From Verrucomicrobiota bacterium (GTDB lineage: Bacteria > Verrucomicrobiota > Verrucomicrobiia > Verrucomicrobiales > Verrucomicrobiaceae), in contig JAPLUN010000414.1 of the NCBI GenBank assembly GCA_026397715.1, forward strand, positions 1-64,000: 64,000 bases of DNA, in the 5' to 3' direction. Both the position numbers and the translations under genes were made by a program. How positions within the stretch are numbered: the stretch's first letter is position 1; the number at the start of each line of letters is the position of its first letter. Below, in pieces: positions 1 through 64,000 of this stretch. Below the pieces are notes generated by a model, which saw only the letters and a list, made by a program, of their open reading frames with translations, ran no database searches and had not been told where the DNA came from.

Positions 1-1
1 C

Positions 2-1306
2 AATCACCTTGATCTGCGCTCCGGAGCCAGCCGTCGTGATTTCCTCTACGTTGGTATGCTCGGCGGTCTCGGCCTGACGTTGCCTGAGATGCTGCGCTTG
101 CAAGCCGCTCAGGTCAGTCCTGAAGTGGAAACCTTCAAGCCGGTCGCTGATTCGATCATCCACATCTACCGTCCGGGTGGCATGGCACAGCATGAGTCCT
201 GGGATCCGAAGCCTTTCGCGTCGCCCGACTACCGCGGGCCGTTCAGCCCTGTCAAAGGTGTGACGGGCGAGTATGTGGGCGGGCAGTTTGCGAACATCGC
301 CAAGATTCTCGACAAAATCACGCTGATCCGCTCCGTGACGCATGGCGAAGCGGCGCATGAGCGCGGCACGCACAACATGTTCACCGGTTACCGTCCGAGC
401 CCGGCCATCAAGTTTCCGAGCTTCGGCTCCATCATCTCGCATGAGCAAGGACCGCGCAACAATCTGCCACCCTATGTGGCCGTGCCGAACATGATCGCGC
501 CTGATCAAGGCAGCGGCTACATGAGCAGCGCCTACGGTCCGTTTGCGCTGGGCAGCGATCCGGCGGACAAGGGCTTCACCGTGCGCGATCTGGCCGCGCC
601 GAAGGAGATCGACGCGAAGCGTTTTGACCGCCGCCGCAACCTGCTATCCGCCGTGGACGAGCACTTCCGCACCACGGAGAAATCGGACGGCCTCAGCGCC
701 ATGGACAATTTCTACCAGGCTGCGTACAAGCTCATCAGCTCTGACAAAGCCCGCGAAGCCTTCAACCTCAACGCCGAGCCCGACAAGCTGCGCGATGAGT
801 ACGGCCGCAACGCCGCTGGTCAGCGCTTCCTGCTCTCCCGCCGCCTCGTCGAAGCGGGTGTGCGCATGGTGTCGGTGAACTACGGCGGCTGGGACCACCA
901 CTCCAACATCAAGGGTGCCTTTGAAAGCCAGGCTCCGCAGTTTGACATCGCCTTCTCGCGTCTGATCAGAGACTTGGATGAACGCGGCATGCTGGACACC
1001 ACGCTGGTGCTCGTCAGTTCCGAATTCGGCCGCACGCCGCGCATCAACAGCACGAACGGCCGCGACCACTACCCGCGCGTCTTCTCCGTTGCGATGGCCG
1101 GTGGCGGCATGAAGAAAGGTTTTGTTTACGGCAAGTCCGACGCCCTGGGTGGCGAGCCGGATGAAAACCCCGTGGGCCCGGAAGACCTGGCGCGCACGAT
1201 GTACCGCCTGCTCGGCATCAACGCCAGCAAGCGCATCGTCGTCGAAAACGTGCGTCCTGTGGACATCGTGAACGGCGGCCGGTTGATCAATGAAGTGATC
1301 GCGTAA
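2..1306 (+). CDS. DUF1501 domain-containing protein, 5' truncated by window start
   Basis: Frame stays open upstream of the listed ATG at 56 (NHLDLRSGASRRDFLYVGM...), giving a Tat-like SRRDFL motif; C-terminal 'VLVSSEFGRTPRINSTNGRDHYPRVFSVAMAGGGMKKG' is typical of DUF1501 proteins. Confidence 0.88.
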   Translation, partial: NHLDLRSGASRRDFLYVGMLGGLGLTLPEMLRLQAAQVSPEVETFKPVADSIIHIYRPGGMAQHESWDPKPFASPDYRGPFSPVKGVTGEYVGGQFANIAKILDKITLIRSVTHGEAAHERGTHNMFTGYRPSPAIKFPSFGSIISHEQGPRNNLPPYVAVPNMIAPDQGSGYMSSAYGPFALGSDPADKGFTVRDLAAPKEIDAKRFDRRRNLLSAVDEHFRTTEKSDGLSAMDNFYQAAYKLISSDKAREAFNLNAEPDKLRDEYGRNAAGQRFLLSRRLVEAGVRMVSVNYGGWDHHSNIKGAFESQAPQFDIAFSRLIRDLDERGMLDTTLVLVSSEFGRTPRINSTNGRDHYPRVFSVAMAGGGMKKGFVYGKSDALGGEPDENPVGPEDLARTMYRLLGINASKRIVVENVRPVDIVNGGRLINEVIA

Positions 1307-1450
1307 GCGTAAGGGGGTGAGGAGTGAGTTTCCCGGGGCGTCTTGTCCCGGGCGGCTGCTTCTTGCCGCCAAAAATGCGGAATCCGCAATCCTCTGCTTT
1401 CCTCGGCATCAAAACTGCGCATTCTTCGTGCGGTTCGGATTTGAACCTAC

Positions 1451-2029
1451 ATGGAAGCAGTCAACATTCAGTTTGCCCCCGCGACTGGCACCGAGGAAGA
1501 ATGGAACGAGGCGTATGCGCGCCTCGCCGATTACTTCCGCTCGTACCAGCTTCACAACCGCATCCGCCGTACGCAGCTTATTCTCGAAACCCTGCGCAAC
1601 GCGGCCAAGGCCCATGCGAAGGATCCTTCGCGGACGCCGACAGCACACTCCATTGAGCAGGCGCGGTTCATGCTGCGTGAGTGGCTGGGCTCAATCTACA
1701 GCGATCTCAATCTCAACGAAGCGCAGCTTGAGGCCACGGGGCGTCTGGGCTTCCACCTCGCCGGCGGCCCTTCGCGCTGGCCGCAGTTTTTCCTCGATGA
1801 ACAGAACATGCCTGACGACATGGCAGAGGCCATGCGATCCGCCATTCGTACCTCAGGCCCCGGCATGCAGGTGAGCAAGATGACGCCACGCGACATCGAC
1901 CTCGGCATGTTCACCGACGTGGCGGATGACACTTTTGACCGCCTCGGACGCCATCCCATCCTGCGCTACTCGGTGCTGGTGGTCATCATTGGCAGCGTGC
2001 TGGGCTACCTTTACTCCCTCTTCGGATGA
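1451..2029 (+). CDS. Hypothetical protein with C-terminal TM segment, overlaps opgH start (ATGA)
   Basis: 192-aa ORF, hydrophobic C-terminus SVLVVIIGSVLGYLYSLFG, 4-bp overlap with next CDS. Confidence 0.75.
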   Translation: MEAVNIQFAPATGTEEEWNEAYARLADYFRSYQLHNRIRRTQLILETLRNAAKAHAKDPSRTPTAHSIEQARFMLREWLGSIYSDLNLNEAQLEATGRLGFHLAGGPSRWPQFFLDEQNMPDDMAEAMRSAIRTSGPGMQVSKMTPRDIDLGMFTDVADDTFDRLGRHPILRYSVLVVIIGSVLGYLYSLFG

Positions 2030-4170
2030 GCGCACCCATTGGCAGCCAGACCGCAAACATCGCGATGACCGCCGGGATGCCGCCCAAGCACATCTCGCGC
2101 ACGCGTCGCGCCACGTTTTTCTCCCTTGTCGGCCTGGGCACCATCGTGGGTGCGTGGCTGTCCTACATCTTCCTTTCGGAAAACGGCATGCGGCTATCCG
2201 AATGGGGGCTGCTGCTGGTGTTCATCCCGCTGTACTACCAGCTCAACGTGGGCTTTTGGACGGCGCTCTTCGGCGTGTGGCTGATGAACCGCCCGAAGCC
2301 GGACTCGCTCAGCCTGTGGCTTTCCCTGACGGCGGATGACTATGAGCAGCCCATCACGGCCAGCACGGCCATTATCCTGCCGGTGTTCAATGAGGATGTG
2401 ACGCGCGTGTATGAAGGTCTGCGCTCCATCTACCTGTCGCTGGAGGCCACGGGGCAGGCGGCGAACTTTGACTTTTTCATCCTGAGCGATTCCGACAAGG
2501 CGAGCCAGTGGATCGAAGAAGAAACCGCGTGGCTGGAGCTGTGCCGACAGCTCAAGGCCTTTGGCCGCATCTTTTACCGCCGCCGCCGCAAGCAGATCAA
2601 CCGCAAGAGCGGCAACGTCAGCGACTTCTGCCGCCGCTGGGGCAAGCGCTACCGCTACATGATCGTGCTGGATGCGGACAGCCTGATGTCCGGCGCGCTG
2701 CTCACCAGCCTGGTGCGCATCATGGAGAAAAATCCCGCCATCGGCATCGTGCAGACGTTTCCGAAGCAGATCGCTGCGGACACGCTGCTGGGGCGCGTGA
2801 TGCAGTTTGCGCAGGCGCTCTACGGTCCGCCCTTCATGGCGGGGCTGGACTACTGGCAGTGCGGCGAGGCGAACTTCTGGGGGCACAACGCCATCCTGCG
2901 CCTGGCGCCATTCATTGAGCACTGCGCGCTGCCGCCGCTGCCGGCCAATGCGCCCTTTGGCGGGCACATTCTCAGCCATGACTTTGTGGAGGCTGCGCTC
3001 ATGCGCAAAGCCGGCTACGCTGTAAGGCTGCTGCCCACCACGCGTGGCAGCTATGAGGAAGGACCGCCCACGCTGGTGGACATGCTCAAGCGTGACCGCC
3101 GCTGGTGCCAGGGCAACATGCAGCATCTCTGGCTGCTGTTTGCCAAAGGCTGGCACCCGATGAGCCGCATCAATTTCCTGCACGGCATCCTCAGCTACGT
3201 GAGCTCGCTGCTGTGGTTCCTCTTCCTGGTGCTGGCCACGCTGCTGGCCGCCACACCGACGCCGCACGTGCAGCCGCAGGCCATCCTGGCGGAGCACATT
3301 CTGCTGGCCGTCACGGCGATGCTGATCTTCCTGCCCAAGACGGTGATCTTGCTGGATGAAGTCATCACGGGGCGACTGTTCAAGCCGCTGAAACTGCGCT
3401 TCCTCACGTTCTTCAGCAGCTTGCTGGACACGGTGGTCTTCACGCTGATGGCACCGGTGCTGATGATCTTCCATTCGCGCTTCGTCGTTTACACGATCGT
3501 GGGCAAAAGCGTGAGCTGGGTGACCCAGCGCCGCAAGATCGACGGCGGCATCAACTGGAGCGAAATCATCTTCACCTTCCTCAGCGTGACGCTGCTGGGC
3601 CTTGCCTGGGGGGTGATTGGCTGGTTTGTCTCGAAGGCGTTCCTGATCTGGATCAGCCCCATCCTGTTCTCCCTGGTCGTTTCCATCCTCGTGGCGGCCA
3701 TGGTTTCCAGCGGGCGGAGCGGACGGCGCCTGGGCCTCTTCCTCACGCCGGAGGAGCATGAGCCGCCGACGGTGCTGAAAAACATGCAGCAAAATTTGGA
3801 GGAGATCAAAGACCGCATCCAGCTCTCTCCCGAGCTGGAGCGCCACTACGGTCTCATGCAGGTGTGCCTGGACCCTTATGTGAATGGTCTGCACGTCAGC
3901 CTGCTGCGCCGTCGCCGCACGATCGAGGTGTCATCCGCCTACCTCAAGGAGATCAGCCACCGTCTGATCACGCAGGGGCCGCAGACGCTGAACGCGCAGG
4001 AGTTGAAGGCGCTGATGCACGACACGGACACCGTGACCAATCTGCACTACCGCATCTGGAGCGCCGCGGACCATGAGCTCGCGCCGTTCTGGGCCACGGC
4101 CATCCGCCAGTATAACCTCGCCTCCACCAGCCCGTTTGCCCACACTTTGGCGAAGCAGGAAGTGGAGTGA
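2026..4170 (+). CDS. opgH: Glucans biosynthesis glucosyltransferase MdoH/OpgH
   Basis: 714 aa; GT2 motifs 'ILPVFNEDVTRVYEGL', 'VLDADSLMSG', 'DRRWCQGN'; multiple TM segments. Confidence 0.9.
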   Translation: MSAPIGSQTANIAMTAGMPPKHISRTRRATFFSLVGLGTIVGAWLSYIFLSENGMRLSEWGLLLVFIPLYYQLNVGFWTALFGVWLMNRPKPDSLSLWLSLTADDYEQPITASTAIILPVFNEDVTRVYEGLRSIYLSLEATGQAANFDFFILSDSDKASQWIEEETAWLELCRQLKAFGRIFYRRRRKQINRKSGNVSDFCRRWGKRYRYMIVLDADSLMSGALLTSLVRIMEKNPAIGIVQTFPKQIAADTLLGRVMQFAQALYGPPFMAGLDYWQCGEANFWGHNAILRLAPFIEHCALPPLPANAPFGGHILSHDFVEAALMRKAGYAVRLLPTTRGSYEEGPPTLVDMLKRDRRWCQGNMQHLWLLFAKGWHPMSRINFLHGILSYVSSLLWFLFLVLATLLAATPTPHVQPQAILAEHILLAVTAMLIFLPKTVILLDEVITGRLFKPLKLRFLTFFSSLLDTVVFTLMAPVLMIFHSRFVVYTIVGKSVSWVTQRRKIDGGINWSEIIFTFLSVTLLGLAWGVIGWFVSKAFLIWISPILFSLVVSILVAAMVSSGRSGRRLGLFLTPEEHEPPTVLKNMQQNLEEIKDRIQLSPELERHYGLMQVCLDPYVNGLHVSLLRRRRTIEVSSAYLKEISHRLITQGPQTLNAQELKALMHDTDTVTNLHYRIWSAADHELAPFWATAIRQYNLASTSPFAHTLAKQEVE

Positions 4171-4193
4171 AGCCGGGCGGTCTGGTAGCTCTT

Positions 4194-4403
4194 TTAGAAG
4201 CCGCCAAAGCTGCCGCCAAAGCCACCCCCATTGCCGCCGCCACGGTAACCCCCGACATTGCCTCGAGTATTGTGGTGGTGGCCGTAACTGCTGTGATGGG
4301 ACGGACGGCGGTATGACCTGCCGTAGCCATACGGCGCGACGCATGAGCTTACTGAGCTCAGCGTGAGGATGGCCGTGAAGAGAACGAGGAGTTTTGTTTT
4401 CAT
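4194..4403 (-). CDS. Small Gly/His-rich lipoprotein (paralog 1)
   Basis: MKTKLLVLFTAILTLSSVSSC lipobox then Gly/Tyr/His-rich tail; near-identical signal peptide to 4576..4902 and 9374..9619. Confidence 0.7.
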   Translation of the reverse strand: MKTKLLVLFTAILTLSSVSSCVAPYGYGRSYRRPSHHSSYGHHHNTRGNVGGYRGGGNGGGFGGSFGGF

Positions 4404-4515
4404 TTTTTCAATGGTTTTGACGCCGCCAGCGCAGGTCTATTCAAGGCATCGGCCGTCCATCCGCTTTTGACGAAGCATGAGATGAAGGATGCGCGTCCGC
4501 CTATCAGGCAACGAA

Positions 4516-4537
4516 CAGCGCCCCGAAAAGGGCGCTG
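4516..4537 (-). terminator. Hairpin downstream of lipoprotein paralog 2
   Basis: CAGCGCCC-CGAAAA-GGGCGCTG, 8-bp perfect stem, ~40 nt past the stop of the minus-strand CDS. Confidence 0.5.
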
Positions 4538-4575
4538 CGAGTTGAAGTTTCAGAGGCAGCTGGGATTCAGCGGTC

Positions 4576-4902
4576 TTAGTGGTGATGGCCACCGAAGCCG
4601 CCCATGAGGCCGCCATGGAAGCCGCCACCGCCAAAGCCGCCTACATGAGTGTAGCCGCCGTGGTAACCGCCAAGGCCGGGACGATACCCGGTAAAGCCAG
4701 GACGACCGTAGTAGGGGGCACGGTAGCCACCGTAGGCGTAGCCGGGGCGGGCGTAGTAGTTATTGTAAACGCCGTAGCCGCCAAAGCCGCCGTAATAGGG
4801 GCGGTAGTAACCGGTGCTGGCGTAGCCATAGGGCACGACGCAGGAACTGAGCGATCCAAGAGTGATGACCGCTGTGAGAAGAAGTATGAGTTTTGTTTTC
4901 AT
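4576..4902 (-). CDS. Gly/Tyr-rich lipoprotein (paralog 2)
   Basis: MKTKLILLLTAVITLGSLSSC lipobox; GYGYNNYYARPGYAYGGY-type tail ending GGHHH. Confidence 0.75.
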   Translation of the reverse strand: MKTKLILLLTAVITLGSLSSCVVPYGYASTGYYRPYYGGFGGYGVYNNYYARPGYAYGGYRAPYYGRPGFTGYRPGLGGYHGGYTHVGGFGGGGFHGGLMGGFGGHHH

Positions 4903-5036
4903 AATCACTGAGGGGTTCATTGGGATTCGACGCTGCTACTTGGGCTGTATTCAAGAAATTGCAGCCCTATGACAGGATCGGGGCCGTTGGATTCCTGCTT
5001 CCCATTCGCCGCCGTTCATGCCAGCATCACTTCTCC

Positions 5037-6131
5037 ATGAAGTCTATTCTCAGCCTTGCGTTCGTATTTGCCTGTACCTGCACCTCCTTCGCGCAGAGAA
5101 GCGCGCCGATCATTTCACCGGACGTTCAGGACGATCACAGCGTCATCTTCCGCCTGCGGGCTCCCAAATCTCAAAACGTGGCTTTGCGCGGCCAGTGGCA
5201 AAAAGAACCCGTGCCGCTGACGAAGGACGCCGAGGGCCTGTGGAGCCTGACCGTGCCTGATGTGCCCGCTGGTGTGTGGGAGTACAGCTTCGTGGTCGAT
5301 GACCTCGCGATGATCGACCCTGTCAATCCGGCGCAGAAGCCGCAGCGCAATCCCACCTCCAGCATTCTGCACATTCCGGGCACGCCGCCGAATCCATGGG
5401 ACTTTCAGGATGTGCCGCACGGCACTGTGCACCAGCACACCTACCTGTCCAAGGCGCTCAGCAAGCAGCGCAGCGCGTGGGTGTACACACCGCCGGGTTA
5501 TGAGGACGGTAAGCAGAAGGAATATCCGCTTTTCGTCCTGCAGCATGGCTCTGGTGATCGCCAGGAAACCTGGGTGGTGCATGGCAAAGCACACTGGATT
5601 CTCGACAACCTCATCGCCGCCGGCAAAGCGAAGCCGATGGTCATCCTCATGATTGATGGCCATCCGCTCGGTCAGATCCCGCGTGAGATGGCTGATCGCC
5701 GCGCTCTCTCGCTGGCCGCGTTTAAAAACGAACTTTTCCAGGATGCCATTCCGCTGGTGGAGAGTCATTACCGCGTGTCAGCGGATCGCACTCAACGCGC
5801 CATCGCCGGACTCAGCATGGGCGGCTGGCAGGCGCTCAGTATTGGCATGACCAATCAAGACCGCTTTGCGTGGATCGCCTCCTTCAGCGGCGCGGTGGAT
5901 GAGAATGAAATCAAACCTGCACTTGATGATGCCGCCGGCACGAACGCCAAACTTAAGCTGCTGTGGATCGCGTGTGGTGAGAAAGACTTTCTGCTGGAGC
6001 GCAACAACCAGCTCATTGCCAAACTCAAGGCCAGTGGCGTGAATTACGAATGGCATGAAACGCCGGGAGACCACTCCTGGCCGGTGTGGCGGAATTACCT
6101 CACGGATTTCGCGCCGAAGTTGTTTCGCTGA
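5037..6131 (+). CDS. Secreted esterase, enterochelin-esterase-like alpha/beta hydrolase with N-terminal early-set/CBM48-like domain
   Basis: Signal peptide MKSILSLAFVFACTCTSFAQ; 'AIAGLSMGGWQALSIG' nucleophile elbow; C-terminal 'ETPGDHSWPVWRNYL'. Confidence 0.85.
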   Translation: MKSILSLAFVFACTCTSFAQRSAPIISPDVQDDHSVIFRLRAPKSQNVALRGQWQKEPVPLTKDAEGLWSLTVPDVPAGVWEYSFVVDDLAMIDPVNPAQKPQRNPTSSILHIPGTPPNPWDFQDVPHGTVHQHTYLSKALSKQRSAWVYTPPGYEDGKQKEYPLFVLQHGSGDRQETWVVHGKAHWILDNLIAAGKAKPMVILMIDGHPLGQIPREMADRRALSLAAFKNELFQDAIPLVESHYRVSADRTQRAIAGLSMGGWQALSIGMTNQDRFAWIASFSGAVDENEIKPALDDAAGTNAKLKLLWIACGEKDFLLERNNQLIAKLKASGVNYEWHETPGDHSWPVWRNYLTDFAPKLFR

Positions 6132-6185
6132 GGTGCGGCGGATTCAACACATCTGGCGCGTGCATGGCGATCAAGCCTGAGGCTT

Positions 6186-7298
6186 TCATCGAGGACGGAG
6201 GATTTTGCCGAGTGCCTGGATGCGTGAGTCGTCGGGCTTGCCGTCTGTGCCCAGCGTGGGGATGAGCCAGCCGCCTTCGTCATTTTCATTCCAGCCGTAG
6301 ATGAGGACGCAGTTGGCTGGGTTGAGGTCGCGGTGGGAACGCGTCCACTGGACGGCGTCCTGCACGTGCTGGGCGATCTGCACGGGCGTGGCGGTGACGG
6401 CATCCCGCAGTGGCTTCTGCTGCTCGGGCGGTGTGAGGTCGGGCGTGGCTTTGATCCAGCGGCACCAGGTAGGTGGCCGCTCCTGGCGCGGGCGGGTGTC
6501 CCAGCCTGCGGTGGCGAAGGTGATGTGCGGCGTGCGGTCATGCTCCCATTTCTGCCACAGCTCCTGCACCACATGCTTGCTGATGAGCTGCTCGTAGGGC
6601 ACAGGATTGGGCGAATAGCCGGTGCCCACGGCCGCATATTCTGACACGGCATCAAAGCCGAGCTTCGCGCGCTCTTCGGCTGGATTCCAGCCCATGAGCA
6701 CGAGGTAGGGCTCCGGCAAACCGGCGGCGAGGGTGAGCTGGCGGAGTTTATCAAAGACTTCCCGGCCATACTTTTTCGGGCGTGAAAAAACACAGAGCAG
6801 CGGGCGGTCATTCAGCACCCGGAGGTACTGCGGATTCTTGAAATGCGCGATGACGCGCGGCCAGTCATCGGGACCACGCCCGTCGATCTGCCCGCCTTCC
6901 TCGATGAAGCAAAAGCGCAGTCCGCGCTTGTCTTTCTCTGCGAGGTAGCGGTCCAGCGCGTGGCTCATGTCGCTGCCGGGGCCGTAGTCCAGAAAGGCCC
7001 AGTAATCCAGGCCCGCAGTGGCGGCATAGTCGAGCTCTTGCCGCATCACGGCTTCACTGTCGCCATTGATGCTTACCTTGTCTCCGCCTTGTAGCTGAGC
7101 GAACCACGGCAGGCGGAAGTGGTACTTGGGTGGTCCCAGCGAGCGCTCGACTTCTTTGACCGGCCCTTTGTCTGAATACCACGCATCCCAGCGGATGGCA
7201 CCGACGAGCGTGCGAGTTTCCTCTGCACGAATGCTGCCGGACAGAGAGGCGAAGACGTGGAGAAGAACTGCTAGCGCAATGCAGGGGCGGGCTTTCAT
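6186..7298 (-). CDS. Secreted GH99/WbsX-like glycosidase-type protein
   Basis: Signal peptide; 'VGAIRWDAWYSDK', 'LDYWAFLDYGPG', 'NCVLIYGWNENDEGGWLIPT'. Confidence 0.65.
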   Translation of the reverse strand: MKARPCIALAVLLHVFASLSGSIRAEETRTLVGAIRWDAWYSDKGPVKEVERSLGPPKYHFRLPWFAQLQGGDKVSINGDSEAVMRQELDYAATAGLDYWAFLDYGPGSDMSHALDRYLAEKDKRGLRFCFIEEGGQIDGRGPDDWPRVIAHFKNPQYLRVLNDRPLLCVFSRPKKYGREVFDKLRQLTLAAGLPEPYLVLMGWNPAEERAKLGFDAVSEYAAVGTGYSPNPVPYEQLISKHVVQELWQKWEHDRTPHITFATAGWDTRPRQERPPTWCRWIKATPDLTPPEQQKPLRDAVTATPVQIAQHVQDAVQWTRSHRDLNPANCVLIYGWNENDEGGWLIPTLGTDGKPDDSRIQALGKILRPR

Positions 7299-7557
7299 GG
7301 CAGACTATGGAGCGAGGACTTCATCAGGGCAGGTGCTCATTTCGATGCTGGTGGGTGGATCAACCGTGGAATGAACGCCAGGCATGCAAGACACTGAATC
7401 TTACAGGCCGGATTGGGCGCAACTATCACCCTCGGTTGTCTTGATTGCCCCTCAAGCAGGTGCAGACATTTTTCAATTTCCCGTTTCGGCAATCCGCACT
7501 AACAACTCGCGAGGCGCAGCTCTCCGCCATTGATCGTTCCCGCGCCACCCAACCTGC

Positions 7558-8757
7558 ATGCCACAACCATACTTGCGCATCGCCATCGTCGGCTCCGGCA
7601 CGGCCGGACCTGCGGCGGCGATCTTCCTCGCGAGGGCGGGTCATGCGGTGACGCTCTTTGAGCGTGCGCCGCAGAAGCTGCCTGTGGGCGCGGGCTTCAT
7701 GCTGCAACCCACTGGGATGGCGGTGCTGCATGAGCTGGATCTCGCGGAAGCACTGCGGCCGCGTATTGCCACGATATCAAAGCTGTACTGTCGCACGAAG
7801 TCCGGGCGCACGCTGCTGCACCTGGCGTATGAGGAGCTAGGCAGCGGGCTCTTTGGTGCGGGCACGCATCGCGCCACGCTGCTGGATCTGCTGCTCGATG
7901 CTGCGCAGCAGGCAGGCGCAGAGGTGCTCTGGAACACGCACATCGCGAAGCTCACGCGGGATGCCACGCAGCGCCCCATGCTGCATGATGCCAGCGGTGC
8001 AGCGCATGGACCCTATGACCTGCTGCTGATCTGCGATGGCGCGCATTCCACGCTGCGGGATCAAAGCGGTGTGTCTGCACGCGTGAGCCGTTATCCCTGG
8101 GGGGCGCTGTGGTTCATCGGCAAGCGTACGCCGGAGTTTAATCCGCAGGTGCTGTGGCAATGTGTGGGCTCTACGCGGGAGCTGACCGGCTTTCTGCCCA
8201 CCGGCACGCAGGACGATCTGCTCAGCCTGTTCTGGAGCATCCGGCTCGACCAAATTGACCGCTGGCGGAATACGCCGCTGGAAGATTGGAAGCGCGAGAT
8301 CCTTGCCCTGGCCCCGCAGGCGGAAAGCTTTCTCAGGCAAATCGACTCTCACTCGGAAGTAGCCACCGCCGCGTATCACGACGTGCGCATGCACCACTGG
8401 CATGGCGACCGCGTCGCCATCCTCGGCGATGCCGCCCACGCGCTGAGCCCCCAGCTCGGCCAAGGCGTGAACCTCGCCCTCATGGATGCCGCTGTGCTCG
8501 CGCAATCTTTGGGTGCGCATTCACTGCCAGAAGCTCTCGCGCACTACTCACGCACCCGTCGCAGTCATCTGCGCTTCTATCAGTTCGCCACCCGCTGGAC
8601 GACGCCTTTCTTCCAGTCGGATCTTCTGCCGCTGGGATGGGTACGAGATCTGGTGTTTCCGATCATTCAGCGAATCCCACCGCTGCGTCGTCAGATGACG
8701 GCGACGATGGCGGGTGGGAAGACGGGGCCGTTTTCGAGTCTCAATGACATGCGCTGA
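7558..8757 (+). CDS. FAD-dependent monooxygenase (UbiH/PHBH-like)
   Basis: 'RIAIVGSGTAGPAAAIFLARAGHAVTLFER' and 'GDRVAILGDAAHALSPQLGQGVNLALMDA'. Confidence 0.9.
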   Translation: MPQPYLRIAIVGSGTAGPAAAIFLARAGHAVTLFERAPQKLPVGAGFMLQPTGMAVLHELDLAEALRPRIATISKLYCRTKSGRTLLHLAYEELGSGLFGAGTHRATLLDLLLDAAQQAGAEVLWNTHIAKLTRDATQRPMLHDASGAAHGPYDLLLICDGAHSTLRDQSGVSARVSRYPWGALWFIGKRTPEFNPQVLWQCVGSTRELTGFLPTGTQDDLLSLFWSIRLDQIDRWRNTPLEDWKREILALAPQAESFLRQIDSHSEVATAAYHDVRMHHWHGDRVAILGDAAHALSPQLGQGVNLALMDAAVLAQSLGAHSLPEALAHYSRTRRSHLRFYQFATRWTTPFFQSDLLPLGWVRDLVFPIIQRIPPLRRQMTATMAGGKTGPFSSLNDMR

Positions 8758-8823
8758 TCTTCCTCTTACCCTTCTTCCCTGAAAGCCTTTAGAATCCCGG
8801 ATGGAGCAAACAAAAACAAAGCC

Positions 8824-9237
8824 ATGATCAAATTCAACTGCCTATGGACCACGGTTTTTCTATCGGCGTTTTTTTACTGTTCATACACGCATGCGCAAAT
8901 TGATTTCAAACATGTCTGGGTTGCGCGGGAGGACAATGGCGACAAGCCAGGAATAGAGTATCGCCTTTGGCTCAGCGACGAGAACCGCATCGTCGGCGAA
9001 ATGTGGTTATTCACCACCGACGAGAATGGCAAAGACAAAGAGCGTGGGAAGTATCCCACCACGATCAAGACTAGCGATCCAAAGCATGTCACCTTTACCT
9101 ACAAGTCGGGCGACGGTAGTGCGGACGAATTCACCATCTGGTTTCCCAATGGATTGAAAAATCGACAAGAACAAGCCGTGTTGGAAGATATGCTCCACCG
9201 AAAGCAGGACTTGAAGTTTGAGCGTTCGGACAAGTGA
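8824..9237 (+). CDS. Hypothetical secreted protein
   Basis: 137-aa ORF with N-terminal signal peptide; locally lower GC than neighbours. Confidence 0.65.
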   Translation: MIKFNCLWTTVFLSAFFYCSYTHAQIDFKHVWVAREDNGDKPGIEYRLWLSDENRIVGEMWLFTTDENGKDKERGKYPTTIKTSDPKHVTFTYKSGDGSADEFTIWFPNGLKNRQEQAVLEDMLHRKQDLKFERSDK

Positions 9238-9298
9238 ACTCATACGCTGCCGGTTTGCGCTGCGTCAAAGCCCGGGGACTTAGCATAGAACAAATAAC

Positions 9299-9323
9299 AG
9301 CGCCCGGAGAGTGTCCGGGCGCT
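9299..9323 (-). terminator. Terminator-like hairpin for minus-strand lipoprotein paralog 3
   Basis: AGCGCCCGGA-GAGTG-TCCGGGCGCT, 10-bp perfect stem, followed on minus strand by GTTATTTGTT. Confidence 0.6.
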
Positions 9324-9373
9324 GAGAAGAAATGCTCAAGAGCTGGCAGGAACAATCAGCTCAAGAAGATGTC

Positions 9374-9619
9374 TCAATGGTGATGACCGCCGTGATGGCC
9401 GCCGTAGCTGCCACCCCCAAAGCCGCCGTGATGGCCGCTGTAGCCACCATACCCGGGGCGGCCGTAGCTGCTGTACCCGCCGTACGAGGGGCGGTAGTAG
9501 GATCTGCTGTAGCCATATCCTCCCCCGTAACCGCCGCCGTAGCCATAAGGGGCGATGCATGAACTCAAAGAAGTCAGAGTGAGAATGGCCGTGAACAGAA
9601 GAACCAGTTTTGTTTTCAT
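9374..9619 (-). CDS. Gly/Tyr/His-rich lipoprotein (paralog 3)
   Basis: MKTKLVLLFTAILTLTSLSSCIAPYGYGGGYGGGYGY...GGHHGGHHH. Confidence 0.75.
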   Translation of the reverse strand: MKTKLVLLFTAILTLTSLSSCIAPYGYGGGYGGGYGYSRSYYRPSYGGYSSYGRPGYGGYSGHHGGFGGGSYGGHHGGHHH

Positions 9620-9764
9620 AAGTGAATAGTCCGACGCAGCTACTGCGGGTCTATTCAGTCAATCGCTGTGCATTACAAAAGGAGCGGTGGATTGCAGCCG
9701 CCTTTCCTGCCTACAAAACCCCATGGTGCCTCGCCGTTTTTAGCTCCGTGCCCACACGGCACCG

Positions 9765-10637
9765 TTAGCAGCACTGAAACACCATCCATGCACGGCTGAA
9801 GTCTCCGGCCTTCATGTCCGACTCTCTCATCCAGAAATACAGCGTACCCACATCGCCCCACATCCAGCCCGTGTCGTCATCGGTATCGAGTTGCAGCAGG
9901 AGTTTCCACTCGCTGGCTCCGGCACGGAGTTCTTCCACCCGCGGGTTCTCGTAGCCCTCTGGACCGCCGACGTAGATGCCATTGGAGGCCAGCTGGCACT
10001 CCAGCTCCATGTCATCCCCCTGCACCGGAGTGGGGAAGCCCAGCACTTGATGCCGCGTGCGTTCGCCAAACACTTCCTGGCGATAGTTGGTATAAGCGTC
10101 ACCATCGCGCTTCCAGTCAAACTCGGCGCGCGGCAGCCGCGGTGTATCCGGCAGCAGTTCGATGCGCTCAGCTTGCACCGGCTTGCGCTGATAAATGAAC
10201 TCCTCGGGCAAACCCTCTGGGGCACTGCGTTCAGGCAGGGACCTGCAGTCCGCCTGTGTATGAACGACCTGCCAGCCTTCTGCATCTTTCGGATCAAAAC
10301 CCCACACGCCCTGCTCCTGATCGTAGAAAAAGAACAGAAAACCCGTCGCAGGCAGGCTTGAAGCCATCGCAGAGTGAACCTCTGCCAGATCAAGCTGCGC
10401 GAGAAATGCCTGCGGCTTTCCGCCATATTGAGGCCACGCTGTGTCAGCAGGCATCTGTGGCAGACCGCCCAGCCGTGAAAACCCCGCTGCACCGTGGGGT
10501 GCCAGCAGGACCGCCGGCTGTGCCAGTGCAGCAAACCGTGCTATGATGGACGCCCGGTCAGCCTTTTCCGTCTCGGAGACGTTCGACGCCGATGCTTCGC
10601 CTCCAAATAATCCCAACAAGCGCTTGAGCCAGTGCAT
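9765..10637 (-). CDS. DUF1963 (YwqG-like) domain protein
   Basis: 'SRLGGLPQMPADTAWPQYGGKPQAFLAQLDLAEV' and 'LLQLDTDDDTGWMWGDVGTLYFWM'. Confidence 0.85.
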   Translation of the reverse strand: MHWLKRLLGLFGGEASASNVSETEKADRASIIARFAALAQPAVLLAPHGAAGFSRLGGLPQMPADTAWPQYGGKPQAFLAQLDLAEVHSAMASSLPATGFLFFFYDQEQGVWGFDPKDAEGWQVVHTQADCRSLPERSAPEGLPEEFIYQRKPVQAERIELLPDTPRLPRAEFDWKRDGDAYTNYRQEVFGERTRHQVLGFPTPVQGDDMELECQLASNGIYVGGPEGYENPRVEELRAGASEWKLLLQLDTDDDTGWMWGDVGTLYFWMRESDMKAGDFSRAWMVFQCC

Positions 10638-10681
10638 CCATTTCTTTGGAGCTGCCCATCACTGCAAGCAAGCAAGGGTTC

Positions 10682-10712
10682 CGGCAGCAGCCACAATGAA
10701 TGGCTGCTGCCG
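10682..10712. terminator. Perfect 12-bp-stem hairpin between hemC and DUF1963 gene
   Basis: CGGCAGCAGCCA-CAATGAA-TGGCTGCTGCCG; no clear T-tract. Confidence 0.4.
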
Positions 10713-10725
10713 AATCTCAGAAAAG

Positions 10726-11664
10726 TCAGAGCATACCCGCCAGATCTGCGGCGAGCTGCGCGGCTTCTTGCACGGGGCGCTGGGCTTCGCGTTCGACGGG
10801 TGGCAGGGCGAGATCCGCTTCGTTGAAGACGCGCACGGCCATGTGGAGCTGGCCGTCTTTGATCCAGGTGTGGGCACCGACGGGTGTCTGGCAGCCGGCG
10901 CCGAGGATCTTTAGAAATTCGCGCTCGGCGGTGATGCGGGATTCGGTTTCGGCGTGGTTGAGAGCGCGGATGGCTTTGATCGTTGCTTCATCTCCAGCAC
11001 GGCATTCGATGGCGATGGCCCCCTGTCCGGCAGCGGGGAGGAATTTCACGGGATCGAGCGTCAGGGCGCAGAGGTGGATGCCTTCGATCTGGATCTGCTC
11101 GTCCTTCATCAAGCCCAGGCGCTGCAGGCCGGCGGCGGCTAGGAGAACGGCATCGAGCGCGTTTTCGCCGATGACTTTTTTCACGCGTGTGGGCACGTTG
11201 CCACGGATCTCGATGATCTGGACATCCGGGCGAAGGAACTTCAACTGCGCGGCACGGCGCACGCTGCTGGTGCCGACGCGGGCGCCCTGCGGCAGGGTTT
11301 CGAGGGTGTAGGGGTTTGCGCTGACGAGCACATCCTCAATGGCGGCACGGGGAAGAACGGCGGCGATGGTGAAGCCGGCGGCGAGATCGCTGGGGACGTC
11401 CTTGAGGCTGTGCACGGCGGCGTCGATCTGGCTGTCTGCGAGGGCGATTTCGAGCTCCTTGATGAAGATGCCTTTGTCCACCTGCGCCACGTCACTGAAC
11501 TCGGAGAAGCGCAGGTCCTGGCGTTTGTCACCGCTGGTCTGGATGATCTGGCGCTCGACGCTGAGCTGCGGATGCGCAGCGTTCAGCTCCGCGGTGACCA
11601 TGGTTGTCTGCGTGAGGGCCAGCTCGCTGCCGCGGGTGCCGAGGATGATTTTTGCGGGGGTCAT
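10726..11664 (-). CDS. hemC: Porphobilinogen deaminase (hydroxymethylbilane synthase)
   Basis: Start set at MTPAKIILGTRGSELALTQT; 'HSLKDVPSDLAAGFTIAAVLPRAAIEDVLVS', 'GAGCQTPVGAHT'. Confidence 0.95.
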   Translation of the reverse strand: MTPAKIILGTRGSELALTQTTMVTAELNAAHPQLSVERQIIQTSGDKRQDLRFSEFSDVAQVDKGIFIKELEIALADSQIDAAVHSLKDVPSDLAAGFTIAAVLPRAAIEDVLVSANPYTLETLPQGARVGTSSVRRAAQLKFLRPDVQIIEIRGNVPTRVKKVIGENALDAVLLAAAGLQRLGLMKDEQIQIEGIHLCALTLDPVKFLPAAGQGAIAIECRAGDEATIKAIRALNHAETESRITAEREFLKILGAGCQTPVGAHTWIKDGQLHMAVRVFNEADLALPPVEREAQRPVQEAAQLAADLAGML

Positions 11665-11801
11665 GGGTGGGGTTCCCAGCTTTTCACGTACCGAGGCCGG
11701 ACGCAAGGAATAGGCGTGTCCATGGCGGGTGGCGTTTTTTATAGCGTTTTGCGAAACTGATTTCCAGAAAGCGAACGTGGAGACGCTCGGCGGCGGCTTG
11801 A

Positions 11802-11866
11802 GGACAAGCCGCCCTACCTCGCGCCGGGCACGCGCATGCCCAGCGCAGATAGGGCGGGCTGTCGCC
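11802..11866. repeat. REP-like imperfect inverted repeat
   Basis: Left arm GGACAAGCCGCCCTACCTCGCGC; right arm reverse complement GGCGACAGCCCGCCCTATCTGCGC. Confidence 0.6.
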
Positions 11867-11875
11867 ACCCCCATC

Positions 11876-12416
11876 TTACGGGCCGGTTTGCGCCCGGACT
11901 TGTGCCATGCTGCGCTCCACTTTTTCCCGGTCCGCCGCAGCGAGGGGATTGGCCGCATGAAGCTCCTCCAGCCGTGCCCAGCAGGCCCCGCACCCATACG
12001 ATGTCCTTGGGCCGCCCGGCGTAGAGCGGGTTGTAGGCGGCGTCACAAACGGCCAGGACGTGCAGAACGAGGCCCTCTGGAAGAATGATCTGATGTGCCC
12101 GCTCTTTCCAACCTGGCGGCGTACATCGCACGGTGGCAGGAGTCGCGTAGTCAGCGTAGACTAGTTCCGTGTCCCGAAACTCGCTCTCCGCTCCGATGAA
12201 ACGATCCACCAGCATGCTGTCGAAATACAGGATGGGCAGGTTCTGCGGGACGAAGTCAAAATCCACGGAGAAGCGCAGTTCCCCGGGAAGCTCCGGGTGC
12301 AAGGCCGCCACGGCCCCAGAGCCAATGACGTAGGCATCCGTCAGCGCTGGCACGCACCACTTGAGTTTGCGGGCGACTTTCTCAAGATCTGCCAGCGTAA
12401 GCTCTTTGCCGTACAT
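11876..12416 (-). pseudogene. Nucleotidyltransferase-fold protein (DUF6036/AbiEii-like), apparently frameshifted
   Basis: MYGKELTLADLEKVARK...'VIGSGAVAALHPELPGELRFSVDFDF' NTase-like GS...DxD motif. Removing one base from CCCC at 11986-11989 restores a frame ending VWVRACWARLEELHAANPLAAADREKVERSMAQVRAQTGP*. Confidence 0.65.
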
Positions 12417-12771
12417 CTTCGTTTTCTTCCGGGGTGATGAAGGGGCTGCCGTGAAACGGGGAGGAAGACCGCAGCCGCTGGCCTTCGTCATTCGCAGCTT
12501 CCAAAATGTCGCAGATTTGTTCGATGCTGGACCGCTCCAACAGCTCAAGCCATTCTAGCTGGGGTCGATAGAGAGCCGATTTCCTGATCTTCAGGCGTTC
12601 TTTGGCTGTTTGAATCAAATCTGGATTCTCACGCAGCCGTGCAGCGACGAGTTTGCCGCGCTGCCATTGCATCCAGTCCTGCACCAGATAGTTCGGCGGC
12701 AGGTCGAGCCAAGGCGGGAACATCGGGACTTCATCCGATGCACTCTGCGGTGTCTCGATTGCGACTGACAT
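12382..12771 (-). CDS. Small protein upstream of and overlapping NTase gene; putative antitoxin-like partner
   Basis: 'LEWLELLERSSIEQICDILEAANDEGQRLRSSSPFHGSPFITPEENEDV' style of the partner proteins found before NTase genes; 35-nt overlap with next CDS. Confidence 0.6.
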   Translation of the reverse strand: MSVAIETPQSASDEVPMFPPWLDLPPNYLVQDWMQWQRGKLVAARLRENPDLIQTAKERLKIRKSALYRPQLEWLELLERSSIEQICDILEAANDEGQRLRSSSPFHGSPFITPEENEDVRQRAYAGRS

Positions 12772-12922
12772 GGTGCGAAGATGCACCGGGCGGGTGTCTG
12801 CGGCAAGCCCGGCTTCGCAGGCTCGACTAAGCCGGTGCTTGATTCTGCTGTGCTTTTAGACGCTCGGCCGGATTCCGGCTGAAGCCGGTACTACGGAACA
12901 GCGGTGGGTGATGCGGCGCTGG

Positions 12923-13993
12923 TCAGGCGAGCTTCAGGCCGCCGCTGCCGGGGGATTTGAGGAAGCCGTATTTTTCGAGCTGTTCTTCGATGATGCGCTC
13001 GCAGGAAGCGAGTTGGCGCAGGCGCTCGCGGCGGCCTTCGTCGGCGATGGCCTGGAGGGCGTCGATGTCGTAGAGATAGACGCCTTCGATGTTGTTCACG
13101 GCGGGGTCCACGTCACGGGGCACGGCGATGTCGATGATGAGCAGGGGCTCCCAGCGGCGCTTGCGCATGACCTGATCGATCTGCTCGGGCTTGATGACAA
13201 AATGTGGGGCGCTGGTGCTGGAGATGATGACGTCCACCTCATGCAGAGAGTGCTCCCATTCGTCGAACTTCATGGCCCGGCCCTTCATCTCGGTGGCGAG
13301 CTCCACGGCTTTGTCGTAGCTGCGGTTGGAGACGATGATGCTCTTGGCCCCGCGTGAGAGCAGGCTCTGAGCGCAGGTGCGGCTCATCTCGCCAGCGCCG
13401 ACGAGCATGACGCGGCACTCTTTGAGATCGTGAACTTTTTCCGCCAGATCCACGGCCACGCTGCCCACGCTGGTGGAGCCGCGCTGGATGGTGGTCTCAT
13501 TGCGCACTTTTTTGCCGACGGTGAAGGCCTGCTGGAAGAGTTTGTTCAGGGAGCGGCTGGTGGTGCCGGTGTCGAGGGCGACTTTGTAGGCGGCTTTGAC
13601 CTGGCCGAAGATCTCCGTCTCGCCAAGCACCATGGAGTCGAGCCCGCTGACCACGCGGAAAAGATGCCGCGCAGCCTCGGCGGAATCGAGATTGTAAAGC
13701 ACGAGGGCTTCGGCGTGTTCGGGCTGAAGTTCGAAGCGTTCGATGAGGTATTGGCGCAAGGCGGCGTGGCCGTCCTTGCCACTGGGCAGTGCGTGCGTGG
13801 CGTAGAGCTCCACGCGATTGCAGGTGCTGAGGACGACGCTTTCTTCAAAGCCCGGCAGCCCGCGCACCTGCTCCACAGCAGCGGGGACCTGCGCCTCGGG
13901 AAACGCGAGGCGCTCACGCACCTCGACGGGGGTGGTTTTGTAGTTCAGGCCCACACAGACGAGGCCGCTGCGAATGTCCGTCGGCTCAGGCAT
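12923..13993 (-). CDS. hemA: Glutamyl-tRNA reductase
   Basis: 'GLNYKTTPVEVRERLAF', 'VVLSTCNRVELYA', 'LGETEIFGQVKAAYK'. Confidence 0.96.
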   Translation of the reverse strand: MPEPTDIRSGLVCVGLNYKTTPVEVRERLAFPEAQVPAAVEQVRGLPGFEESVVLSTCNRVELYATHALPSGKDGHAALRQYLIERFELQPEHAEALVLYNLDSAEAARHLFRVVSGLDSMVLGETEIFGQVKAAYKVALDTGTTSRSLNKLFQQAFTVGKKVRNETTIQRGSTSVGSVAVDLAEKVHDLKECRVMLVGAGEMSRTCAQSLLSRGAKSIIVSNRSYDKAVELATEMKGRAMKFDEWEHSLHEVDVIISSTSAPHFVIKPEQIDQVMRKRRWEPLLIIDIAVPRDVDPAVNNIEGVYLYDIDALQAIADEGRRERLRQLASCERIIEEQLEKYGFLKSPGSGGLKLA

Positions 13994-14765
13994 GCGTGAC
14001 GATCCACAGTGAAATGAACGGCAGAATGAAGCCGATGACGGCCAGCCACGCGGTCTTGCGCGGGGAGGTGAAATGTTTCCACATCAGAAGGGAGATCACC
14101 GCATACAGGCCCCAGACGATCCAGGCGAAGACGACGTGGCCAGTCTTCGTCATGGGCAGATGCAAGGCAAAGGAAATGCCCAGCGCGATGCTCAGCAGCA
14201 GCAGGCCGAGGCGCACGAGGCGCTGGATCGCGTGCGCGAGACCCTGGATGGGCGGCAACTGGTAAAACAGGCCGCCGATTTGGTGACGCTTCAGCATGCG
14301 CTCCTGCACGAGGTACATCACGCCGGTGATGCAGGCCAGGGCAAAGGCCGCGTAGGAAATGAGCGCGAGCGCGATGTGGAGCTCCACCAGCGCATTGATG
14401 GGCCCCTTGGGCTTGTAGGGCGCGAAGCCGTTTAGGAATGCCATCACCTGCATGAGGGTGACCAGCGGCGAGGTGAAGACCCCGAGCAGCGACAGACGAA
14501 ACGCCGGCCCGACGAGGAAATACAGCAGCACGATGCTCCAGGCGATGAAGACCAGGATGTCCGGAAGGCTCTTAATGGGGCACTGCCGCACCTCCTCCCC
14601 GCGCAGGAAGATGAAGCCGGTCTGGAGCGCAAAACCGAGCGCCATGAGGAAGAACTGCGCCCGCGCCTGCTTCCAGGCACCCGCCTTGAGCGCCAGCAAT
14701 GCCTGCACGAGCGCGCTCACAAAAATGAGCGTGGCGGCAAGAAGCAGTTGCTGGGAGGCAGGCAT
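13986..14765 (-). CDS. CcsA/HemX-like cytochrome c assembly membrane protein
   Basis: Multi-TM; 'LVELHIALALISYAAFALACITGVMYLVQER'; overlaps hemA start by 8 nt. Confidence 0.85.
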   Translation of the reverse strand: MPASQQLLLAATLIFVSALVQALLALKAGAWKQARAQFFLMALGFALQTGFIFLRGEEVRQCPIKSLPDILVFIAWSIVLLYFLVGPAFRLSLLGVFTSPLVTLMQVMAFLNGFAPYKPKGPINALVELHIALALISYAAFALACITGVMYLVQERMLKRHQIGGLFYQLPPIQGLAHAIQRLVRLGLLLLSIALGISFALHLPMTKTGHVVFAWIVWGLYAVISLLMWKHFTSPRKTAWLAVIGFILPFISLWIVTHA

Positions 14766-14866
14766 TGGAGCGGGGGGCGGACATTCGCGGTCTTGTGCCG
14801 TTTCTGCAAGGGTGAACACGCTGTGTGCGGCTTGTCAGTCTGGCGGAGATGTGCTCCTATTTTGTC

Positions 14867-15070
14867 ATGCCAGCTGGCAAAAACCGCGATTCTGGAATCA
14901 AGGCCCAAGCTGCCAAGCTGGTTCGTGCGCTGCCTGAATCCGCCCCATGTGACGATTTGATGTATGAAATCTACGTCCGGCAGAAGATCGACAGCGGTCT
15001 GGCGGACATCTCAGCCGGTCGGGTGAAGTCACATGAGGAGGTGCTGTTGAAGTTTGGTCTTGCTGGTTGA
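14867..15070 (+). CDS. Orphan antitoxin-like small protein
   Basis: 'DDLMYEIYVRQKIDSGLADISAGRVKSHEEVLLKFG' resembles the common antitoxin-like 'LYVRQKIExGxADxxxGRxxxHEEV' proteins; no adjacent toxin ORF. Confidence 0.6.
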   Translation: MPAGKNRDSGIKAQAAKLVRALPESAPCDDLMYEIYVRQKIDSGLADISAGRVKSHEEVLLKFGLAG

Positions 15071-15171
15071 TGGCGGGAGCGCTTGGATCAAGGACGAGTA
15101 GGAGAACGAGGACGACTCATGCTGGCGCATGAAGCTTGCGCATCCCCGCATCTCCTCCATGATCGCAGGGC

Positions 15172-15705
15172 ATGGCTCCCGACATTCTCGACAGCATCCG
15201 CCGCACCATTCGTGACGTGCCTGATTTCCCCAATCCCGGCATTCTTTTCAAGGACATCACCCCGGTGCTGGCCAATCCGACACTGCTGGCGCAAACGATT
15301 GATGGGATGATCGAAGCCACAGGAATCACCGAGGTGGACAAGGTCGTCGGGATCGACGCCCGGGGTTTCATATTTGGTGCGCTGATTGCTGAACGTCTGG
15401 GCGCGGGATTCATTCCGGTGCGCAAGAAGGGCAAGCTGCCCTGGCAGACGCGGGGGATTGATTACTCGCTGGAGTACGGCACGAACTCGGTCGAGATGCA
15501 TCTGGATGCCATCGCTCCGGGGGAAACGGTGCTGCTGGCGGACGATCTGCTCGCCACGGGCGGCACGGCCGCTGCGGCGCTGCACCTCATCGAGCAGGCG
15601 GGCGGCAAGGTGCTGGGAAGCACGTTTTTCATTGAACTGGCGTTCCTCGGCGGGCGCGAAAAGGTGAGTGGTTCCGGCCCGGTTCACTCACTGATCACCT
15701 ACTGA
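15172..15705 (+). CDS. apt: Adenine phosphoribosyltransferase
   Basis: 'RRTIRDVPDFPNPGILFKDITPVL', 'GIDARGFIFGALIAERL', PRPP motif 'VLLADDLLATGGTA'. Confidence 0.95.
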   Translation: MAPDILDSIRRTIRDVPDFPNPGILFKDITPVLANPTLLAQTIDGMIEATGITEVDKVVGIDARGFIFGALIAERLGAGFIPVRKKGKLPWQTRGIDYSLEYGTNSVEMHLDAIAPGETVLLADDLLATGGTAAAALHLIEQAGGKVLGSTFFIELAFLGGREKVSGSGPVHSLITY

Positions 15706-15716
15706 CCTCCGCTGAA

Positions 15717-18512
15717 ATGACCGAACGCGACTACCTGCGACTCCTGAACAAGAGCGCGCAGAAATTTTTCCCCCCCGAGGACAAGCTGCCTCGCGGACGC
15801 ACGGAAACGCTGCGCCAGGCAAAACGTTTTCTCAAGATCAAGGAGCAGCGCATCAAGCAGCGGCACCGCTCCGGCAGCTTTAGCGGTGCGGAAATCTGCC
15901 GCATGCGCTCGGATGTGATGGATCTGCTCGTGCGAATCCTATGGGAGGAAGCTCTTTCGGCGCTGGATCCTGCGGTGCGTGCCAAGCTCAACGTCAGTGT
16001 GATCGCCCACGGCGGCTATGGCCGGCGGGTGATGAGTCCGGGAAGCGATGTGGACCTCACTTTCATGTTTCCGGGCAACAGCGGGAAGGTTTCCACCGAA
16101 GTGGTGCAGCTGATCCGCGACTACCTGCTCTACTTCTACGATTTGAAGCTCAAGGTCGGCCATGGTTCACGCTGCGTGGGCGAGTGCATCAAGCTGGCGA
16201 ACGAGAGCATGGAGACCAAGACCGCGCTGATGGAGGCCCGCCTCGTCACCGGCCAGAAGACGGCGTTTGAGGAGTTCCGCTCCCGCTTTGACAAGGAATG
16301 CATGGACGGGCAGGAGGGGGACTTTTTGAAGCTGCGGCAGATCGATCTGAACAGCCGCCATACGAAGTATGAGAACACCCCGTTTATGCAGGAGCCGCAT
16401 GTGAAAAACGGCTGCGGCGGCCTGCGAGACTACCAGAACCTGATCTGGATGACGTATGCGCGGCACCGCACGCTGAACCCCAAGGATCTGGTCGCGCTCG
16501 GCCTGATCTCCAAGGCGGGCTGGAAGGAGGTGGAGCAGGGTTATGAATTCATCCTGCGTGTGCGCAATGAAATGCACTACACCGAAAAGCGTGCTGAAGA
16601 CCTCTTAACTTTGCGCCTGCAGGGGCCGGTGGCCACGCACCTGGGCTACCGCCACAAACGCATCCTGCGCCGGATCGAGGCGCTGATGCACGGCTACTAC
16701 ACTGCGACGCGCGACATTTTGCAGCGCAGCAATGAGGTGATGGACCGCTTTCACCTGGAGGCGCTGGAAACACGCAAGGAGAGCAAGCTGATGGGCTTCA
16801 TCGCCCGGCGGAAGGCTGAAAAGGAGCAGGAGAGCTTCGACGGCTTCAACCGCAAGCATGAGCGCCTCTATGCGGAAAGCCCGACGATCTTCAAGGATGA
16901 CCCGGAGCGCATGATGCGCCTTTTTCTCCACACGCAAAAGCGCCACCTGCGCCTGAGCCCGGATTTGTTCCAGCTCATTCAGGACAACTTCCGACTGGTG
17001 GACACCAGCTTCCGCTACAACAAGGCCAACCGTGAGACGTTTGAGACGATTCTCTCCCACAAAGGGGATGCGGCGCGCACGCTGCGGCAGATGCACCGCG
17101 TGGGCTTCATCGGCCGCTACATGCCGGAGTTTGGTGCGCTCACCAATCTGGTGCAGCATGAGTTTTTCCATCTCTACACGGCGGATGAGCACACGCTGCG
17201 CACCATCGATAAACTCGATGAGCTGAGTGATCCCACCCTGAAAGGCGTGGACCTCTTTCAGCAGCTGTTTCACGACCTGCAGCAGCCGTATGTGCTTTAC
17301 CTCGCACTCCTGCTGCATGATGCGGGCCGTGCGGCCAACAAGAAGACGCACAGCGATGAAAGCACCACGCTGGCTGCCGCCGTCTCCCGCCGGCTGCAGA
17401 TCAAGGGCGAACGCCGCAGGCTGCTGCTCTTCCTGGTGGACAATCACCTGCTGATGTACCGCACCGCCACGACGAAGAGTCTGGATGATCCGCAGGTGAT
17501 CGAAGAGTTCGTCAGCATCGTGCGCACGAAGGAGAACCTCGACACGCTGCTGCTCATGACCTATGCGGACTCGAAGGGCACCAGCGACAAGAGCTGGTCG
17601 GGTTACAAGGAGGCGTCCATCCGTCAGCTCTATCACAGCGCGCTGCGTTTCATGAACGCGCCGGCGGATTTCATGCGCAATGTGCAGGTGCCGCTGGTGG
17701 ATCTGAAAAAGGAGGTGCTGCGACGCCTCGGCGCAGGATATGAAGCGGAAGTGGACGCGCACTTCCGCCACATGCCGCCCTCCTACTTCAATTTCCGCGA
17801 GGCTGATCTCATCGCCACGCATCTGCGCCAGTTCCGGCAGTTCTTTGAGCAGCTCATCCGTGAAGAGGCTGCGGCAGGTCTGCTGCCGGTCATGGTGTGG
17901 GTGGATCACGTGGACCAGGGCTACAGCGAACTCACCGTCGTCTGCTGGGACCGGCACCTGCTCCTGGCGCGCATCTCCGGCGCCCTGGCGGCGGAAAGCA
18001 TCAACATTCTCAGCGCGGATCTCTACCAGCGTGCCGACCACCTCGTGCTGGACACCTTCCGCGTCTGCAACACGAACTTCGCCGCCGTCACCACCAAGAG
18101 CGCCCGTGCGCGTGTGGAGGAATCCGTGCGCAAAGCTTTCTGCGGACAGACCTTTGATTTCGGTGATGCGATCATCCAGAAGCTGGGCAAGTCGATCACG
18201 ATGCTCGATGAGATCGGCGCGGAAATTCCTCAGCGCATCTACGTGAACAACCACCTCTCGCCGGACCAAACGGTGCTGGAGCTGCAGCTGGTGGACCGCC
18301 TGGGGCTGCTGTATGACATCTTCATGGCCATCGGCCGCCTGGGTCACAACGTCACGCACGCACGCATCAGCACGGAAAAGGGCGTCGCCATTGACGCCAT
18401 CTACGTGCAGGACGAGCACAGCCAGAAAATCACCGACCGCGAGCAGCTGGATGAACTGGCCGCCGCCGTGACGGAGGCCGCACACCTGCGTCTGAGCTCA
18501 GCCAAGGAGTGA
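15717..18512 (+). CDS. glnD: [Protein-PII] uridylyltransferase
   Basis: 931 aa; NTase 'HGGYGRRVMSPGSDVDLTFMF', HD domain 'LLLHDAGRA', two C-terminal ACT-like regions. Confidence 0.92.
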   Translation: MTERDYLRLLNKSAQKFFPPEDKLPRGRTETLRQAKRFLKIKEQRIKQRHRSGSFSGAEICRMRSDVMDLLVRILWEEALSALDPAVRAKLNVSVIAHGGYGRRVMSPGSDVDLTFMFPGNSGKVSTEVVQLIRDYLLYFYDLKLKVGHGSRCVGECIKLANESMETKTALMEARLVTGQKTAFEEFRSRFDKECMDGQEGDFLKLRQIDLNSRHTKYENTPFMQEPHVKNGCGGLRDYQNLIWMTYARHRTLNPKDLVALGLISKAGWKEVEQGYEFILRVRNEMHYTEKRAEDLLTLRLQGPVATHLGYRHKRILRRIEALMHGYYTATRDILQRSNEVMDRFHLEALETRKESKLMGFIARRKAEKEQESFDGFNRKHERLYAESPTIFKDDPERMMRLFLHTQKRHLRLSPDLFQLIQDNFRLVDTSFRYNKANRETFETILSHKGDAARTLRQMHRVGFIGRYMPEFGALTNLVQHEFFHLYTADEHTLRTIDKLDELSDPTLKGVDLFQQLFHDLQQPYVLYLALLLHDAGRAANKKTHSDESTTLAAAVSRRLQIKGERRRLLLFLVDNHLLMYRTATTKSLDDPQVIEEFVSIVRTKENLDTLLLMTYADSKGTSDKSWSGYKEASIRQLYHSALRFMNAPADFMRNVQVPLVDLKKEVLRRLGAGYEAEVDAHFRHMPPSYFNFREADLIATHLRQFRQFFEQLIREEAAAGLLPVMVWVDHVDQGYSELTVVCWDRHLLLARISGALAAESINILSADLYQRADHLVLDTFRVCNTNFAAVTTKSARARVEESVRKAFCGQTFDFGDAIIQKLGKSITMLDEIGAEIPQRIYVNNHLSPDQTVLELQLVDRLGLLYDIFMAIGRLGHNVTHARISTEKGVAIDAIYVQDEHSQKITDREQLDELAAAVTEAAHLRLSSAKE

Positions 18513-18555
18513 TCTGCTGATACATTTGGCGCATTGCATCGTTCGGAGAGCGCCC

Positions 18556-19896
18556 ATGAAGCTCTCCGCAATCCTGCTCTGTTTTGCCGCCGCGCTGCTC
18601 TCATCCGTACCTGCTGCGGATGTGGCCAAGCCCAACATCCTCATCTTCTACATGGATGACATGGGCTGGGCGCAGCCCGGTGCCTACGGTGGGAAAATGG
18701 CCCCCACACCGAACATGGATGCCTTGGCAGCAGGCGGCGTGCGTTTCACCAATGGCTACTCCTCGGGCTGCGTGTGCTCGCCGGGTCGTGTGGGTTTGAT
18801 GACGGGCCGCTACCAGGCGCGCACTGGCCATGATGCCAATCCCACCCGGGCTGGCCGAGAACTGCTGCTGAGCGAGACCACCTTGGCGCAGCATCTCAAA
18901 ACGGCAGGCTACACCACCGGCATCGTCGGCAAATGGCACCTTGGAGACACCAGCCCGGAGTTCATGCCGACGGCGCGCGGGTTTGACTTTGCCATGGGCA
19001 CCGTGGGCAATCTTGGTGAAGGCAAAGGCCCTTCGTTTTATCGCGGCAAAGAGCTGGTTGAAGACCTGGCGGGCGCACCGGTCACCTCGCCCGTGTATGC
19101 GCGGGAGTCGGTGAATTTCATGGAGGCGAATCACGCCAAGCCGTGGCTCCTCATGCTGTCCTTCAATGCCGTGCACAGTCCGCACGTTGCTTCGGAGAAG
19201 TGGTTGGAGAAATTCAAACACCTGCCGAAGCACGATGCTGCGTATGCCGCGCTCGCTGCAGAGGCGGATGAAGCCATCGGCACGGTGATGACGAAACTGC
19301 GTGAACTGAAACAGGAGGAGAACACGCTCATTTTCCTCATCAGCGACAACGGCGGTGCCTATCAAAATGCTGAGATGGGCGGGCTGCGCGGGCACAAGTG
19401 GTTCGTGTGGGAAGGCGGCATCCGCGTGTCATGGATGGCCGCGTGGAAGGGCCACATTCCTGCGGGCCGTGTCAGTGATGAGCCGGTGATCCAGCTTGAT
19501 GTTTTGCCCACGGCTCTTGCTGCTGCGGGTGCGACGACTTCCATTCCGCTCGATGGCGTGAACCTGCTGCCTTTGCTCGAAGGCAAGGCCGACAAACTTG
19601 CCCCGCGTGAACTTTACTTTCGCTTCGGTGTGCAGCAGGCCGTGCGTCAGGGAGACTGGAAGCTCGTCAAAGCTTCCAAAGACATGCCGCCCATGCTTGT
19701 GAACCTAGCCACCGATCCCGGTGAGCAAACCGACCTCAGCGCCAAGGAGCCTGAGAAAGCCCAGGCGCTGCAAAAACTGTTCGACCAGTGGAACGCCACC
19801 ATGCAACCGCCCCGCTGGGAAGACCTGCGTTGGAACGGCGAAGAGAGCCGCAAAGAGGGCAAGAAGGAGAAGCGGAAGAAGAAAGCGAAGGAGTAG
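18556..19896 (+). CDS. Secreted sulfatase (arylsulfatase family)
   Basis: 'PNILIFYMDDMGW', formylglycine-type motif 'CSPGRVGLMTGRY', Lys-rich C-terminus. Confidence 0.93.
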   Translation: MKLSAILLCFAAALLSSVPAADVAKPNILIFYMDDMGWAQPGAYGGKMAPTPNMDALAAGGVRFTNGYSSGCVCSPGRVGLMTGRYQARTGHDANPTRAGRELLLSETTLAQHLKTAGYTTGIVGKWHLGDTSPEFMPTARGFDFAMGTVGNLGEGKGPSFYRGKELVEDLAGAPVTSPVYARESVNFMEANHAKPWLLMLSFNAVHSPHVASEKWLEKFKHLPKHDAAYAALAAEADEAIGTVMTKLRELKQEENTLIFLISDNGGAYQNAEMGGLRGHKWFVWEGGIRVSWMAAWKGHIPAGRVSDEPVIQLDVLPTALAAAGATTSIPLDGVNLLPLLEGKADKLAPRELYFRFGVQQAVRQGDWKLVKASKDMPPMLVNLATDPGEQTDLSAKEPEKAQALQKLFDQWNATMQPPRWEDLRWNGEESRKEGKKEKRKKKAKE

Positions 19897-19976
19897 CGCG
19901 AGGCTGACGGCTCCACTCTGGACTGCGGTTGTGCAGCTCTGTCGGAGCCCCCCCTTGAAGCAGGGGGAAAAAGAAA

Positions 19977-20011
19977 ATGCCGCTCTGGATTCTGCGAATC
20001 CGGAGCGGCAT
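19977..20011. terminator. Bidirectional terminator-like hairpin between convergent genes
   Basis: ATGCCGCTCTGGATTC-TGC-GAATCCGGAGCGGCAT, 16-bp stem with one G-T pair. Confidence 0.65.
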
Positions 20012-20035
20012 GAATCTAGCCAACAGGGCCTGCGG

Positions 20036-21700
20036 TTACTTTTTCTTCTTCTTGCCGCCGAGGAGGGTGAGAAGGAGCACCAGTGCGACAACACCAATGC
20101 CGATGAGGATCATGTTCATCATGCTCATGCCTTCTTCCGCTGGGGCAGGTGCAGGTGCTGCGGCCTGAGACTGGGGGTAGCCAGGCTGTTGAGCTTGCTG
20201 CGGATATCCTGGCTGTTGAGCTTGCTGCGGATATCCTGGCTGCTGGGGCTGGCCATAGCCGGGCTGTTGAGGCTGCTGGGGATAACCGGGCTGCTGAGGC
20301 TGGCCGTAGCCGGGTTGCTGTGGATATCCAGGCTGCTGAGGCTGGCCAACAGGAGGAACGGCACCCGGCTGGGCAGGATAGCCGTTGGGTTGTGCTGCGG
20401 GCATGGCTCCTGGCGCCGGGGTGGCACCGGGTGCAGCAGCAGGAGCGGGAGTACCACCAGCTGCGGCGGCGAGTGCTGCGGCCACTTTGTCATCCATGCC
20501 AGGTTCGGCTGTGCCAGCGATGGCTGAGGAGCCGCCGGCGGCACCAGCGGCGGCGGGCTGCGTCTGCCCCTGCGGGGTGTTCACTTGCTGTGCAAAGTAA
20601 GCATGGCGGGCACGGTAGTTGGTGAAGACGCCACGGTAGAATTCCTTGCTTTTGGCATCGGCGGTGCTAGCGGCGGTTTCACCTTCAATGATGGCCTCAC
20701 CCATCTTGGCGAGTTCAGCCTTGTCCTTGCCTGCCTTGGCATCTGCGCGGATCATGCGCTGGATGGCTTCGTTGACCTTGGTGATGACGGCAAGGTCGAG
20801 ACTGGTCAGAGCATCCTTGGCTTCGGCGATGGACTTGCCGAGGGCCTTCAAGCTCTCCAGATCGTACTTGTAAGGGGTGTACCATTTGCTGGTCTTGCGC
20901 TCCTGTTCGTAGGTGGTGGTCCAGGCATCCTTCTCCTTCTTAATGGCGTCCTTCATCCGTGTCAGGTCGGGCTCGATGAGCTTTTTGATGCCCTCCTCGC
21001 GATTCCTCTGCAAGGCGGGCTGTTCCTGAATCATCTGGGCGATCTGCTTGTCGTACTTGGTCAGAACTTCGAGGATCTCCGCAGCGGCCTTGGGATAATA
21101 GACGGAGGCGGTGTTGCCGCTGGCGGGGTCGTTGAGTTTGTCGAATTCCTTGAGCGCGCCGGTGAAGTCTTTGGCCTGGATTTTCTCCAGCATGGCCGCA
21201 CGGATGGAGAAGGCCTTGATGTTGAGAGCTTCCGCCTTGGCCTCTTCACGGGTGAGCCATTTGCCTTCGAGCTTCACGCCGCCGGCCACGACCTTTTCTT
21301 TTTCCAGCTGAGCTTCGGAGATCATTTTTTCCACTTCTGCGGCTTCCTTCGTGCCGGGGTAGCGGTTCACGAAGGGACGCAGGCGGTCCTGAATGAGCTG
21401 CTCGTACTTTTCCGCCGACATCAGGTCCGGGGTGGGAACGGCCTTCCGAATTTCGAGAATCTCCACTTCTTCCGGCTTTTGCTTGAGGATGCCCCCTTCC
21501 GCGATGTCGGTGCGTGGGATGTCCTTTTCATCCATGATCTTCGGAGTCAGGTGATACCGCATCCGGATGGAGGTGGGGGTCTCGGAGAGAATATTGCCTT
21601 CCAGCTTTTTGCCGTCTTTGAGGGTCACGACGTCGGCGTGCAAAAATCCGGCGCTGCTGGCAAGGGCAAAAACGACAGACTGGTAGCGGCTCAATTTCAT
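20036..21700 (-). CDS. Hypothetical secreted/membrane protein with Pro/Gln/Gly/Tyr-rich repeats and C-terminal TM + poly-Lys
   Basis: Signal peptide-like N-terminus, PGYPQQ(AQQ) repeats, 'MNMILIGIGVVALVLLLTLLGGKKKKK' end. Confidence 0.8.
   Translation of the reverse strand: MKLSRYQSVVFALASSAGFLHADVVTLKDGKKLEGNILSETPTSIRMRYHLTPKIMDEKDIPRTDIAEGGILKQKPEEVEILEIRKAVPTPDLMSAEKYEQLIQDRLRPFVNRYPGTKEAAEVEKMISEAQLEKEKVVAGGVKLEGKWLTREEAKAEALNIKAFSIRAAMLEKIQAKDFTGALKEFDKLNDPASGNTASVYYPKAAAEILEVLTKYDKQIAQMIQEQPALQRNREEGIKKLIEPDLTRMKDAIKKEKDAWTTTYEQERKTSKWYTPYKYDLESLKALGKSIAEAKDALTSLDLAVITKVNEAIQRMIRADAKAGKDKAELAKMGEAIIEGETAASTADAKSKEFYRGVFTNYRARHAYFAQQVNTPQGQTQPAAAGAAGGSSAIAGTAEPGMDDKVAAALAAAAGGTPAPAAAPGATPAPGAMPAAQPNGYPAQPGAVPPVGQPQQPGYPQQPGYGQPQQPGYPQQPQQPGYGQPQQPGYPQQAQQPGYPQQAQQPGYPQSQAAAPAPAPAEEGMSMMNMILIGIGVVALVLLLTLLGGKKKKK
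20179..20350. repeat. Degenerate intragenic tandem repeat (27-nt unit) encoding PGYPQQAQQ/PGYGQPQQ
   Basis: ccaggctgttgagcttgctgcggatatcctggctgttgagcttgctgcggatatcctgg... read directly. Confidence 0.85.
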
Positions 21701-21833
21701 GGGAATGCAGGGTTGGATAAGAGAAGGGGATTAGCAGGCGCGCGGCAATTTGCGCGGGTTACGAGAAATAACTCAAAACCACACCGCGAGTAAAGAACGA
21801 AGCTGATTTTCCTCTGTGCGGGGAGAAAATGGC

Positions 21834-22289
21834 CTAGCTGGAGCGGCGTTGGAGCACGATGCGCTTGAAGCGGGCATTGCCATCCTGGCTCACGCTCATG
21901 ACTTCGGGGTCGTTGACGAAGACGTTGTGAATGAGGCGGCGGTAGTAGCTATTCATCGGCGGGAGGTCCGCGTTCTGGCCGGTGGCGCGGACGCGGTCGC
22001 CGAGTTCCTTGGCGCGGGCGACCATCTTGTCCTCGCGCATGGAGCGGTAGAATTCCACGTCCACGCGGACGCGCGGGGCGTCTTTGATATGGCGCTGCAG
22101 GACGCGGTTTACCAAGTATTGAATGTCTTCGAGCGTCTCACCCCGGCGGCCGATGAGGGCGTCCGAATCATCCGTGAGCACCTGCAACGTGGGGCCGTCC
22201 GGGCCGTTGTCCTCCTCGATCTGGACCACGAAGCCCAGATAGCCGAGCATCGTGTCGAGAATATGGCGTGAGTGTTCGAGGGGTGACAT
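21834..22289 (-). CDS. jag: Jag/KhpB family RNA-binding protein (KH + R3H)
   Basis: 'ALIGRRGETLEDIQYLVNRVL', 'MNSYYRRLIHNVF'; downstream of yidC. Confidence 0.88.
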   Translation of the reverse strand: MSPLEHSRHILDTMLGYLGFVVQIEEDNGPDGPTLQVLTDDSDALIGRRGETLEDIQYLVNRVLQRHIKDAPRVRVDVEFYRSMREDKMVARAKELGDRVRATGQNADLPPMNSYYRRLIHNVFVNDPEVMSVSQDGNARFKRIVLQRRSS

Positions 22290-22295
22290 GGATCT

Positions 22296-24107
22296 CTAGC
22301 CTCCCAGACGTGGCGGTTTAGGGCCCTTGGATTTCTTGTCTTTTGAGGGTGCTCCCGAGTTGAAGAAAGGATTCTGTGCCGGTGCGGCTTTGGCGGCGGG
22401 CTTAAGCGCTACTTTCTCCAGCTTGGGCTCAGGCATGTAAAGCTTCATGATGCGGGTCTGGAAGACGCTGAAAATATTCTGGGTGGACCAGTACAAGGCG
22501 AGGGCGGCGGCGAAGTCATAGCTGATCCACAGGAAGAACAGGGGCATCAGCATGAAAATGCGCTGCTGGGTCTTGTCCACAGTCGCAGGCTGCGGGGTGA
22601 GCTTCATCTGGGCCACCATGGTCAGGCCCATGATGATCGGCAGCGGGTTGATGTTGAAGCCCATGAACACGCCCTGGGTGTCCGCAGCAGCCAGATCCCG
22701 CACCCACCAGAAAGACTGGCCGCGAAGCTCTGCCGCCACTTCCAGCACGCTGTAGAGACCGATGAAAATGGGGAACTGCAGGAACAACGGGAGACAGCCG
22801 CCTAGCGGATTCACGCCGTAGTCCTTGTAGAGCTTCATGGTCTCCAACTGCTGCTGCTGCGGGTTGTCCTTGTACTTCACCTGCAGCTCTTTCATGAGCG
22901 GACCGAGGAGGCCCATGCGCTTCATGGTCATGGTGGACTTCGCATGGATCGGCCAGAGGCAGAGACGGACGAAAATCGTCAGAAGGATGACTGCCAGACC
23001 CCAGCTGCCGCTGATGTTGTGCATCCAGCGCATGACCTTGGAGAGGGCGATGCTGACGATCTTGAAGTAGCCGTAAAACATCGCGTAGCTGCGCTGGTGG
23101 CCGATGCGGCTGAGGCGGTCGTATTCCTTCGGGCCGAGGTAGATCTGGTAATTTTCCGTGACCGAGGCACCCGGGGCGAGATCCACCACCGGCAGGCTCA
23201 TGGAAGCATCGTAGGTGAAGTCTTCGATCTCCGCCTTGCCGACGCTGGCAGCATCAATCGGCTGCGCGAGTTTGCGGCGGCCGGCCCAGAGCTTGGCCGG
23301 GGCATCCTTCTCCGCCATGCGGGTGATGATGTGGGTGTAGAAGCGGCTCATCACGCCTGAGTAGCGCAGGGCATTGAAGGATTGGCGGTACTCCGTGGGC
23401 GCAGAGCTGAAGACGCCCTTGCCAAAGTATTTCGACAGCTCGTGGTCGGTGTCTCCGGCGTTGTTCCAGAAGAAGCCGTCATAACGCCCTTCGTCATGTT
23501 TCAGGGCGGTCGCAGCGCCGGCGTAGAGGTAGTATTCCTCGGAGCGATGCTGCGCGGTGCCGGTGTTTTTGAGGGTGATCTTGAGATCGATGAGATGCTC
23601 GTCTCCTTCCGGGCCTTCGGTCAGGGTGTACTTTTTAGTCACCACGATGCCTTCGGCGGTGGTACCTTCGAAGGTGGCGCTCTTGTCGCTCTTTTCCGTC
23701 AGCTTGTAGGCCAGCGCATCCATGCCGGCTGCTTCACGACGCAGGGCGCCGATGGCTTCGAGGCCGTATTTGTTCAGAGTCACCTGATCCGTGCCGGCCA
23801 GTGAGGCGCGGGCGATGCCGCCGCCTTTGGAGGTCAGTTCAAAGGTGACGGTGCCCACTTTGATGGAGTGAGTTTCCACCGGTAACTCAACCGCCACGGG
23901 TGCCGCAGGGGCTGCAGGAGTGGCGCCGGGGGCAGGGGTCACGGCCGTCGGCGCTGCGGGTGTTTCTGCGGCTTTTTTAGCTGCTTGCTCCTGCTTGATG
24001 CGCGCCGCCTCGGCCTGCGCCAGCTTCTGATTTTCCTGCACGTAGTACAGGTTAACCCCCGCGAGGATGACGCAGAGCGTCACGATGATCCAACTTTTGC
24101 GGTCCAT
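22296..24107 (-). CDS. yidC: Membrane protein insertase YidC
   Basis: N-terminal MDRKSWIIVTLCVILAGVNLYYV, 'GGCLPLFLQFPIFIGLYSVL'. Confidence 0.96.
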   Translation of the reverse strand: MDRKSWIIVTLCVILAGVNLYYVQENQKLAQAEAARIKQEQAAKKAAETPAAPTAVTPAPGATPAAPAAPVAVELPVETHSIKVGTVTFELTSKGGGIARASLAGTDQVTLNKYGLEAIGALRREAAGMDALAYKLTEKSDKSATFEGTTAEGIVVTKKYTLTEGPEGDEHLIDLKITLKNTGTAQHRSEEYYLYAGAATALKHDEGRYDGFFWNNAGDTDHELSKYFGKGVFSSAPTEYRQSFNALRYSGVMSRFYTHIITRMAEKDAPAKLWAGRRKLAQPIDAASVGKAEIEDFTYDASMSLPVVDLAPGASVTENYQIYLGPKEYDRLSRIGHQRSYAMFYGYFKIVSIALSKVMRWMHNISGSWGLAVILLTIFVRLCLWPIHAKSTMTMKRMGLLGPLMKELQVKYKDNPQQQQLETMKLYKDYGVNPLGGCLPLFLQFPIFIGLYSVLEVAAELRGQSFWWVRDLAAADTQGVFMGFNINPLPIIMGLTMVAQMKLTPQPATVDKTQQRIFMLMPLFFLWISYDFAAALALYWSTQNIFSVFQTRIMKLYMPEPKLEKVALKPAAKAAPAQNPFFNSGAPSKDKKSKGPKPPRLGG

Positions 24108-24272
24108 GAAATTTTTTAGCTTTGGGTGAGAGAGGTTTTTGTGAAAATGCGGGTCTCCTGGGTCAGATCGGAGGCGCGGCTTGCAAACAATGACGAATGC
24201 GGACTGACAAGTGGCGAGCGACCCCCGTGTGCGCGACTACATTGTCTGGCAAAATTCGTCATGCGGGTTTGG

Positions 24273-24509
24273 TCATTTCTTGTCCGGCACGGGATCATGC
24301 CCGTGACCACCCCAGGGATGGCAGCGGCCGATGCGGCAGAGGCCCAGCCAGCAGCCGCGCAGCACGCCGTGGGTTTCCACAGCCTGGAGAAAATACCTCG
24401 AGCAAGTCGGGGTGTAGCGGCATCCGGAGCCGGGACCGCCAATGGCGTGAATGACGGGGGAGATGAACACTTGGTAGCCGCGGATGAAAATTCGGATGAG
24501 CCATTTCAT
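24273..24509 (-). CDS. yidD: Membrane protein insertion efficiency factor YidD
   Basis: '[38 protein letters not shown]'. Confidence 0.93.
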
Positions 24510-24877
24510 GGAGCGGGCGGGGCAGGGAGCTTCTGGGTGAGCAGATTCATGCGCCGCGCCAGCCGCAGCCAGTCATTTTCCAGTTCGGCCAGCGAGGCCT
24601 TGGGAGCACGCCAGCGGGCGATGATCACCATCTGCCAGCCGGGAGCGATCTCCGCGCGGTGTGCGCGCACGATCTCGCGCAGCAGACGACGGATGCGATT
24701 GCGTACGACGGCATTGCCCAGCTTGCCCCCGGTGATGAGGCCAAACTGGAACTCCTTCAGCGCTTCCACACGCAAAGCACCCAGCACCAGAAATTTTCCG
24801 GCCTGGCTGCTGCCCTGCGTTTTGACGCGTGCGAAATCGCACGCGAGTTTCATCCGCAGGTTTGAGGGAAGGCGCAT
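24506..24877 (-). CDS. rnpA: Ribonuclease P protein component
   Basis: '[29 protein letters not shown]', position between rpmH and yidD. Confidence 0.93.
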
Positions 24878-24901
24878 GATAAGGAGCGCGCCGCAGCAGA
24901 A

Positions 24902-25090
24902 TTAGGTGTGCTGCTGGGTGTGACGCTTGAAGTGGAGTTCCACGCCCTTTGGCAGGAGGCGTTTACGTCCGGCGCGACGACGGCGGCGCAGGATGTCGCG
25001 ACCATTAGCGGTCTTCGTGCGTGCGCGGAAACCAAACTGCTGCTTGCGCGTGCGCTTGGAAGGCTGGTAGGTCCTGAATGTCTTTGGCAT
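24902..25090 (-). CDS. rpmH: 50S ribosomal protein L34
   Basis: [45 protein letters not shown]. Confidence 0.94.
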
Positions 25091-25247
25091 GGGCGTGTGG
25101 GGTGGTGAAAGGGAAAGTGGGAGCTCAGACCGGACAAATCACGGCCTCCCCTCGAAAAGGGGGCGCGAAACTAGCGGGAGTCTTTGATTTGTCAATCATG
25201 CGATGATTTCCAGTAAACTTCGGTTTTCTCAGCGTTACATTTAACCC

Positions 25248-26093
25248 ATGATCCGAACCCTCCTCGCCAGCCTCTTTGTGCCCCTTGGCCTCTGCGCCGC
25301 AGACACTCCCGCCGCCCTCCCGCTGTGGCCCAATGGAGCCCCCGGATCTGAAGCACGCGCTGCCGAGCCGGAGAAGATCGAGGGCAGCAATGTGTGCAAC
25401 GTGCACAAGCCCACGATCACTCCGTACGTCCCCGCGGCGGACAAATCCACCGGCACCGCCGTCATCATCTGCCCCGGGGGAGGTCACTCCAAGCTCTGCC
25501 TCGGGCATGAAGGCTACGCTTTGGCGGAGTGGTTCCGGGATCATGGCATCGCGGCTTTTGTACTGAAATACCGCCTGGCCCGCGAACCCGGCAGCACCTA
25601 CACGATTCAGGACCATGCCATGGCGGACGCCCGCCGGGCCATCCGCACGGTGCGCAGCCGGGCCGCCGAGTGGCACATCCAGCCGGACCGGATCGGCATC
25701 CTTGGTTTCTCCGCCGGGGGCGAACTGGCTGCCTTTGCCACCATGACGAATGATCCGGGCCAGAAAGGCGCTGCCGATCCCATCGAGCAGCAGAGCAGCC
25801 GTCCGGATTTCCAGGGTCTCATCTATCCCGGCACCTCCGGCCTGTTCAATGCCACCAAGGGCATGCCTCCGCTTTTCATCGCTGCGGGCTACAGCGACCG
25901 CCCGGACATCTCCGAAGGCATGGCGACGCTCTACCTCAAATACAAAGCTGCTGGGGTGAAGGCGGAGATGCACATCTTCGCGAATGCCGGGCATGGCTTT
26001 GGGTATAAGGCGGACGCCAAGCCGAGTGCTGCGGCGAGATGGCCGATGCGGTTTACGGAGTGGCTGGTGGATAGTGGGCTGCTGAAGCAGTGA
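25248..26093 (+). CDS. Secreted alpha/beta hydrolase (acetyl-esterase type)
   Basis: 'AVIICPGGGHSKLCLGHEG', 'RIGILGFSAGGELAAF', 'IFANAGHGFG'. Confidence 0.9.
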   Translation: MIRTLLASLFVPLGLCAADTPAALPLWPNGAPGSEARAAEPEKIEGSNVCNVHKPTITPYVPAADKSTGTAVIICPGGGHSKLCLGHEGYALAEWFRDHGIAAFVLKYRLAREPGSTYTIQDHAMADARRAIRTVRSRAAEWHIQPDRIGILGFSAGGELAAFATMTNDPGQKGAADPIEQQSSRPDFQGLIYPGTSGLFNATKGMPPLFIAAGYSDRPDISEGMATLYLKYKAAGVKAEMHIFANAGHGFGYKADAKPSAAARWPMRFTEWLVDSGLLKQ

Positions 26094-26122
26094 AAGCTGT
26101 GCTAGGCCCTCGTTTGTCATGG

Positions 26123-29100
26123 CTAGCGCTGCGGTGCTCTGACCCAAAGAGTCTGTTGCATGCGGTTGCGGCTTCCCAAGCTGCGTTGGAGAGCCTTTTC
26201 TGATTCGGCGCTGAGTTCTCCATGGAGACGGTTCAATGGAAATGGCATTTCGATTGTCGGAGCGGAAGGTTTGGCCGGTGCTTGCCGTCTGTACTGGATC
26301 GGTTGTGGCCGGAAGGTCGGCAGTTGTGCATCCTGTGGCGTGATCGTGGGATGCAGCGTTTGCAAGGCTACATCCAGCCTTGGGACGGTGGGCTTATTTA
26401 AGGTAAGTCCATCCTCGTTGTATTCAGGTGCCAGTTTGCCCGCAGGTCGTGGTTTCTGGGATTCATCTGGCGCGATCTTGAAGATCTTCGGCTGCTTGCG
26501 CCACACCCGCACCTCCACCCTTTCGGCGTTGAGAGTGGCGAGGTGCATCATGCAGTCGCCCAGCCCCTCGTAGGTGTAGTCAAAGGTGCCCGGCTTTTCG
26601 GGCCAGGGCTGCTGCTTTTCGTAGTGTTTTCGCAAGGTCTCACCCAGAGACACCGAGAGCCAGCGCTGCGCCTCCTCGCGCGGCGCGGTGAAGCGAATGA
26701 TCCCTGCGGCATATGCCGGGCTGCCGGGCTTAGAGAGAATCGCTTCGGCTGGCAGATCGGCCAGAAACCCTTTTCTCTTGAGGAGTTTCCATTGGCTCGC
26801 GAGCTGGGGGTCCATGATGATGTCGGCATCGATTGCAGCAGTCGGCGGGCGAAGCGTTTGCGGTGCGACGTCCATAGCGGGGGAATAATCCGGCGCGACC
26901 AGGTTGGACGGTTTCACCTGAGCCTGGGAGACGATGATGATCAGGTGCTCGCCGTCAGAGCTGAGAATCGAGATCGCGCATTGGCCAGCCGCCACATAGG
27001 TGCGCTTAAACGCCTCCGGTGGTTCAGGCCACTGGAGAGACGCTTCATCCACGTTTTTCGACCTGTAGACTGAGGCGAGCAACCACCGATGTCCTGCCGC
27101 GCGCGAAACATCAAAGCGGAACTGTGGACTGCTTTTCACACGCCGTTCTTCGCTTTCCCCCGTGTCAAACGGTCGGGCCTCTGCGGGCAGATCCGCTAGA
27201 AGTCCGGCCCGTTTCAAAGCAGCCCATTGGTTTGCCAGAGCAGGCTGCATGCGTATGGCGGCATCGCTTTGCTGACGGAGCTGAGCCTGGTCTTTGGGCT
27301 TGGCTGGTGCCGGTGGTTTTTGGTCAGGTGCCCCGGTCTTCAACTCCATCACGAGCACCTGATCAAGGGTTGAGAAGTCAACGGCTGGTTCAACGATGGC
27401 TTCTCCGGAAACATCCCCGGTTTTAAATTGCTTCACGCGCCCCAAGAGCAGATCGACCGGGAAGACTCCGCCTTCACCGGAGGAGTGCACGCTGGCACCA
27501 ACGTTGATTTTGGCGAAGCGGCTGAGGAAGCGGAGATGCAGTTGTGGCTGCGCGGCCTGTGCCGTACACTTACCGGACAGTATCCCTTGCTCAAGCGTCC
27601 CTTCCACCTTGGCCGAGACAAGGCAGAGTTCATCGGTGAGGAGAATCACCTTCGTCGTGTGTGGGTCTGGCGTGGATGTCTTCCCCACCAAACCGACCGA
27701 TGTGATCACGGGGCTGTTGGCGACGATGCCGTCGAGCGAACCTTTGTCGATGATCATGCTGTGAGACGAAGCGCTGGAGCTTGGGCTGATCACCTTGGCA
27801 GTTGTTTTGTTGAGGATTTGAGGCGGTTTGGGGCCGACCTTGGTTTTCTTGCTCCCTTCTTCCGTGCTTGATTGCGATGGTTGATAGACCCCGCTGGCCC
27901 GAAACTCGACTCGGCCGTTTTCCAAGTTTCTTGGCACCGGAAATACCCATTCAATCTGTCTCTTCTCGCCAATCTCTCCCAGCCGCGAGCGCAATTGCAA
28001 CGCCTCGGCCATGCCAGCCGCTTCGCCGACGATCGTCAGCTGACCGTTGTCGATTTTGCATTCCTTAAAAGAGATCTTAGGCTCTGCTTCGAGCAGTTTG
28101 ATTTCCCGTGAAATTTCAGCGGCATTGAAATCAAACGGCGCCTGCGCAGCCGCACTTTTTTCCTCCACCGGCTTCACCTCTCCTGATCCATCCGCAGGCA
28201 GTGCCAGTGCTTCTTCCACGACACGCCGGACCATCGGCCCCAGCTTGTCCGGGACGAGAGTGCTGTCGGGTGATGTTTCATCCACATAAAGGACGAATGC
28301 GAGCGCAGGCTTGTCGGCAGGAGCATAGCCGGCCATCCAGTAATGATGCGTGAAGACCTCCGAATGCGGGCCTTTGGCGCCCGTGGCGTAGCTGTCCGCC
28401 AGCGCGGCGATTTGTGCCTTCGAGCTCGTGAGGGAGCGGGCCCATGGCTGGGGATGAATCACTGCCTCCCGCAAGGCGCTGCGGACACGCGCAAGGCCTT
28501 CTGGCAGGTCGGGCAGGGTGTTGAGGTCCAGCCTCGGCCGGCCAGCGCTCTTCTTCGTCAGGGAGGGTTCCCACACCTTGCCATTGGCGAGCGCGGAATA
28601 GAGTGCCGCCATCTGCAGGATGGTGGCAGGGCTTCCACGACCTGAGGCAAAGTCTGTGGTGATGTCGTTGAGCTGACGCTGGCTCGAGCGCGTTTTCGCG
28701 AGCTCTTCCATTGTTGGCAGCAGGGGCGGCGACTTGATGCCAAAGATGTTGGTGCCTAGCTGCAGCCCGAGATCCTCCGCCATGCTGAAGAGGGCTGGAT
28801 AACCCACCTCCGTGCCAAGCTGGAAAAAGTAGCTGGAACAGCCCTTTGCCAGCGCTTGCTCCAGGTTCAGGGGCCCATGGGCAGCGCCCTCCCGCAGGCT
28901 GGTGCGGCATATCCTCGTCACACTGCCATAGCGGACGCCACCGCCAGACCCACGGGTGAGGGGCGTGCATGCGTAGGTGCCGGGAGTTTTTCCCGCCCGC
29001 AGGGCCGCGAGCGCGGTGAAAGGCTGAAAGACTGCCCCGGGGGCGCTGCGGGCAGAGCTGACACGGTCCAGCAAAGGAGTGCCGATATCCTTGAGGTAGC

Positions 29101-30553
29101 TATCCCAAATCTGGAAACTGACGGACGGCACAAAAAGATTCGGGTCATAACCGGGCAGCGAAACGGAGGCCAGAGTCTCACCCGTACGTGGATCGAGCAC
29201 CACGACAGCGCCGCGCTCCACGCCGCCATCCTTCATCGCCTGCAAGGTGAGCGCCTGAATGCGGGCGTCGAGTGTGAGGGAGACGTCCTTGCCCGCTTTC
29301 AGTGCGGCATCCTCCTTCTTTTCCATCCCGGCACCCCCATGCAGCCTTGCGTCCTCCTCATCAGGTTTGCGGGTATATCCCACCACATGCGCCGCCAGTG
29401 TCTTGAGGGGATAAACCCGCACCTTCTCCTTCGTGCTCTCCGCCAGCACGACGCCATTGCGGTCGAGGATACGGCCGCGCAGGGTGGGGCCTTCAATGGC
29501 GTGCAGCATGGCCATGGGGAGGGTGATGAGAAGGGCGCACGCGGTGAGTCCGGCCAGCCAGCGCAGGGTGAGGCCTTCGCGGCGGAGCGTGGGATCGAGG
29601 ATGGCCTTCACGCGGGCTTCGACGGGGGCGCAGCGGGTGATGGTGAGAGCGCAGAGCGACAGCCCGGGTGCGAGGCGATTGTGGCGGCTGAGGTCGAGCA
29701 GGGACTGCGCGTAGTCGCTGGCACGCACACCGTGGCGCAGCACGGCATCGTCGCAGGCGCGTTCCTGATCGGCACGGAGCTGGCGGAAGGTCAGCCAGAC
29801 GAGGGGATTGAACCAATGCAGGGCCTTCACCCATTGCGCGGCCCACAGGGCGAGAGGATCGCCGCGCTTCAAATGGGCGAGTTCGTGGAGCAGGACGCCG
29901 CGTTGTTTTTCAGGGCTCCAGGTTTCAAATCCCGCAGGCAGCAGCAGGCGTGGTTTCAGAACTCCCCAGACCATGGGTACGGAATCGTTGGGGCCGATGA
30001 GCAAGAGAGGGATGCGCCGCAGTCCAAGCTCATGTGCGGCCTGAATCAGCAGGGCGCATTCACCCGGACGCAGGGAGGCTTCCAAACGATGCAAGCGCCA
30101 GGCGCTGCGCCCGAGGCGCAGCAACAGCAGGCCGGCGATGAGCAGCCACACCGCGGGCAAAGTGCCTACCACATCCTGCCATGAAATATTCCAAGAGAAG
30201 GAGGGCGGTGTCACGATTTGCGAAGACGTGGGAATGACAGGTCTGGCGGTGGGCACAGTGACAGGGAGGTCTGTGGATGGCAGGACGGATGCGGCACTTT
30301 CCTGTACGGACTCCGGTTCCATCACCGGCCACTCCAGACCGACGTCCGTTTGCGGAAGCACATGCCATGCAGGCAGAGCCCACATCGCCAGGGGAAGAAC
30401 GGCCAGCGTGGCGATGGCGGTGATCCACAGGGCGTAGCGGTGCGCGGCGGCTGTGCGGCGCAAAGCCAAGCCGAGGAGCAGCGCCACAAGCAGCACCGCC
30501 GCACCTTTGAGTGTGGTGTGGGAAAGGAGATCGAGCAACGGTGTCGTGTTCAT
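26123..30553 (-). CDS. BlaR1-like M56 peptidase fused to degenerate PBP transpeptidase-like domain, MreC-like domain and tandem C-terminal repeats
   Basis: M56: 'LLHELAHLKRGDPLALWAAQWVKALHWFNPLVW'; PBP-like: 'LRGRILDRNGVVLAES', 'SAPGAVFQPFTALAAL', 'YFFQLGTEVGYPALFSMAEDLGL'; MreC-like: 'DKGSLDGIVANSPVITSVGLVGKTSTPDPHTTKVILLTD...GEGGVFPVDLLLGRV'. Confidence 0.85.
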   Translation of the reverse strand: MNTTPLLDLLSHTTLKGAAVLLVALLLGLALRRTAAAHRYALWITAIATLAVLPLAMWALPAWHVLPQTDVGLEWPVMEPESVQESAASVLPSTDLPVTVPTARPVIPTSSQIVTPPSFSWNISWQDVVGTLPAVWLLIAGLLLLRLGRSAWRLHRLEASLRPGECALLIQAAHELGLRRIPLLLIGPNDSVPMVWGVLKPRLLLPAGFETWSPEKQRGVLLHELAHLKRGDPLALWAAQWVKALHWFNPLVWLTFRQLRADQERACDDAVLRHGVRASDYAQSLLDLSRHNRLAPGLSLCALTITRCAPVEARVKAILDPTLRREGLTLRWLAGLTACALLITLPMAMLHAIEGPTLRGRILDRNGVVLAESTKEKVRVYPLKTLAAHVVGYTRKPDEEDARLHGGAGMEKKEDAALKAGKDVSLTLDARIQALTLQAMKDGGVERGAVVVLDPRTGETLASVSLPGYDPNLFVPSVSFQIWDSYLKDIGTPLLDRVSSARSAPGAVFQPFTALAALRAGKTPGTYACTPLTRGSGGGVRYGSVTRICRTSLREGAAHGPLNLEQALAKGCSSYFFQLGTEVGYPALFSMAEDLGLQLGTNIFGIKSPPLLPTMEELAKTRSSQRQLNDITTDFASGRGSPATILQMAALYSALANGKVWEPSLTKKSAGRPRLDLNTLPDLPEGLARVRSALREAVIHPQPWARSLTSSKAQIAALADSYATGAKGPHSEVFTHHYWMAGYAPADKPALAFVLYVDETSPDSTLVPDKLGPMVRRVVEEALALPADGSGEVKPVEEKSAAAQAPFDFNAAEISREIKLLEAEPKISFKECKIDNGQLTIVGEAAGMAEALQLRSRLGEIGEKRQIEWVFPVPRNLENGRVEFRASGVYQPSQSSTEEGSKKTKVGPKPPQILNKTTAKVISPSSSASSHSMIIDKGSLDGIVANSPVITSVGLVGKTSTPDPHTTKVILLTDELCLVSAKVEGTLEQGILSGKCTAQAAQPQLHLRFLSRFAKINVGASVHSSGEGGVFPVDLLLGRVKQFKTGDVSGEAIVEPAVDFSTLDQVLVMELKTGAPDQKPPAPAKPKDQAQLRQQSDAAIRMQPALANQWAALKRAGLLADLPAEARPFDTGESEERRVKSSPQFRFDVSRAAGHRWLLASVYRSKNVDEASLQWPEPPEAFKRTYVAAGQCAISILSSDGEHLIIIVSQAQVKPSNLVAPDYSPAMDVAPQTLRPPTAAIDADIIMDPQLASQWKLLKRKGFLADLPAEAILSKPGSPAYAAGIIRFTAPREEAQRWLSVSLGETLRKHYEKQQPWPEKPGTFDYTYEGLGDCMMHLATLNAERVEVRVWRKQPKIFKIAPDESQKPRPAGKLAPEYNEDGLTLNKPTVPRLDVALQTLHPTITPQDAQLPTFRPQPIQYRRQAPAKPSAPTIEMPFPLNRLHGELSAESEKALQRSLGSRNRMQQTLWVRAPQR

Positions 30554-30571
30554 GAGCGGTGCGGTTGAAAA

Positions 30572-30958
30572 TCAGCGGCCTTCGCGCTTGGCTTCATCGA
30601 TGAGTTTCTGGATGCGCGCGGTTTGCTCATCCGTGAGTGCGGCGTCTTTGCGGGTGAGGTGAGCGGCGAGCGCCTCGTCCACGGCGCCGCCGAAGAAGGT
30701 GTCGAGCACCAGTTTCAGGGCATTGAGGCCCGCATGGGCCTTCGACTGCGCCGGGGCGTAAATGACCTCGCGGCCTTCTTTGCGCAGGCGCTTCACATGG
30801 CCTTTCTCCTCCAGGATGTGCATGAGCCGACGCACGGCCATGTCTGTGGGGGGATCTGGGAGCTGGGCCTGCACCGTGGCGACCGTGGCGCTGCCCTCGG
30901 CGTGCAGGACGTTCATGATCTGGCGCTCGCGCCGGGAAAGATTGGTGGTGTCGGACAT
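30572..30958 (-). CDS. BlaI/MecI/CopY family transcriptional repressor
   Basis: 'LSRRERQIMNVLHAEGSATVATVQAQLPDPPTDMAVRRLMHILEEKGHVKRLRKEGREVIYAP'; immediately upstream of M56 gene. Confidence 0.93.
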   Translation of the reverse strand: MSDTTNLSRRERQIMNVLHAEGSATVATVQAQLPDPPTDMAVRRLMHILEEKGHVKRLRKEGREVIYAPAQSKAHAGLNALKLVLDTFFGGAVDEALAAHLTRKDAALTDEQTARIQKLIDEAKREGR

Positions 30959-30980
30959 TACGCTATTTTTTTAGCGAATG
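30956..30980. promoter_or_regulatory. Candidate repressor operator overlapping the BlaI-family start codon
   Basis: CATTACGCTATTTTTTTAGCGAATG: half-sites CATT(A)CGCTA / TAGCGAATG around a T-run. Confidence 0.5.
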
Positions 30981-31138
30981 GAGGCGTGCATGGCAAGTCC
31001 AAACAAGAAAAATTTAACGAATCAGGTCATCATAGACGAGCTGCATCCTCAATCCGCCCCAACAGGGCATCAGTTTGACTCTTCGCCGGGTGCTGAACGC
31101 GCTACCTGCGCCATGCATTCTGAACCACGCTCAATCAC

Positions 31139-31175
31139 AAAAAAAAGAGAGGGCTTTGCGGCCCTCTCTTTTTTT
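31139..31175. terminator. Intrinsic terminator downstream of rplS (bidirectional A/T flanks)
   Basis: AAAAAAAA-GAGAGGGC-TTTGCG-GCCCTCTC-TTTTTTT. Confidence 0.85.
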
Positions 31176-31195
31176 GAAAAACGAATGCGAAAAAA

Positions 31196-31555
31196 TTAAT
31201 TGTCGCTCTGAGCCAGTTCCTTGACGGACATGGCTTCCTTACCCTGGCGCTGACGCAGGTAGTGCAGGCGGGCGCGACGCACTTTGCCGTTCTTGGTCAC
31301 TTCAACCTTGGCCACCTTGGGGCTGTGCACTGGGAAGACACGCTCAACGCCTTCGCCATAGGAAATTTTGCGGACGGTGAAGGCTTCGTTGATGCCGTAG
31401 CCTTTGCGGGCGATGACGATACCAGCGAAGATCTGGATACGCTCTTTGTCACCTTCCACGACTCGGGTGTGGACCTTGACGCTGTCACCCACGGTGAAAG
31501 CGGTGACTTCCTTTTTCAACTGCTCTTGATTGATCTTTTCGATGATGTTGCTCAT
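31196..31555 (-). CDS. rplS: 50S ribosomal protein L19
   Basis: '[62 protein letters not shown]'. Confidence 0.95.
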
Positions 31556-31703
31556 GACACGCTCCTATGGCCACGCTACGCAAGGCCATGAATCAGTCAG
31601 GCCGGGGGCGAGGGGCGGGGAAGATGGAGAGTTTTTAAAATTTGGCAACCTGTTTTTCCCCGTACTGGAAACCTCTTCGCTCCAGCCTATCATCTACCCA
31701 TCC

Positions 31704-32543
31704 ATGGAACCCTCTGTTTTAGCCCTGATCCGCGCCGCCATCTCCGAAGATGTCGGCACGGGAGATGTCACTTCCCTCTACTTCACTCCAGCCGATTCAC
31801 GCTCCCGGGCTGAGATCGTTGCCCGTGAGCCTGGCATCGTTTCCGGGGCTGAAATCGCCGTGACCGTCTTCAAGGAAATCGATCCGTCGCTGGAGGTGGA
31901 GGTCTGCATTCCGGATGGCAGCCCTTTTGTGCGGGGCAGCATCCTCATAAGAGCCGCCGGCAGCACCCGCTCTCTGCTCACTGCCGAACGTACCGCGCTG
32001 AATTTTCTCCAGCGTCTCTGCGGTGTGGCCTCCCAGACGCAGCGCTACGTGGAAGCGGTGAAGCCGCACCCGGTGCAGGTGTGGGACACGCGGAAAACCA
32101 CCCCTGGCTGGCGCCTGATTGAAAAAGCCGCTGTGAAAGACGGTGGCGGCACCAACCACCGCATGGGCCTCTACGACCACGCCATGGTAAAAGACAACCA
32201 CCTGGCCGCCAACAGCGATCTGGCCTCCCTTCAGGCCGCCATTCGCAAACTGCGTGCGGAGCGCCCGGGGGTGCGCGTGCAGCTGGAAGCTGACACGCTG
32301 GATCAAGTGGCCGGCTTCCTGACGCTGGAAGGCGTGGACATGCTGCTGCTGGACAACATGGGGCCCGAAAAACTGCGTGAGGCCGTGAAACTGGTGAACG
32401 GCAAGCTTTGGCTGGAGGCCAGCGGTGGGATTACGATTGAGACGATCAAGGATGTCGCGGCCACGGGTGTGAACGCGATTTCTGTGGGTGCGTTGACGCA
32501 TTCATCGCGTGCGCTGGATCTGGGGTTGGAGCTCTATCATTAG
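31704..32543 (+). CDS. nadC: Nicotinate-nucleotide diphosphorylase (carboxylating)
   Basis: 'EDVGTGDVTS', 'DTRKTTPGWRLIEKAAVKDGGGTNHRMGLYDHAMVKDNH'. Confidence 0.95.
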   Translation: MEPSVLALIRAAISEDVGTGDVTSLYFTPADSRSRAEIVAREPGIVSGAEIAVTVFKEIDPSLEVEVCIPDGSPFVRGSILIRAAGSTRSLLTAERTALNFLQRLCGVASQTQRYVEAVKPHPVQVWDTRKTTPGWRLIEKAAVKDGGGTNHRMGLYDHAMVKDNHLAANSDLASLQAAIRKLRAERPGVRVQLEADTLDQVAGFLTLEGVDMLLLDNMGPEKLREAVKLVNGKLWLEASGGITIETIKDVAATGVNAISVGALTHSSRALDLGLELYH

Positions 32544-32567
32544 TCCTGTGCTTTAGGAAGAGGGGAG

Positions 32568-32588
32568 CCTTGTTGCACAGCAACAAGG
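32568..32588. repeat. Dispersed hairpin repeat copy 1, possibly nadC terminator
   Basis: CCTTGTTGC-ACA-GCAACAAGG then CTACTTTTT. Confidence 0.7.
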
Positions 32589-34139
32589 CTACTTTTTGGA
32601 GTCTGTTTTTGCGAGTTCGTACTGCCAGGTCCAGTCGCCAAGGTAGGACGGGCTTCTCATGGGGACGCCGTTCTTTTTGATCTCGCCACCGTCGTCTTTA
32701 CCGTCCATGCCCACGCACCACAGCAGGTAGCGGCCTGCGGGCGTGGTGCGGTAGCGCATCGCCTTGCCATCGCAGGGATCCAGAGGAACAGCGGTGGCAA
32801 ATTCGGGGACGAGCTCCTGCAGGGCTGCAGGGTAGCGGGCGTGCTTCAAATAAAAACGCTCCAGTGCGATGGCTGCCAGCGCCTGACGTTCACGTGCTTG
32901 AACCAAGAAAACTATCTCCGTGACGCTGGCGAGGGCAGGGACCACCAGGCGGGCCATGATGTAGTCTGGATGCAGCACCAGATTATGCTTCTCTTTCATT
33001 TCGGTGTTCACCCCCTCGGCCGATTTGACTGCGGCAGCTATCCCGCCTTTGCGGAGGGGCTCGATCATGTGCTTCCATTCCTGCTCGGCGATCACGCTCT
33101 TCCAGTGGTCAAACAGGCCGCTCGGCAGCAGAAAGGCGCCGCGGTACGCAGTTTGCTGTTGGTTGGCAAAGAGTGAGGCCAGATCCTCCTTCGTCTTTTT
33201 TCTTCCTGCGGCCACGTCTTGCATATATTCCATAACATTCAGGCCAAAGGCCATCTCCCCCCGGCATGCCTGCAGCAGGGCCTTGTCCAGATCATGCGTA
33301 CTCAGCACCTGGTGCAGCAGGCGCAGGTCCGCATCGGCAAAGGTTCTTTTCTGCAGGCCCAGCCAGATGCCCTCATTAACCTGAGCCTCGGTAGTGTTTC
33401 CCACCAGAAGGCCGATCAGGAGGGGCTCGCTTTCGCAGGCAAGGCCGATTTTCTCCGCTGCGAGCAGGCTGCGGGCGGCATCCGCCCCCTGCCCTGCATC
33501 GATGGCTGCACGCGCACGCAGGCACAAAGCACGCACCAGAGGCTGCGCTGCGGTGTAATGCCGGAGAGACAGGCTGAAGAGCATCTCGGGCAGCTCCCGC
33601 TCCCGCAGTCCGGGGGTGAACATGGCCTGGCTGCGCTGGGGGGCCAGATCGGCGAGCTGCTTGAGGACTGGGAATTTCACGTCCAGCGCCGCCAGAATCT
33701 CCTTGCCGGGGGCGGAGGATACAGCTGGGAGGTCGAGATACTTTGTCTCGCGCAGAAACTTTGCCCAGGCCTGCATGTCGGGAATCTCGCCCTTGTCCAC
33801 CCCGCTTGAAGCAGGTGCTTTCCCCTCCAGCTTCAAGGCTGCGAGGGCCTTGCGTTTCGCCCCGGGCGCTCCTTTGGCTTCGTCATGATCGACGGTTTCG
33901 GTGATGCCGTCGAGAGGCTCAATGGCCAGCAGGTTTTGCGCCGCCGGCGGCGTCTCGGGCAGCAGGCTGAGGTGGTCGAAGGTTTCGCCTTCGTGTTCGA
34001 TCATGGCCTTCACCGCGGCCCAGCGGCGGCGGCCGCTCCAGTTTGTCCAGACATAGAGCAGGACGACAAGGGTGACGAGGGTGATGACGAAACAGAGGAG
34101 GATGCGGACGAAGCGTTTGGAAAGGAGGCGGCGGATCAT
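32589..34139 (-). CDS. Hypothetical membrane-anchored protein
   Basis: 516-aa ORF, N-terminal TM 'FVRILLCFVITLVTLVVLLYVWTNW'; downstream of ECF sigma gene. Confidence 0.8.
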   Translation of the reverse strand: MIRRLLSKRFVRILLCFVITLVTLVVLLYVWTNWSGRRRWAAVKAMIEHEGETFDHLSLLPETPPAAQNLLAIEPLDGITETVDHDEAKGAPGAKRKALAALKLEGKAPASSGVDKGEIPDMQAWAKFLRETKYLDLPAVSSAPGKEILAALDVKFPVLKQLADLAPQRSQAMFTPGLRERELPEMLFSLSLRHYTAAQPLVRALCLRARAAIDAGQGADAARSLLAAEKIGLACESEPLLIGLLVGNTTEAQVNEGIWLGLQKRTFADADLRLLHQVLSTHDLDKALLQACRGEMAFGLNVMEYMQDVAAGRKKTKEDLASLFANQQQTAYRGAFLLPSGLFDHWKSVIAEQEWKHMIEPLRKGGIAAAVKSAEGVNTEMKEKHNLVLHPDYIMARLVVPALASVTEIVFLVQARERQALAAIALERFYLKHARYPAALQELVPEFATAVPLDPCDGKAMRYRTTPAGRYLLWCVGMDGKDDGGEIKKNGVPMRSPSYLGDWTWQYELAKTDSKK

Positions 34140-34167
34140 GGTAGCAAGTGGTAGAAGATGAGATGAA

Positions 34168-34464
34168 TCAGTTGGCGGCGAGGAGGGCTTCGAGGGCGGC
34201 AGCGCGCTGCCGCCACAGCAGGGGCGGGGTGGTGTGGCTCATGGCTCCCGCCTGCGGTGAGGAGGGTTCGGCGGGAGTGGTGAAGTACATGACCAAAATA
34301 GCCGCCCAGGCCAGGCTCCAGCCGGCCAGCAGCCAGCGCGGGGTGCGGGCCACGCGTGGGGGCTGTGCGGCGGCGTGCAGCATTTCGGCGCGCCACTCCG
34401 GCGGGAGCGTGCGGCGCTGCAGGGCGCGCAGATCGTTTTCAAAGGGGTCGGGGGTCGCATTCAT
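34168..34464 (-). CDS. Small TM protein, possible anti-sigma-like partner
   Basis: 98 aa with one TM 'WLLAGWSLAWAAILVMYFTT'; start overlaps the end of the sigma gene. Confidence 0.65.
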   Translation of the reverse strand: MNATPDPFENDLRALQRRTLPPEWRAEMLHAAAQPPRVARTPRWLLAGWSLAWAAILVMYFTTPAEPSSPQAGAMSHTTPPLLWRQRAAALEALLAAN

Positions 34465-34967
34465 GACGGTTTCAGTTCATCGTAAAGGGGGCGGAGTTCG
34501 CTGCGCAGCTTGTCCAAGGCATAGCGGTAGCGACTGGCGGCGGTGTTGAGCGGGATGCCCTGCACTTCCGCGATTTCTTCAAAGGTCAAGCCGTCCCAGA
34601 GCTTGAGCTGGGCCACGCTGCGCTGCTCCAGCGGCAGCAGGGCCAGGGCGCGGGTGAGGCGCTGGGCGAGCTCCGCCTGATCAGGGTCTGCATGGGTGGC
34701 GAAGATTTCCACGGGTGCGGCCTCCTCGGCGTCCCGCCGCACGCGGTGCCGCCGCAGCCAGTCGATGGCATGGTGGTGGGCCAGCCGCAGCAGCCAGGCG
34801 CGCAGATTAGCGATGTCCGGCGGGATGGTCTGGCGGGCGAGCTTGATGAAAAAGTCCTGCAGGAGGTCCTTGGCGTCCGCCTCGTTGCCGGTGAAACTGG
34901 TGAAATAGTGAAACAGGCCCGCCGCGTGGGCATCGTAGAGTTCGGGCAGTGTCGGGGCGGCGGGCAT
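34461..34967 (-). CDS. ECF RNA polymerase sigma factor
   Basis: 'GNEADAKDLLQDFFIKL', 'LPLEQRSVAQLKLWDGLTFEEIAEVQGIPLNTAASRYRYALDKLR'. Confidence 0.9.
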   Translation of the reverse strand: MPAAPTLPELYDAHAAGLFHYFTSFTGNEADAKDLLQDFFIKLARQTIPPDIANLRAWLLRLAHHHAIDWLRRHRVRRDAEEAAPVEIFATHADPDQAELAQRLTRALALLPLEQRSVAQLKLWDGLTFEEIAEVQGIPLNTAASRYRYALDKLRSELRPLYDELKPS

Positions 34968-35114
34968 GCGGGGAGAGTTTCACGGACAGGACGGATGGCG
35001 GCGAGATTTTTGTCTGTCCGAATTGACAAGGCGGGGTTCCCCGCCAGTCACGGCACAAAATTACCCTTGTAATCCCCGCGTGTGGGAGCATCCTCAAACC
35101 CTACTTTTTTACGC

Positions 35115-35468
35115 ATGTCACGTCCCCCCAATCGCGGCCCATCACGCAGTGGCCCAAATCGCGGTCCTTCACGCGGCGGCCCACGCCGCCCCAGCGGTCC
35201 GCCCCGCTTCGCCCCACCACCACGTCCGCCGGAGCCTGTGGACGCTGGCAAGCAGAAGGAAGAAGCCATCGAACTCGAAGGCACCATCGCCGCCGTGCTC
35301 GCCGGCACCATGTTCCGTGTGAAGCTGCGCAATGGTCACGAAGTGCTCGCTCATATTTCCGGCAAGATGCGCAAGAAATTCATCCGTCTCGTCATCGGTG
35401 ATGCGGTGAAGATCGAAATGTCTCCCTACGACATGGACAAGGCACGCATCGTTTATCGCATCGGCTAA
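35115..35468 (+). CDS. infA: Translation initiation factor IF-1 with Arg/Pro/Gly-rich N-terminal extension
   Basis: '[67 protein letters not shown]' preceded by ~50 residues of R/P/G/S. Confidence 0.9.
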
Positions 35469-35492
35469 GCTGACGCAGGCCCACGCGATCTC

Positions 35493-36044
35493 ATGGCTGG
35501 AGACATTGTTTATTTCGACCTCGAAACGCGTCGCACGGCAAACGATGTCGGCGGCTGGGGCAACAAGCACATGATGGGCATCTCCGTGGCCTGCACGTTC
35601 AGCACCAAGCAGAACGAGTACAGCATCTACACGCAGGAAGAGACGCCGGATCTCATCCGCCAGCTCAAGAACGCCGATCTCGTCGTCGGATTCAATCACA
35701 TCGGCTTCGATTACGAAGTGCTCAAAGGTCACGACCTGCTCTTTGATTCTGCCGATCTGCCGCACAGCCTGGATCTGCTGATCGACCTGGAAAAGGTCCT
35801 CGGTCACCGCATCAAGCTCGACGCTGTGGCCGCTGCCACGCTGGGCATGGGCAAGACCGCCGACGGCCTCGACGCGCTGAAATGGTGGCAGCAGGGGGAG
35901 GTGGCGAAGATCGCCGAATACTGCTGCTATGACGTGAAGGTGACCAAGTGCGTGCATGAGTACGGCATGGAGCACGGCCATGTGAAGTACCACGACCGCA
36001 ATGGCCGCGAGCAGATCGCCAAGGTGGACTGGAAGAAGCTATGA
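35493..36044 (+). CDS. RNase H-like 3'-5' exonuclease-type domain (YprB-like)
   Basis: 'IVYFDLETRRTANDVGGWGNKHMMGISVACTF', 'LVVGFNHIGFDYEVL', 'YCCYDVKVTKCVHEYG'. Confidence 0.8.
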   Translation: MAGDIVYFDLETRRTANDVGGWGNKHMMGISVACTFSTKQNEYSIYTQEETPDLIRQLKNADLVVGFNHIGFDYEVLKGHDLLFDSADLPHSLDLLIDLEKVLGHRIKLDAVAAATLGMGKTADGLDALKWWQQGEVAKIAEYCCYDVKVTKCVHEYGMEHGHVKYHDRNGREQIAKVDWKKL

Positions 36045-36451
36045 CACCGCTGCTCCGCCTGCTCTTGCGCGCCGGCTGGGCACCGCTGGCGGTTCTGATT
36101 TTTCATCAGAAGATCATGCGCACGCCCTGGAGGCAGCAGCTTGATTTCGTCATGCATTACAGCGGCGGAGTCGCCATCTCGTTCTTCATCTGGCACGCGC
36201 TGGACTGCTTTGCGCATTGGTTTGGCCGGCTCACCCCGTTTGCCCGCTACCTCTTCACCTTTGCGCTCGCCTGCACGGTGGGATTGTTCTGGGAGTTCGC
36301 CGAACTTTTTTCCGATGTCGTGTTTGGCTCGCACATTCAGCATAGCGTCCGCGAAACCATGCGTGATCTTTTTGCTGATACGACAGGTGCGCTCACCACG
36401 CTGACGCTGACGTGGATTGTGCGCTGCTTCACGAAGCACTCAGTAAAGTAG
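36041..36451 (+). CDS. Hypothetical small membrane protein
   Basis: 136 aa, several TM segments, ATGA overlap with previous CDS. Confidence 0.7.
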   Translation: MTPLLRLLLRAGWAPLAVLIFHQKIMRTPWRQQLDFVMHYSGGVAISFFIWHALDCFAHWFGRLTPFARYLFTFALACTVGLFWEFAELFSDVVFGSHIQHSVRETMRDLFADTTGALTTLTLTWIVRCFTKHSVK

Positions 36452-36568
36452 TTATCTCTCTCCCGCGAGATGAGCTCAGCGTGCCCGCACTCGCGGAGCG
36501 CCCACGAATAAGCACGGCGTGGCAGTTTGCGTAAGCGCTGTGTACCTCTCGCGGAGCGAGAGGACTAC
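36448..36568. repeat. REPIN-like inverted pair of short palindromic repeats
   Basis: Left end GTAGTTATCTCTCTCCCGCGAGATG; right end CCTCTCGCGGAGCGAGAGGACTAC in inverse orientation. Confidence 0.55.
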
Positions 36569-36572
36569 TGTC

Positions 36573-36809
36573 CTAGCCGCCGGCCAGCCAGGTCTGAAAG
36601 GCAGCTTCCGCGCGCTGCAGCATCTCGGCCTGATTGCGGCGCAGATCGCTGAACTGATTCCACGCGGTCAGGTCTTGCTTGGAGCCGGTGCCTTCGATCT
36701 CGGCGATGAATTCGGTGACGAGATCCAGCTTGTCGCTGTGCTGCTCGCGCAGGTAGGTTTTGCAGGCCACGCCCGTCTCATGCAGTCGATTTTTGGTTCC
36801 CAGTGCCAT
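36573..36809 (-). CDS. Hypothetical protein
   Basis: 78-aa ORF with plausible composition; weak support. Confidence 0.5.
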
Positions 36810-36826
36810 GGGTATTCATAAAGGTG

Positions 36827-36847
36827 CCTTGGTGCTGTGCAACAAGG
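36827..36847. repeat. Dispersed hairpin repeat copy 2
   Basis: CCTTGGTGC-TGT-GCAACAAGG (inverse loop orientation). Confidence 0.65.
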
Positions 36848-36855
36848 ACTCCAGA

Positions 36856-36876
36856 CCCTGTTCCGCTGGAACAGGG
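36856..36876. repeat. Second adjacent hairpin
   Basis: CCCTGTTCC-GCT-GGAACAGGG, 9-bp perfect stem. Confidence 0.6.
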
Positions 36877-36922
36877 CGACTTGGCGCAATCTCAGGCCCC
36901 GGCCGCACGTTTCATCCTCCGC

Positions 36923-38341
36923 ATGACCACCCCTGCCTTTCTCGACGTCTCCCGCCGCCAGTTTTTCCGGCAGTCCGGGCTGGGACTGGGCTCGATGGCG
37001 CTGGGGTCGATGCTTGCACGGGATCTGCCTGCCGCTGCTGCGCTGGCGGGTCCGCGACCACACTTTGCGCCGAAGGCCAAGCACATCATCTACCTGCACA
37101 TGATCGGCGCGCCCTCGCAGCTGGATCTCTTCGACTACAAGCCGCTGCTGCAGAAGATGGATGGGCAGACCTGCCCGGCGGAGCTGACCAAGGGCAAACG
37201 CTTTGCCTTCATCGGCGGGGAGATGAAGCTGGCGGGCACGGAGTTCCAATTTCAGCGGCATGGCCAGAGCGGGCTGGAGCTCAGCGAGCTGCTGCCGCAC
37301 CTCGGCACCGTGGCGGATGACATCTGCGTGGTGAAATCACTGCATACGAATGAGATCAATCATGCCCCGGCGCAGATGTTTCTGCACACGGGCTTTGGCC
37401 AGGGTGGGCGGCCGAGCCTGGGCGCGTGGGTGACGTACGGGCTCGGCACCGAGAACCGTGATCTGCCCGCCTACGTGGTGCTCCAGTCCGGGCCTCCCGG
37501 CGGCGCGGGCTCCACGCTGTGGAGCACCGGCTTTCTGCCCAGCGTGTACCAGGGCATCCCATTTCGCGGCAGCGGCGAGCCCGTGCTCTTCCTTGGCAAT
37601 CCGCCGGGACAAAGCACGAAAGACCGCCGCCATGTGCTGGATGCGGTGAAGTCGCTCAATGAGCAGCAGCTCGACATCGTGGGAGATCCGGAGATCGCCA
37701 CGCGCATCAGCCAGTACGAGATGGCCTACCGCATGCAGACCAGCGTGCCGGAGCTCATGGACATCACGCGAGAGAACCAGGCCACGCTGGACATGTACGG
37801 AGCGCAACCCGGCAAGGCCTCCTTTGCCAACAACTGCCTGCTGGCCCGTCGGCTGATCGAGCGCGGCGTGCGCATGGTGCAGCTGTTTGATTCCGACTGG
37901 GACCACCACGGTGGCCTCAAGCGCGCCCTCACCACCAAAGCGAAGGACGTCGACCAGCCCATGGCGGCACTGGTGCGGGACCTCAAACAGCGGGGGCTGC
38001 TGGATGAAACCCTGGTGATCTGGGGCGGCGAATTTGGCCGCACCCCGCTGCGCCAGGGCGCGAATGGCGACGGCGTCAAAACCTCTCCTGGACGCGACCA
38101 CCACAAGGACGCCTACACGATGTGGATGGCCGGCGGCGGCACCAAGCCGGGGACGGTGTATGGCAAGACGGATGATTTTGGCTTTAACATCGCCGAAAAC
38201 CCCGTCCATACCCACGACCTGAACGCGACCGTCTTAAATCTCCTCGGTCTCGATCACGAACGCCTTACCTTCCGGTATCAGGGGCGCGACTTCCGGCTGA
38301 CGGATGTGCATGGGGAATTGGTGCCGGGGATTTTGGGGTGA
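36923..38341 (+). CDS. DUF1501 domain-containing protein
   Basis: [30 protein letters not shown] (Tat-like); '[16 protein letters not shown]...[21 protein letters not shown]'. Confidence 0.92.
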
Positions 38342-38395
38342 GATTGAGGCCCGATGGGATTGTCATCTTTTTGACCCGAAGGGCACTTTACACCG

Positions 38396-38572
38396 TCAAA
38401 TCAGCGGCTTGGGCACCAGCGCCAGCACCATCAGCACCTTGGAGATCTTCATGCCCATGCGGATGGCGATGGTTTCGGGCGATTTTCCCCGGGCGAAGAG
38501 GCTCTGAATCTCCTTTTCCTTCGGAGTCAGGCTGTCCTTCTCTTTCGGGGTCGAGTTGGGTTTGTTTGTCAT
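38396..38572 (-). CDS. Small LuxR-type HTH-like protein
   Basis: MTNKPNSTPKEKDSLTPKEKEIQSLFARGKSPETIAIRMGMKISKVLMVLALVPKPLI. Confidence 0.4.
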   Translation of the reverse strand: MTNKPNSTPKEKDSLTPKEKEIQSLFARGKSPETIAIRMGMKISKVLMVLALVPKPLI

Positions 38573-38790
38573 GCAGATGCTGACAGCACCACCGCTGCCC
38601 GCGTTCATTGACTGATTCTGATCGTTTTTGCATCCCGCCAAACCCCTTTCCTGACTGTGCCTTAGCCGGACTTTATTTTGCTAAAGAAAAATAACGGGAG
38701 ACACGAACTGCTGGCGTGGGTTGTGCGAGGGGGTATCGTACTGTCCTGCTATTTTCGGCAGGGTCTTTTTACCCCCCATTTTACTCTCTC

Positions 38791-40644
<1,854 letters not shown>

Positions 40645-40667
40645 AGTAATGTCGTCAGCTCCCGCTC

Positions 40668-41480
40668 ATGTCCGCTCCCCCGTCCCGTTCCCTCCGTACG
40701 ATTTGCCTCGTAGCGCTGGGGCTGTGCCTCGGTGGAGTGCCGGCTGGGGCCGATGAACCCACCTTGGACGATGGGGCCCCCTCCATCATCCTAGGAGATC
40801 AGACCCCGGCGGATTTCCTCGACCTGATCGGCCAGCGCACGAAAGCGCGCTGGCGCCTGCTGTTTCGCCCGCCACCGCCCACACCGCCCACGGATCGGGG
40901 GCGTGCCGCCCTGCTTCTCGGCGGCCTGATGGCAGACAGCTTCCTCATCTGGCAGGCGGGGGATTCCCAGCAGTTCCGCAACAACAACCAGGAAGTGCTC
41001 AGCTACTGCCGCATGCTGGGTCTGGGTGAAAAACTCCTGCCCCGCCTCATGGCCCAGGGCAAAATGGCGGAAAGCAATGAGTGGAAGGAGCTTCGAAGCG
41101 AGATCGTGGACAGCCACCAGGTGCTGATCCGCATGCTGCGGGAGCAGAGGGACGACGACCTGGCGGTCCTGATCGATCTGGGCCTCTGGCTGCGACTGCT
41201 GGAGATCGTCTCCAGCGTGGTGGTGGAAAATGACACGGTGGAAGTGCGGCCTTTGTGCATCGGCTCACCCGTGATCCTCCAGGAAATCCGTGATGACTAC
41301 AACCGGCTCGGCATGCCCAAGCATGAAGAACCCATGATCAAGCACATCGGCGACGCCATTGAAGAAATCAGCTCTCTCTGGCGCAGCGCCACCCCCACCG
41401 CCCCCACGGCGGAGCAGGTCACCAAGACTCACGAGAAGCTCAAGGAGATCATGCAGGTGATGCTGGAAAAGCAGCTGTAA
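40668..41480 (+). CDS. Hypothetical secreted protein
   Basis: 270-aa ORF with signal peptide. Confidence 0.75.
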   Translation: MSAPPSRSLRTICLVALGLCLGGVPAGADEPTLDDGAPSIILGDQTPADFLDLIGQRTKARWRLLFRPPPPTPPTDRGRAALLLGGLMADSFLIWQAGDSQQFRNNNQEVLSYCRMLGLGEKLLPRLMAQGKMAESNEWKELRSEIVDSHQVLIRMLREQRDDDLAVLIDLGLWLRLLEIVSSVVVENDTVEVRPLCIGSPVILQEIRDDYNRLGMPKHEEPMIKHIGDAIEEISSLWRSATPTAPTAEQVTKTHEKLKEIMQVMLEKQL

Positions 41481-41556
41481 GCTGCCGTTTGTTTTTTGCG
41501 TGCCTGTGAATGACTCGGGCATGATTTCGGGCTAAAGGCCACGCACTCCTTTCGTC

Positions 41557-42606
41557 ATGCCACCCCGCATCCTCATCATCGGCCAGGGACTCGCCGGCAC
41601 CGCTTTGGCGTGGCGTCTGTGGGAGCGCGGTGTGCCCTTTGTGATTGTGGATCGCGATGAAGCACTCACCTGTTCCAAAGTGGCGGCGGGGTTGATCACG
41701 CCGATCACGGGCATGCGATTGACGGTCAGCTGGCGTTATACAATGTTTTACCGTGAGGCTTTGGGCTTCTACCGCCGCTGCGGCCAGCGTCTCGGGCAGC
41801 GCTGCTTTTTCCCGCGCGGCTACGTACGCCTGCTCAAAAACGAGGCGGAAATCGCCAAATGGCACAAGCGCCGGCGGGATCCCGACATGCAGCCCTTCCT
41901 GCACCCGCAGCCGCCGAAGCTGGACGCGGAGGTCATTCACGATCCTGCCAACGGTTTCCAGCAGCGCCATGCCGCATGGCTGGACACCAACGCCTACCTC
42001 CAGGCCAGCCGCAGATTTTTCGCAGAACTCGGAGCCTGGATGCAGGCAGACGTGCAGCCCAGCGAGGTGCGTGACGACGAGACAAGCGTGGAGTGGCAGG
42101 GCCAGCGCTTCTCCCACGTTATCTGGGCGCAGGGCTGGAGCGCGGAAAAGCACCCCCTTTTCAACTGGGTGCCCTTTCAATCAGCGCGCGGCACCATCCT
42201 CACGGTGCAGGCCGATCTCCAAGGCGAGCAGCGCATCCTCAACCGCAGCTGCTGGCTCCTCCCCCGCCCGGACGGCACGCTGCGCGCCGGATCGACCTAT
42301 GAATGGAAGTTTGACGACCCGCACACGCCTGCGCCCGAGCAGGTGCAGCAACTTGAAGCCAATTTGAGCAGCCTGCTCAAGGTGCCTGCGGCGATCACCG
42401 CCACGCAGACGGCAGTGCGGCCCATTATCAAGAACCAGCAGGCGCTCATGGGTACTCACCCCGCGCACCCACGCGTTGGTTTTCTGAACGGCTTGGGCTC
42501 CAAAGGGTCTTTGAGGAGCCCCTGGCTGGCCCGGCACCTCATCGAGCATTTGCTGGATGGTGCTGCGCTGGATCCGGAGCTGGATCTGCAGCGGAACCAG
42601 ATTTGA
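41557..42606 (+). CDS. FAD-dependent oxidoreductase (DAO-like)
   Basis: 'RILIIGQGLAGTALAWRLWERGVPFVIVDRD', 'PRVGFLNGLGSKGSLRSPWLARHL'. Confidence 0.88.
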   Translation: MPPRILIIGQGLAGTALAWRLWERGVPFVIVDRDEALTCSKVAAGLITPITGMRLTVSWRYTMFYREALGFYRRCGQRLGQRCFFPRGYVRLLKNEAEIAKWHKRRRDPDMQPFLHPQPPKLDAEVIHDPANGFQQRHAAWLDTNAYLQASRRFFAELGAWMQADVQPSEVRDDETSVEWQGQRFSHVIWAQGWSAEKHPLFNWVPFQSARGTILTVQADLQGEQRILNRSCWLLPRPDGTLRAGSTYEWKFDDPHTPAPEQVQQLEANLSSLLKVPAAITATQTAVRPIIKNQQALMGTHPAHPRVGFLNGLGSKGSLRSPWLARHLIEHLLDGAALDPELDLQRNQI

Positions 42607-42710
42607 ACGATCCCGCGAAGCGCAGGTTTGGCAGTACGATGGGCGCACGCATATCCACGGCGGGCAGGACTTTCGACTCCGCTGCCCCCAGCGATGATTC
42701 GCACGTGCCA

Positions 42711-45700
42711 TCACTTCGCCAGCGCCTCGCGGATCAGCGCTGCTTTGTCGAGCTTCAGGATGACGGGCGCGCCCTCAGACGAGATGTCGATGACCAAAGC
42801 GTACACGGCATCCGGGGTCACGACGAAACCCTGGGTATTACCCTTGGTGACGTCGATGCAGCCACAGTACGTATTGGTAGGCTTGTGAATGGCCAGCAGC
42901 CTGCCGTAGGTGGCGTGGCCTCCCATGGGGTCCTTTTCCTGCGGTGCCATTTCCTGCCCCAGGATCCAGAGCCAGTCGCCATCGCTGACTGCCAGGGGGA
43001 CGTTCACATCGATCCGGACATCTTCGGGAAAACGGAGGGTCTGGGGCTGCCGTGGCACCGGCGGTCCGGCTGCGGGGACGGGGTTCAATGACACGCTCTC
43101 CTTGTTCAGTATCCACAGGCCACGCTCATCCGCCCACATGCCGCAGACGACGCCCTGAGAGGCCACGGGGTTGGGCTGCCGGGTGCGGATCTTTTTGCTG
43201 GTATCGTGCGTGTAGAGTTCATCGCCGCCCTTGAGCGATTGATACAGGCAGTACATCTGGGAATCAAACGACGTCAGTTGCGTGATTTGCTTCATGGGCA
43301 GCGGCTTGTTGTTCATGTCCGTGGCTACGCTGCGCCAGCCTTTGGCGGCACTCCATGCGGCCAGCATCGGCTTGTCCGCTGCGCCCTTGCCTGCCACATA
43401 GACCTCGTTTCCTACCAGCGCGGCATGGGAGACATGCCCAAACGGCAGCCCGTCCTGATCGGTGAACCGGCTGTACTTCTTGGTGGCCTGGTCGAGCCTG
43501 CCGATGCCATAGACCGGTCCGCCGACCCACAGGCTGTCCGGGGTCTTGAGCAGGACGCTCAGATCCCCCGTGATCTTCTGCGGGAAAGGGGGGACAGGGG
43601 TAAACTTCTGCGTCTGCGTGTCCCAGTCCGCCACCATGGTGTGCTGCTGGTCATTCAGATAGCAGGTCAAAGCGACCACGGCCTGGGTGCTGCTGGCGCT
43701 GCTGGCGGCCAGCTGGAACTGGGGCAGATCCCATTCTTTCGGCACGGCCACCGGGACGATGGGTACCTGAAACCGTTTGGACTTTGTCTTCGGTTTCGCT
43801 AGTGCCTGCGGCTGGGGCGGCGCTCCCACGGGCAGCGGCTTTAGAACCGGCATCGGCGTCTCCACGAAATCCGGCGGCGGTCCGTTGTCCGACTGCGAGA
43901 TCATGGGAAGGTAGGTGCCGTTGTAGGCATCGGAGTAATACTTGCCCAGCAGCTTCATGGTGGCGGCAGCCTCTGCGCGTGTCCCCGCTTCATCATACCA
44001 GCGCAGCAGTTCGAGCCGCTTCTCCACGATCACTTCAGGAGACGGGTTCGCGTTCCAGCCTTCGAGCTTGTGCCACGCCATCTTGGCGAGTTCCAGTCGC
44101 TTCTCCAGCGGCAGGAAGAAGTCCAGATTCGGCTCCACAAACGAGGGCTGATAGGTTGTCCTTTCGGTGTATTCCGCCTGCGCCCGCAGAAGGCAGTCCG
44201 CTGTGGACGCGGCCAGAATGTCGCACCACTTGCGCCGCACCGTGCCGGGCACCCCTTGGGGAAAGCCGCGATTCCCTGCCTGCACGCTGCTATACAGTTC
44301 ATCATTGATCTGGAAGTGCCAGTCAGGCGGGGCGTCCTTGGCCGTCCTGAACACACTGAACAGCACCTTGTCGTTTTTTCTCACGGAATTCGCCACCTGG
44401 CGCAGGCCCTCCAGGCCGAAGCGGGAGAGATGCTCGTCCCAGTCGATCTTGCGACGCCACAGGTTCCAGAAGATACCGGCGGAGCTCTGCTCCTCATTCC
44501 CCACGCTCGGGAAATGCAGCTTGTCATACCAGCGCTGCAGCAGCCAGGTGGCGGCGATGGCGGCATCTTCCGGGGCAAAGAACCGTGCGGCCTCCAGCGA
44601 CCGCATGGTCAGCGCCCACCGCGTGACCAGCCACGGATTGCCCTGGTCCAGCCGCATGTCTGCCGGCTCCTGGGCAATCATGTCCTGGGCATGCTTGTAG
44701 AGGATGCGCGCCGCATTCAGGCGGTCATCGTTCCCCGGCTGTGGCCGTGGTTTTTCGAGCGCTGCGGTGATGAGCTGCGCGGCCAGCTTTTCCGCAGCGG
44801 CCTCCATCTCCGACTGCTTCGTCTCAATGCTGAATGTCTGTGTTTCCACGCCGCCGCTCCACAGTTCCAGCACGAGGCGAACGGGCATTTCCGCGAAGGG
44901 TATCCCGGGAGCACCCGTCTCCTCGCACCAGCCCCAGAGGTAGTGGTCGGCCACGCCCTTCCAGGCTTCCCCATTGCCCTGGGAGAGACCGCTGACAGCC
45001 AGCTCGGTTTCATGCGCTGCCTCGTCACTGCCTTGGAAATTCAAAACGCGGGCCTCCTTCCCCGCCGCGCCCCGGTAAACCGCCCGCAACAAGGCCGGCA
45101 CCTTGACGTCCAGCCGGTTGGTCCGCGCGGTGCGGTTGCCGATGAACAAGGGGGCAAAGACCCGCTGAGAACCCACGACTGCGAGCCGCGCACGGGCTTC
45201 ATCAATGGCCTCCCGTGCTGCTGCCGCCGCCTCTTTCAGGTGCGGCGCAGTCACCTCTAGTGGCAGGCCAGTCGGCTGCACCAGCCGCAGCCTGCGCACC
45301 GCCAGCACATCCCCCCGATGCGCCTCCACCACCCGCAGCGTCAGCTCGCGGCCCAGCCCCTCATTCATTTCCAGGGTACCGGTGACCAGCAGGTCCGCCT
45401 TCACCCACTGGCCGATGCCCATGCTTTTCCCTGGCGAGAGCAGGCCTGCGGCGCTGTGCACCAGTTCCGCCTCCGCCTTTTCGACCTCCGCACGCTCCAC
45501 CCAGCGCAGGCCCTCAATGTCTTGCAGCCCGGCCTGCAGCGCTAGGCCAAAGTCCCGCGCCGCCTCCACGCTTGGGTACCACGCGTCGTTATGAATCACA
45601 AAAGGCAGTGCCGCAGCCGTGACCGCAGGCAGCGCGTTTTTGTTTTGGCCTGCCACTGAGGCAGGCGTTTGGGGAGCTTCCGCCTCGGCTTCGGTCAGCA

Positions 45701-47096
45701 TCATGGCATTCGCCGAAGACTTGAGACCCGCCTGCTCCAGCCAGGCCACGGTCTCCTTCTGCTGGTGCTGCCGGGCGAGATCCAGCGCATTGCGGCCGTG
45801 GTGATCTTCCGGCTCCGTACGCGCACCGGCCTTGACCAGACGCTCCACCAAGGCGGTGCGTCCCAGCATCGCGGCCAGCATCAGAGGCGTGTGCCCCTGG
45901 CTGTTCTGCGCCGAAAGGCCTGCCTTGTGCTTGAGGTAATACTCCACCGCTTCGCTGTGCCCGGCCATCACGGCGTGGTGCAGCTGCGTGAACCGCGCAT
46001 CGTCCCCGCAGTTCAGGTGGCCGCCTTCGTCCGCGTACTGGTTCAGCCGCTCGATGACCTCCACATGGCCCCCGGCTGCTGCGGCAAACAGCACGCAGTG
46101 CATGGCTGGATAGAACGAAGGAAAATGCGCCTTCAGTTCCTGGTCCACCGCCGCCAGATCCCCAAGCTGCGCTGCCTTTGCCAGCGTCAAAACCGGGTCC
46201 TTGCTGGCGATGTCCACGCCCTTGCCCGCCAGTGTCTGCAATGTCTCGGCATTGCCCCACTTCTGCACTGTGGGCAGCCATTCCGAAAGAGTGCGCGGCA
46301 GCGCGACCCCTGCTTGCAGGAAGAACCGAAACGCAGGCTCTTTGCCGTAGTGAACGGCATAGCGCAGGGCGTTCATCCCGCGTTTGTCCTCTGCATGAAC
46401 ATCCGCGCCCAGGGAGATCAAGCGCTTGATCACCCCCATGTTCCCAAACAGCGAGGCATGCAGCAGCGGTGTGCTTTTGTCCTGGCACTGGGTGTCCACC
46501 GGAATGCCCCGCTTCACCAGCAGCTCCACCACATCCGCGCTGCTCACCCGGGCTGCATAGACCAGCACGGGCCACAATCCTTTACTCTTCCCCCGCACCT
46601 CTCCTTTCGGGTCGGCCTTCGCATTCAGCAGTACTTCCACCAGCTGCGGCGAGCCGCTCTTGAGCGCCTGCGCAAAGGCATCCGTCTCCGCGAGGGTGCC
46701 CTCCTCCAGCCTGGCCCCCGCCTTCAGCAGCAGTTCAGCGGACTCTGCATCGCCGGCACGACAGGCGAGCGCCAAGGCGCTGATGCCATCGAAGTCACGT
46801 GCATTGGGGTCCGCCCCGGCCGCCAGCAGATCGGCGATGATGTGTTTTTGAAAGGTATTCAGCGCATGCATCAGCGGTGTGTAGCCCCGCTTGTCCCGCG
46901 CATTGATGGAGACGCCCTCGTCAAGGTAGCGGCGCACGTAGCCGATTTTGCCGATGCAAGCCGCCTGCCAGATGCCGTCGGGTTTCCAGTATTCGCGAAA
47001 CTGGGCGGACACCTGCAGGGGCAGCAGGGCCGCCATGCCGAGCGCCAGGAAGACGTATCTTCGCCCGCAAAAGCGGGCGTGGGGGACTGCTCTCAT
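42711..47096 (-). CDS. Large ankyrin-repeat protein with CsgG-like middle region and propeller-like C-terminus
   Basis: 1461 aa; repeated 'GxTPLMxAxxxGxxxxVxxLLxxGA' units; 'GLRWVERAEVEKAEAEL...KADLLVTGTLE'; C-terminal 'LWVGGPVYGIGRLDQATKKYSRFTDQDGLPFGHVSHAALVGNEVYVAG'. Confidence 0.82.
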   Translation of the reverse strand: MRAVPHARFCGRRYVFLALGMAALLPLQVSAQFREYWKPDGIWQAACIGKIGYVRRYLDEGVSINARDKRGYTPLMHALNTFQKHIIADLLAAGADPNARDFDGISALALACRAGDAESAELLLKAGARLEEGTLAETDAFAQALKSGSPQLVEVLLNAKADPKGEVRGKSKGLWPVLVYAARVSSADVVELLVKRGIPVDTQCQDKSTPLLHASLFGNMGVIKRLISLGADVHAEDKRGMNALRYAVHYGKEPAFRFFLQAGVALPRTLSEWLPTVQKWGNAETLQTLAGKGVDIASKDPVLTLAKAAQLGDLAAVDQELKAHFPSFYPAMHCVLFAAAAGGHVEVIERLNQYADEGGHLNCGDDARFTQLHHAVMAGHSEAVEYYLKHKAGLSAQNSQGHTPLMLAAMLGRTALVERLVKAGARTEPEDHHGRNALDLARQHQQKETVAWLEQAGLKSSANAMMLTEAEAEAPQTPASVAGQNKNALPAVTAAALPFVIHNDAWYPSVEAARDFGLALQAGLQDIEGLRWVERAEVEKAEAELVHSAAGLLSPGKSMGIGQWVKADLLVTGTLEMNEGLGRELTLRVVEAHRGDVLAVRRLRLVQPTGLPLEVTAPHLKEAAAAAREAIDEARARLAVVGSQRVFAPLFIGNRTARTNRLDVKVPALLRAVYRGAAGKEARVLNFQGSDEAAHETELAVSGLSQGNGEAWKGVADHYLWGWCEETGAPGIPFAEMPVRLVLELWSGGVETQTFSIETKQSEMEAAAEKLAAQLITAALEKPRPQPGNDDRLNAARILYKHAQDMIAQEPADMRLDQGNPWLVTRWALTMRSLEAARFFAPEDAAIAATWLLQRWYDKLHFPSVGNEEQSSAGIFWNLWRRKIDWDEHLSRFGLEGLRQVANSVRKNDKVLFSVFRTAKDAPPDWHFQINDELYSSVQAGNRGFPQGVPGTVRRKWCDILAASTADCLLRAQAEYTERTTYQPSFVEPNLDFFLPLEKRLELAKMAWHKLEGWNANPSPEVIVEKRLELLRWYDEAGTRAEAAATMKLLGKYYSDAYNGTYLPMISQSDNGPPPDFVETPMPVLKPLPVGAPPQPQALAKPKTKSKRFQVPIVPVAVPKEWDLPQFQLAASSASSTQAVVALTCYLNDQQHTMVADWDTQTQKFTPVPPFPQKITGDLSVLLKTPDSLWVGGPVYGIGRLDQATKKYSRFTDQDGLPFGHVSHAALVGNEVYVAGKGAADKPMLAAWSAAKGWRSVATDMNNKPLPMKQITQLTSFDSQMYCLYQSLKGGDELYTHDTSKKIRTRQPNPVASQGVVCGMWADERGLWILNKESVSLNPVPAAGPPVPRQPQTLRFPEDVRIDVNVPLAVSDGDWLWILGQEMAPQEKDPMGGHATYGRLLAIHKPTNTYCGCIDVTKGNTQGFVVTPDAVYALVIDISSEGAPVILKLDKAALIREALAK

Positions 47097-47126
47097 AGTC
47101 GAAGTAGATAGATGAAAAAAGGGCCG

Positions 47127-48056
47127 CTAGGGTTTGAGGGTGACGGCAAAGAACTGCTCCACCAGGCGCTCCGCCACGCTGCGACCGGCCACTTGCAGGG
47201 CGGACTTGGCGGCGATATTTTCCGCCAGATCAATCGCGCTGGAGGTCTGGCGATCGACCCAGATTTTTTCACCTTTCGCATCGGCCACTTTCACCTCCAG
47301 CCTGGCCTTGCAAAAGATCAGCTGCCCGCGCTGCCCGGCACGCTCGCTGAAGGCCTCCCCCTCGACGATGTAGTCCGCAGGCCCGCTTTCCACCAGCTTA
47401 AAACCCAGCTGCTGCAGCACACGCTGTATTTCCGTCTGCGCCGCAGGATCTGGCACACGGCGGGTGAGGTGCTGCTCGGGAATCTGCACACGTATGCTCG
47501 GCCTTTCCTTGCCAGCGGGCAGCAGCGCCTTGAGCCGGGCGATCATGGCGTCCCAGGTCTCGACTTCGGCGGTGAAGGCGGACTTGGGATCGCGCAGGCG
47601 CTCGGCAATTTGTCCCGCAAGCTTTTTCGCGGCGTCAGCGAGACCCGGCTCGCCCGCGAACTCCGCAGAGACCGACACCACCCGGCTGGTCTCCACGCCG
47701 ATCAATTTCACCACCGCCATGCGTTTGCCGCTGACCTCGATCAGCCGTCCGGTGATGAGCACCTGAGCTCCGACGATGTGCCCGATCTTGGCGGCGGTGT
47801 CTGGCTGAATCGTTCCCGTCAGGGTCAGCTCCTGCTCGCCGAGCACCTTGTCGATTTCCAAACGTTCCACCAGCTGGAGTTCGGGATGCTCTGAAAGCTG
47901 CACCCCCAGCAGCAGGGCCAGCTTTTCCGATTCAGGCTCGATGTCCTTCTGCGCACCAAAACCCAGCACCGCGACACTCAAGGGCGCTGGCTCTTCGGCT
48001 GCCAGAAAGGCGCATGCGTGAAGGAGGGAGAGCAGGAAGACGAGGCTCGTTTTCAT
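47127..48056 (-). CDS. CsgG-like secreted protein
   Basis: Signal peptide MKTSLVFLLSLLHACAFLAAEE; 'SVAVLGFGAQKD', 'LQLVERLEIDKVLGEQEL', 'GAQVLITGRLIEVSGKRMAVVKLIGVETSRVV'. Confidence 0.8.
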   Translation of the reverse strand: MKTSLVFLLSLLHACAFLAAEEPAPLSVAVLGFGAQKDIEPESEKLALLLGVQLSEHPELQLVERLEIDKVLGEQELTLTGTIQPDTAAKIGHIVGAQVLITGRLIEVSGKRMAVVKLIGVETSRVVSVSAEFAGEPGLADAAKKLAGQIAERLRDPKSAFTAEVETWDAMIARLKALLPAGKERPSIRVQIPEQHLTRRVPDPAAQTEIQRVLQQLGFKLVESGPADYIVEGEAFSERAGQRGQLIFCKARLEVKVADAKGEKIWVDRQTSSAIDLAENIAAKSALQVAGRSVAERLVEQFFAVTLKP

Positions 48057-48072
48057 AAGTGGAGGTGACGTT

Positions 48073-48906
48073 TCAAGAGGACGTTGACTGGCAAAACTCG
48101 ACCACCAGACGTTGCAGCGCGGGATCGTTGGGAAAATCTTTGAGCCGGCTGGCTGGAACAACCATCAACCGGCCGCGCCCGGCTGGCTTCATAAGGATTG
48201 TCCCACGCATTCCGGGCAGATCCCCAAACACGACCAGGCTCTGGCCGGGCTCCAAGGGCTGCGACTTGATTTTTTCCAGCCTTGCAGGGCTGGCCTTCGC
48301 AAACAAGACCCCATGCCATGTCGGCAGCGGTTCTGCGTGCTCCAGTGGCACGACTTTCACCTGGTCACGCTCGAATGCCCCGATCAAAGGCTTCCATTCA
48401 TCCTCTGCCACCAGACTCACGCTCTGCAGAGGTGCAAGAATGCCCCTCGGAGCCAGACGCAGCCGTATGGCACCCGCTGCCACTGCTGCCGCTCCATTCA
48501 CCGCCTGCCATTGGATCACATACACTGCTGGCTTGCCCGTCTCAGGCAGCGCCAGCGTGTGACGGGCCTCCGCCTGGACACTGCCCTCCGTGACGGTGGT
48601 CTGCGCTTCAAAAGCGAGCTCTTTGAGCGGCACAGCCAGACTCGATGCCGCCTGAAAAACGAGTCCCCGCAGCGTGATCTTGGATCCCGGTAATGCGATG
48701 ATCCGCCAGGCAAGCAAAGCGGGCTGATCACCAAACATCTCCATCTCAGTCAACTTTGTGGCCTCGTCAGGTGAAGCGGCAGGATGAATGAAAGTGACGC
48801 TGGCATCCTCAGAGCGTGCGCTCCCACACACTGCCATCAGCACACAAGTCCTGATGAGAACAGGGTACAGGGTGGTGAACGCTCGTATGGAAAGTTGCAC
48901 TTCCAA
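48073..48906 (-). CDS. Hypothetical secreted protein, operon with CsgG-like and ankyrin genes
   Basis: 277-aa ORF with N-terminal hydrophobic segment; 16-nt gap to next gene. Confidence 0.7.
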   Translation of the reverse strand: MEVQLSIRAFTTLYPVLIRTCVLMAVCGSARSEDASVTFIHPAASPDEATKLTEMEMFGDQPALLAWRIIALPGSKITLRGLVFQAASSLAVPLKELAFEAQTTVTEGSVQAEARHTLALPETGKPAVYVIQWQAVNGAAAVAAGAIRLRLAPRGILAPLQSVSLVAEDEWKPLIGAFERDQVKVVPLEHAEPLPTWHGVLFAKASPARLEKIKSQPLEPGQSLVVFGDLPGMRGTILMKPAGRGRLMVVPASRLKDFPNDPALQRLVVEFCQSTSS

Positions 48907-48969
48907 GCAGAGCTATCAGGAATGCCCATGTGGGGCAATACTATTTTATTTTACCAGTCTTGCAGGGAC

Positions 48970-50436
48970 TCAAGTCCCGCAAAACGTCTGATAAGCACCC
49001 GGCGCAAGTCCCGATGGCGCACGGTACTCAGCCAAGACCGCGCGGTCCTCATACGGCTTTGCCAGCGCCTCCAGCAGGCGCTGCATGACGCTCAAATCAT
49101 TGCGCTCCACGGCGGCTGCGAGTGCCTCTTCCACCTTGTGATTCCGAGGAATCACTGCCGGATTGTGCGTGCGCATATGCTGCTGCACTTCGTCTGCAGA
49201 CTGCGGCTGAAGTTTCAAACGGGCCTGCCATTGCGCGTACCAGGCGGTGAAGGCGGGATCCTGCTGTGGCGCGGCTTCTGCTGGGTTTAAAGCGCGGAAG
49301 GTGTTGGTGAAATCGGCCTTTTGCTCCTTCATCCATGTCAGCAGGCTTTCTATCAATGCGCGGTCGTCGGCATCCTCGGTGAAGAGCCCCAGCTTGGCCC
49401 GCATGCCGGTGAGCCAGTGGCCTTCAAAGGTCGTCTTGAAGCCCTCGATGGCCGCATTGGCAATTTCCACGGCTTGCTTTTCATCGGCGTGTAGCAGCGG
49501 CAGCAGGGCCTCGGCCAGACGGGCGAGGTTCCACTGGGCGATCTGCGGCTGGTTGCCGTAGGCGTAGCGGCCATTGCGGTCGATGGAGCTGAATACGGTG
49601 GCGGGGTCAAAGGCATCCATGAAGGCACAGGGGCCATAGTCGATGGTCTCGCCGCTGAGCGCGACGTTATCGGTGTTCATAACGCCGTGGATAAAGCCAA
49701 CGCACTGCCATTGGGCGATGAGGCGCGCCTGGCGTTCCATCACGCTTTGGAGCAGCGAGAGGTAGGGTGCCTCAGCCGCGGCGAGTTCGGGATAATGACG
49801 TTGCAGGGTGTGATCGGCGAGGGCTTGCAGCGCTAACTTATCTCCGTGCGCCGCCGCCCATTCGAAGGTGCCCACGCGGATGTGGCTGGCGGCGATGCGG
49901 GTGAGCACCGCGCCGGGCAGCGACTCCTGGCGGAAGACTTTCTCGCCGGTGGTGACGACCGCGAGGCTGCGGGTGGTGGGAATGCCGAGCGCGTGCATGG
50001 CCTCGCTGATGATGTATTCGCGCAGCATGGGCCCCAGTGCCGCACGGCCGTCTCCGCGCCGTGAAAAGGGTGTGGGGCCCGAGCCTTTGAGCTGCACATC
50101 GTAGCGCTCTCCCGTGGGCGTGATTTGCTCTCCTAGAAGGATGGCACGGCCATCGCCGAGGCCGGTGAAATGGCCGTACTGGTGGCCTGCGTAGGCTTGG
50201 GCGAGGGGAGAAGCGTCATTGGGAAGTTCGTTGCCGGCGAAGATCGCGGCCTTCTCCGCCAAGGCTGAGGCATTCAATCCCAGAGACTGCGCCAGCGGGT
50301 GATTGAATACGACCATGCGCGGCTCCCGCACCGGCGTGGGTTCCAGATGCTCATGGAGCATCGCAGGCAGGCGGGCATAGGAGTGGTCGAAATTCCAGCC
50401 GAGTGAATTGGGAGTGGTGGGCGCAGACGCAGACAT
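48970..50436 (-). CDS. selO: Protein adenylyltransferase SelO (YdiU)
   Basis: '[24 protein letters not shown]', '[27 protein letters not shown]', '[25 protein letters not shown]'. Confidence 0.95.
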
Positions 50437-50550
50437 GAAAAGGATACGTCTTCATGCGCCAACTCGGGCGGCAAGTCTACTGCGCAGACCATCTCAGGGA
50501 TCGCACCATCCGGCGCTTTATTCCGCCGGTGAAGTCTCTATTCTCCGCGA

Positions 50551-51150
50551 ATGCTTCCTTCCAAACCTCATCTTGCCAGCCCGAATGGCGGCCTGCCTTC
50601 GTCCGTGCTGTGGGCGCAGCTCATGCTGAAGGACCGCCTGCGGCCCGGAGACATCGCTGTGGATGCAACGATGGGGAACGGGCATGACACCTTGTTTCTG
50701 ACGCAGTGCGTGAGCCCCGGCGGGCATGTGTTTGCCTTTGATGTGCAGGCGACGGCTCTGGTGGAAACGGCGAAGCGTGTGCCGGTGGAGATGACGACGC
50801 TGATTCATTCCGGACATGAAACCATGCGCGATCATGTGCCGGTGGAGCAGCACGGGAAGATCAGCGCGATCATGTTTAATCTCGGCTATTTGCCGGGGAC
50901 GGACAAGACGCTTATCACGCGCACGGAGACGACGATGATCGCGGTGCAGGCGGCGCTGGAGCTGCTGCGGCCGGGCGGGCTGCTTACCATCGCTGTGTAT
51001 CCGGGGCATGAGGGTGGTGCGGAAGAGGGGCGCAGCATTGCGGTCTGGGCGGCGGCGCTGGAATCCCGGCGCTATGAGGTGCAGCACATGCGGCCCATCA
51101 ACCGTGCGGCCTCGCCACCGGAGCTGTGGGTGGTGTGGAAGCGCGGATAA
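50551..51150 (+). CDS. Class I SAM-dependent methyltransferase (rRNA methylase-like)
   Basis: 'GDIAVDATMGNGHDTLFL', 'IMFNLGYLPGTDKTLITR', 'IAVYPGHEGG'. Confidence 0.88.
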   Translation: MLPSKPHLASPNGGLPSSVLWAQLMLKDRLRPGDIAVDATMGNGHDTLFLTQCVSPGGHVFAFDVQATALVETAKRVPVEMTTLIHSGHETMRDHVPVEQHGKISAIMFNLGYLPGTDKTLITRTETTMIAVQAALELLRPGGLLTIAVYPGHEGGAEEGRSIAVWAAALESRRYEVQHMRPINRAASPPELWVVWKRG

Positions 51151-51240
51151 AAATACAGATACGATTGTGTGCCGCAGGCAATCCCTGCCCCTGAGGTACT
51201 TGCGGAAACCCGCATCTCCGCCTAGCTGGAGGCCGCGCGC

Positions 51241-52188
51241 ATGGCCAACCTCGACTACCTCAGCATTCTCTCCGTGGCCGTGCCGGTCTATCTCACGATG
51301 GCCGCCGGGGCGCTGGCCCGCAAGACAGGGCTGCTGAAACCGGAAGCGGATGTGAGCCTCATGAAGCTCTCTGTGATGATGCTCACGCCGGCGCTGATCA
51401 TTGAACGTGTGGTGGGAAATCCTGCGGTGATGCGTCTGCCGCCGGTGCTCATTGCTGCGGGGCTGGGTTATGCGCTCGTCGCGCTCGGCATCGCGTTTAC
51501 GTATTTTGTGGCACCGCTGATCGGCCTGAAGAAAGGCGAGGGCCGCCGCACGTTCAGTGTGGCCTGCGGCCTGCAAAATTACGGTTTCGTGGCCATCCCC
51601 ATCGTCACTGCGTTGTTTCCAGACAAAGGCACGCTGGGGGTGCTTTTCACTTTCACACTCGGCGTGGAGCTTGCCTGCTGGACTGCGGGTGTCGGGCTGC
51701 TGACGGGCCTGGACAAGGCCCCGTGGCGGCTGGCGTTGAATGCGCCGGTGCTCACCATTTTGATCTCGCTGCTGCTGAACTTCAGCGGCCTGCATGCCCA
51801 TGTGCCGCAGGTGGCGCACAACACCTTTGCCATGCTTGGCGCCTGCGCGGTGCCACTGGCCGTGCTGCTCATTGGTGCGTCCATCGCGGATCTTTGGGGA
51901 CAAGGAGCCATGCAGTGGAAGGTGGCGATCGTCAGTCCGATCCTGCGTCTGGGCATCATCCCTCTCGCCTTTCTCGCGGCGGCCTGCTACCTGCCGATCA
52001 GCCTTGAATTGAAGCGTGTCATCGTCGTGCAGGGCGCGATGCCTTCCGCCGTGTTTAACATCATGATCGCACGCCTCTACGGGGGGCATGCATCCACCGC
52101 CGTGCAGGTCGTGATGGCGACGACCATCGTGAGCTGTGTCACCACGCCTCTGGTCATTGCCTGGGGTCTGAAACTGGTCGGCTCATGA
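51241..52188 (+). CDS. AEC-family auxin efflux carrier-like transporter
   Basis: 10-TM type sequence; 'CGLQNYGFVAIPIVTALFP'. Confidence 0.85.
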   Translation: MANLDYLSILSVAVPVYLTMAAGALARKTGLLKPEADVSLMKLSVMMLTPALIIERVVGNPAVMRLPPVLIAAGLGYALVALGIAFTYFVAPLIGLKKGEGRRTFSVACGLQNYGFVAIPIVTALFPDKGTLGVLFTFTLGVELACWTAGVGLLTGLDKAPWRLALNAPVLTILISLLLNFSGLHAHVPQVAHNTFAMLGACAVPLAVLLIGASIADLWGQGAMQWKVAIVSPILRLGIIPLAFLAAACYLPISLELKRVIVVQGAMPSAVFNIMIARLYGGHASTAVQVVMATTIVSCVTTPLVIAWGLKLVGS

Positions 52189-53090
52189 ATCTTCCCTGGT
52201 ATTTGCTCTTCCCGCTCGTTGCCGCCGTCGGCTATGCGATCGCGTCCTTGCTGCTGAAAAAAGCGCTCGTGGAAGGGGCGCATCCGATGGCCTGCTTTCA
52301 CATCAACAACTGGACCAGTACGCTCGCTTTTCTGCCGCTCGCTTTCTTTGAGACACAGCCCGTCAACTGGCAGGAATGGTATGTGCCGGTCGGCTTGGGC
52401 ATGCTGTTTTTCATCGGTGGCTGGTTCACCTTCATCGCGATGCAGCGCGGGGATGTGTCGCTCGTCACACCGGTGCTGGGGTCCAAGGTCGTGTTTGTCG
52501 CACTGGGTGCCAGCCTGTTCATCACGGACAGCATGAAGCCGCTGATGTGGGTGGCTGCCATCATCACCACGGGCGGGATCTTCCTGATGAGCGCCACCGA
52601 TTTCAAAACGCCGAAAGGCGCGCGGCTCGCCGGTCCGGTGGTCATGGCACTCATCAGCGCCGCACTCTACGCCTTCGCCGATGTGTTCCTGCAGAAATGG
52701 GCACCCTCATTCGGCCCAAAGACCTTTCTGGCTCTCCTGTCCGGCACCACCGGCGTGCTCTCAATCCTCTCGATGACGCTGCTGCCCAACCGCCCGCCGA
52801 TTCCATGGAATCGCGCCACGAAGTGGTCCATCGGTGGCAGCACCTTGATCGCCGCGCAATCGATGACCTTGGGTCTTTCGCTCGCTTACTTCAATGATGC
52901 TGTCGGCGTGAACGTCGTCTATGCCACGCGCGGTATGTGGAGCCTCGCCGTCGTCGCGTTGCTGGGCCCGCTGCTGGGCAACCGCGAACGCCATGAGTCC
53001 GGCAAAGCCTACGGCATCCGCATCATCGCCGCGGTGCTGCTCATGGCCGGAGTGATCTGCGCGGTGATCTCGCGCATGCAGACCAGATAG
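52185..53090 (+). CDS. EamA/DMT-superfamily transporter
   Basis: Multi-TM; 'GDVSLVTPVLGSKVVFVALGA', ATGA overlap with previous gene. Confidence 0.85.
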   Translation: MNLPWYLLFPLVAAVGYAIASLLLKKALVEGAHPMACFHINNWTSTLAFLPLAFFETQPVNWQEWYVPVGLGMLFFIGGWFTFIAMQRGDVSLVTPVLGSKVVFVALGASLFITDSMKPLMWVAAIITTGGIFLMSATDFKTPKGARLAGPVVMALISAALYAFADVFLQKWAPSFGPKTFLALLSGTTGVLSILSMTLLPNRPPIPWNRATKWSIGGSTLIAAQSMTLGLSLAYFNDAVGVNVVYATRGMWSLAVVALLGPLLGNRERHESGKAYGIRIIAAVLLMAGVICAVISRMQTR

Positions 53091-53114
53091 CCCTGTTTCT
53101 GGGGGGCAGGCAGT

Positions 53115-53135
53115 CCTTATTGCACAGCAACAAGG
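53115..53135. repeat. Dispersed hairpin repeat copy 3, possibly terminator
   Basis: CCTTATTGC-ACA-GCAACAAGG then CTATTTTTT. Confidence 0.7.
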
Positions 53136-53251
53136 CTATTTTTTGAGTCCATCCGTATTCTTTGCATACAGGTGGCCCTTGAATTGATTTGATCAGTTTG
53201 GGCCTCCCCGGCGTCTATACTGGCGACATCAACTCTCAGCCCCCGAATCTC

Positions 53252-54604
53252 ATGCACACTTTACTGCGACTCCTGCTGGTCATGCTCATGGCAGCAGGCA
53301 CAGGCGCTCCGCTGCTTGCAGCCACGACTTCATCCAAGGGGAAAAAGTCTTCCCAGTCGGAAACCAGCTCCAAAAAGAAAGCGCCTGCCAAGTCTGATTC
53401 CACGCCGGCCAAAGCCGAAACGCCTGCGGCCAAGAAGACCACGCCTCCGCCTTCCGAGCCGGTGAACGAAGACCCGCCTGCGCCTGTGGTGACGCCGGCG
53501 GTGGTTTCCACGCTGAGCATTGAGGACATCAGTGGTTTTGACGCCTACCCCAAGCAGATTCAAAGCCTGGTGCAGAGCTGCCTGGCGCTCACGCATCTGG
53601 AGCTCGGCTACATGTATGGCTCGAGTGAGCCCAGCAAGGGTGGCATGGACTGCTCCGGCACCATTTACCATGTGCTGCACTTTCAGGGCCTGAAGGACGT
53701 GCCGCGTCAGTCCGACGAGATGTGCAACTGGGTGGACAAGAAAAGCCACCTCTCACTCACTCCCACCGCCACGAGCTTTGGCAGCGAGGAGTTCGACAAC
53801 CTCAAACCCGGCGACCTGCTCTTCTGGACCAACTCCCTCGAAACCACGCGCAAGCTGCCCGTGACCCACGTCATGATCTACCTCGGCAAGCTCAAGAAAA
53901 GCGGCAAGCGCGTCGTCTTCGGCTCCAGCGACGGCCGCAGCTACATGGGCGAGCGCCGCAGCGGCGTCAGCGTCTTCGACTTCAGCCTGCCCAAGGCGGA
54001 CAGCACCAAGCACTTCTATGGCTATGGGCCGACCCCGGGTCTGCTGCCTGTGGAACCTGAGAGGCCGGTGATCGCCGCGGTGACACCGCCCGCTCCTGCT
54101 CCAACGCCAGCGCCGAAAGAGACTGCGGTGTCCAAAGAAGCAACGACACCGAAGGAAACGGCTGCAGTCAAAGAATCACCTGCACCGAAGGTGGTAGTGA
54201 AGTCCAAAGAAACAGTCTCAACGAAGGAACCGTCGGCAGTCAAAGAAACGCCCGCACCGAAGCTGGTGGCATCTGTGGCCAAAGAAAAAGAGGTGCCCGT
54301 ACCCACGAAGCCCGACACCAAAGAATCGTCCGCAGTTAAGGAGGAGGTGCGCAAAGCCGTGGCCGTCACCACCGAAACGCCTCCCGAGTCCGCGACCAAG
54401 AAAACCGCCGCCGCAGAGACCAAGGCCGACGCGTCCGCCAAGTCCTCGACCTCCGCTAAACCCAAAACTTCAACGACCAAGAAACGCTCCACTCCCGTTG
54501 CCTCCACTACTCGCCGTCGCACACCCGCGGCACCGCCGAAAAGTGTGTTTGAGCAGAAGGTGGATCGCGCGGTGAGTTCGGTGCGGCGGTTTTTTCAGCA
54601 GTGA
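53252..54604 (+). CDS. Secreted NlpC/P60 peptidoglycan hydrolase with long Lys/Pro/Thr/Glu-rich C-terminal tail
   Basis: 'GYMYGSSEPSKGGMDCSGTIYHVLHF', 'THVMIYLGK'; low-complexity KET/KEP tail. Confidence 0.85.
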   Translation: MHTLLRLLLVMLMAAGTGAPLLAATTSSKGKKSSQSETSSKKKAPAKSDSTPAKAETPAAKKTTPPPSEPVNEDPPAPVVTPAVVSTLSIEDISGFDAYPKQIQSLVQSCLALTHLELGYMYGSSEPSKGGMDCSGTIYHVLHFQGLKDVPRQSDEMCNWVDKKSHLSLTPTATSFGSEEFDNLKPGDLLFWTNSLETTRKLPVTHVMIYLGKLKKSGKRVVFGSSDGRSYMGERRSGVSVFDFSLPKADSTKHFYGYGPTPGLLPVEPERPVIAAVTPPAPAPTPAPKETAVSKEATTPKETAAVKESPAPKVVVKSKETVSTKEPSAVKETPAPKLVASVAKEKEVPVPTKPDTKESSAVKEEVRKAVAVTTETPPESATKKTAAAETKADASAKSSTSAKPKTSTTKKRSTPVASTTRRRTPAAPPKSVFEQKVDRAVSSVRRFFQQ

Positions 54605-54699
54605 TGCAGCGAAGAACTTTGCGGGAATAGGTTTGCACCAGGACTAACGCCTGGCTGGCACCAACGCTTTGTTCACCTCTGTTTTCCCGGTCATCGTCT

Positions 54700-55212
54700 T
54701 CACGGCGTCAAAATGAGGGAAGCATAGTCATGGTTCCCGTAGTTGATGAGCAGTATTATTGCCCCAAACGCGAGACCAGCACCCACAAACATCAGACTTA
54801 CAACCAGAGGAAGGGCGCTAACGCTGATGAACTGGCTCGCGAGATATGATCGAGACGGGTCGTTCGGGTGATAGCAGACTTTGACGATTGAACGAGGACT
54901 GAGGCGATTGAGCAGTTCCTCGTGTGACTCGTGATGCCAGTCAGCGACATAGGTCGGGTGAATCCGGGTTCCGGTGAAGGTGCGGCCCTCTGCGACATAC
55001 TCATAACTTACTTTCACTTCATAACTCGTCCCGCGTCTATTTCCAGGGTTCGACTCCATCGAGGAGTTGGTGATGCGGCCTGAGGTCGTGGGCCATGATG
55101 AAACGAAAAATCTCTCCACATGTTCTCGCGCAGAGCGAAACGAAAGCCATCCGCCAGCGATCACGCAGACCAAAGGCAGAAAGAGAAACAGGACGGGTAT
55201 TTTCTGAGTCAT
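54700..55212 (-). CDS. DUF3592-type membrane protein
   Basis: MTQKIPVLFLFLPLVCVIAGGWL; 'VSYEYVAEGRTFTGTRIHP', 'VKVCYHPNDPSRSYL'. Confidence 0.8.
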   Translation of the reverse strand: MTQKIPVLFLFLPLVCVIAGGWLSFRSAREHVERFFVSSWPTTSGRITNSSMESNPGNRRGTSYEVKVSYEYVAEGRTFTGTRIHPTYVADWHHESHEELLNRLSPRSIVKVCYHPNDPSRSYLASQFISVSALPLVVSLMFVGAGLAFGAIILLINYGNHDYASLILTP

Positions 55213-55217
55213 TGATG

Positions 55218-55322
55218 GCGCTGTAAGTTGGCGGATGCTTCGGATCAATCGAGGAAGAGCGGGTGTCGTCGATGACACGACAAATGCCATACGCACCGTT
55301 GCCTGCATCTGGTTTGGTTCGT
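55218..55322. repeat. Cassette-boundary repeat copy A
   Basis: ...GCTTCGGATC...GATGACACGACAAATGCCATACGCACCGTTGCCTGCATCTGG. Confidence 0.65.
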
Positions 55323-55351
55323 CCTTATGGGGCCGATGATCTGCTCTGTGT

Positions 55352-55807
55352 TCATGACTGTGGCCTAGCTTTGCCCCAATCTCGACGAATCTGTTCAACC
55401 TGGCCCATGATCTGAGGAAAAGCATCCTCTAAGAAGTCGGTGGTGCGGCTCTCCCAACGTTTCGAGACGAAATCCGCTGGATAAACAAGCACATCTCCTC
55501 GGTCTGGTAGTGCTCGAACAGCTAAATCGGTGCCCCAGTCATCGGTAGAGATGCACCACTCAAAGTCTCCGGTCTGAGTCAGGATAAGCCCAAACGGAAT
55601 CCCAACACTGTTAATGGCGTGGTTAATCTCGTCGATATCCTCTGGCGAGGTCGCAATCCACGAACTCCATGCGGAATCAAGTGCAGCAAGGTCAGTCGTC
55701 GAATGCTCTGGCGAGTATCGCTGCACAAATTCACGACCAGCCGCAAGCTGAGCATCAATCCACTCTCGCTCAGCCTGAGTAATCTGCTGGAAACGTGGTG
55801 GCTTCAT
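55352..55807 (-). CDS. DUF3806-like protein
   Basis: 'AAGREFVQRYSP', 'DIDEINHAINSVGIPFGLILTQTGDFEWCISTDDWGTDLAVRALPDRGDVLVYPADFVSKRWE'. Confidence 0.7.
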   Translation of the reverse strand: MKPPRFQQITQAEREWIDAQLAAGREFVQRYSPEHSTTDLAALDSAWSSWIATSPEDIDEINHAINSVGIPFGLILTQTGDFEWCISTDDWGTDLAVRALPDRGDVLVYPADFVSKRWESRTTDFLEDAFPQIMGQVEQIRRDWGKARPQS

Positions 55808-55823
55808 GGCTTCTGACGAGTGA

Positions 55824-55930
55824 TGCTGTTAGTTAGGCGAACGCTTCGGATCAGGCGACGGAGAGCGGAAGGCACCAATGCCATGACAGATGCCATACTG
55901 GCCGGAGCCTGCATTCCTTTTTTCGGCTTC
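55824..55930. repeat. Cassette-boundary repeat copy B
   Basis: GTTAGTTAGGCGAACGCTTCGGATC...CCATGACAGATGCCATACTGGCCGGAGCCTGCATTCC...TTCGGCTTCC. Confidence 0.65.
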
Positions 55931-55934
55931 CTGG

Positions 55935-56597
55935 TTACAAGATGGCACGAGTTTTGAGCAGTTTGCGAAATACCACCACATGCCCAAGCAGTGCGGCGGT
56001 CACGAGGACCGAAGGCAGCCACACATACGGGAATCTCGCGACCCAGATGTTGTCTGGATGAAAGACCTGAAACGCCGTTGGAAAGCTGAGCGCAGCCACC
56101 AGCACCACCCACAGCAGCAGGCCGAGTCCCATCGTGTTCCAGGCGAACACCATTGCCCGTGGAACGCGGCTCGCAAAGGGAGCGATGATCAGGGCGGTCA
56201 CTCCGGTCAGGATGTCAAAATTCATGCCGCTCCATGTCATCTGCGGCGGCGCAAGACCCAGGGTGCTGGAACGATGAATGAGAATCTCCACCACGATCCG
56301 AAAGCTCTGAAAGCCGACCAGCCAGCTCACTGGCAGTGATGCGATGCGATGGCCCGCACTGGAAAACCCCAGCCAGAGGGTCAAAGCACAGCCACTGAGA
56401 ATGAGCAAACCTATCGGCGGCGGAACAGTGGCAAACCTGAGCAAGACACCCGACTTGGCAAGCAGGGCGGCCAAAAGCACCCAAACGCAGATCCCTGCAC
56501 TCACCCAGGCAGATCGTGTGGCAGCCGCGACCACAATGGCGACGATGACCGCAAGGACGGCGAATCCAGACTCGACGAGGAAGCTTAAGTCATTCAC
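55935..56597 (-). CDS. Hypothetical membrane protein
   Basis: 220 aa, six or more TM segments; ATGA overlap with upstream VOC gene. Confidence 0.7.
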   Translation of the reverse strand: MNDLSFLVESGFAVLAVIVAIVVAAATRSAWVSAGICVWVLLAALLAKSGVLLRFATVPPPIGLLILSGCALTLWLGFSSAGHRIASLPVSWLVGFQSFRIVVEILIHRSSTLGLAPPQMTWSGMNFDILTGVTALIIAPFASRVPRAMVFAWNTMGLGLLLWVVLVAALSFPTAFQVFHPDNIWVARFPYVWLPSVLVTAALLGHVVVFRKLLKTRAIL

Positions 56598-56989
56598 GGC
56601 GTCTCCGTCGTGTGAAACAAATTCCAGGCGTGGCCATCGGGATCCAGGAAGCTGTGCTGATACATGAAGCCGTGATCTTCTGCTTCTTCGACCGTCGTGC
56701 CTCCGGCGGCCACGGCTTTCCGAACCAGATCGTCAATTTCGGTCCGGCTGGAGCAATGGAGGCAGTTCAGAACTTCCAGGTACTTGGAAGTGTCGCATAG
56801 GGCTCGCGGTGAGAACGTGGTGAACACCGACTCCTCCGAAAGCATGAGGTGAATGGTTTCGCTCATGATGATGCAGACATGCTTCTCTCCGCTCATGCCC
56901 TCATTGACGGTGAAGCCAAGGGCTGTGTAAAACGCTCGTGCTCGAGATACATCCTTGGTGGAAAGGTGAACAACAATGGCGCGAATCAT
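56594..56989 (-). CDS. VOC/glyoxalase superfamily protein
   Basis: 'VHLSTKDVSRARAFYTALGFTVNEGMSGEKHVCIIMSETIHLML...SFLDPDGHAWNLFH'. Confidence 0.9.
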   Translation of the reverse strand: MIRAIVVHLSTKDVSRARAFYTALGFTVNEGMSGEKHVCIIMSETIHLMLSEESVFTTFSPRALCDTSKYLEVLNCLHCSSRTEIDDLVRKAVAAGGTTVEEAEDHGFMYQHSFLDPDGHAWNLFHTTETP

Positions 56990-57046
56990 GGTGTGGCTGA
57001 ATTAGTTTGGGGCGAAAACCAACGCAAAAGGATCGAGTGCCGGTTC

Positions 57047-57460
57047 TCACGTGAATGGTATGGGAGTCACTGTTGGGCGTGTGTAGCCAAGGATGAAAAA
57101 TGAACTGTCGGTCTCTTTGAAAGTGGCACGTGCTTCTTCCAGGGAACGTCGAATCTCATCCGAATGGTCAAGAACGCTGCACTGAACAAGTCTACCCATG
57201 TGCCGCCGTTCACATCGCTCAATCTCCACCCACTCAACAAACTTCAGTTCTTCCGGGCCGCCGGAAGCCTCGACGTAATGCGGATGTGGTTGCCAAAGTC
57301 CTGTCTGCCAACCCGTAGGCTCAGCCACGTCGATGAATTTGATGCGCTTGTGGCACGGGAAACTTTGAATCAGAGGCATCAGCCGCTGCCACTTTGTGTT
57401 GCTGGACACACTGCAAAGGCCTTCTCTTTCAGCGATACGGGTAGCTAGGTCCTCGGTCAT
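57047..57460 (-). CDS. Hypothetical cassette-like protein
   Basis: 137-aa ORF; 'NTKWQRLMPLIQSFPCHKRIKFIDV'. Confidence 0.65.
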   Translation of the reverse strand: MTEDLATRIAEREGLCSVSSNTKWQRLMPLIQSFPCHKRIKFIDVAEPTGWQTGLWQPHPHYVEASGGPEELKFVEWVEIERCERRHMGRLVQCSVLDHSDEIRRSLEEARATFKETDSSFFILGYTRPTVTPIPFT

Positions 57461-57478
57461 GGCGATCTAAGGGTTCGC

Positions 57479-57589
57479 AGTTAGCATATAGGCTTCGGAC
57501 TTCTCGCATGGAGCGACAGCGAGCAGGAAGCAGCGATGACACGACAGATGCCATACGAGCCGTTGCCTGCATCCGTTTTATTCGGCTTC
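57479..57589. repeat. Cassette-boundary repeat copy C
   Basis: GGCTTCGGAC...GCGATGACACGACAGATGCCATACGAGCCGTTGCCTGCATCCGTTTTATTCGGCTTC. Confidence 0.65.
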
Positions 57590-57983
57590 ATTTCCGTGCA
57601 CCAGTCTTGTATAAATGATCAAGGCAGTAAACAACTCCCCTGATTCGTGGTTTGTGACATTCAGCCCATATGCATTCGCCACCCTCTTCACCGCCTCGGG
57701 ATCGGCGAAGAAGTTCTTTTCTCTTCGATTCTGACTCCTCCCTCGACCAGCCTTCCCGGTCTTTAACTCTGCTGGCGACCTGGTCATGATACTTATCCCA
57801 TTCATCGATTGCCCAGAGAGTGCCGCAATCGGCGCATTCGAATAATCGCTTCCAGTCCGCCATATCCAATTGGTGGAGTGCCTTCTGAAACCCATCGGGT
57901 GCGTTCTCAATAAAGAATGCGTTCTCAAGGCTGTGGCATTGGCATGACATCGTGGATTTAAAGGAGAAACTCACCTCAGCCAC
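57588..57983 (-). CDS. Hypothetical Cys-containing protein
   Basis: 131 aa with 'CADCGTLW' and 'CHKPRIRGVVYCLDH' possible metal-binding cysteines. Confidence 0.6.
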   Translation of the reverse strand: MAEVSFSFKSTMSCQCHSLENAFFIENAPDGFQKALHQLDMADWKRLFECADCGTLWAIDEWDKYHDQVASRVKDREGWSREESESKRKELLRRSRGGEEGGECIWAECHKPRIRGVVYCLDHLYKTGARK

Positions 57984-58990
57984 TCATCCCGATGCGCTGC
58001 CACAAACGCATCATCATTCAAATGCGGATAGGCGCGATAGACGCGGTCGATTTCTTCGAGCTGGCCGGGGCTGAGGGATTCGTGTTCATCGAGGCACCAG
58101 AGGCCTTCGAGGAGGCCTTGGCGGCGGAGGACTTCGTGGAGGCCGGCGATGCAGCCGTGGTAGGCGTTGGCGGCGTCGAAGAAGGCGGCGTTGGTGTCGG
58201 TGACTTCGATGCCGAGACGTAGCAGGTCGGAGGTAGCTTCGGCGTTGCGGCATTGCTCCAGTAGTTGCACGGCGCGCTGGGTCCAGACGGACCAGTGGCC
58301 GAGGAGGCCGCCGACGATGCGGCGCTCTTTTCCGGCGAAGCGGTAGGGGGTGAGAAAGTCGGCGACGATGTTGTCGTCGTTGCCGGTGTAGAGGGCGATG
58401 TCATCGCGCCCGGCCTCCATGACGGCGCGCACGACGTCGAGGGTTTGATAACGGTTGAAGGGGGCCATCTTGATGGCGACGACGTTTTCGATCTCGGCGA
58501 AGCGACGCCAGAATGAGTAGGGCAGCACGCGGCCGCCAACGCTGGGCTGCAGATAGAAACCGACGATGGGCAGCACCTCGGCCACGGCGCGGCAGTGTGC
58601 GATGAGTTCATCCTCTGTGGCGGTGCGTAGCGCGCCGAGGCTCAGCAGTCCGGCGTGGTAGCCGAGCTCGTGCAGCAGCGAGGCCTCTGCGACTGCCTGC
58701 GATGTGGCACCGCAGATACCGCCGATACGGACGAGGGGTGTGGCTGCGCGGTCCATTTCTTCCTTCGCGAGTTCGAGCACCGGTTTGAACAGGCCGAATT
58801 GTGGATCGCGAATCGCGAACTGCGTGGTGTGCACGCCGACGGCGAGTCCGCCGACTCCGGCGGCGATGTAGTAGCGTGCCAGCGCGCGCTGCCGCCGTTC
58901 ATCGAGCTTGCGGTTTGAGGTCAGGGCGAGCGGATGGGCGGGGATGGCGATGCCGTGCTGGAGCGGGGAGCGAAAGTCGAAGTTGTTCAT
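57971..58990 (-). CDS. Dihydrodipicolinate synthase/N-acetylneuraminate lyase family protein
   Basis: 'GIAIPAHPLALTSNRKLDERRQRALARYYIAAGVGGLAVGVHTTQF', 'NVVAIKMAPFNRYQTLDVV'. Confidence 0.8.
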   Translation of the reverse strand: MNNFDFRSPLQHGIAIPAHPLALTSNRKLDERRQRALARYYIAAGVGGLAVGVHTTQFAIRDPQFGLFKPVLELAKEEMDRAATPLVRIGGICGATSQAVAEASLLHELGYHAGLLSLGALRTATEDELIAHCRAVAEVLPIVGFYLQPSVGGRVLPYSFWRRFAEIENVVAIKMAPFNRYQTLDVVRAVMEAGRDDIALYTGNDDNIVADFLTPYRFAGKERRIVGGLLGHWSVWTQRAVQLLEQCRNAEATSDLLRLGIEVTDTNAAFFDAANAYHGCIAGLHEVLRRQGLLEGLWCLDEHESLSPGQLEEIDRVYRAYPHLNDDAFVAAHRDEWLR

Positions 58991-59038
58991 GAAATTTTGC
59001 TTCGCATGCTGAGGGCTCAACCTTTCAACCGAGTCCTT

Positions 59039-60319
59039 ATGCTGCGCCACTTCCTGTTTCTGCTTTTTGCCACCGCCACCTTTGCCGCGGATGAATTCCC
59101 CCTCGTGCCCGCGCAGAGGTGCCATCCACGCAACGGACTGCCAAACTTCTTTGCCAAGGCGAACACGGCGGGTGCGGAGATCAAGATCGGCTACCTCGGT
59201 GGGTCCATTACTGCCCAGAACGGCTGGCGTCCCATGACCCTGAACTGCTTTCAAAAGATTTATCCAAAAGCAAAGTTTAGTGAGATCAATGCGGCCATCG
59301 GTGGCACGGGCTCAGACCTGGGTGTGTTTCGTTTGAACCAGGACGTGCTGGATCACAAGCCGGACCTGTTGTTCGTCGAGTTCGCGGTGAATGATGGCGG
59401 TGCGTCGCCGGAGCAGATCTTCCGCTGCATGGAGGGCATCGTGCGCCAGACCTGGAAGGCGTTGCCGGAATGCGACATCTGCTTCGTCTACACTCTGACC
59501 GAAGCGCTCGCGCCAGCGATGCTGGAAGGGAAATTTCAACGCTCCGCGAGTGCGATGGAGAAGATTGCCGATCACTACGGCATCCCGACGATTCACATGG
59601 GCATGGAAGTGGCGAAGCTGGCGAAGGAAGGCAAGATGGTGTGGAAGGCGAAGCTGCCGAAGACGGACGAGGAGAAGAAGGCGCTCGAAGGAAAATTCGT
59701 TTTTGCGCCGGACGGCGTGCATCCGCATCCTGAAACCGGACATGAATTGTACCTTGAGGCAATTGTGATGTCTCAGGATGAGATTGAAGCCGCCTCGAAA
59801 AAGACCGGCCCACATGTGCTGGGCGCACCCTTCATCGCTACCAATTACGAGCAGGCCAAGCTGCTGCCGATCAGTGCTGCGACGCTGTCGAAGGGATTCA
59901 CGCTGCTGGATCCGAAGACGGATGATTTCGGCAAACGCTGGGCTAATCGCATGACTTCGCTGCACAAAGGTTCACAGCCCGGCGAGACGATCAGCTTCAA
60001 GTTCAAAGGCACGCGCTGCTCCATCTATGACATCATCGGTCCGGACTGCGGGCAGGTCAGTGTGACGCTGGATGATCAGCCCGCGAAGATCGTGCCGCGC
60101 TTTGATGCGTACTGCACCTACCACCGCCTCAGCGCGCTGGTGATCGGCAGTGACCTCGAAGACAAGGTGCATACCGTGAAGATCGAGATCGATGCGAAGC
60201 AGCCGGACAAGGCGACGATCCTCGCGAAGAACGGTAACAAGATCGACAAGCCGGAGCGCTTTGATGCCACGGCCTTTTATCCGGGTGCTATCCTGCTGGT
60301 GGGCGAGCTGGTGCCGTAA
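59039..60319 (+). CDS. Secreted SGNH/GDSL hydrolase
   Basis: Signal peptide; 'KIGYLGGSITAQNGWRP', 'LLFVEFAVNDGG', 'DGVHPHPETGHELYLEAI'. Confidence 0.85.
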   Translation: MLRHFLFLLFATATFAADEFPLVPAQRCHPRNGLPNFFAKANTAGAEIKIGYLGGSITAQNGWRPMTLNCFQKIYPKAKFSEINAAIGGTGSDLGVFRLNQDVLDHKPDLLFVEFAVNDGGASPEQIFRCMEGIVRQTWKALPECDICFVYTLTEALAPAMLEGKFQRSASAMEKIADHYGIPTIHMGMEVAKLAKEGKMVWKAKLPKTDEEKKALEGKFVFAPDGVHPHPETGHELYLEAIVMSQDEIEAASKKTGPHVLGAPFIATNYEQAKLLPISAATLSKGFTLLDPKTDDFGKRWANRMTSLHKGSQPGETISFKFKGTRCSIYDIIGPDCGQVSVTLDDQPAKIVPRFDAYCTYHRLSALVIGSDLEDKVHTVKIEIDAKQPDKATILAKNGNKIDKPERFDATAFYPGAILLVGELVP

Positions 60320-60508
60320 GGTGGTCAGGTGGAATATCACTCGTTTTGCCGCAGACGTTCCCCACATCCTTTCCTTCTCCATAAGTGAATATTCCTCATG
60401 GATGAGGAGTTGGGTGAACCGCTGTTAAGAGTCGTTTAAACCCTGATTCATTACCGCGAAGAGAAGCAAGTCATATTGTTATGAAAATAATAATATGTCC
60501 TGTTTTCT

Positions 60509-63500
60509 ATGAGCCACGACCCTGCCCGCGTCGAGCAGCTCTTCAATGAAGCGCTCGAACGTGCAAACCACATTGAGCGCCATGTCTTTCTCACAGGAGC
60601 TTGTGGGAACGATACGGCGTTGTGGAATGAGGTCTGGGACCGTCTGCGCAATCACCCCGGCAATGCTGGCCAGCAGCGCCGCACGCGGGGGATCCGGGTG
60701 CCGAAAGCTCCTGGCCATGGGACCTTGGAAGAGAAGCCGGGGGACATGATCGGCCCTTACCGGCTGCTGCAAATCATTGAAGACAGCACGAACAGCACGA
60801 TGTGGATGGCGGAGCGAAACGCGCGCGTGGCGGAGTTCGTGACCATCAAGATCATCGCCGCAGGCGCGAATGACTTTTTGATCCGCTATGAAGCCCAGAA
60901 GCATGGGCTGGCGCTGCTGGATCACCCCGATATCGCCCGGCCGCACGCCTGTGGCATGACCCCCGGCGGCAGGCCCTACCTCGTCACGGAGCTGCTGCAT
61001 GGGACGCCCATCACCCAGTTTTGCGACGATCAAAAGCTCTCGCTGCTGACACGCGTTCGCTTGTTCATTCAGGTTTGTGATGCCATCCACCATGCCCACC
61101 AGAAAGGGGTTGTGCATGGAGATCTGCAGCCTTCCAACTTGCTCGTCCGATGGGGCGATCAAGGTCAGCCAGTGCTGAAGGTGACGGACTTTGGCATCGC
61201 CATGGCGATGAACCATGCCCTTGTCACACCCACGGGGCAGCTGCGGGCGCCTGCCGCCTACCTGTCTCCCGAGCACGTGGCCGCCAAGGCGATTGATGCA
61301 CGCACGGACATCTACTCGCTGGGCATGCTGCTGTATGAAATGATCACAGGACGGCTGCCAATTCCCACGCCCAGAGACGCGGCGGAGCACCTGAATGAGG
61401 TGAAGAAGGTGGTGTGTGAGACGCTTGTGGAAAAGCCGTCCGCCCTGCTTCGCTCTTTGCCGAAAGCACAGATCACCGGCCTCGCCCTGAACCGCAAGCT
61501 GGAGACCGCCACCTACCCCGAACTGCTGGAGCAGCATTTCGACTGGGTGGTGATGCGTGCCTTGGAAAAGCGGCCTGAAAGCCGGTACCCGAGCCTGGAT
61601 GCGATGGAGAATGACTTTCTACCCTACCTCAAGGAAGCGGCGGCTCAGGAAGAAAAGCCGGCAGTCCAGGGTACTGCGCTGGGCAGTTTCATCAGTGATC
61701 ACCGGGGATTGTTCGCTCTCGCGGCCATGCTGGTGCTGCTGGTGGCAGGCGGCATGGCAGTCATGGGCTGGCTGTTGGTGAAGGAGAAGCAGGAAGAGGT
61801 GCGCGTAACCGTCAAACAAAAGGCCGAGTCCTATTCCATGACCTCCCGCTTTCTGCAGGAGATGTTTGCCTTTTTGACGCCGGAAACTGTGAAGGGAAAA
61901 GACACCACGCTGGTGAAAGGCATGCTGGATGCGGCCGTCGAACACCTGGACGAACTGACCGACAATGCTGAGTCTGGAGCGCGGGCGCAGGAGACGATCG
62001 GGCTGACCTATCTGGCACTGTCAGAACCGCTGGATGCGCAAAAGCAGTTCCAGGGTGCCCTTGAGAAGCGCAAGCTGGCGCTCGGTGGTGCGCACCGAGA
62101 CACCCTGCGCTCCATGAGGCAGCTGGCGACAGCCATGGATGCCGAAGGACGGTATGTGGATGCGGAGACGCTGCTGCGCAGGACCTTGAGCGCCCAGCAA
62201 AAAGCACTGGGCCCGGACCACCCCGACACCTTTGTGACCATCACTGTGCTGGCGGCGGTTTGTGATGACCAAGAGAAACACCTGGAGGCCGAGACGTTGT
62301 TTCTCAATCTCTACCAGGTGCAGAAACGTGTGCTCGGCCCGGACCACCTCGATACTTTCGCGACCCTCGGCAATCTGGCGAATTCATACACTCAGCAGGG
62401 CAAGCATGCCGAGGCCATGAAACGACGTGGCGAGCAGGTGGATGGGATGCGCCGTGTGCTGGGTGCGAGTGATCCACGCACCCTCATCACGATGAACATT
62501 GCGGCCCAAGCCTGTGAGAAGGCGGGCATGCCATCGGACGCTGAGAAGCTGTATTTCGGCGCGCTGGAGGTTTTGAAAAAGTCGCTCGGAGCGGAGCACC
62601 CTGACACCTTGGTACAGGCAGATCAGGTGGCCCTGATGCTGGGACGCCGCGGGCGGCATGTGGAAGCGCTGAGGCTGCATCACGAATGCCTGGACGCCAA
62701 ACGTCGCATGCTCGGCCCGAAAGACCCGCAGACGCTGCTTTCGATGAAGAATCTGGCGAACGAGTATGAGGCGCAGGGTCGGCACGCCGAATCCGAAGCT
62801 TCCCAGCAGCAGGTGCTGGAGACCATGAAAACAGCCTTCCCCCCGGAGCATCCTGAAATCATCGCGCAGATGGACACCGTGGCCCAAGTCTATGACACCC
62901 ACGGGCGCTACGCCGAGGCCACGAAACTCCGGCAGGAATCTCTGGTGGTGAAACGGCGTGTGCTGGGCGCCACGCATGTGCAAACTCTGCGCTCCATGCA
63001 GCAGCTGGCCTCATCGCTCGATGCGGATGGCAAACATGCACAAGCCACCACGCTTCAGCTTGAGACGCTGGAAATCATGAAGACGGCCTACGGCCCGGGG
63101 GACCCTGATGTGCTGGCGCAGATGCATGCCATGGCGGCCATGCATGACCGGCATGGTGACCACGCGCAGGCTGAAAAGATTTACCAAGATCTGCTGCAGA
63201 TTCAGCAGCGCGTCCTTGGCTACGAACATGTGGAGACACTCGCCACGCTGTCCGGCCTGGCGGCAACGCAGCGGCATGCAGGCCGACTCGACGAGGCAGA
63301 GGCGCTGTATCAGCAGGTGCTGGATCTGCAGCGCAAGCGCACACCCGCAGACACCGCTGCGGTGGCCGCCGCCTCCGCAGACCTCGGGAGCTTGTGGCTG
63401 CAAACTGGACTCACCGCCAAGGCAGAACCGCTGCTTCGCGACTGCCTTGAGCAGTGCATCAAACACCAGCCTGAGCATTGGCTGCGCTTCAATGTCGAGA

Positions 63501-63769
63501 GCCTGCTGGGCGGGGCTCTGCTGCATCAGAAAAAGTACACCGAGGCAGGACCGCTGCTGCAATCTGGTTACGAGGGGTTGAATGCGCACGCTGGCATGCT
63601 TGCGGTTCAGGATCGCTTTCGGCTCCGCGACGCCATTGTGCGTCTTGCTCAATTCAACGATGCCACCGGCAATGCTGTTCAAGCGGCCCAGTGGCGGCAG
63701 AAACTCGCCGAGTTTGATCAGCCACGGGTTGTCTCAAGCACCCCGAAACTCAGCATGAGCACGAGGTAG
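60509..63769 (+). CDS. Ser/Thr protein kinase-like protein with TM and C-terminal TPR repeats; atypical catalytic motifs
   Basis: 'VTIKIIAAG', 'VVHGDLQPSNLLV', 'VTDFGIAMA', 'DARTDIYSLGMLLYEMITG'; repeated 'LGPDHPDTFVTITVLAAVCDDQEKHLEAE'-type TPRs. Confidence 0.9.
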   Translation: MSHDPARVEQLFNEALERANHIERHVFLTGACGNDTALWNEVWDRLRNHPGNAGQQRRTRGIRVPKAPGHGTLEEKPGDMIGPYRLLQIIEDSTNSTMWMAERNARVAEFVTIKIIAAGANDFLIRYEAQKHGLALLDHPDIARPHACGMTPGGRPYLVTELLHGTPITQFCDDQKLSLLTRVRLFIQVCDAIHHAHQKGVVHGDLQPSNLLVRWGDQGQPVLKVTDFGIAMAMNHALVTPTGQLRAPAAYLSPEHVAAKAIDARTDIYSLGMLLYEMITGRLPIPTPRDAAEHLNEVKKVVCETLVEKPSALLRSLPKAQITGLALNRKLETATYPELLEQHFDWVVMRALEKRPESRYPSLDAMENDFLPYLKEAAAQEEKPAVQGTALGSFISDHRGLFALAAMLVLLVAGGMAVMGWLLVKEKQEEVRVTVKQKAESYSMTSRFLQEMFAFLTPETVKGKDTTLVKGMLDAAVEHLDELTDNAESGARAQETIGLTYLALSEPLDAQKQFQGALEKRKLALGGAHRDTLRSMRQLATAMDAEGRYVDAETLLRRTLSAQQKALGPDHPDTFVTITVLAAVCDDQEKHLEAETLFLNLYQVQKRVLGPDHLDTFATLGNLANSYTQQGKHAEAMKRRGEQVDGMRRVLGASDPRTLITMNIAAQACEKAGMPSDAEKLYFGALEVLKKSLGAEHPDTLVQADQVALMLGRRGRHVEALRLHHECLDAKRRMLGPKDPQTLLSMKNLANEYEAQGRHAESEASQQQVLETMKTAFPPEHPEIIAQMDTVAQVYDTHGRYAEATKLRQESLVVKRRVLGATHVQTLRSMQQLASSLDADGKHAQATTLQLETLEIMKTAYGPGDPDVLAQMHAMAAMHDRHGDHAQAEKIYQDLLQIQQRVLGYEHVETLATLSGLAATQRHAGRLDEAEALYQQVLDLQRKRTPADTAAVAAASADLGSLWLQTGLTAKAEPLLRDCLEQCIKHQPEHWLRFNVESLLGGALLHQKKYTEAGPLLQSGYEGLNAHAGMLAVQDRFRLRDAIVRLAQFNDATGNAVQAAQWRQKLAEFDQPRVVSSTPKLSMSTR

Positions 63770-64000
63770 GGGCGTTTGCAGTTGTTGATCGTCGTTGACG
63801 ATGGTTGACGGTTGTTTCAGAGGGAGACGCTCAGACGATGGAATGAAGTCCTCGCGCCATGTGGCAGCTATGTTTTTGTGGGGGACTACCTGTCTGCGTC
63901 ATCGCAAGCAAAGCTCAAGCATCGTCCATTTCGTCGGCACGACGGCATAGACTGTCTCCCCAGAAGGTCGCGACGAGCAGGCTGCTGAGAGCGAGGAGGC

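Follow-up and report, generated by a model that had tools for sequence, protein, structure and literature searches.

What does a receptor sense when its M56 protease is fused, in one polypeptide, to parts derived from PBP2 and MreC? BlaR1 and MecR1 are the textbook receptors derived from a penicillin-reactive enzyme, and mreC belongs to the mre operon, which also encodes PBP2. The question is raised by a gene in the 64,000-nucleotide stretch of DNA analysed here (the window), which comes from a freshwater Verrucomicrobia bacterium (genome G000 of our comparison set). The initial annotation had read its product as a possible sensor of elongasome or PBP status.

Architecture and integrity of the fusion

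The fusion is encoded by an uninterrupted frame on the minus strand, the plus strand showing many stops across the same interval (Table 1). Pfam searches returned significant PBP and MreC homology besides the M56 domain, as the initial annotation had proposed for this single frame, and found PBP_dimer/PBP_dimer_2 remnants at residues 359–438. The duplicated tail was also recovered (36% identity over 129 aa, E 6e-19), and the adjoining upstream gene indeed encodes a Penicillinase_R/BlaI repressor. The tail repeat has no Pfam family and its best fold match (E 0.16, pLDDT 73) was not convincing. The PilN-like domain, added by the present analysis, matched a PilN-family protein in G454 and is confident in the predicted structure.

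An assembly chimera was considered and rejected. MAG G002 carries M56, PBP and MreC in identical order in a single 1346-aa ORF, and the M56-PBP core is found in a single frame in 12 of 68 family genomes, so the fusion is not a misassembly. G454 is a 13th carrier, whose contig holds the TM4-PBP part only. A search for a plasmid-borne or mobile system gave no PLSDB match at E 1e-30, and searches of openly accessible full texts gave no description of an M56-PBP2 or M56-MreC fusion.

Table 1. Features of the sensor locus, in window coordinates; residues are those of the fusion protein.
Feature	Position	Strand	Evidence
Putative M56-pseudoPBP2-PilN-like-MreC-tail sensor/antirepressor	26123..30553	-	1476 aa, single ORF + Pfam
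Peptidase_M56 domain, residues 12-317	29603..30520	-	PF05569 E 1.6e-40
Putative extracellular loop EL1, residues 71-125	30179..30343	-	hypervariable
HELAH zinc motif, residues 223-227	29873..29887	-	sequence + ortholog alignment
Putative last transmembrane helix, residues 332-354, exporting C-terminus	29492..29560	-	sequence; helix at model residues 2-24
Trimmed PBP2 N-terminal region, residues 356-415	29309..29488	-	Pfam + alignment with native mrdA
PBP2/MrdA-derived transpeptidase domain, residues 416-790, catalytically degenerate	28184..29308	-	PF00905 (448-761) E 1.9e-24
Transpeptidase core, exchanged-cassette behaviour, residues ~490-770	28244..29086	-	fourfold-site identity to G002
SXXK position: A507-V-F-Q510, nucleophile Ser + Lys lost	29024..29035	-	motif alignment
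SXN position: G571-C-S573	28835..28843	-	motif alignment
KTG position: A719-D-S721; alternative register ATG; Lys absent in both	28391..28399	-	motif alignment
PilN-like small alpha/beta domain, residues 804-890	27884..28144	-	32% identity, E 4e-15
MreC barrel module, residues ~895-1080 (Pfam core 921-1069)	27314..27871	-	PF04085 E 1.4e-31
Tail repeat unit 1, residues 1090-1212	26918..27286	-	self-alignment
Tail repeat unit 2, residues 1220-1352	26498..26896	-	self-alignment; only in G000 + G027
blaI, BlaI/MecI-type (Penicillinase_R) repressor, 128 aa	30572..30958	-	PF03965 E 1.2e-21
Predicted BlaI operator O2, TTCGCTA-N6-TAGCGTA, ends at blaI start codon	30959..30978	-	conserved in 11 upstream regions
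Degenerate second operator-like site O1 (CGTTAAATTTTTCTTG)	31004..31019	-	conserved upstream

The protease and its dedicated repressor

Residues H223, E224, H227 and E264 of the protease are invariant in 10 orthologs, as are all positions of HELAH but position 4. The mean pairwise identity of EL1 among orthologs is only 30%, against 73–77% for both flanks. The blaI gene, separated from the sensor gene by 18 bp, is 77–98% identical and located upstream in every Prosthecobacter-group member; it lies directly upstream of 10/10 fusions of this group and likewise in G016, G292, G303, G228 and G300. The source genome contains 9 blaI and 9 M56 genes, all on the same nine contigs. The gene downstream of the fusion is convergent, so the operon corresponds to blaI and the fusion, with neither a beta-lactamase gene nor a second PBP gene. 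An exact match to CGYTAW6TARCG was found once per genome in 8/8 genomes, each time at the own blaI-sensor promoter. A wider BlaI regulon was thus rejected for the strict operator, which occurred nowhere else in these eight genomes and gave no beta-lactamase or PBP2a-like target; the O1-like, relaxed scan gave scattered matches with 1–2 mismatches at control level, which we regard as noise. Since the predicted operator is found at its own promoter alone, a control of cell-wall genes is so far without support.

A PBP2-derived part with degenerate motifs

PBP2/MrdA is the nearest family of the PBP part (TIGR03423, E 3.6e-58), and its best PDB relatives are MrdA/PBP2 both by sequence and by fold. 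In the structure predicted for a 771-aa segment of the fusion, the pLDDT of this part is mostly 80–95 and the top Foldseek match is 7kis (E 3e-28), which together with the Pfam match indicates that the class-B PBP transpeptidase fold is present. In contrast to PBP2/MrdA, the part has lost SXXK, SXN, KTG and the head, and is joined to a protease. The catalytic motifs are intact in 19/19 native mrdA genes examined, where the motif windows are more conserved than the remainder (0.78 vs 0.69); the corresponding values are 0.49 vs 0.48 in the fused copies. The window protein, like most fusions, no longer has SXXK. SXXK-like residues are retained in G015 and G454 of the Prosthecobacter group, both with SXXK and KTG, and in the more distant G037 (STFK/SCN/KTG), G228 and G300, so that acylation may persist in some lineages. 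Residues C529/C549/C572 are conserved among orthologs, and comparison of G030 with G027 (dN 0.05–0.08, dS 0.18–0.45) gave a dN/dS of about 0.2 for the core. These sequence comparisons identify the PBP part as a pseudo-enzyme of PBP2/MrdA type; its fold is kept under purifying selection despite the loss of motifs.

With SXXK, SXN and KTG lost, BlaR1-style acylation is not available to the window protein, and a PBP reporting its own status in this way was not supported. A true BlaR1 function, in which a beta-lactam would acylate the PBP2-like domain and induce resistance, appears highly improbable. The combination of M56, BlaI and PBP fold does match BlaR1, and motif residues persist in G037, G015 and G454; however, the window protein has no nucleophile, SXXK Lys or KTG Lys, its operon offers no resistance gene, and NCBIfam blaR1_generic (NF000326) matched residues 160–347 alone, in the protease part, at 76.6 bits for a cut-off of 400. 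The Clostridium locus L062, tried as a classical BlaR1 yardstick, was dropped, its sensor region being unrelated.

The locus shares with BlaR1/MecR1-BlaI/MecI systems (MEROPS M56) an M56 domain with an invariant zinc motif, an adjacent BlaI-type repressor and a predicted C-terminal extracytoplasmic PBP-fold sensor. It differs from them by its sensor, a copied class-B PBP2 domain whose motifs are dead, where that of BlaR1/MecR1 is class-D-like and acylated, by the PilN-like, MreC and repeat modules, and by the operon content, own-promoter operator and failed BlaR1 cut-off described above.

Captured modules, an apparently exchanged cassette and relatives

The fused MreC matched MreC chains in the PDB (E 1.5e-13) and is 62% identical to the mreC product of its own genome, but the alignment begins past the coiled coil, the N-terminal TM helix and coiled coil of MreC being absent. 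It also differs from MreC in sitting behind a PBP2 copy devoid of the MreC-binding head. In the fusion, RGxILDRNG abuts YPLKxLAAHVxGY, whereas more than 100 residues separate them in native mrdA, and the head/anchor pedestal for MreC is missing. In the elongasome complex, this head forms the MreC zipper (PMC5626683). An intramolecular PBP2-MreC complex as in H. pylori was therefore rejected. A PF04085 scan of 240 genomes found a genuine second MreC only in G000 and G002, with a dN/dS of about 0.34 and a divergence far faster than that of native mreC. The module arrived late, in two genomes, as a copy of a Prosthecobacter-type mreC in a variable slot. A joint action of PBP2 and MreC like that in the elongasome complex was not supported, the zipper head being absent. 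Nor is MreC a general part of the system, its insertion in these two genomes being recent.

These features bear on a reading in which sensor and effector are one: BlaI and M56 would do no more than autoregulate the locus, and the induced product, the periplasmic PBP2/MreC/PilN look-alike, would be a dominant or competing partner acting on the elongasome. We consider it unlikely. The operator at the own promoter only, the two-gene operon and the origin of the modules from PBP2 and MreC agree with it, but the MreC-binding head is missing, MreC is restricted to two genomes, and relaxed operators elsewhere are possible, those scanned being at control level.

Between G000 and G002, fourfold-site identity reaches 160/164 (98%) in the transpeptidase core and 143/243 (59%) in residues 1–480 (Fisher p 5e-22), while DNA identity of the core to other orthologs is about 40%. 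By this measure the core behaves as an exchanged cassette. Co-evolution of EL1 with the cassette was not seen between these two genomes, the core being 97% identical and EL1 just 36%.

In Verrucomicrobiales, at least four M56 backgrounds carry a PBP fusion, which suggests that the PBP2 fold has been repeatedly useful as a receptor. The others found (L076-L082, L084, L182, L183) resemble the window protein in having M56 followed by a class-B PBP, with blaI upstream in G292, G303, G228 and G300. Unlike it, none carries MreC; moreover, the full PBP2 pedestal is retained in G266 and G115, and all three motifs in G037. The PBP part is missing in G016 and G237. An M56 paralog in the source genome carries Secretin/STN-like domains.

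A very unlikely explanation is decay, a receptor losing its function with MreC insertion and hypervariability as neutral drift. Independent motif losses, the two genomes lacking the PBP part and the variable slot would fit, yet long open frames persist in 12 genomes, both dN/dS estimates are low, and the three cysteines, blaI and operator are all conserved. Alternatively, the protein could be an integrated decoy, its dead PBP2, MreC and PilN-like parts (secretin-like in the paralog) baiting antibiotics, toxins or phage proteins whose engagement would trigger the protease. The dead active site, the core exchanged between species with highly divergent alleles, the variable slot and the paralog are in agreement with such a role, which we judge quite improbable: neither an attacker nor a defence-gene output was found, and relaxed constraint could also produce fast divergence. 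We accord the same low probability to a broader class of M56/BlaI proteases that repeatedly capture dead envelope parts (PBP2, MreC, PilN-like, possibly secretin) and swap them as interspecies cassettes, which would serve as baits signalling that the real machine is under attack or failing.

Proposed mechanism and significance

The invariant M56 zinc ligands, the pairing with blaI, the unique predicted operator and the lost motifs in a kept fold lead to our best explanation, to which we give an even chance: a BlaR1/MecR1-type transducer whose class-D-like beta-lactam receptor has been replaced by a catalytically dead PBP2 copy, with extra modules behind it. By analogy with BlaR1 topology, the protease would face the cytoplasm and the C-terminal modules would be periplasmic. 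In BlaR1, EL1 and the TM helices link the sensor cleft to the protease (PMC9834060). Here, a ligand or protein partner would bind the pseudo-PBP2 fold non-covalently, the added modules tuning this binding, and would shift the last TM helix to activate the protease. The latter would then inactivate the dedicated BlaI, presumably by cleavage, and the loss of BlaI would derepress the blaI-sensor operon in a positive autoregulation. The signal is likely a PBP2-type ligand or partner (stem peptide, SEDS/elongasome protein, inhibitor) rather than beta-lactam acylation. Against this transducer, the operator scan of 8 genomes gave no regulated gene besides the operon. The SXXK-like residues of five copies and the lack of EL1 co-variation with the cassette were also counted on that side. 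Of the initial reading as an elongasome/PBP-status sensor, what is retained is a BlaR1-like pairing of M56 and BlaI whose sensor derives from the elongasome; status reporting by acylation is not.

These results suggest that worn-out copies of cell-wall enzymes have been turned into exchangeable bacterial sensors. The BlaR1/MecR1 signalling chassis here bears PBP2 ectodomains on several M56 backgrounds, and as the reactive site is lost in most of them, it would seem that a PBP fold can act as a receptor without being acylated. A barrel derived from mreC was later gained in one lineage. The natural swaps of the cassette make ligand specificity testable. If the elongasome state is indeed what is reported, the system would read out directly, at the transcriptional level, a process about whose sensing little is understood.

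Architecture and relatives of the fusion

The single frame that the initial annotation placed at 26123-30553 is real and encodes 1476 amino acids, but it is read from the minus strand, with its ATG at 30553 and its stop codon at 26123. Its proposed M56, PBP and MreC segments were recovered by Pfam searches, and the duplicated tail and adjacent BlaI-type repressor gene were likewise found. Residues ~804-890 show homology to the C-terminal portion of a PilN-family protein (32% identity, E 4e-15).

Features of the window protein and of its repressor gene
Feature	Position	Evidence or remark
Peptidase_M56	residues 12-317	Pfam, E 1.6e-40
PBP_dimer remnants	residues 359-438	Pfam
Transpeptidase	residues 448-761	Pfam, E 1.9e-24
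PilN-like small domain	residues ~804-890, PBP–MreC interval	homology and confident structure model
MreC	residues 921-1069	Pfam, E 1.4e-31
Tail, ~125-aa unit in two copies		36% mutual identity, E 6e-19; no known family
Penicillinase_R (BlaI-type) gene	ends 18 bp upstream of the fusion ORF	128 aa

A one-frame M56-PBP fusion of this type occurs in 12 of the 68 genomes of the family, and the ortholog search for the identical order, MreC included, recovered exactly one genome (G002) besides that of the window (G000). An assembly chimera as the source of the fusion is thereby ruled out. In a thirteenth genome, G454 (locus L184, ORF 1725-4115), the frame runs from the last TM helix onward through the PBP-PilN-like part and the contig sequence upstream of it lacks M56, reflecting either a deletion or an assembly break. 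The neighbourhood is largely conserved, with blaI and a convergent esterase gene at every Prosthecobacter locus checked and rnpA-yidC-jag nearby wherever the retrieved contig extends far enough. Close M56/blaI relatives lacking the PBP module (L049 in G016, L185 in G237) carry tail-type units directly after the protease.

Elsewhere in the window are a 1461-aa protein of mostly ankyrin repeats (42711-47096, minus) and a 1086-aa Ser/Thr protein kinase with a long TPR array (60509-63769, plus); ORFs 32589-34139 (minus), 47112-47894 (plus) and 40668-41480 (plus) gave no Pfam match.

A PBP2-derived module

Profile (TIGR03423, E 3.6e-58), PDB sequence and fold (7kis, E 3e-28) comparisons all place the PBP part nearest to PBP2/MrdA, and BlaR1 was absent among its best 50 fold matches. 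Its motifs read AVFQ (SXXK) and GCS (SXN), and the Lys of KTG is missing. SXXK, SCN and KTG are kept in 19/19 native mrdA proteins examined. Among 18 tabulated fusions S-x-x-K is kept in four (G015, G228, G300, G037) and all three motifs are intact in G037 alone; three more, read from sequence, showed SSIK (G454) or loss of S-x-x-K (G443, G439). Fused copies vary as much in the motif windows as elsewhere (mean identity 0.49 versus 0.48), in contrast to native mrdA (0.78 versus 0.69). Judged from sequence, this module was copied from PBP2 and its active site has since been lost. On the evidence of these motifs, the signal in the window protein cannot be beta-lactam acylation, and a PBP that reports its status by acylation is not supported.

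The N-terminal pedestal is trimmed, RGxILDRNG being joined straight to YPLKxLAAHVxGY, so that the PBP2 head region is absent. In the H. pylori complex MreC engages a hydrophobic zipper contributed by this head (PMC5626683), so the known docking mode is unavailable to the fused MreC, and an elongasome-like PBP2-MreC pairing is not supported. Another Transpeptidase-domain PBP of the same genome (L141, G000:C564) has a degenerate SXXK (TAFL) and no KTG, and is possibly a further pseudo-PBP.

M56 is also fused to a class-B PBP in G292, G303, G266, G115, G228, G300, G037 and G049, the fusions spanning at least four separate M56 backgrounds. The G037 PBP is sister to its own mrdA (100) and its protease clusters with G115/G266 (100); a PBP module was therefore acquired or replaced on more than one occasion.

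Exchange of the core and capture of MreC

At fourfold sites, G000 and G002 are identical at 160/164 positions over residues 495-765 versus 143/243 over residues 1-480 (p 5e-22). The genes flanking their fusions share ~90% DNA identity, and their transpeptidase core is about 40% identical in DNA to all other orthologs. Strain mixing during assembly may explain the G000/G002 core identity. An older version of the contrast between core and flank is found in G030/G027 (p 8e-5), for which strain mixing is unlikely because the data sets are unrelated. The inferred core tree, grouping G030 with G027 (100), conflicts with the protease tree, grouping G027 with G012 (100). These comparisons indicate that the core (TRANSPEPTIDASE) has been exchanged.

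When 240 Verrucomicrobiales genomes were scanned with PF04085, a genuine second MreC was found only in G000 and G002, after discounting a sub-threshold match (G009) and a split gene (G450). Both fused copies form one clade of the MreC-core tree (support 1.0); this clade falls among the MreCs of Prosthecobacter, a position that has modest support. The fused MreC has neither TM helix nor coiled coil. Its identity to the genome's own mreC is 62%, and in G000 that mreC shares the mre operon with mrdA. With dN 0.17 and dS 0.50 between G000 and G002, the fused copy evolves much faster than native mreC, yet under constraint; the MreC part is, on phylogenetic grounds, a late, single capture. Its slot (about residues 890-1080) is vacant in some orthologs and holds a duplicated PilN-like domain in G001 and tail-like units in G012 and G032. 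The M56-PBP fusion of L182 (G443, 1493-4798) carries an FGE-sulfatase (SUMF1-like) domain in the C-terminal slot after the PBP.

Regulation and proposed mechanism

In the blaI promoter region a conserved palindrome (CGYTA-N6-TARCG) runs up to the start codon, accompanied by a second, degenerate site. Each of the genomes scanned (8/8) has the exact palindrome a single time, always at the blaI promoter. In G000 the M56 genes and the blaI genes, nine of each, are found on one shared set of nine contigs, and paralogous M56 sensors bear other modules (Secretin/STN-like, CarboxypepD_reg, coiled coil). One of these, L172 (G000:C543, ORF 2458-5676), carries Secretin (PF00263, E 3e-6) and STN-like (E 0.008) matches, so that an M56 protease is again followed by parts of an envelope machine, as in the window protein. 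A giant M56 protein is also suggested by a match within a ~3800-aa open frame (L035, G050:C147:50187-51257).

BlaR1 couples its extracellular sensor, EL1 (an extracellular loop) and TM helices to a protease in the cytoplasm (PMC9834060). By analogy, the periplasmic pseudo-PBP2 most likely binds something without acylation; the bound module would activate the M56 protease, which would inactivate BlaI and derepress the blaI-fusion operon. We infer the analogy itself, the topology and all steps after binding. A peptidoglycan-derived coactivator, of the cytoplasmic kind proposed to act on BlaI in B. licheniformis (PMC3305447), could add to the signal. As the predicted operator is found only at its own operon, the output would run through weaker operator sites, through other protease targets, or through the sensor as its own effector. 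The system would work like BlaR1. Sensor lineage, motifs and model cut-off place the window protein outside the BlaR1 family; it represents an unusual evolutionary pattern on a known, BlaR1-like kind of system.
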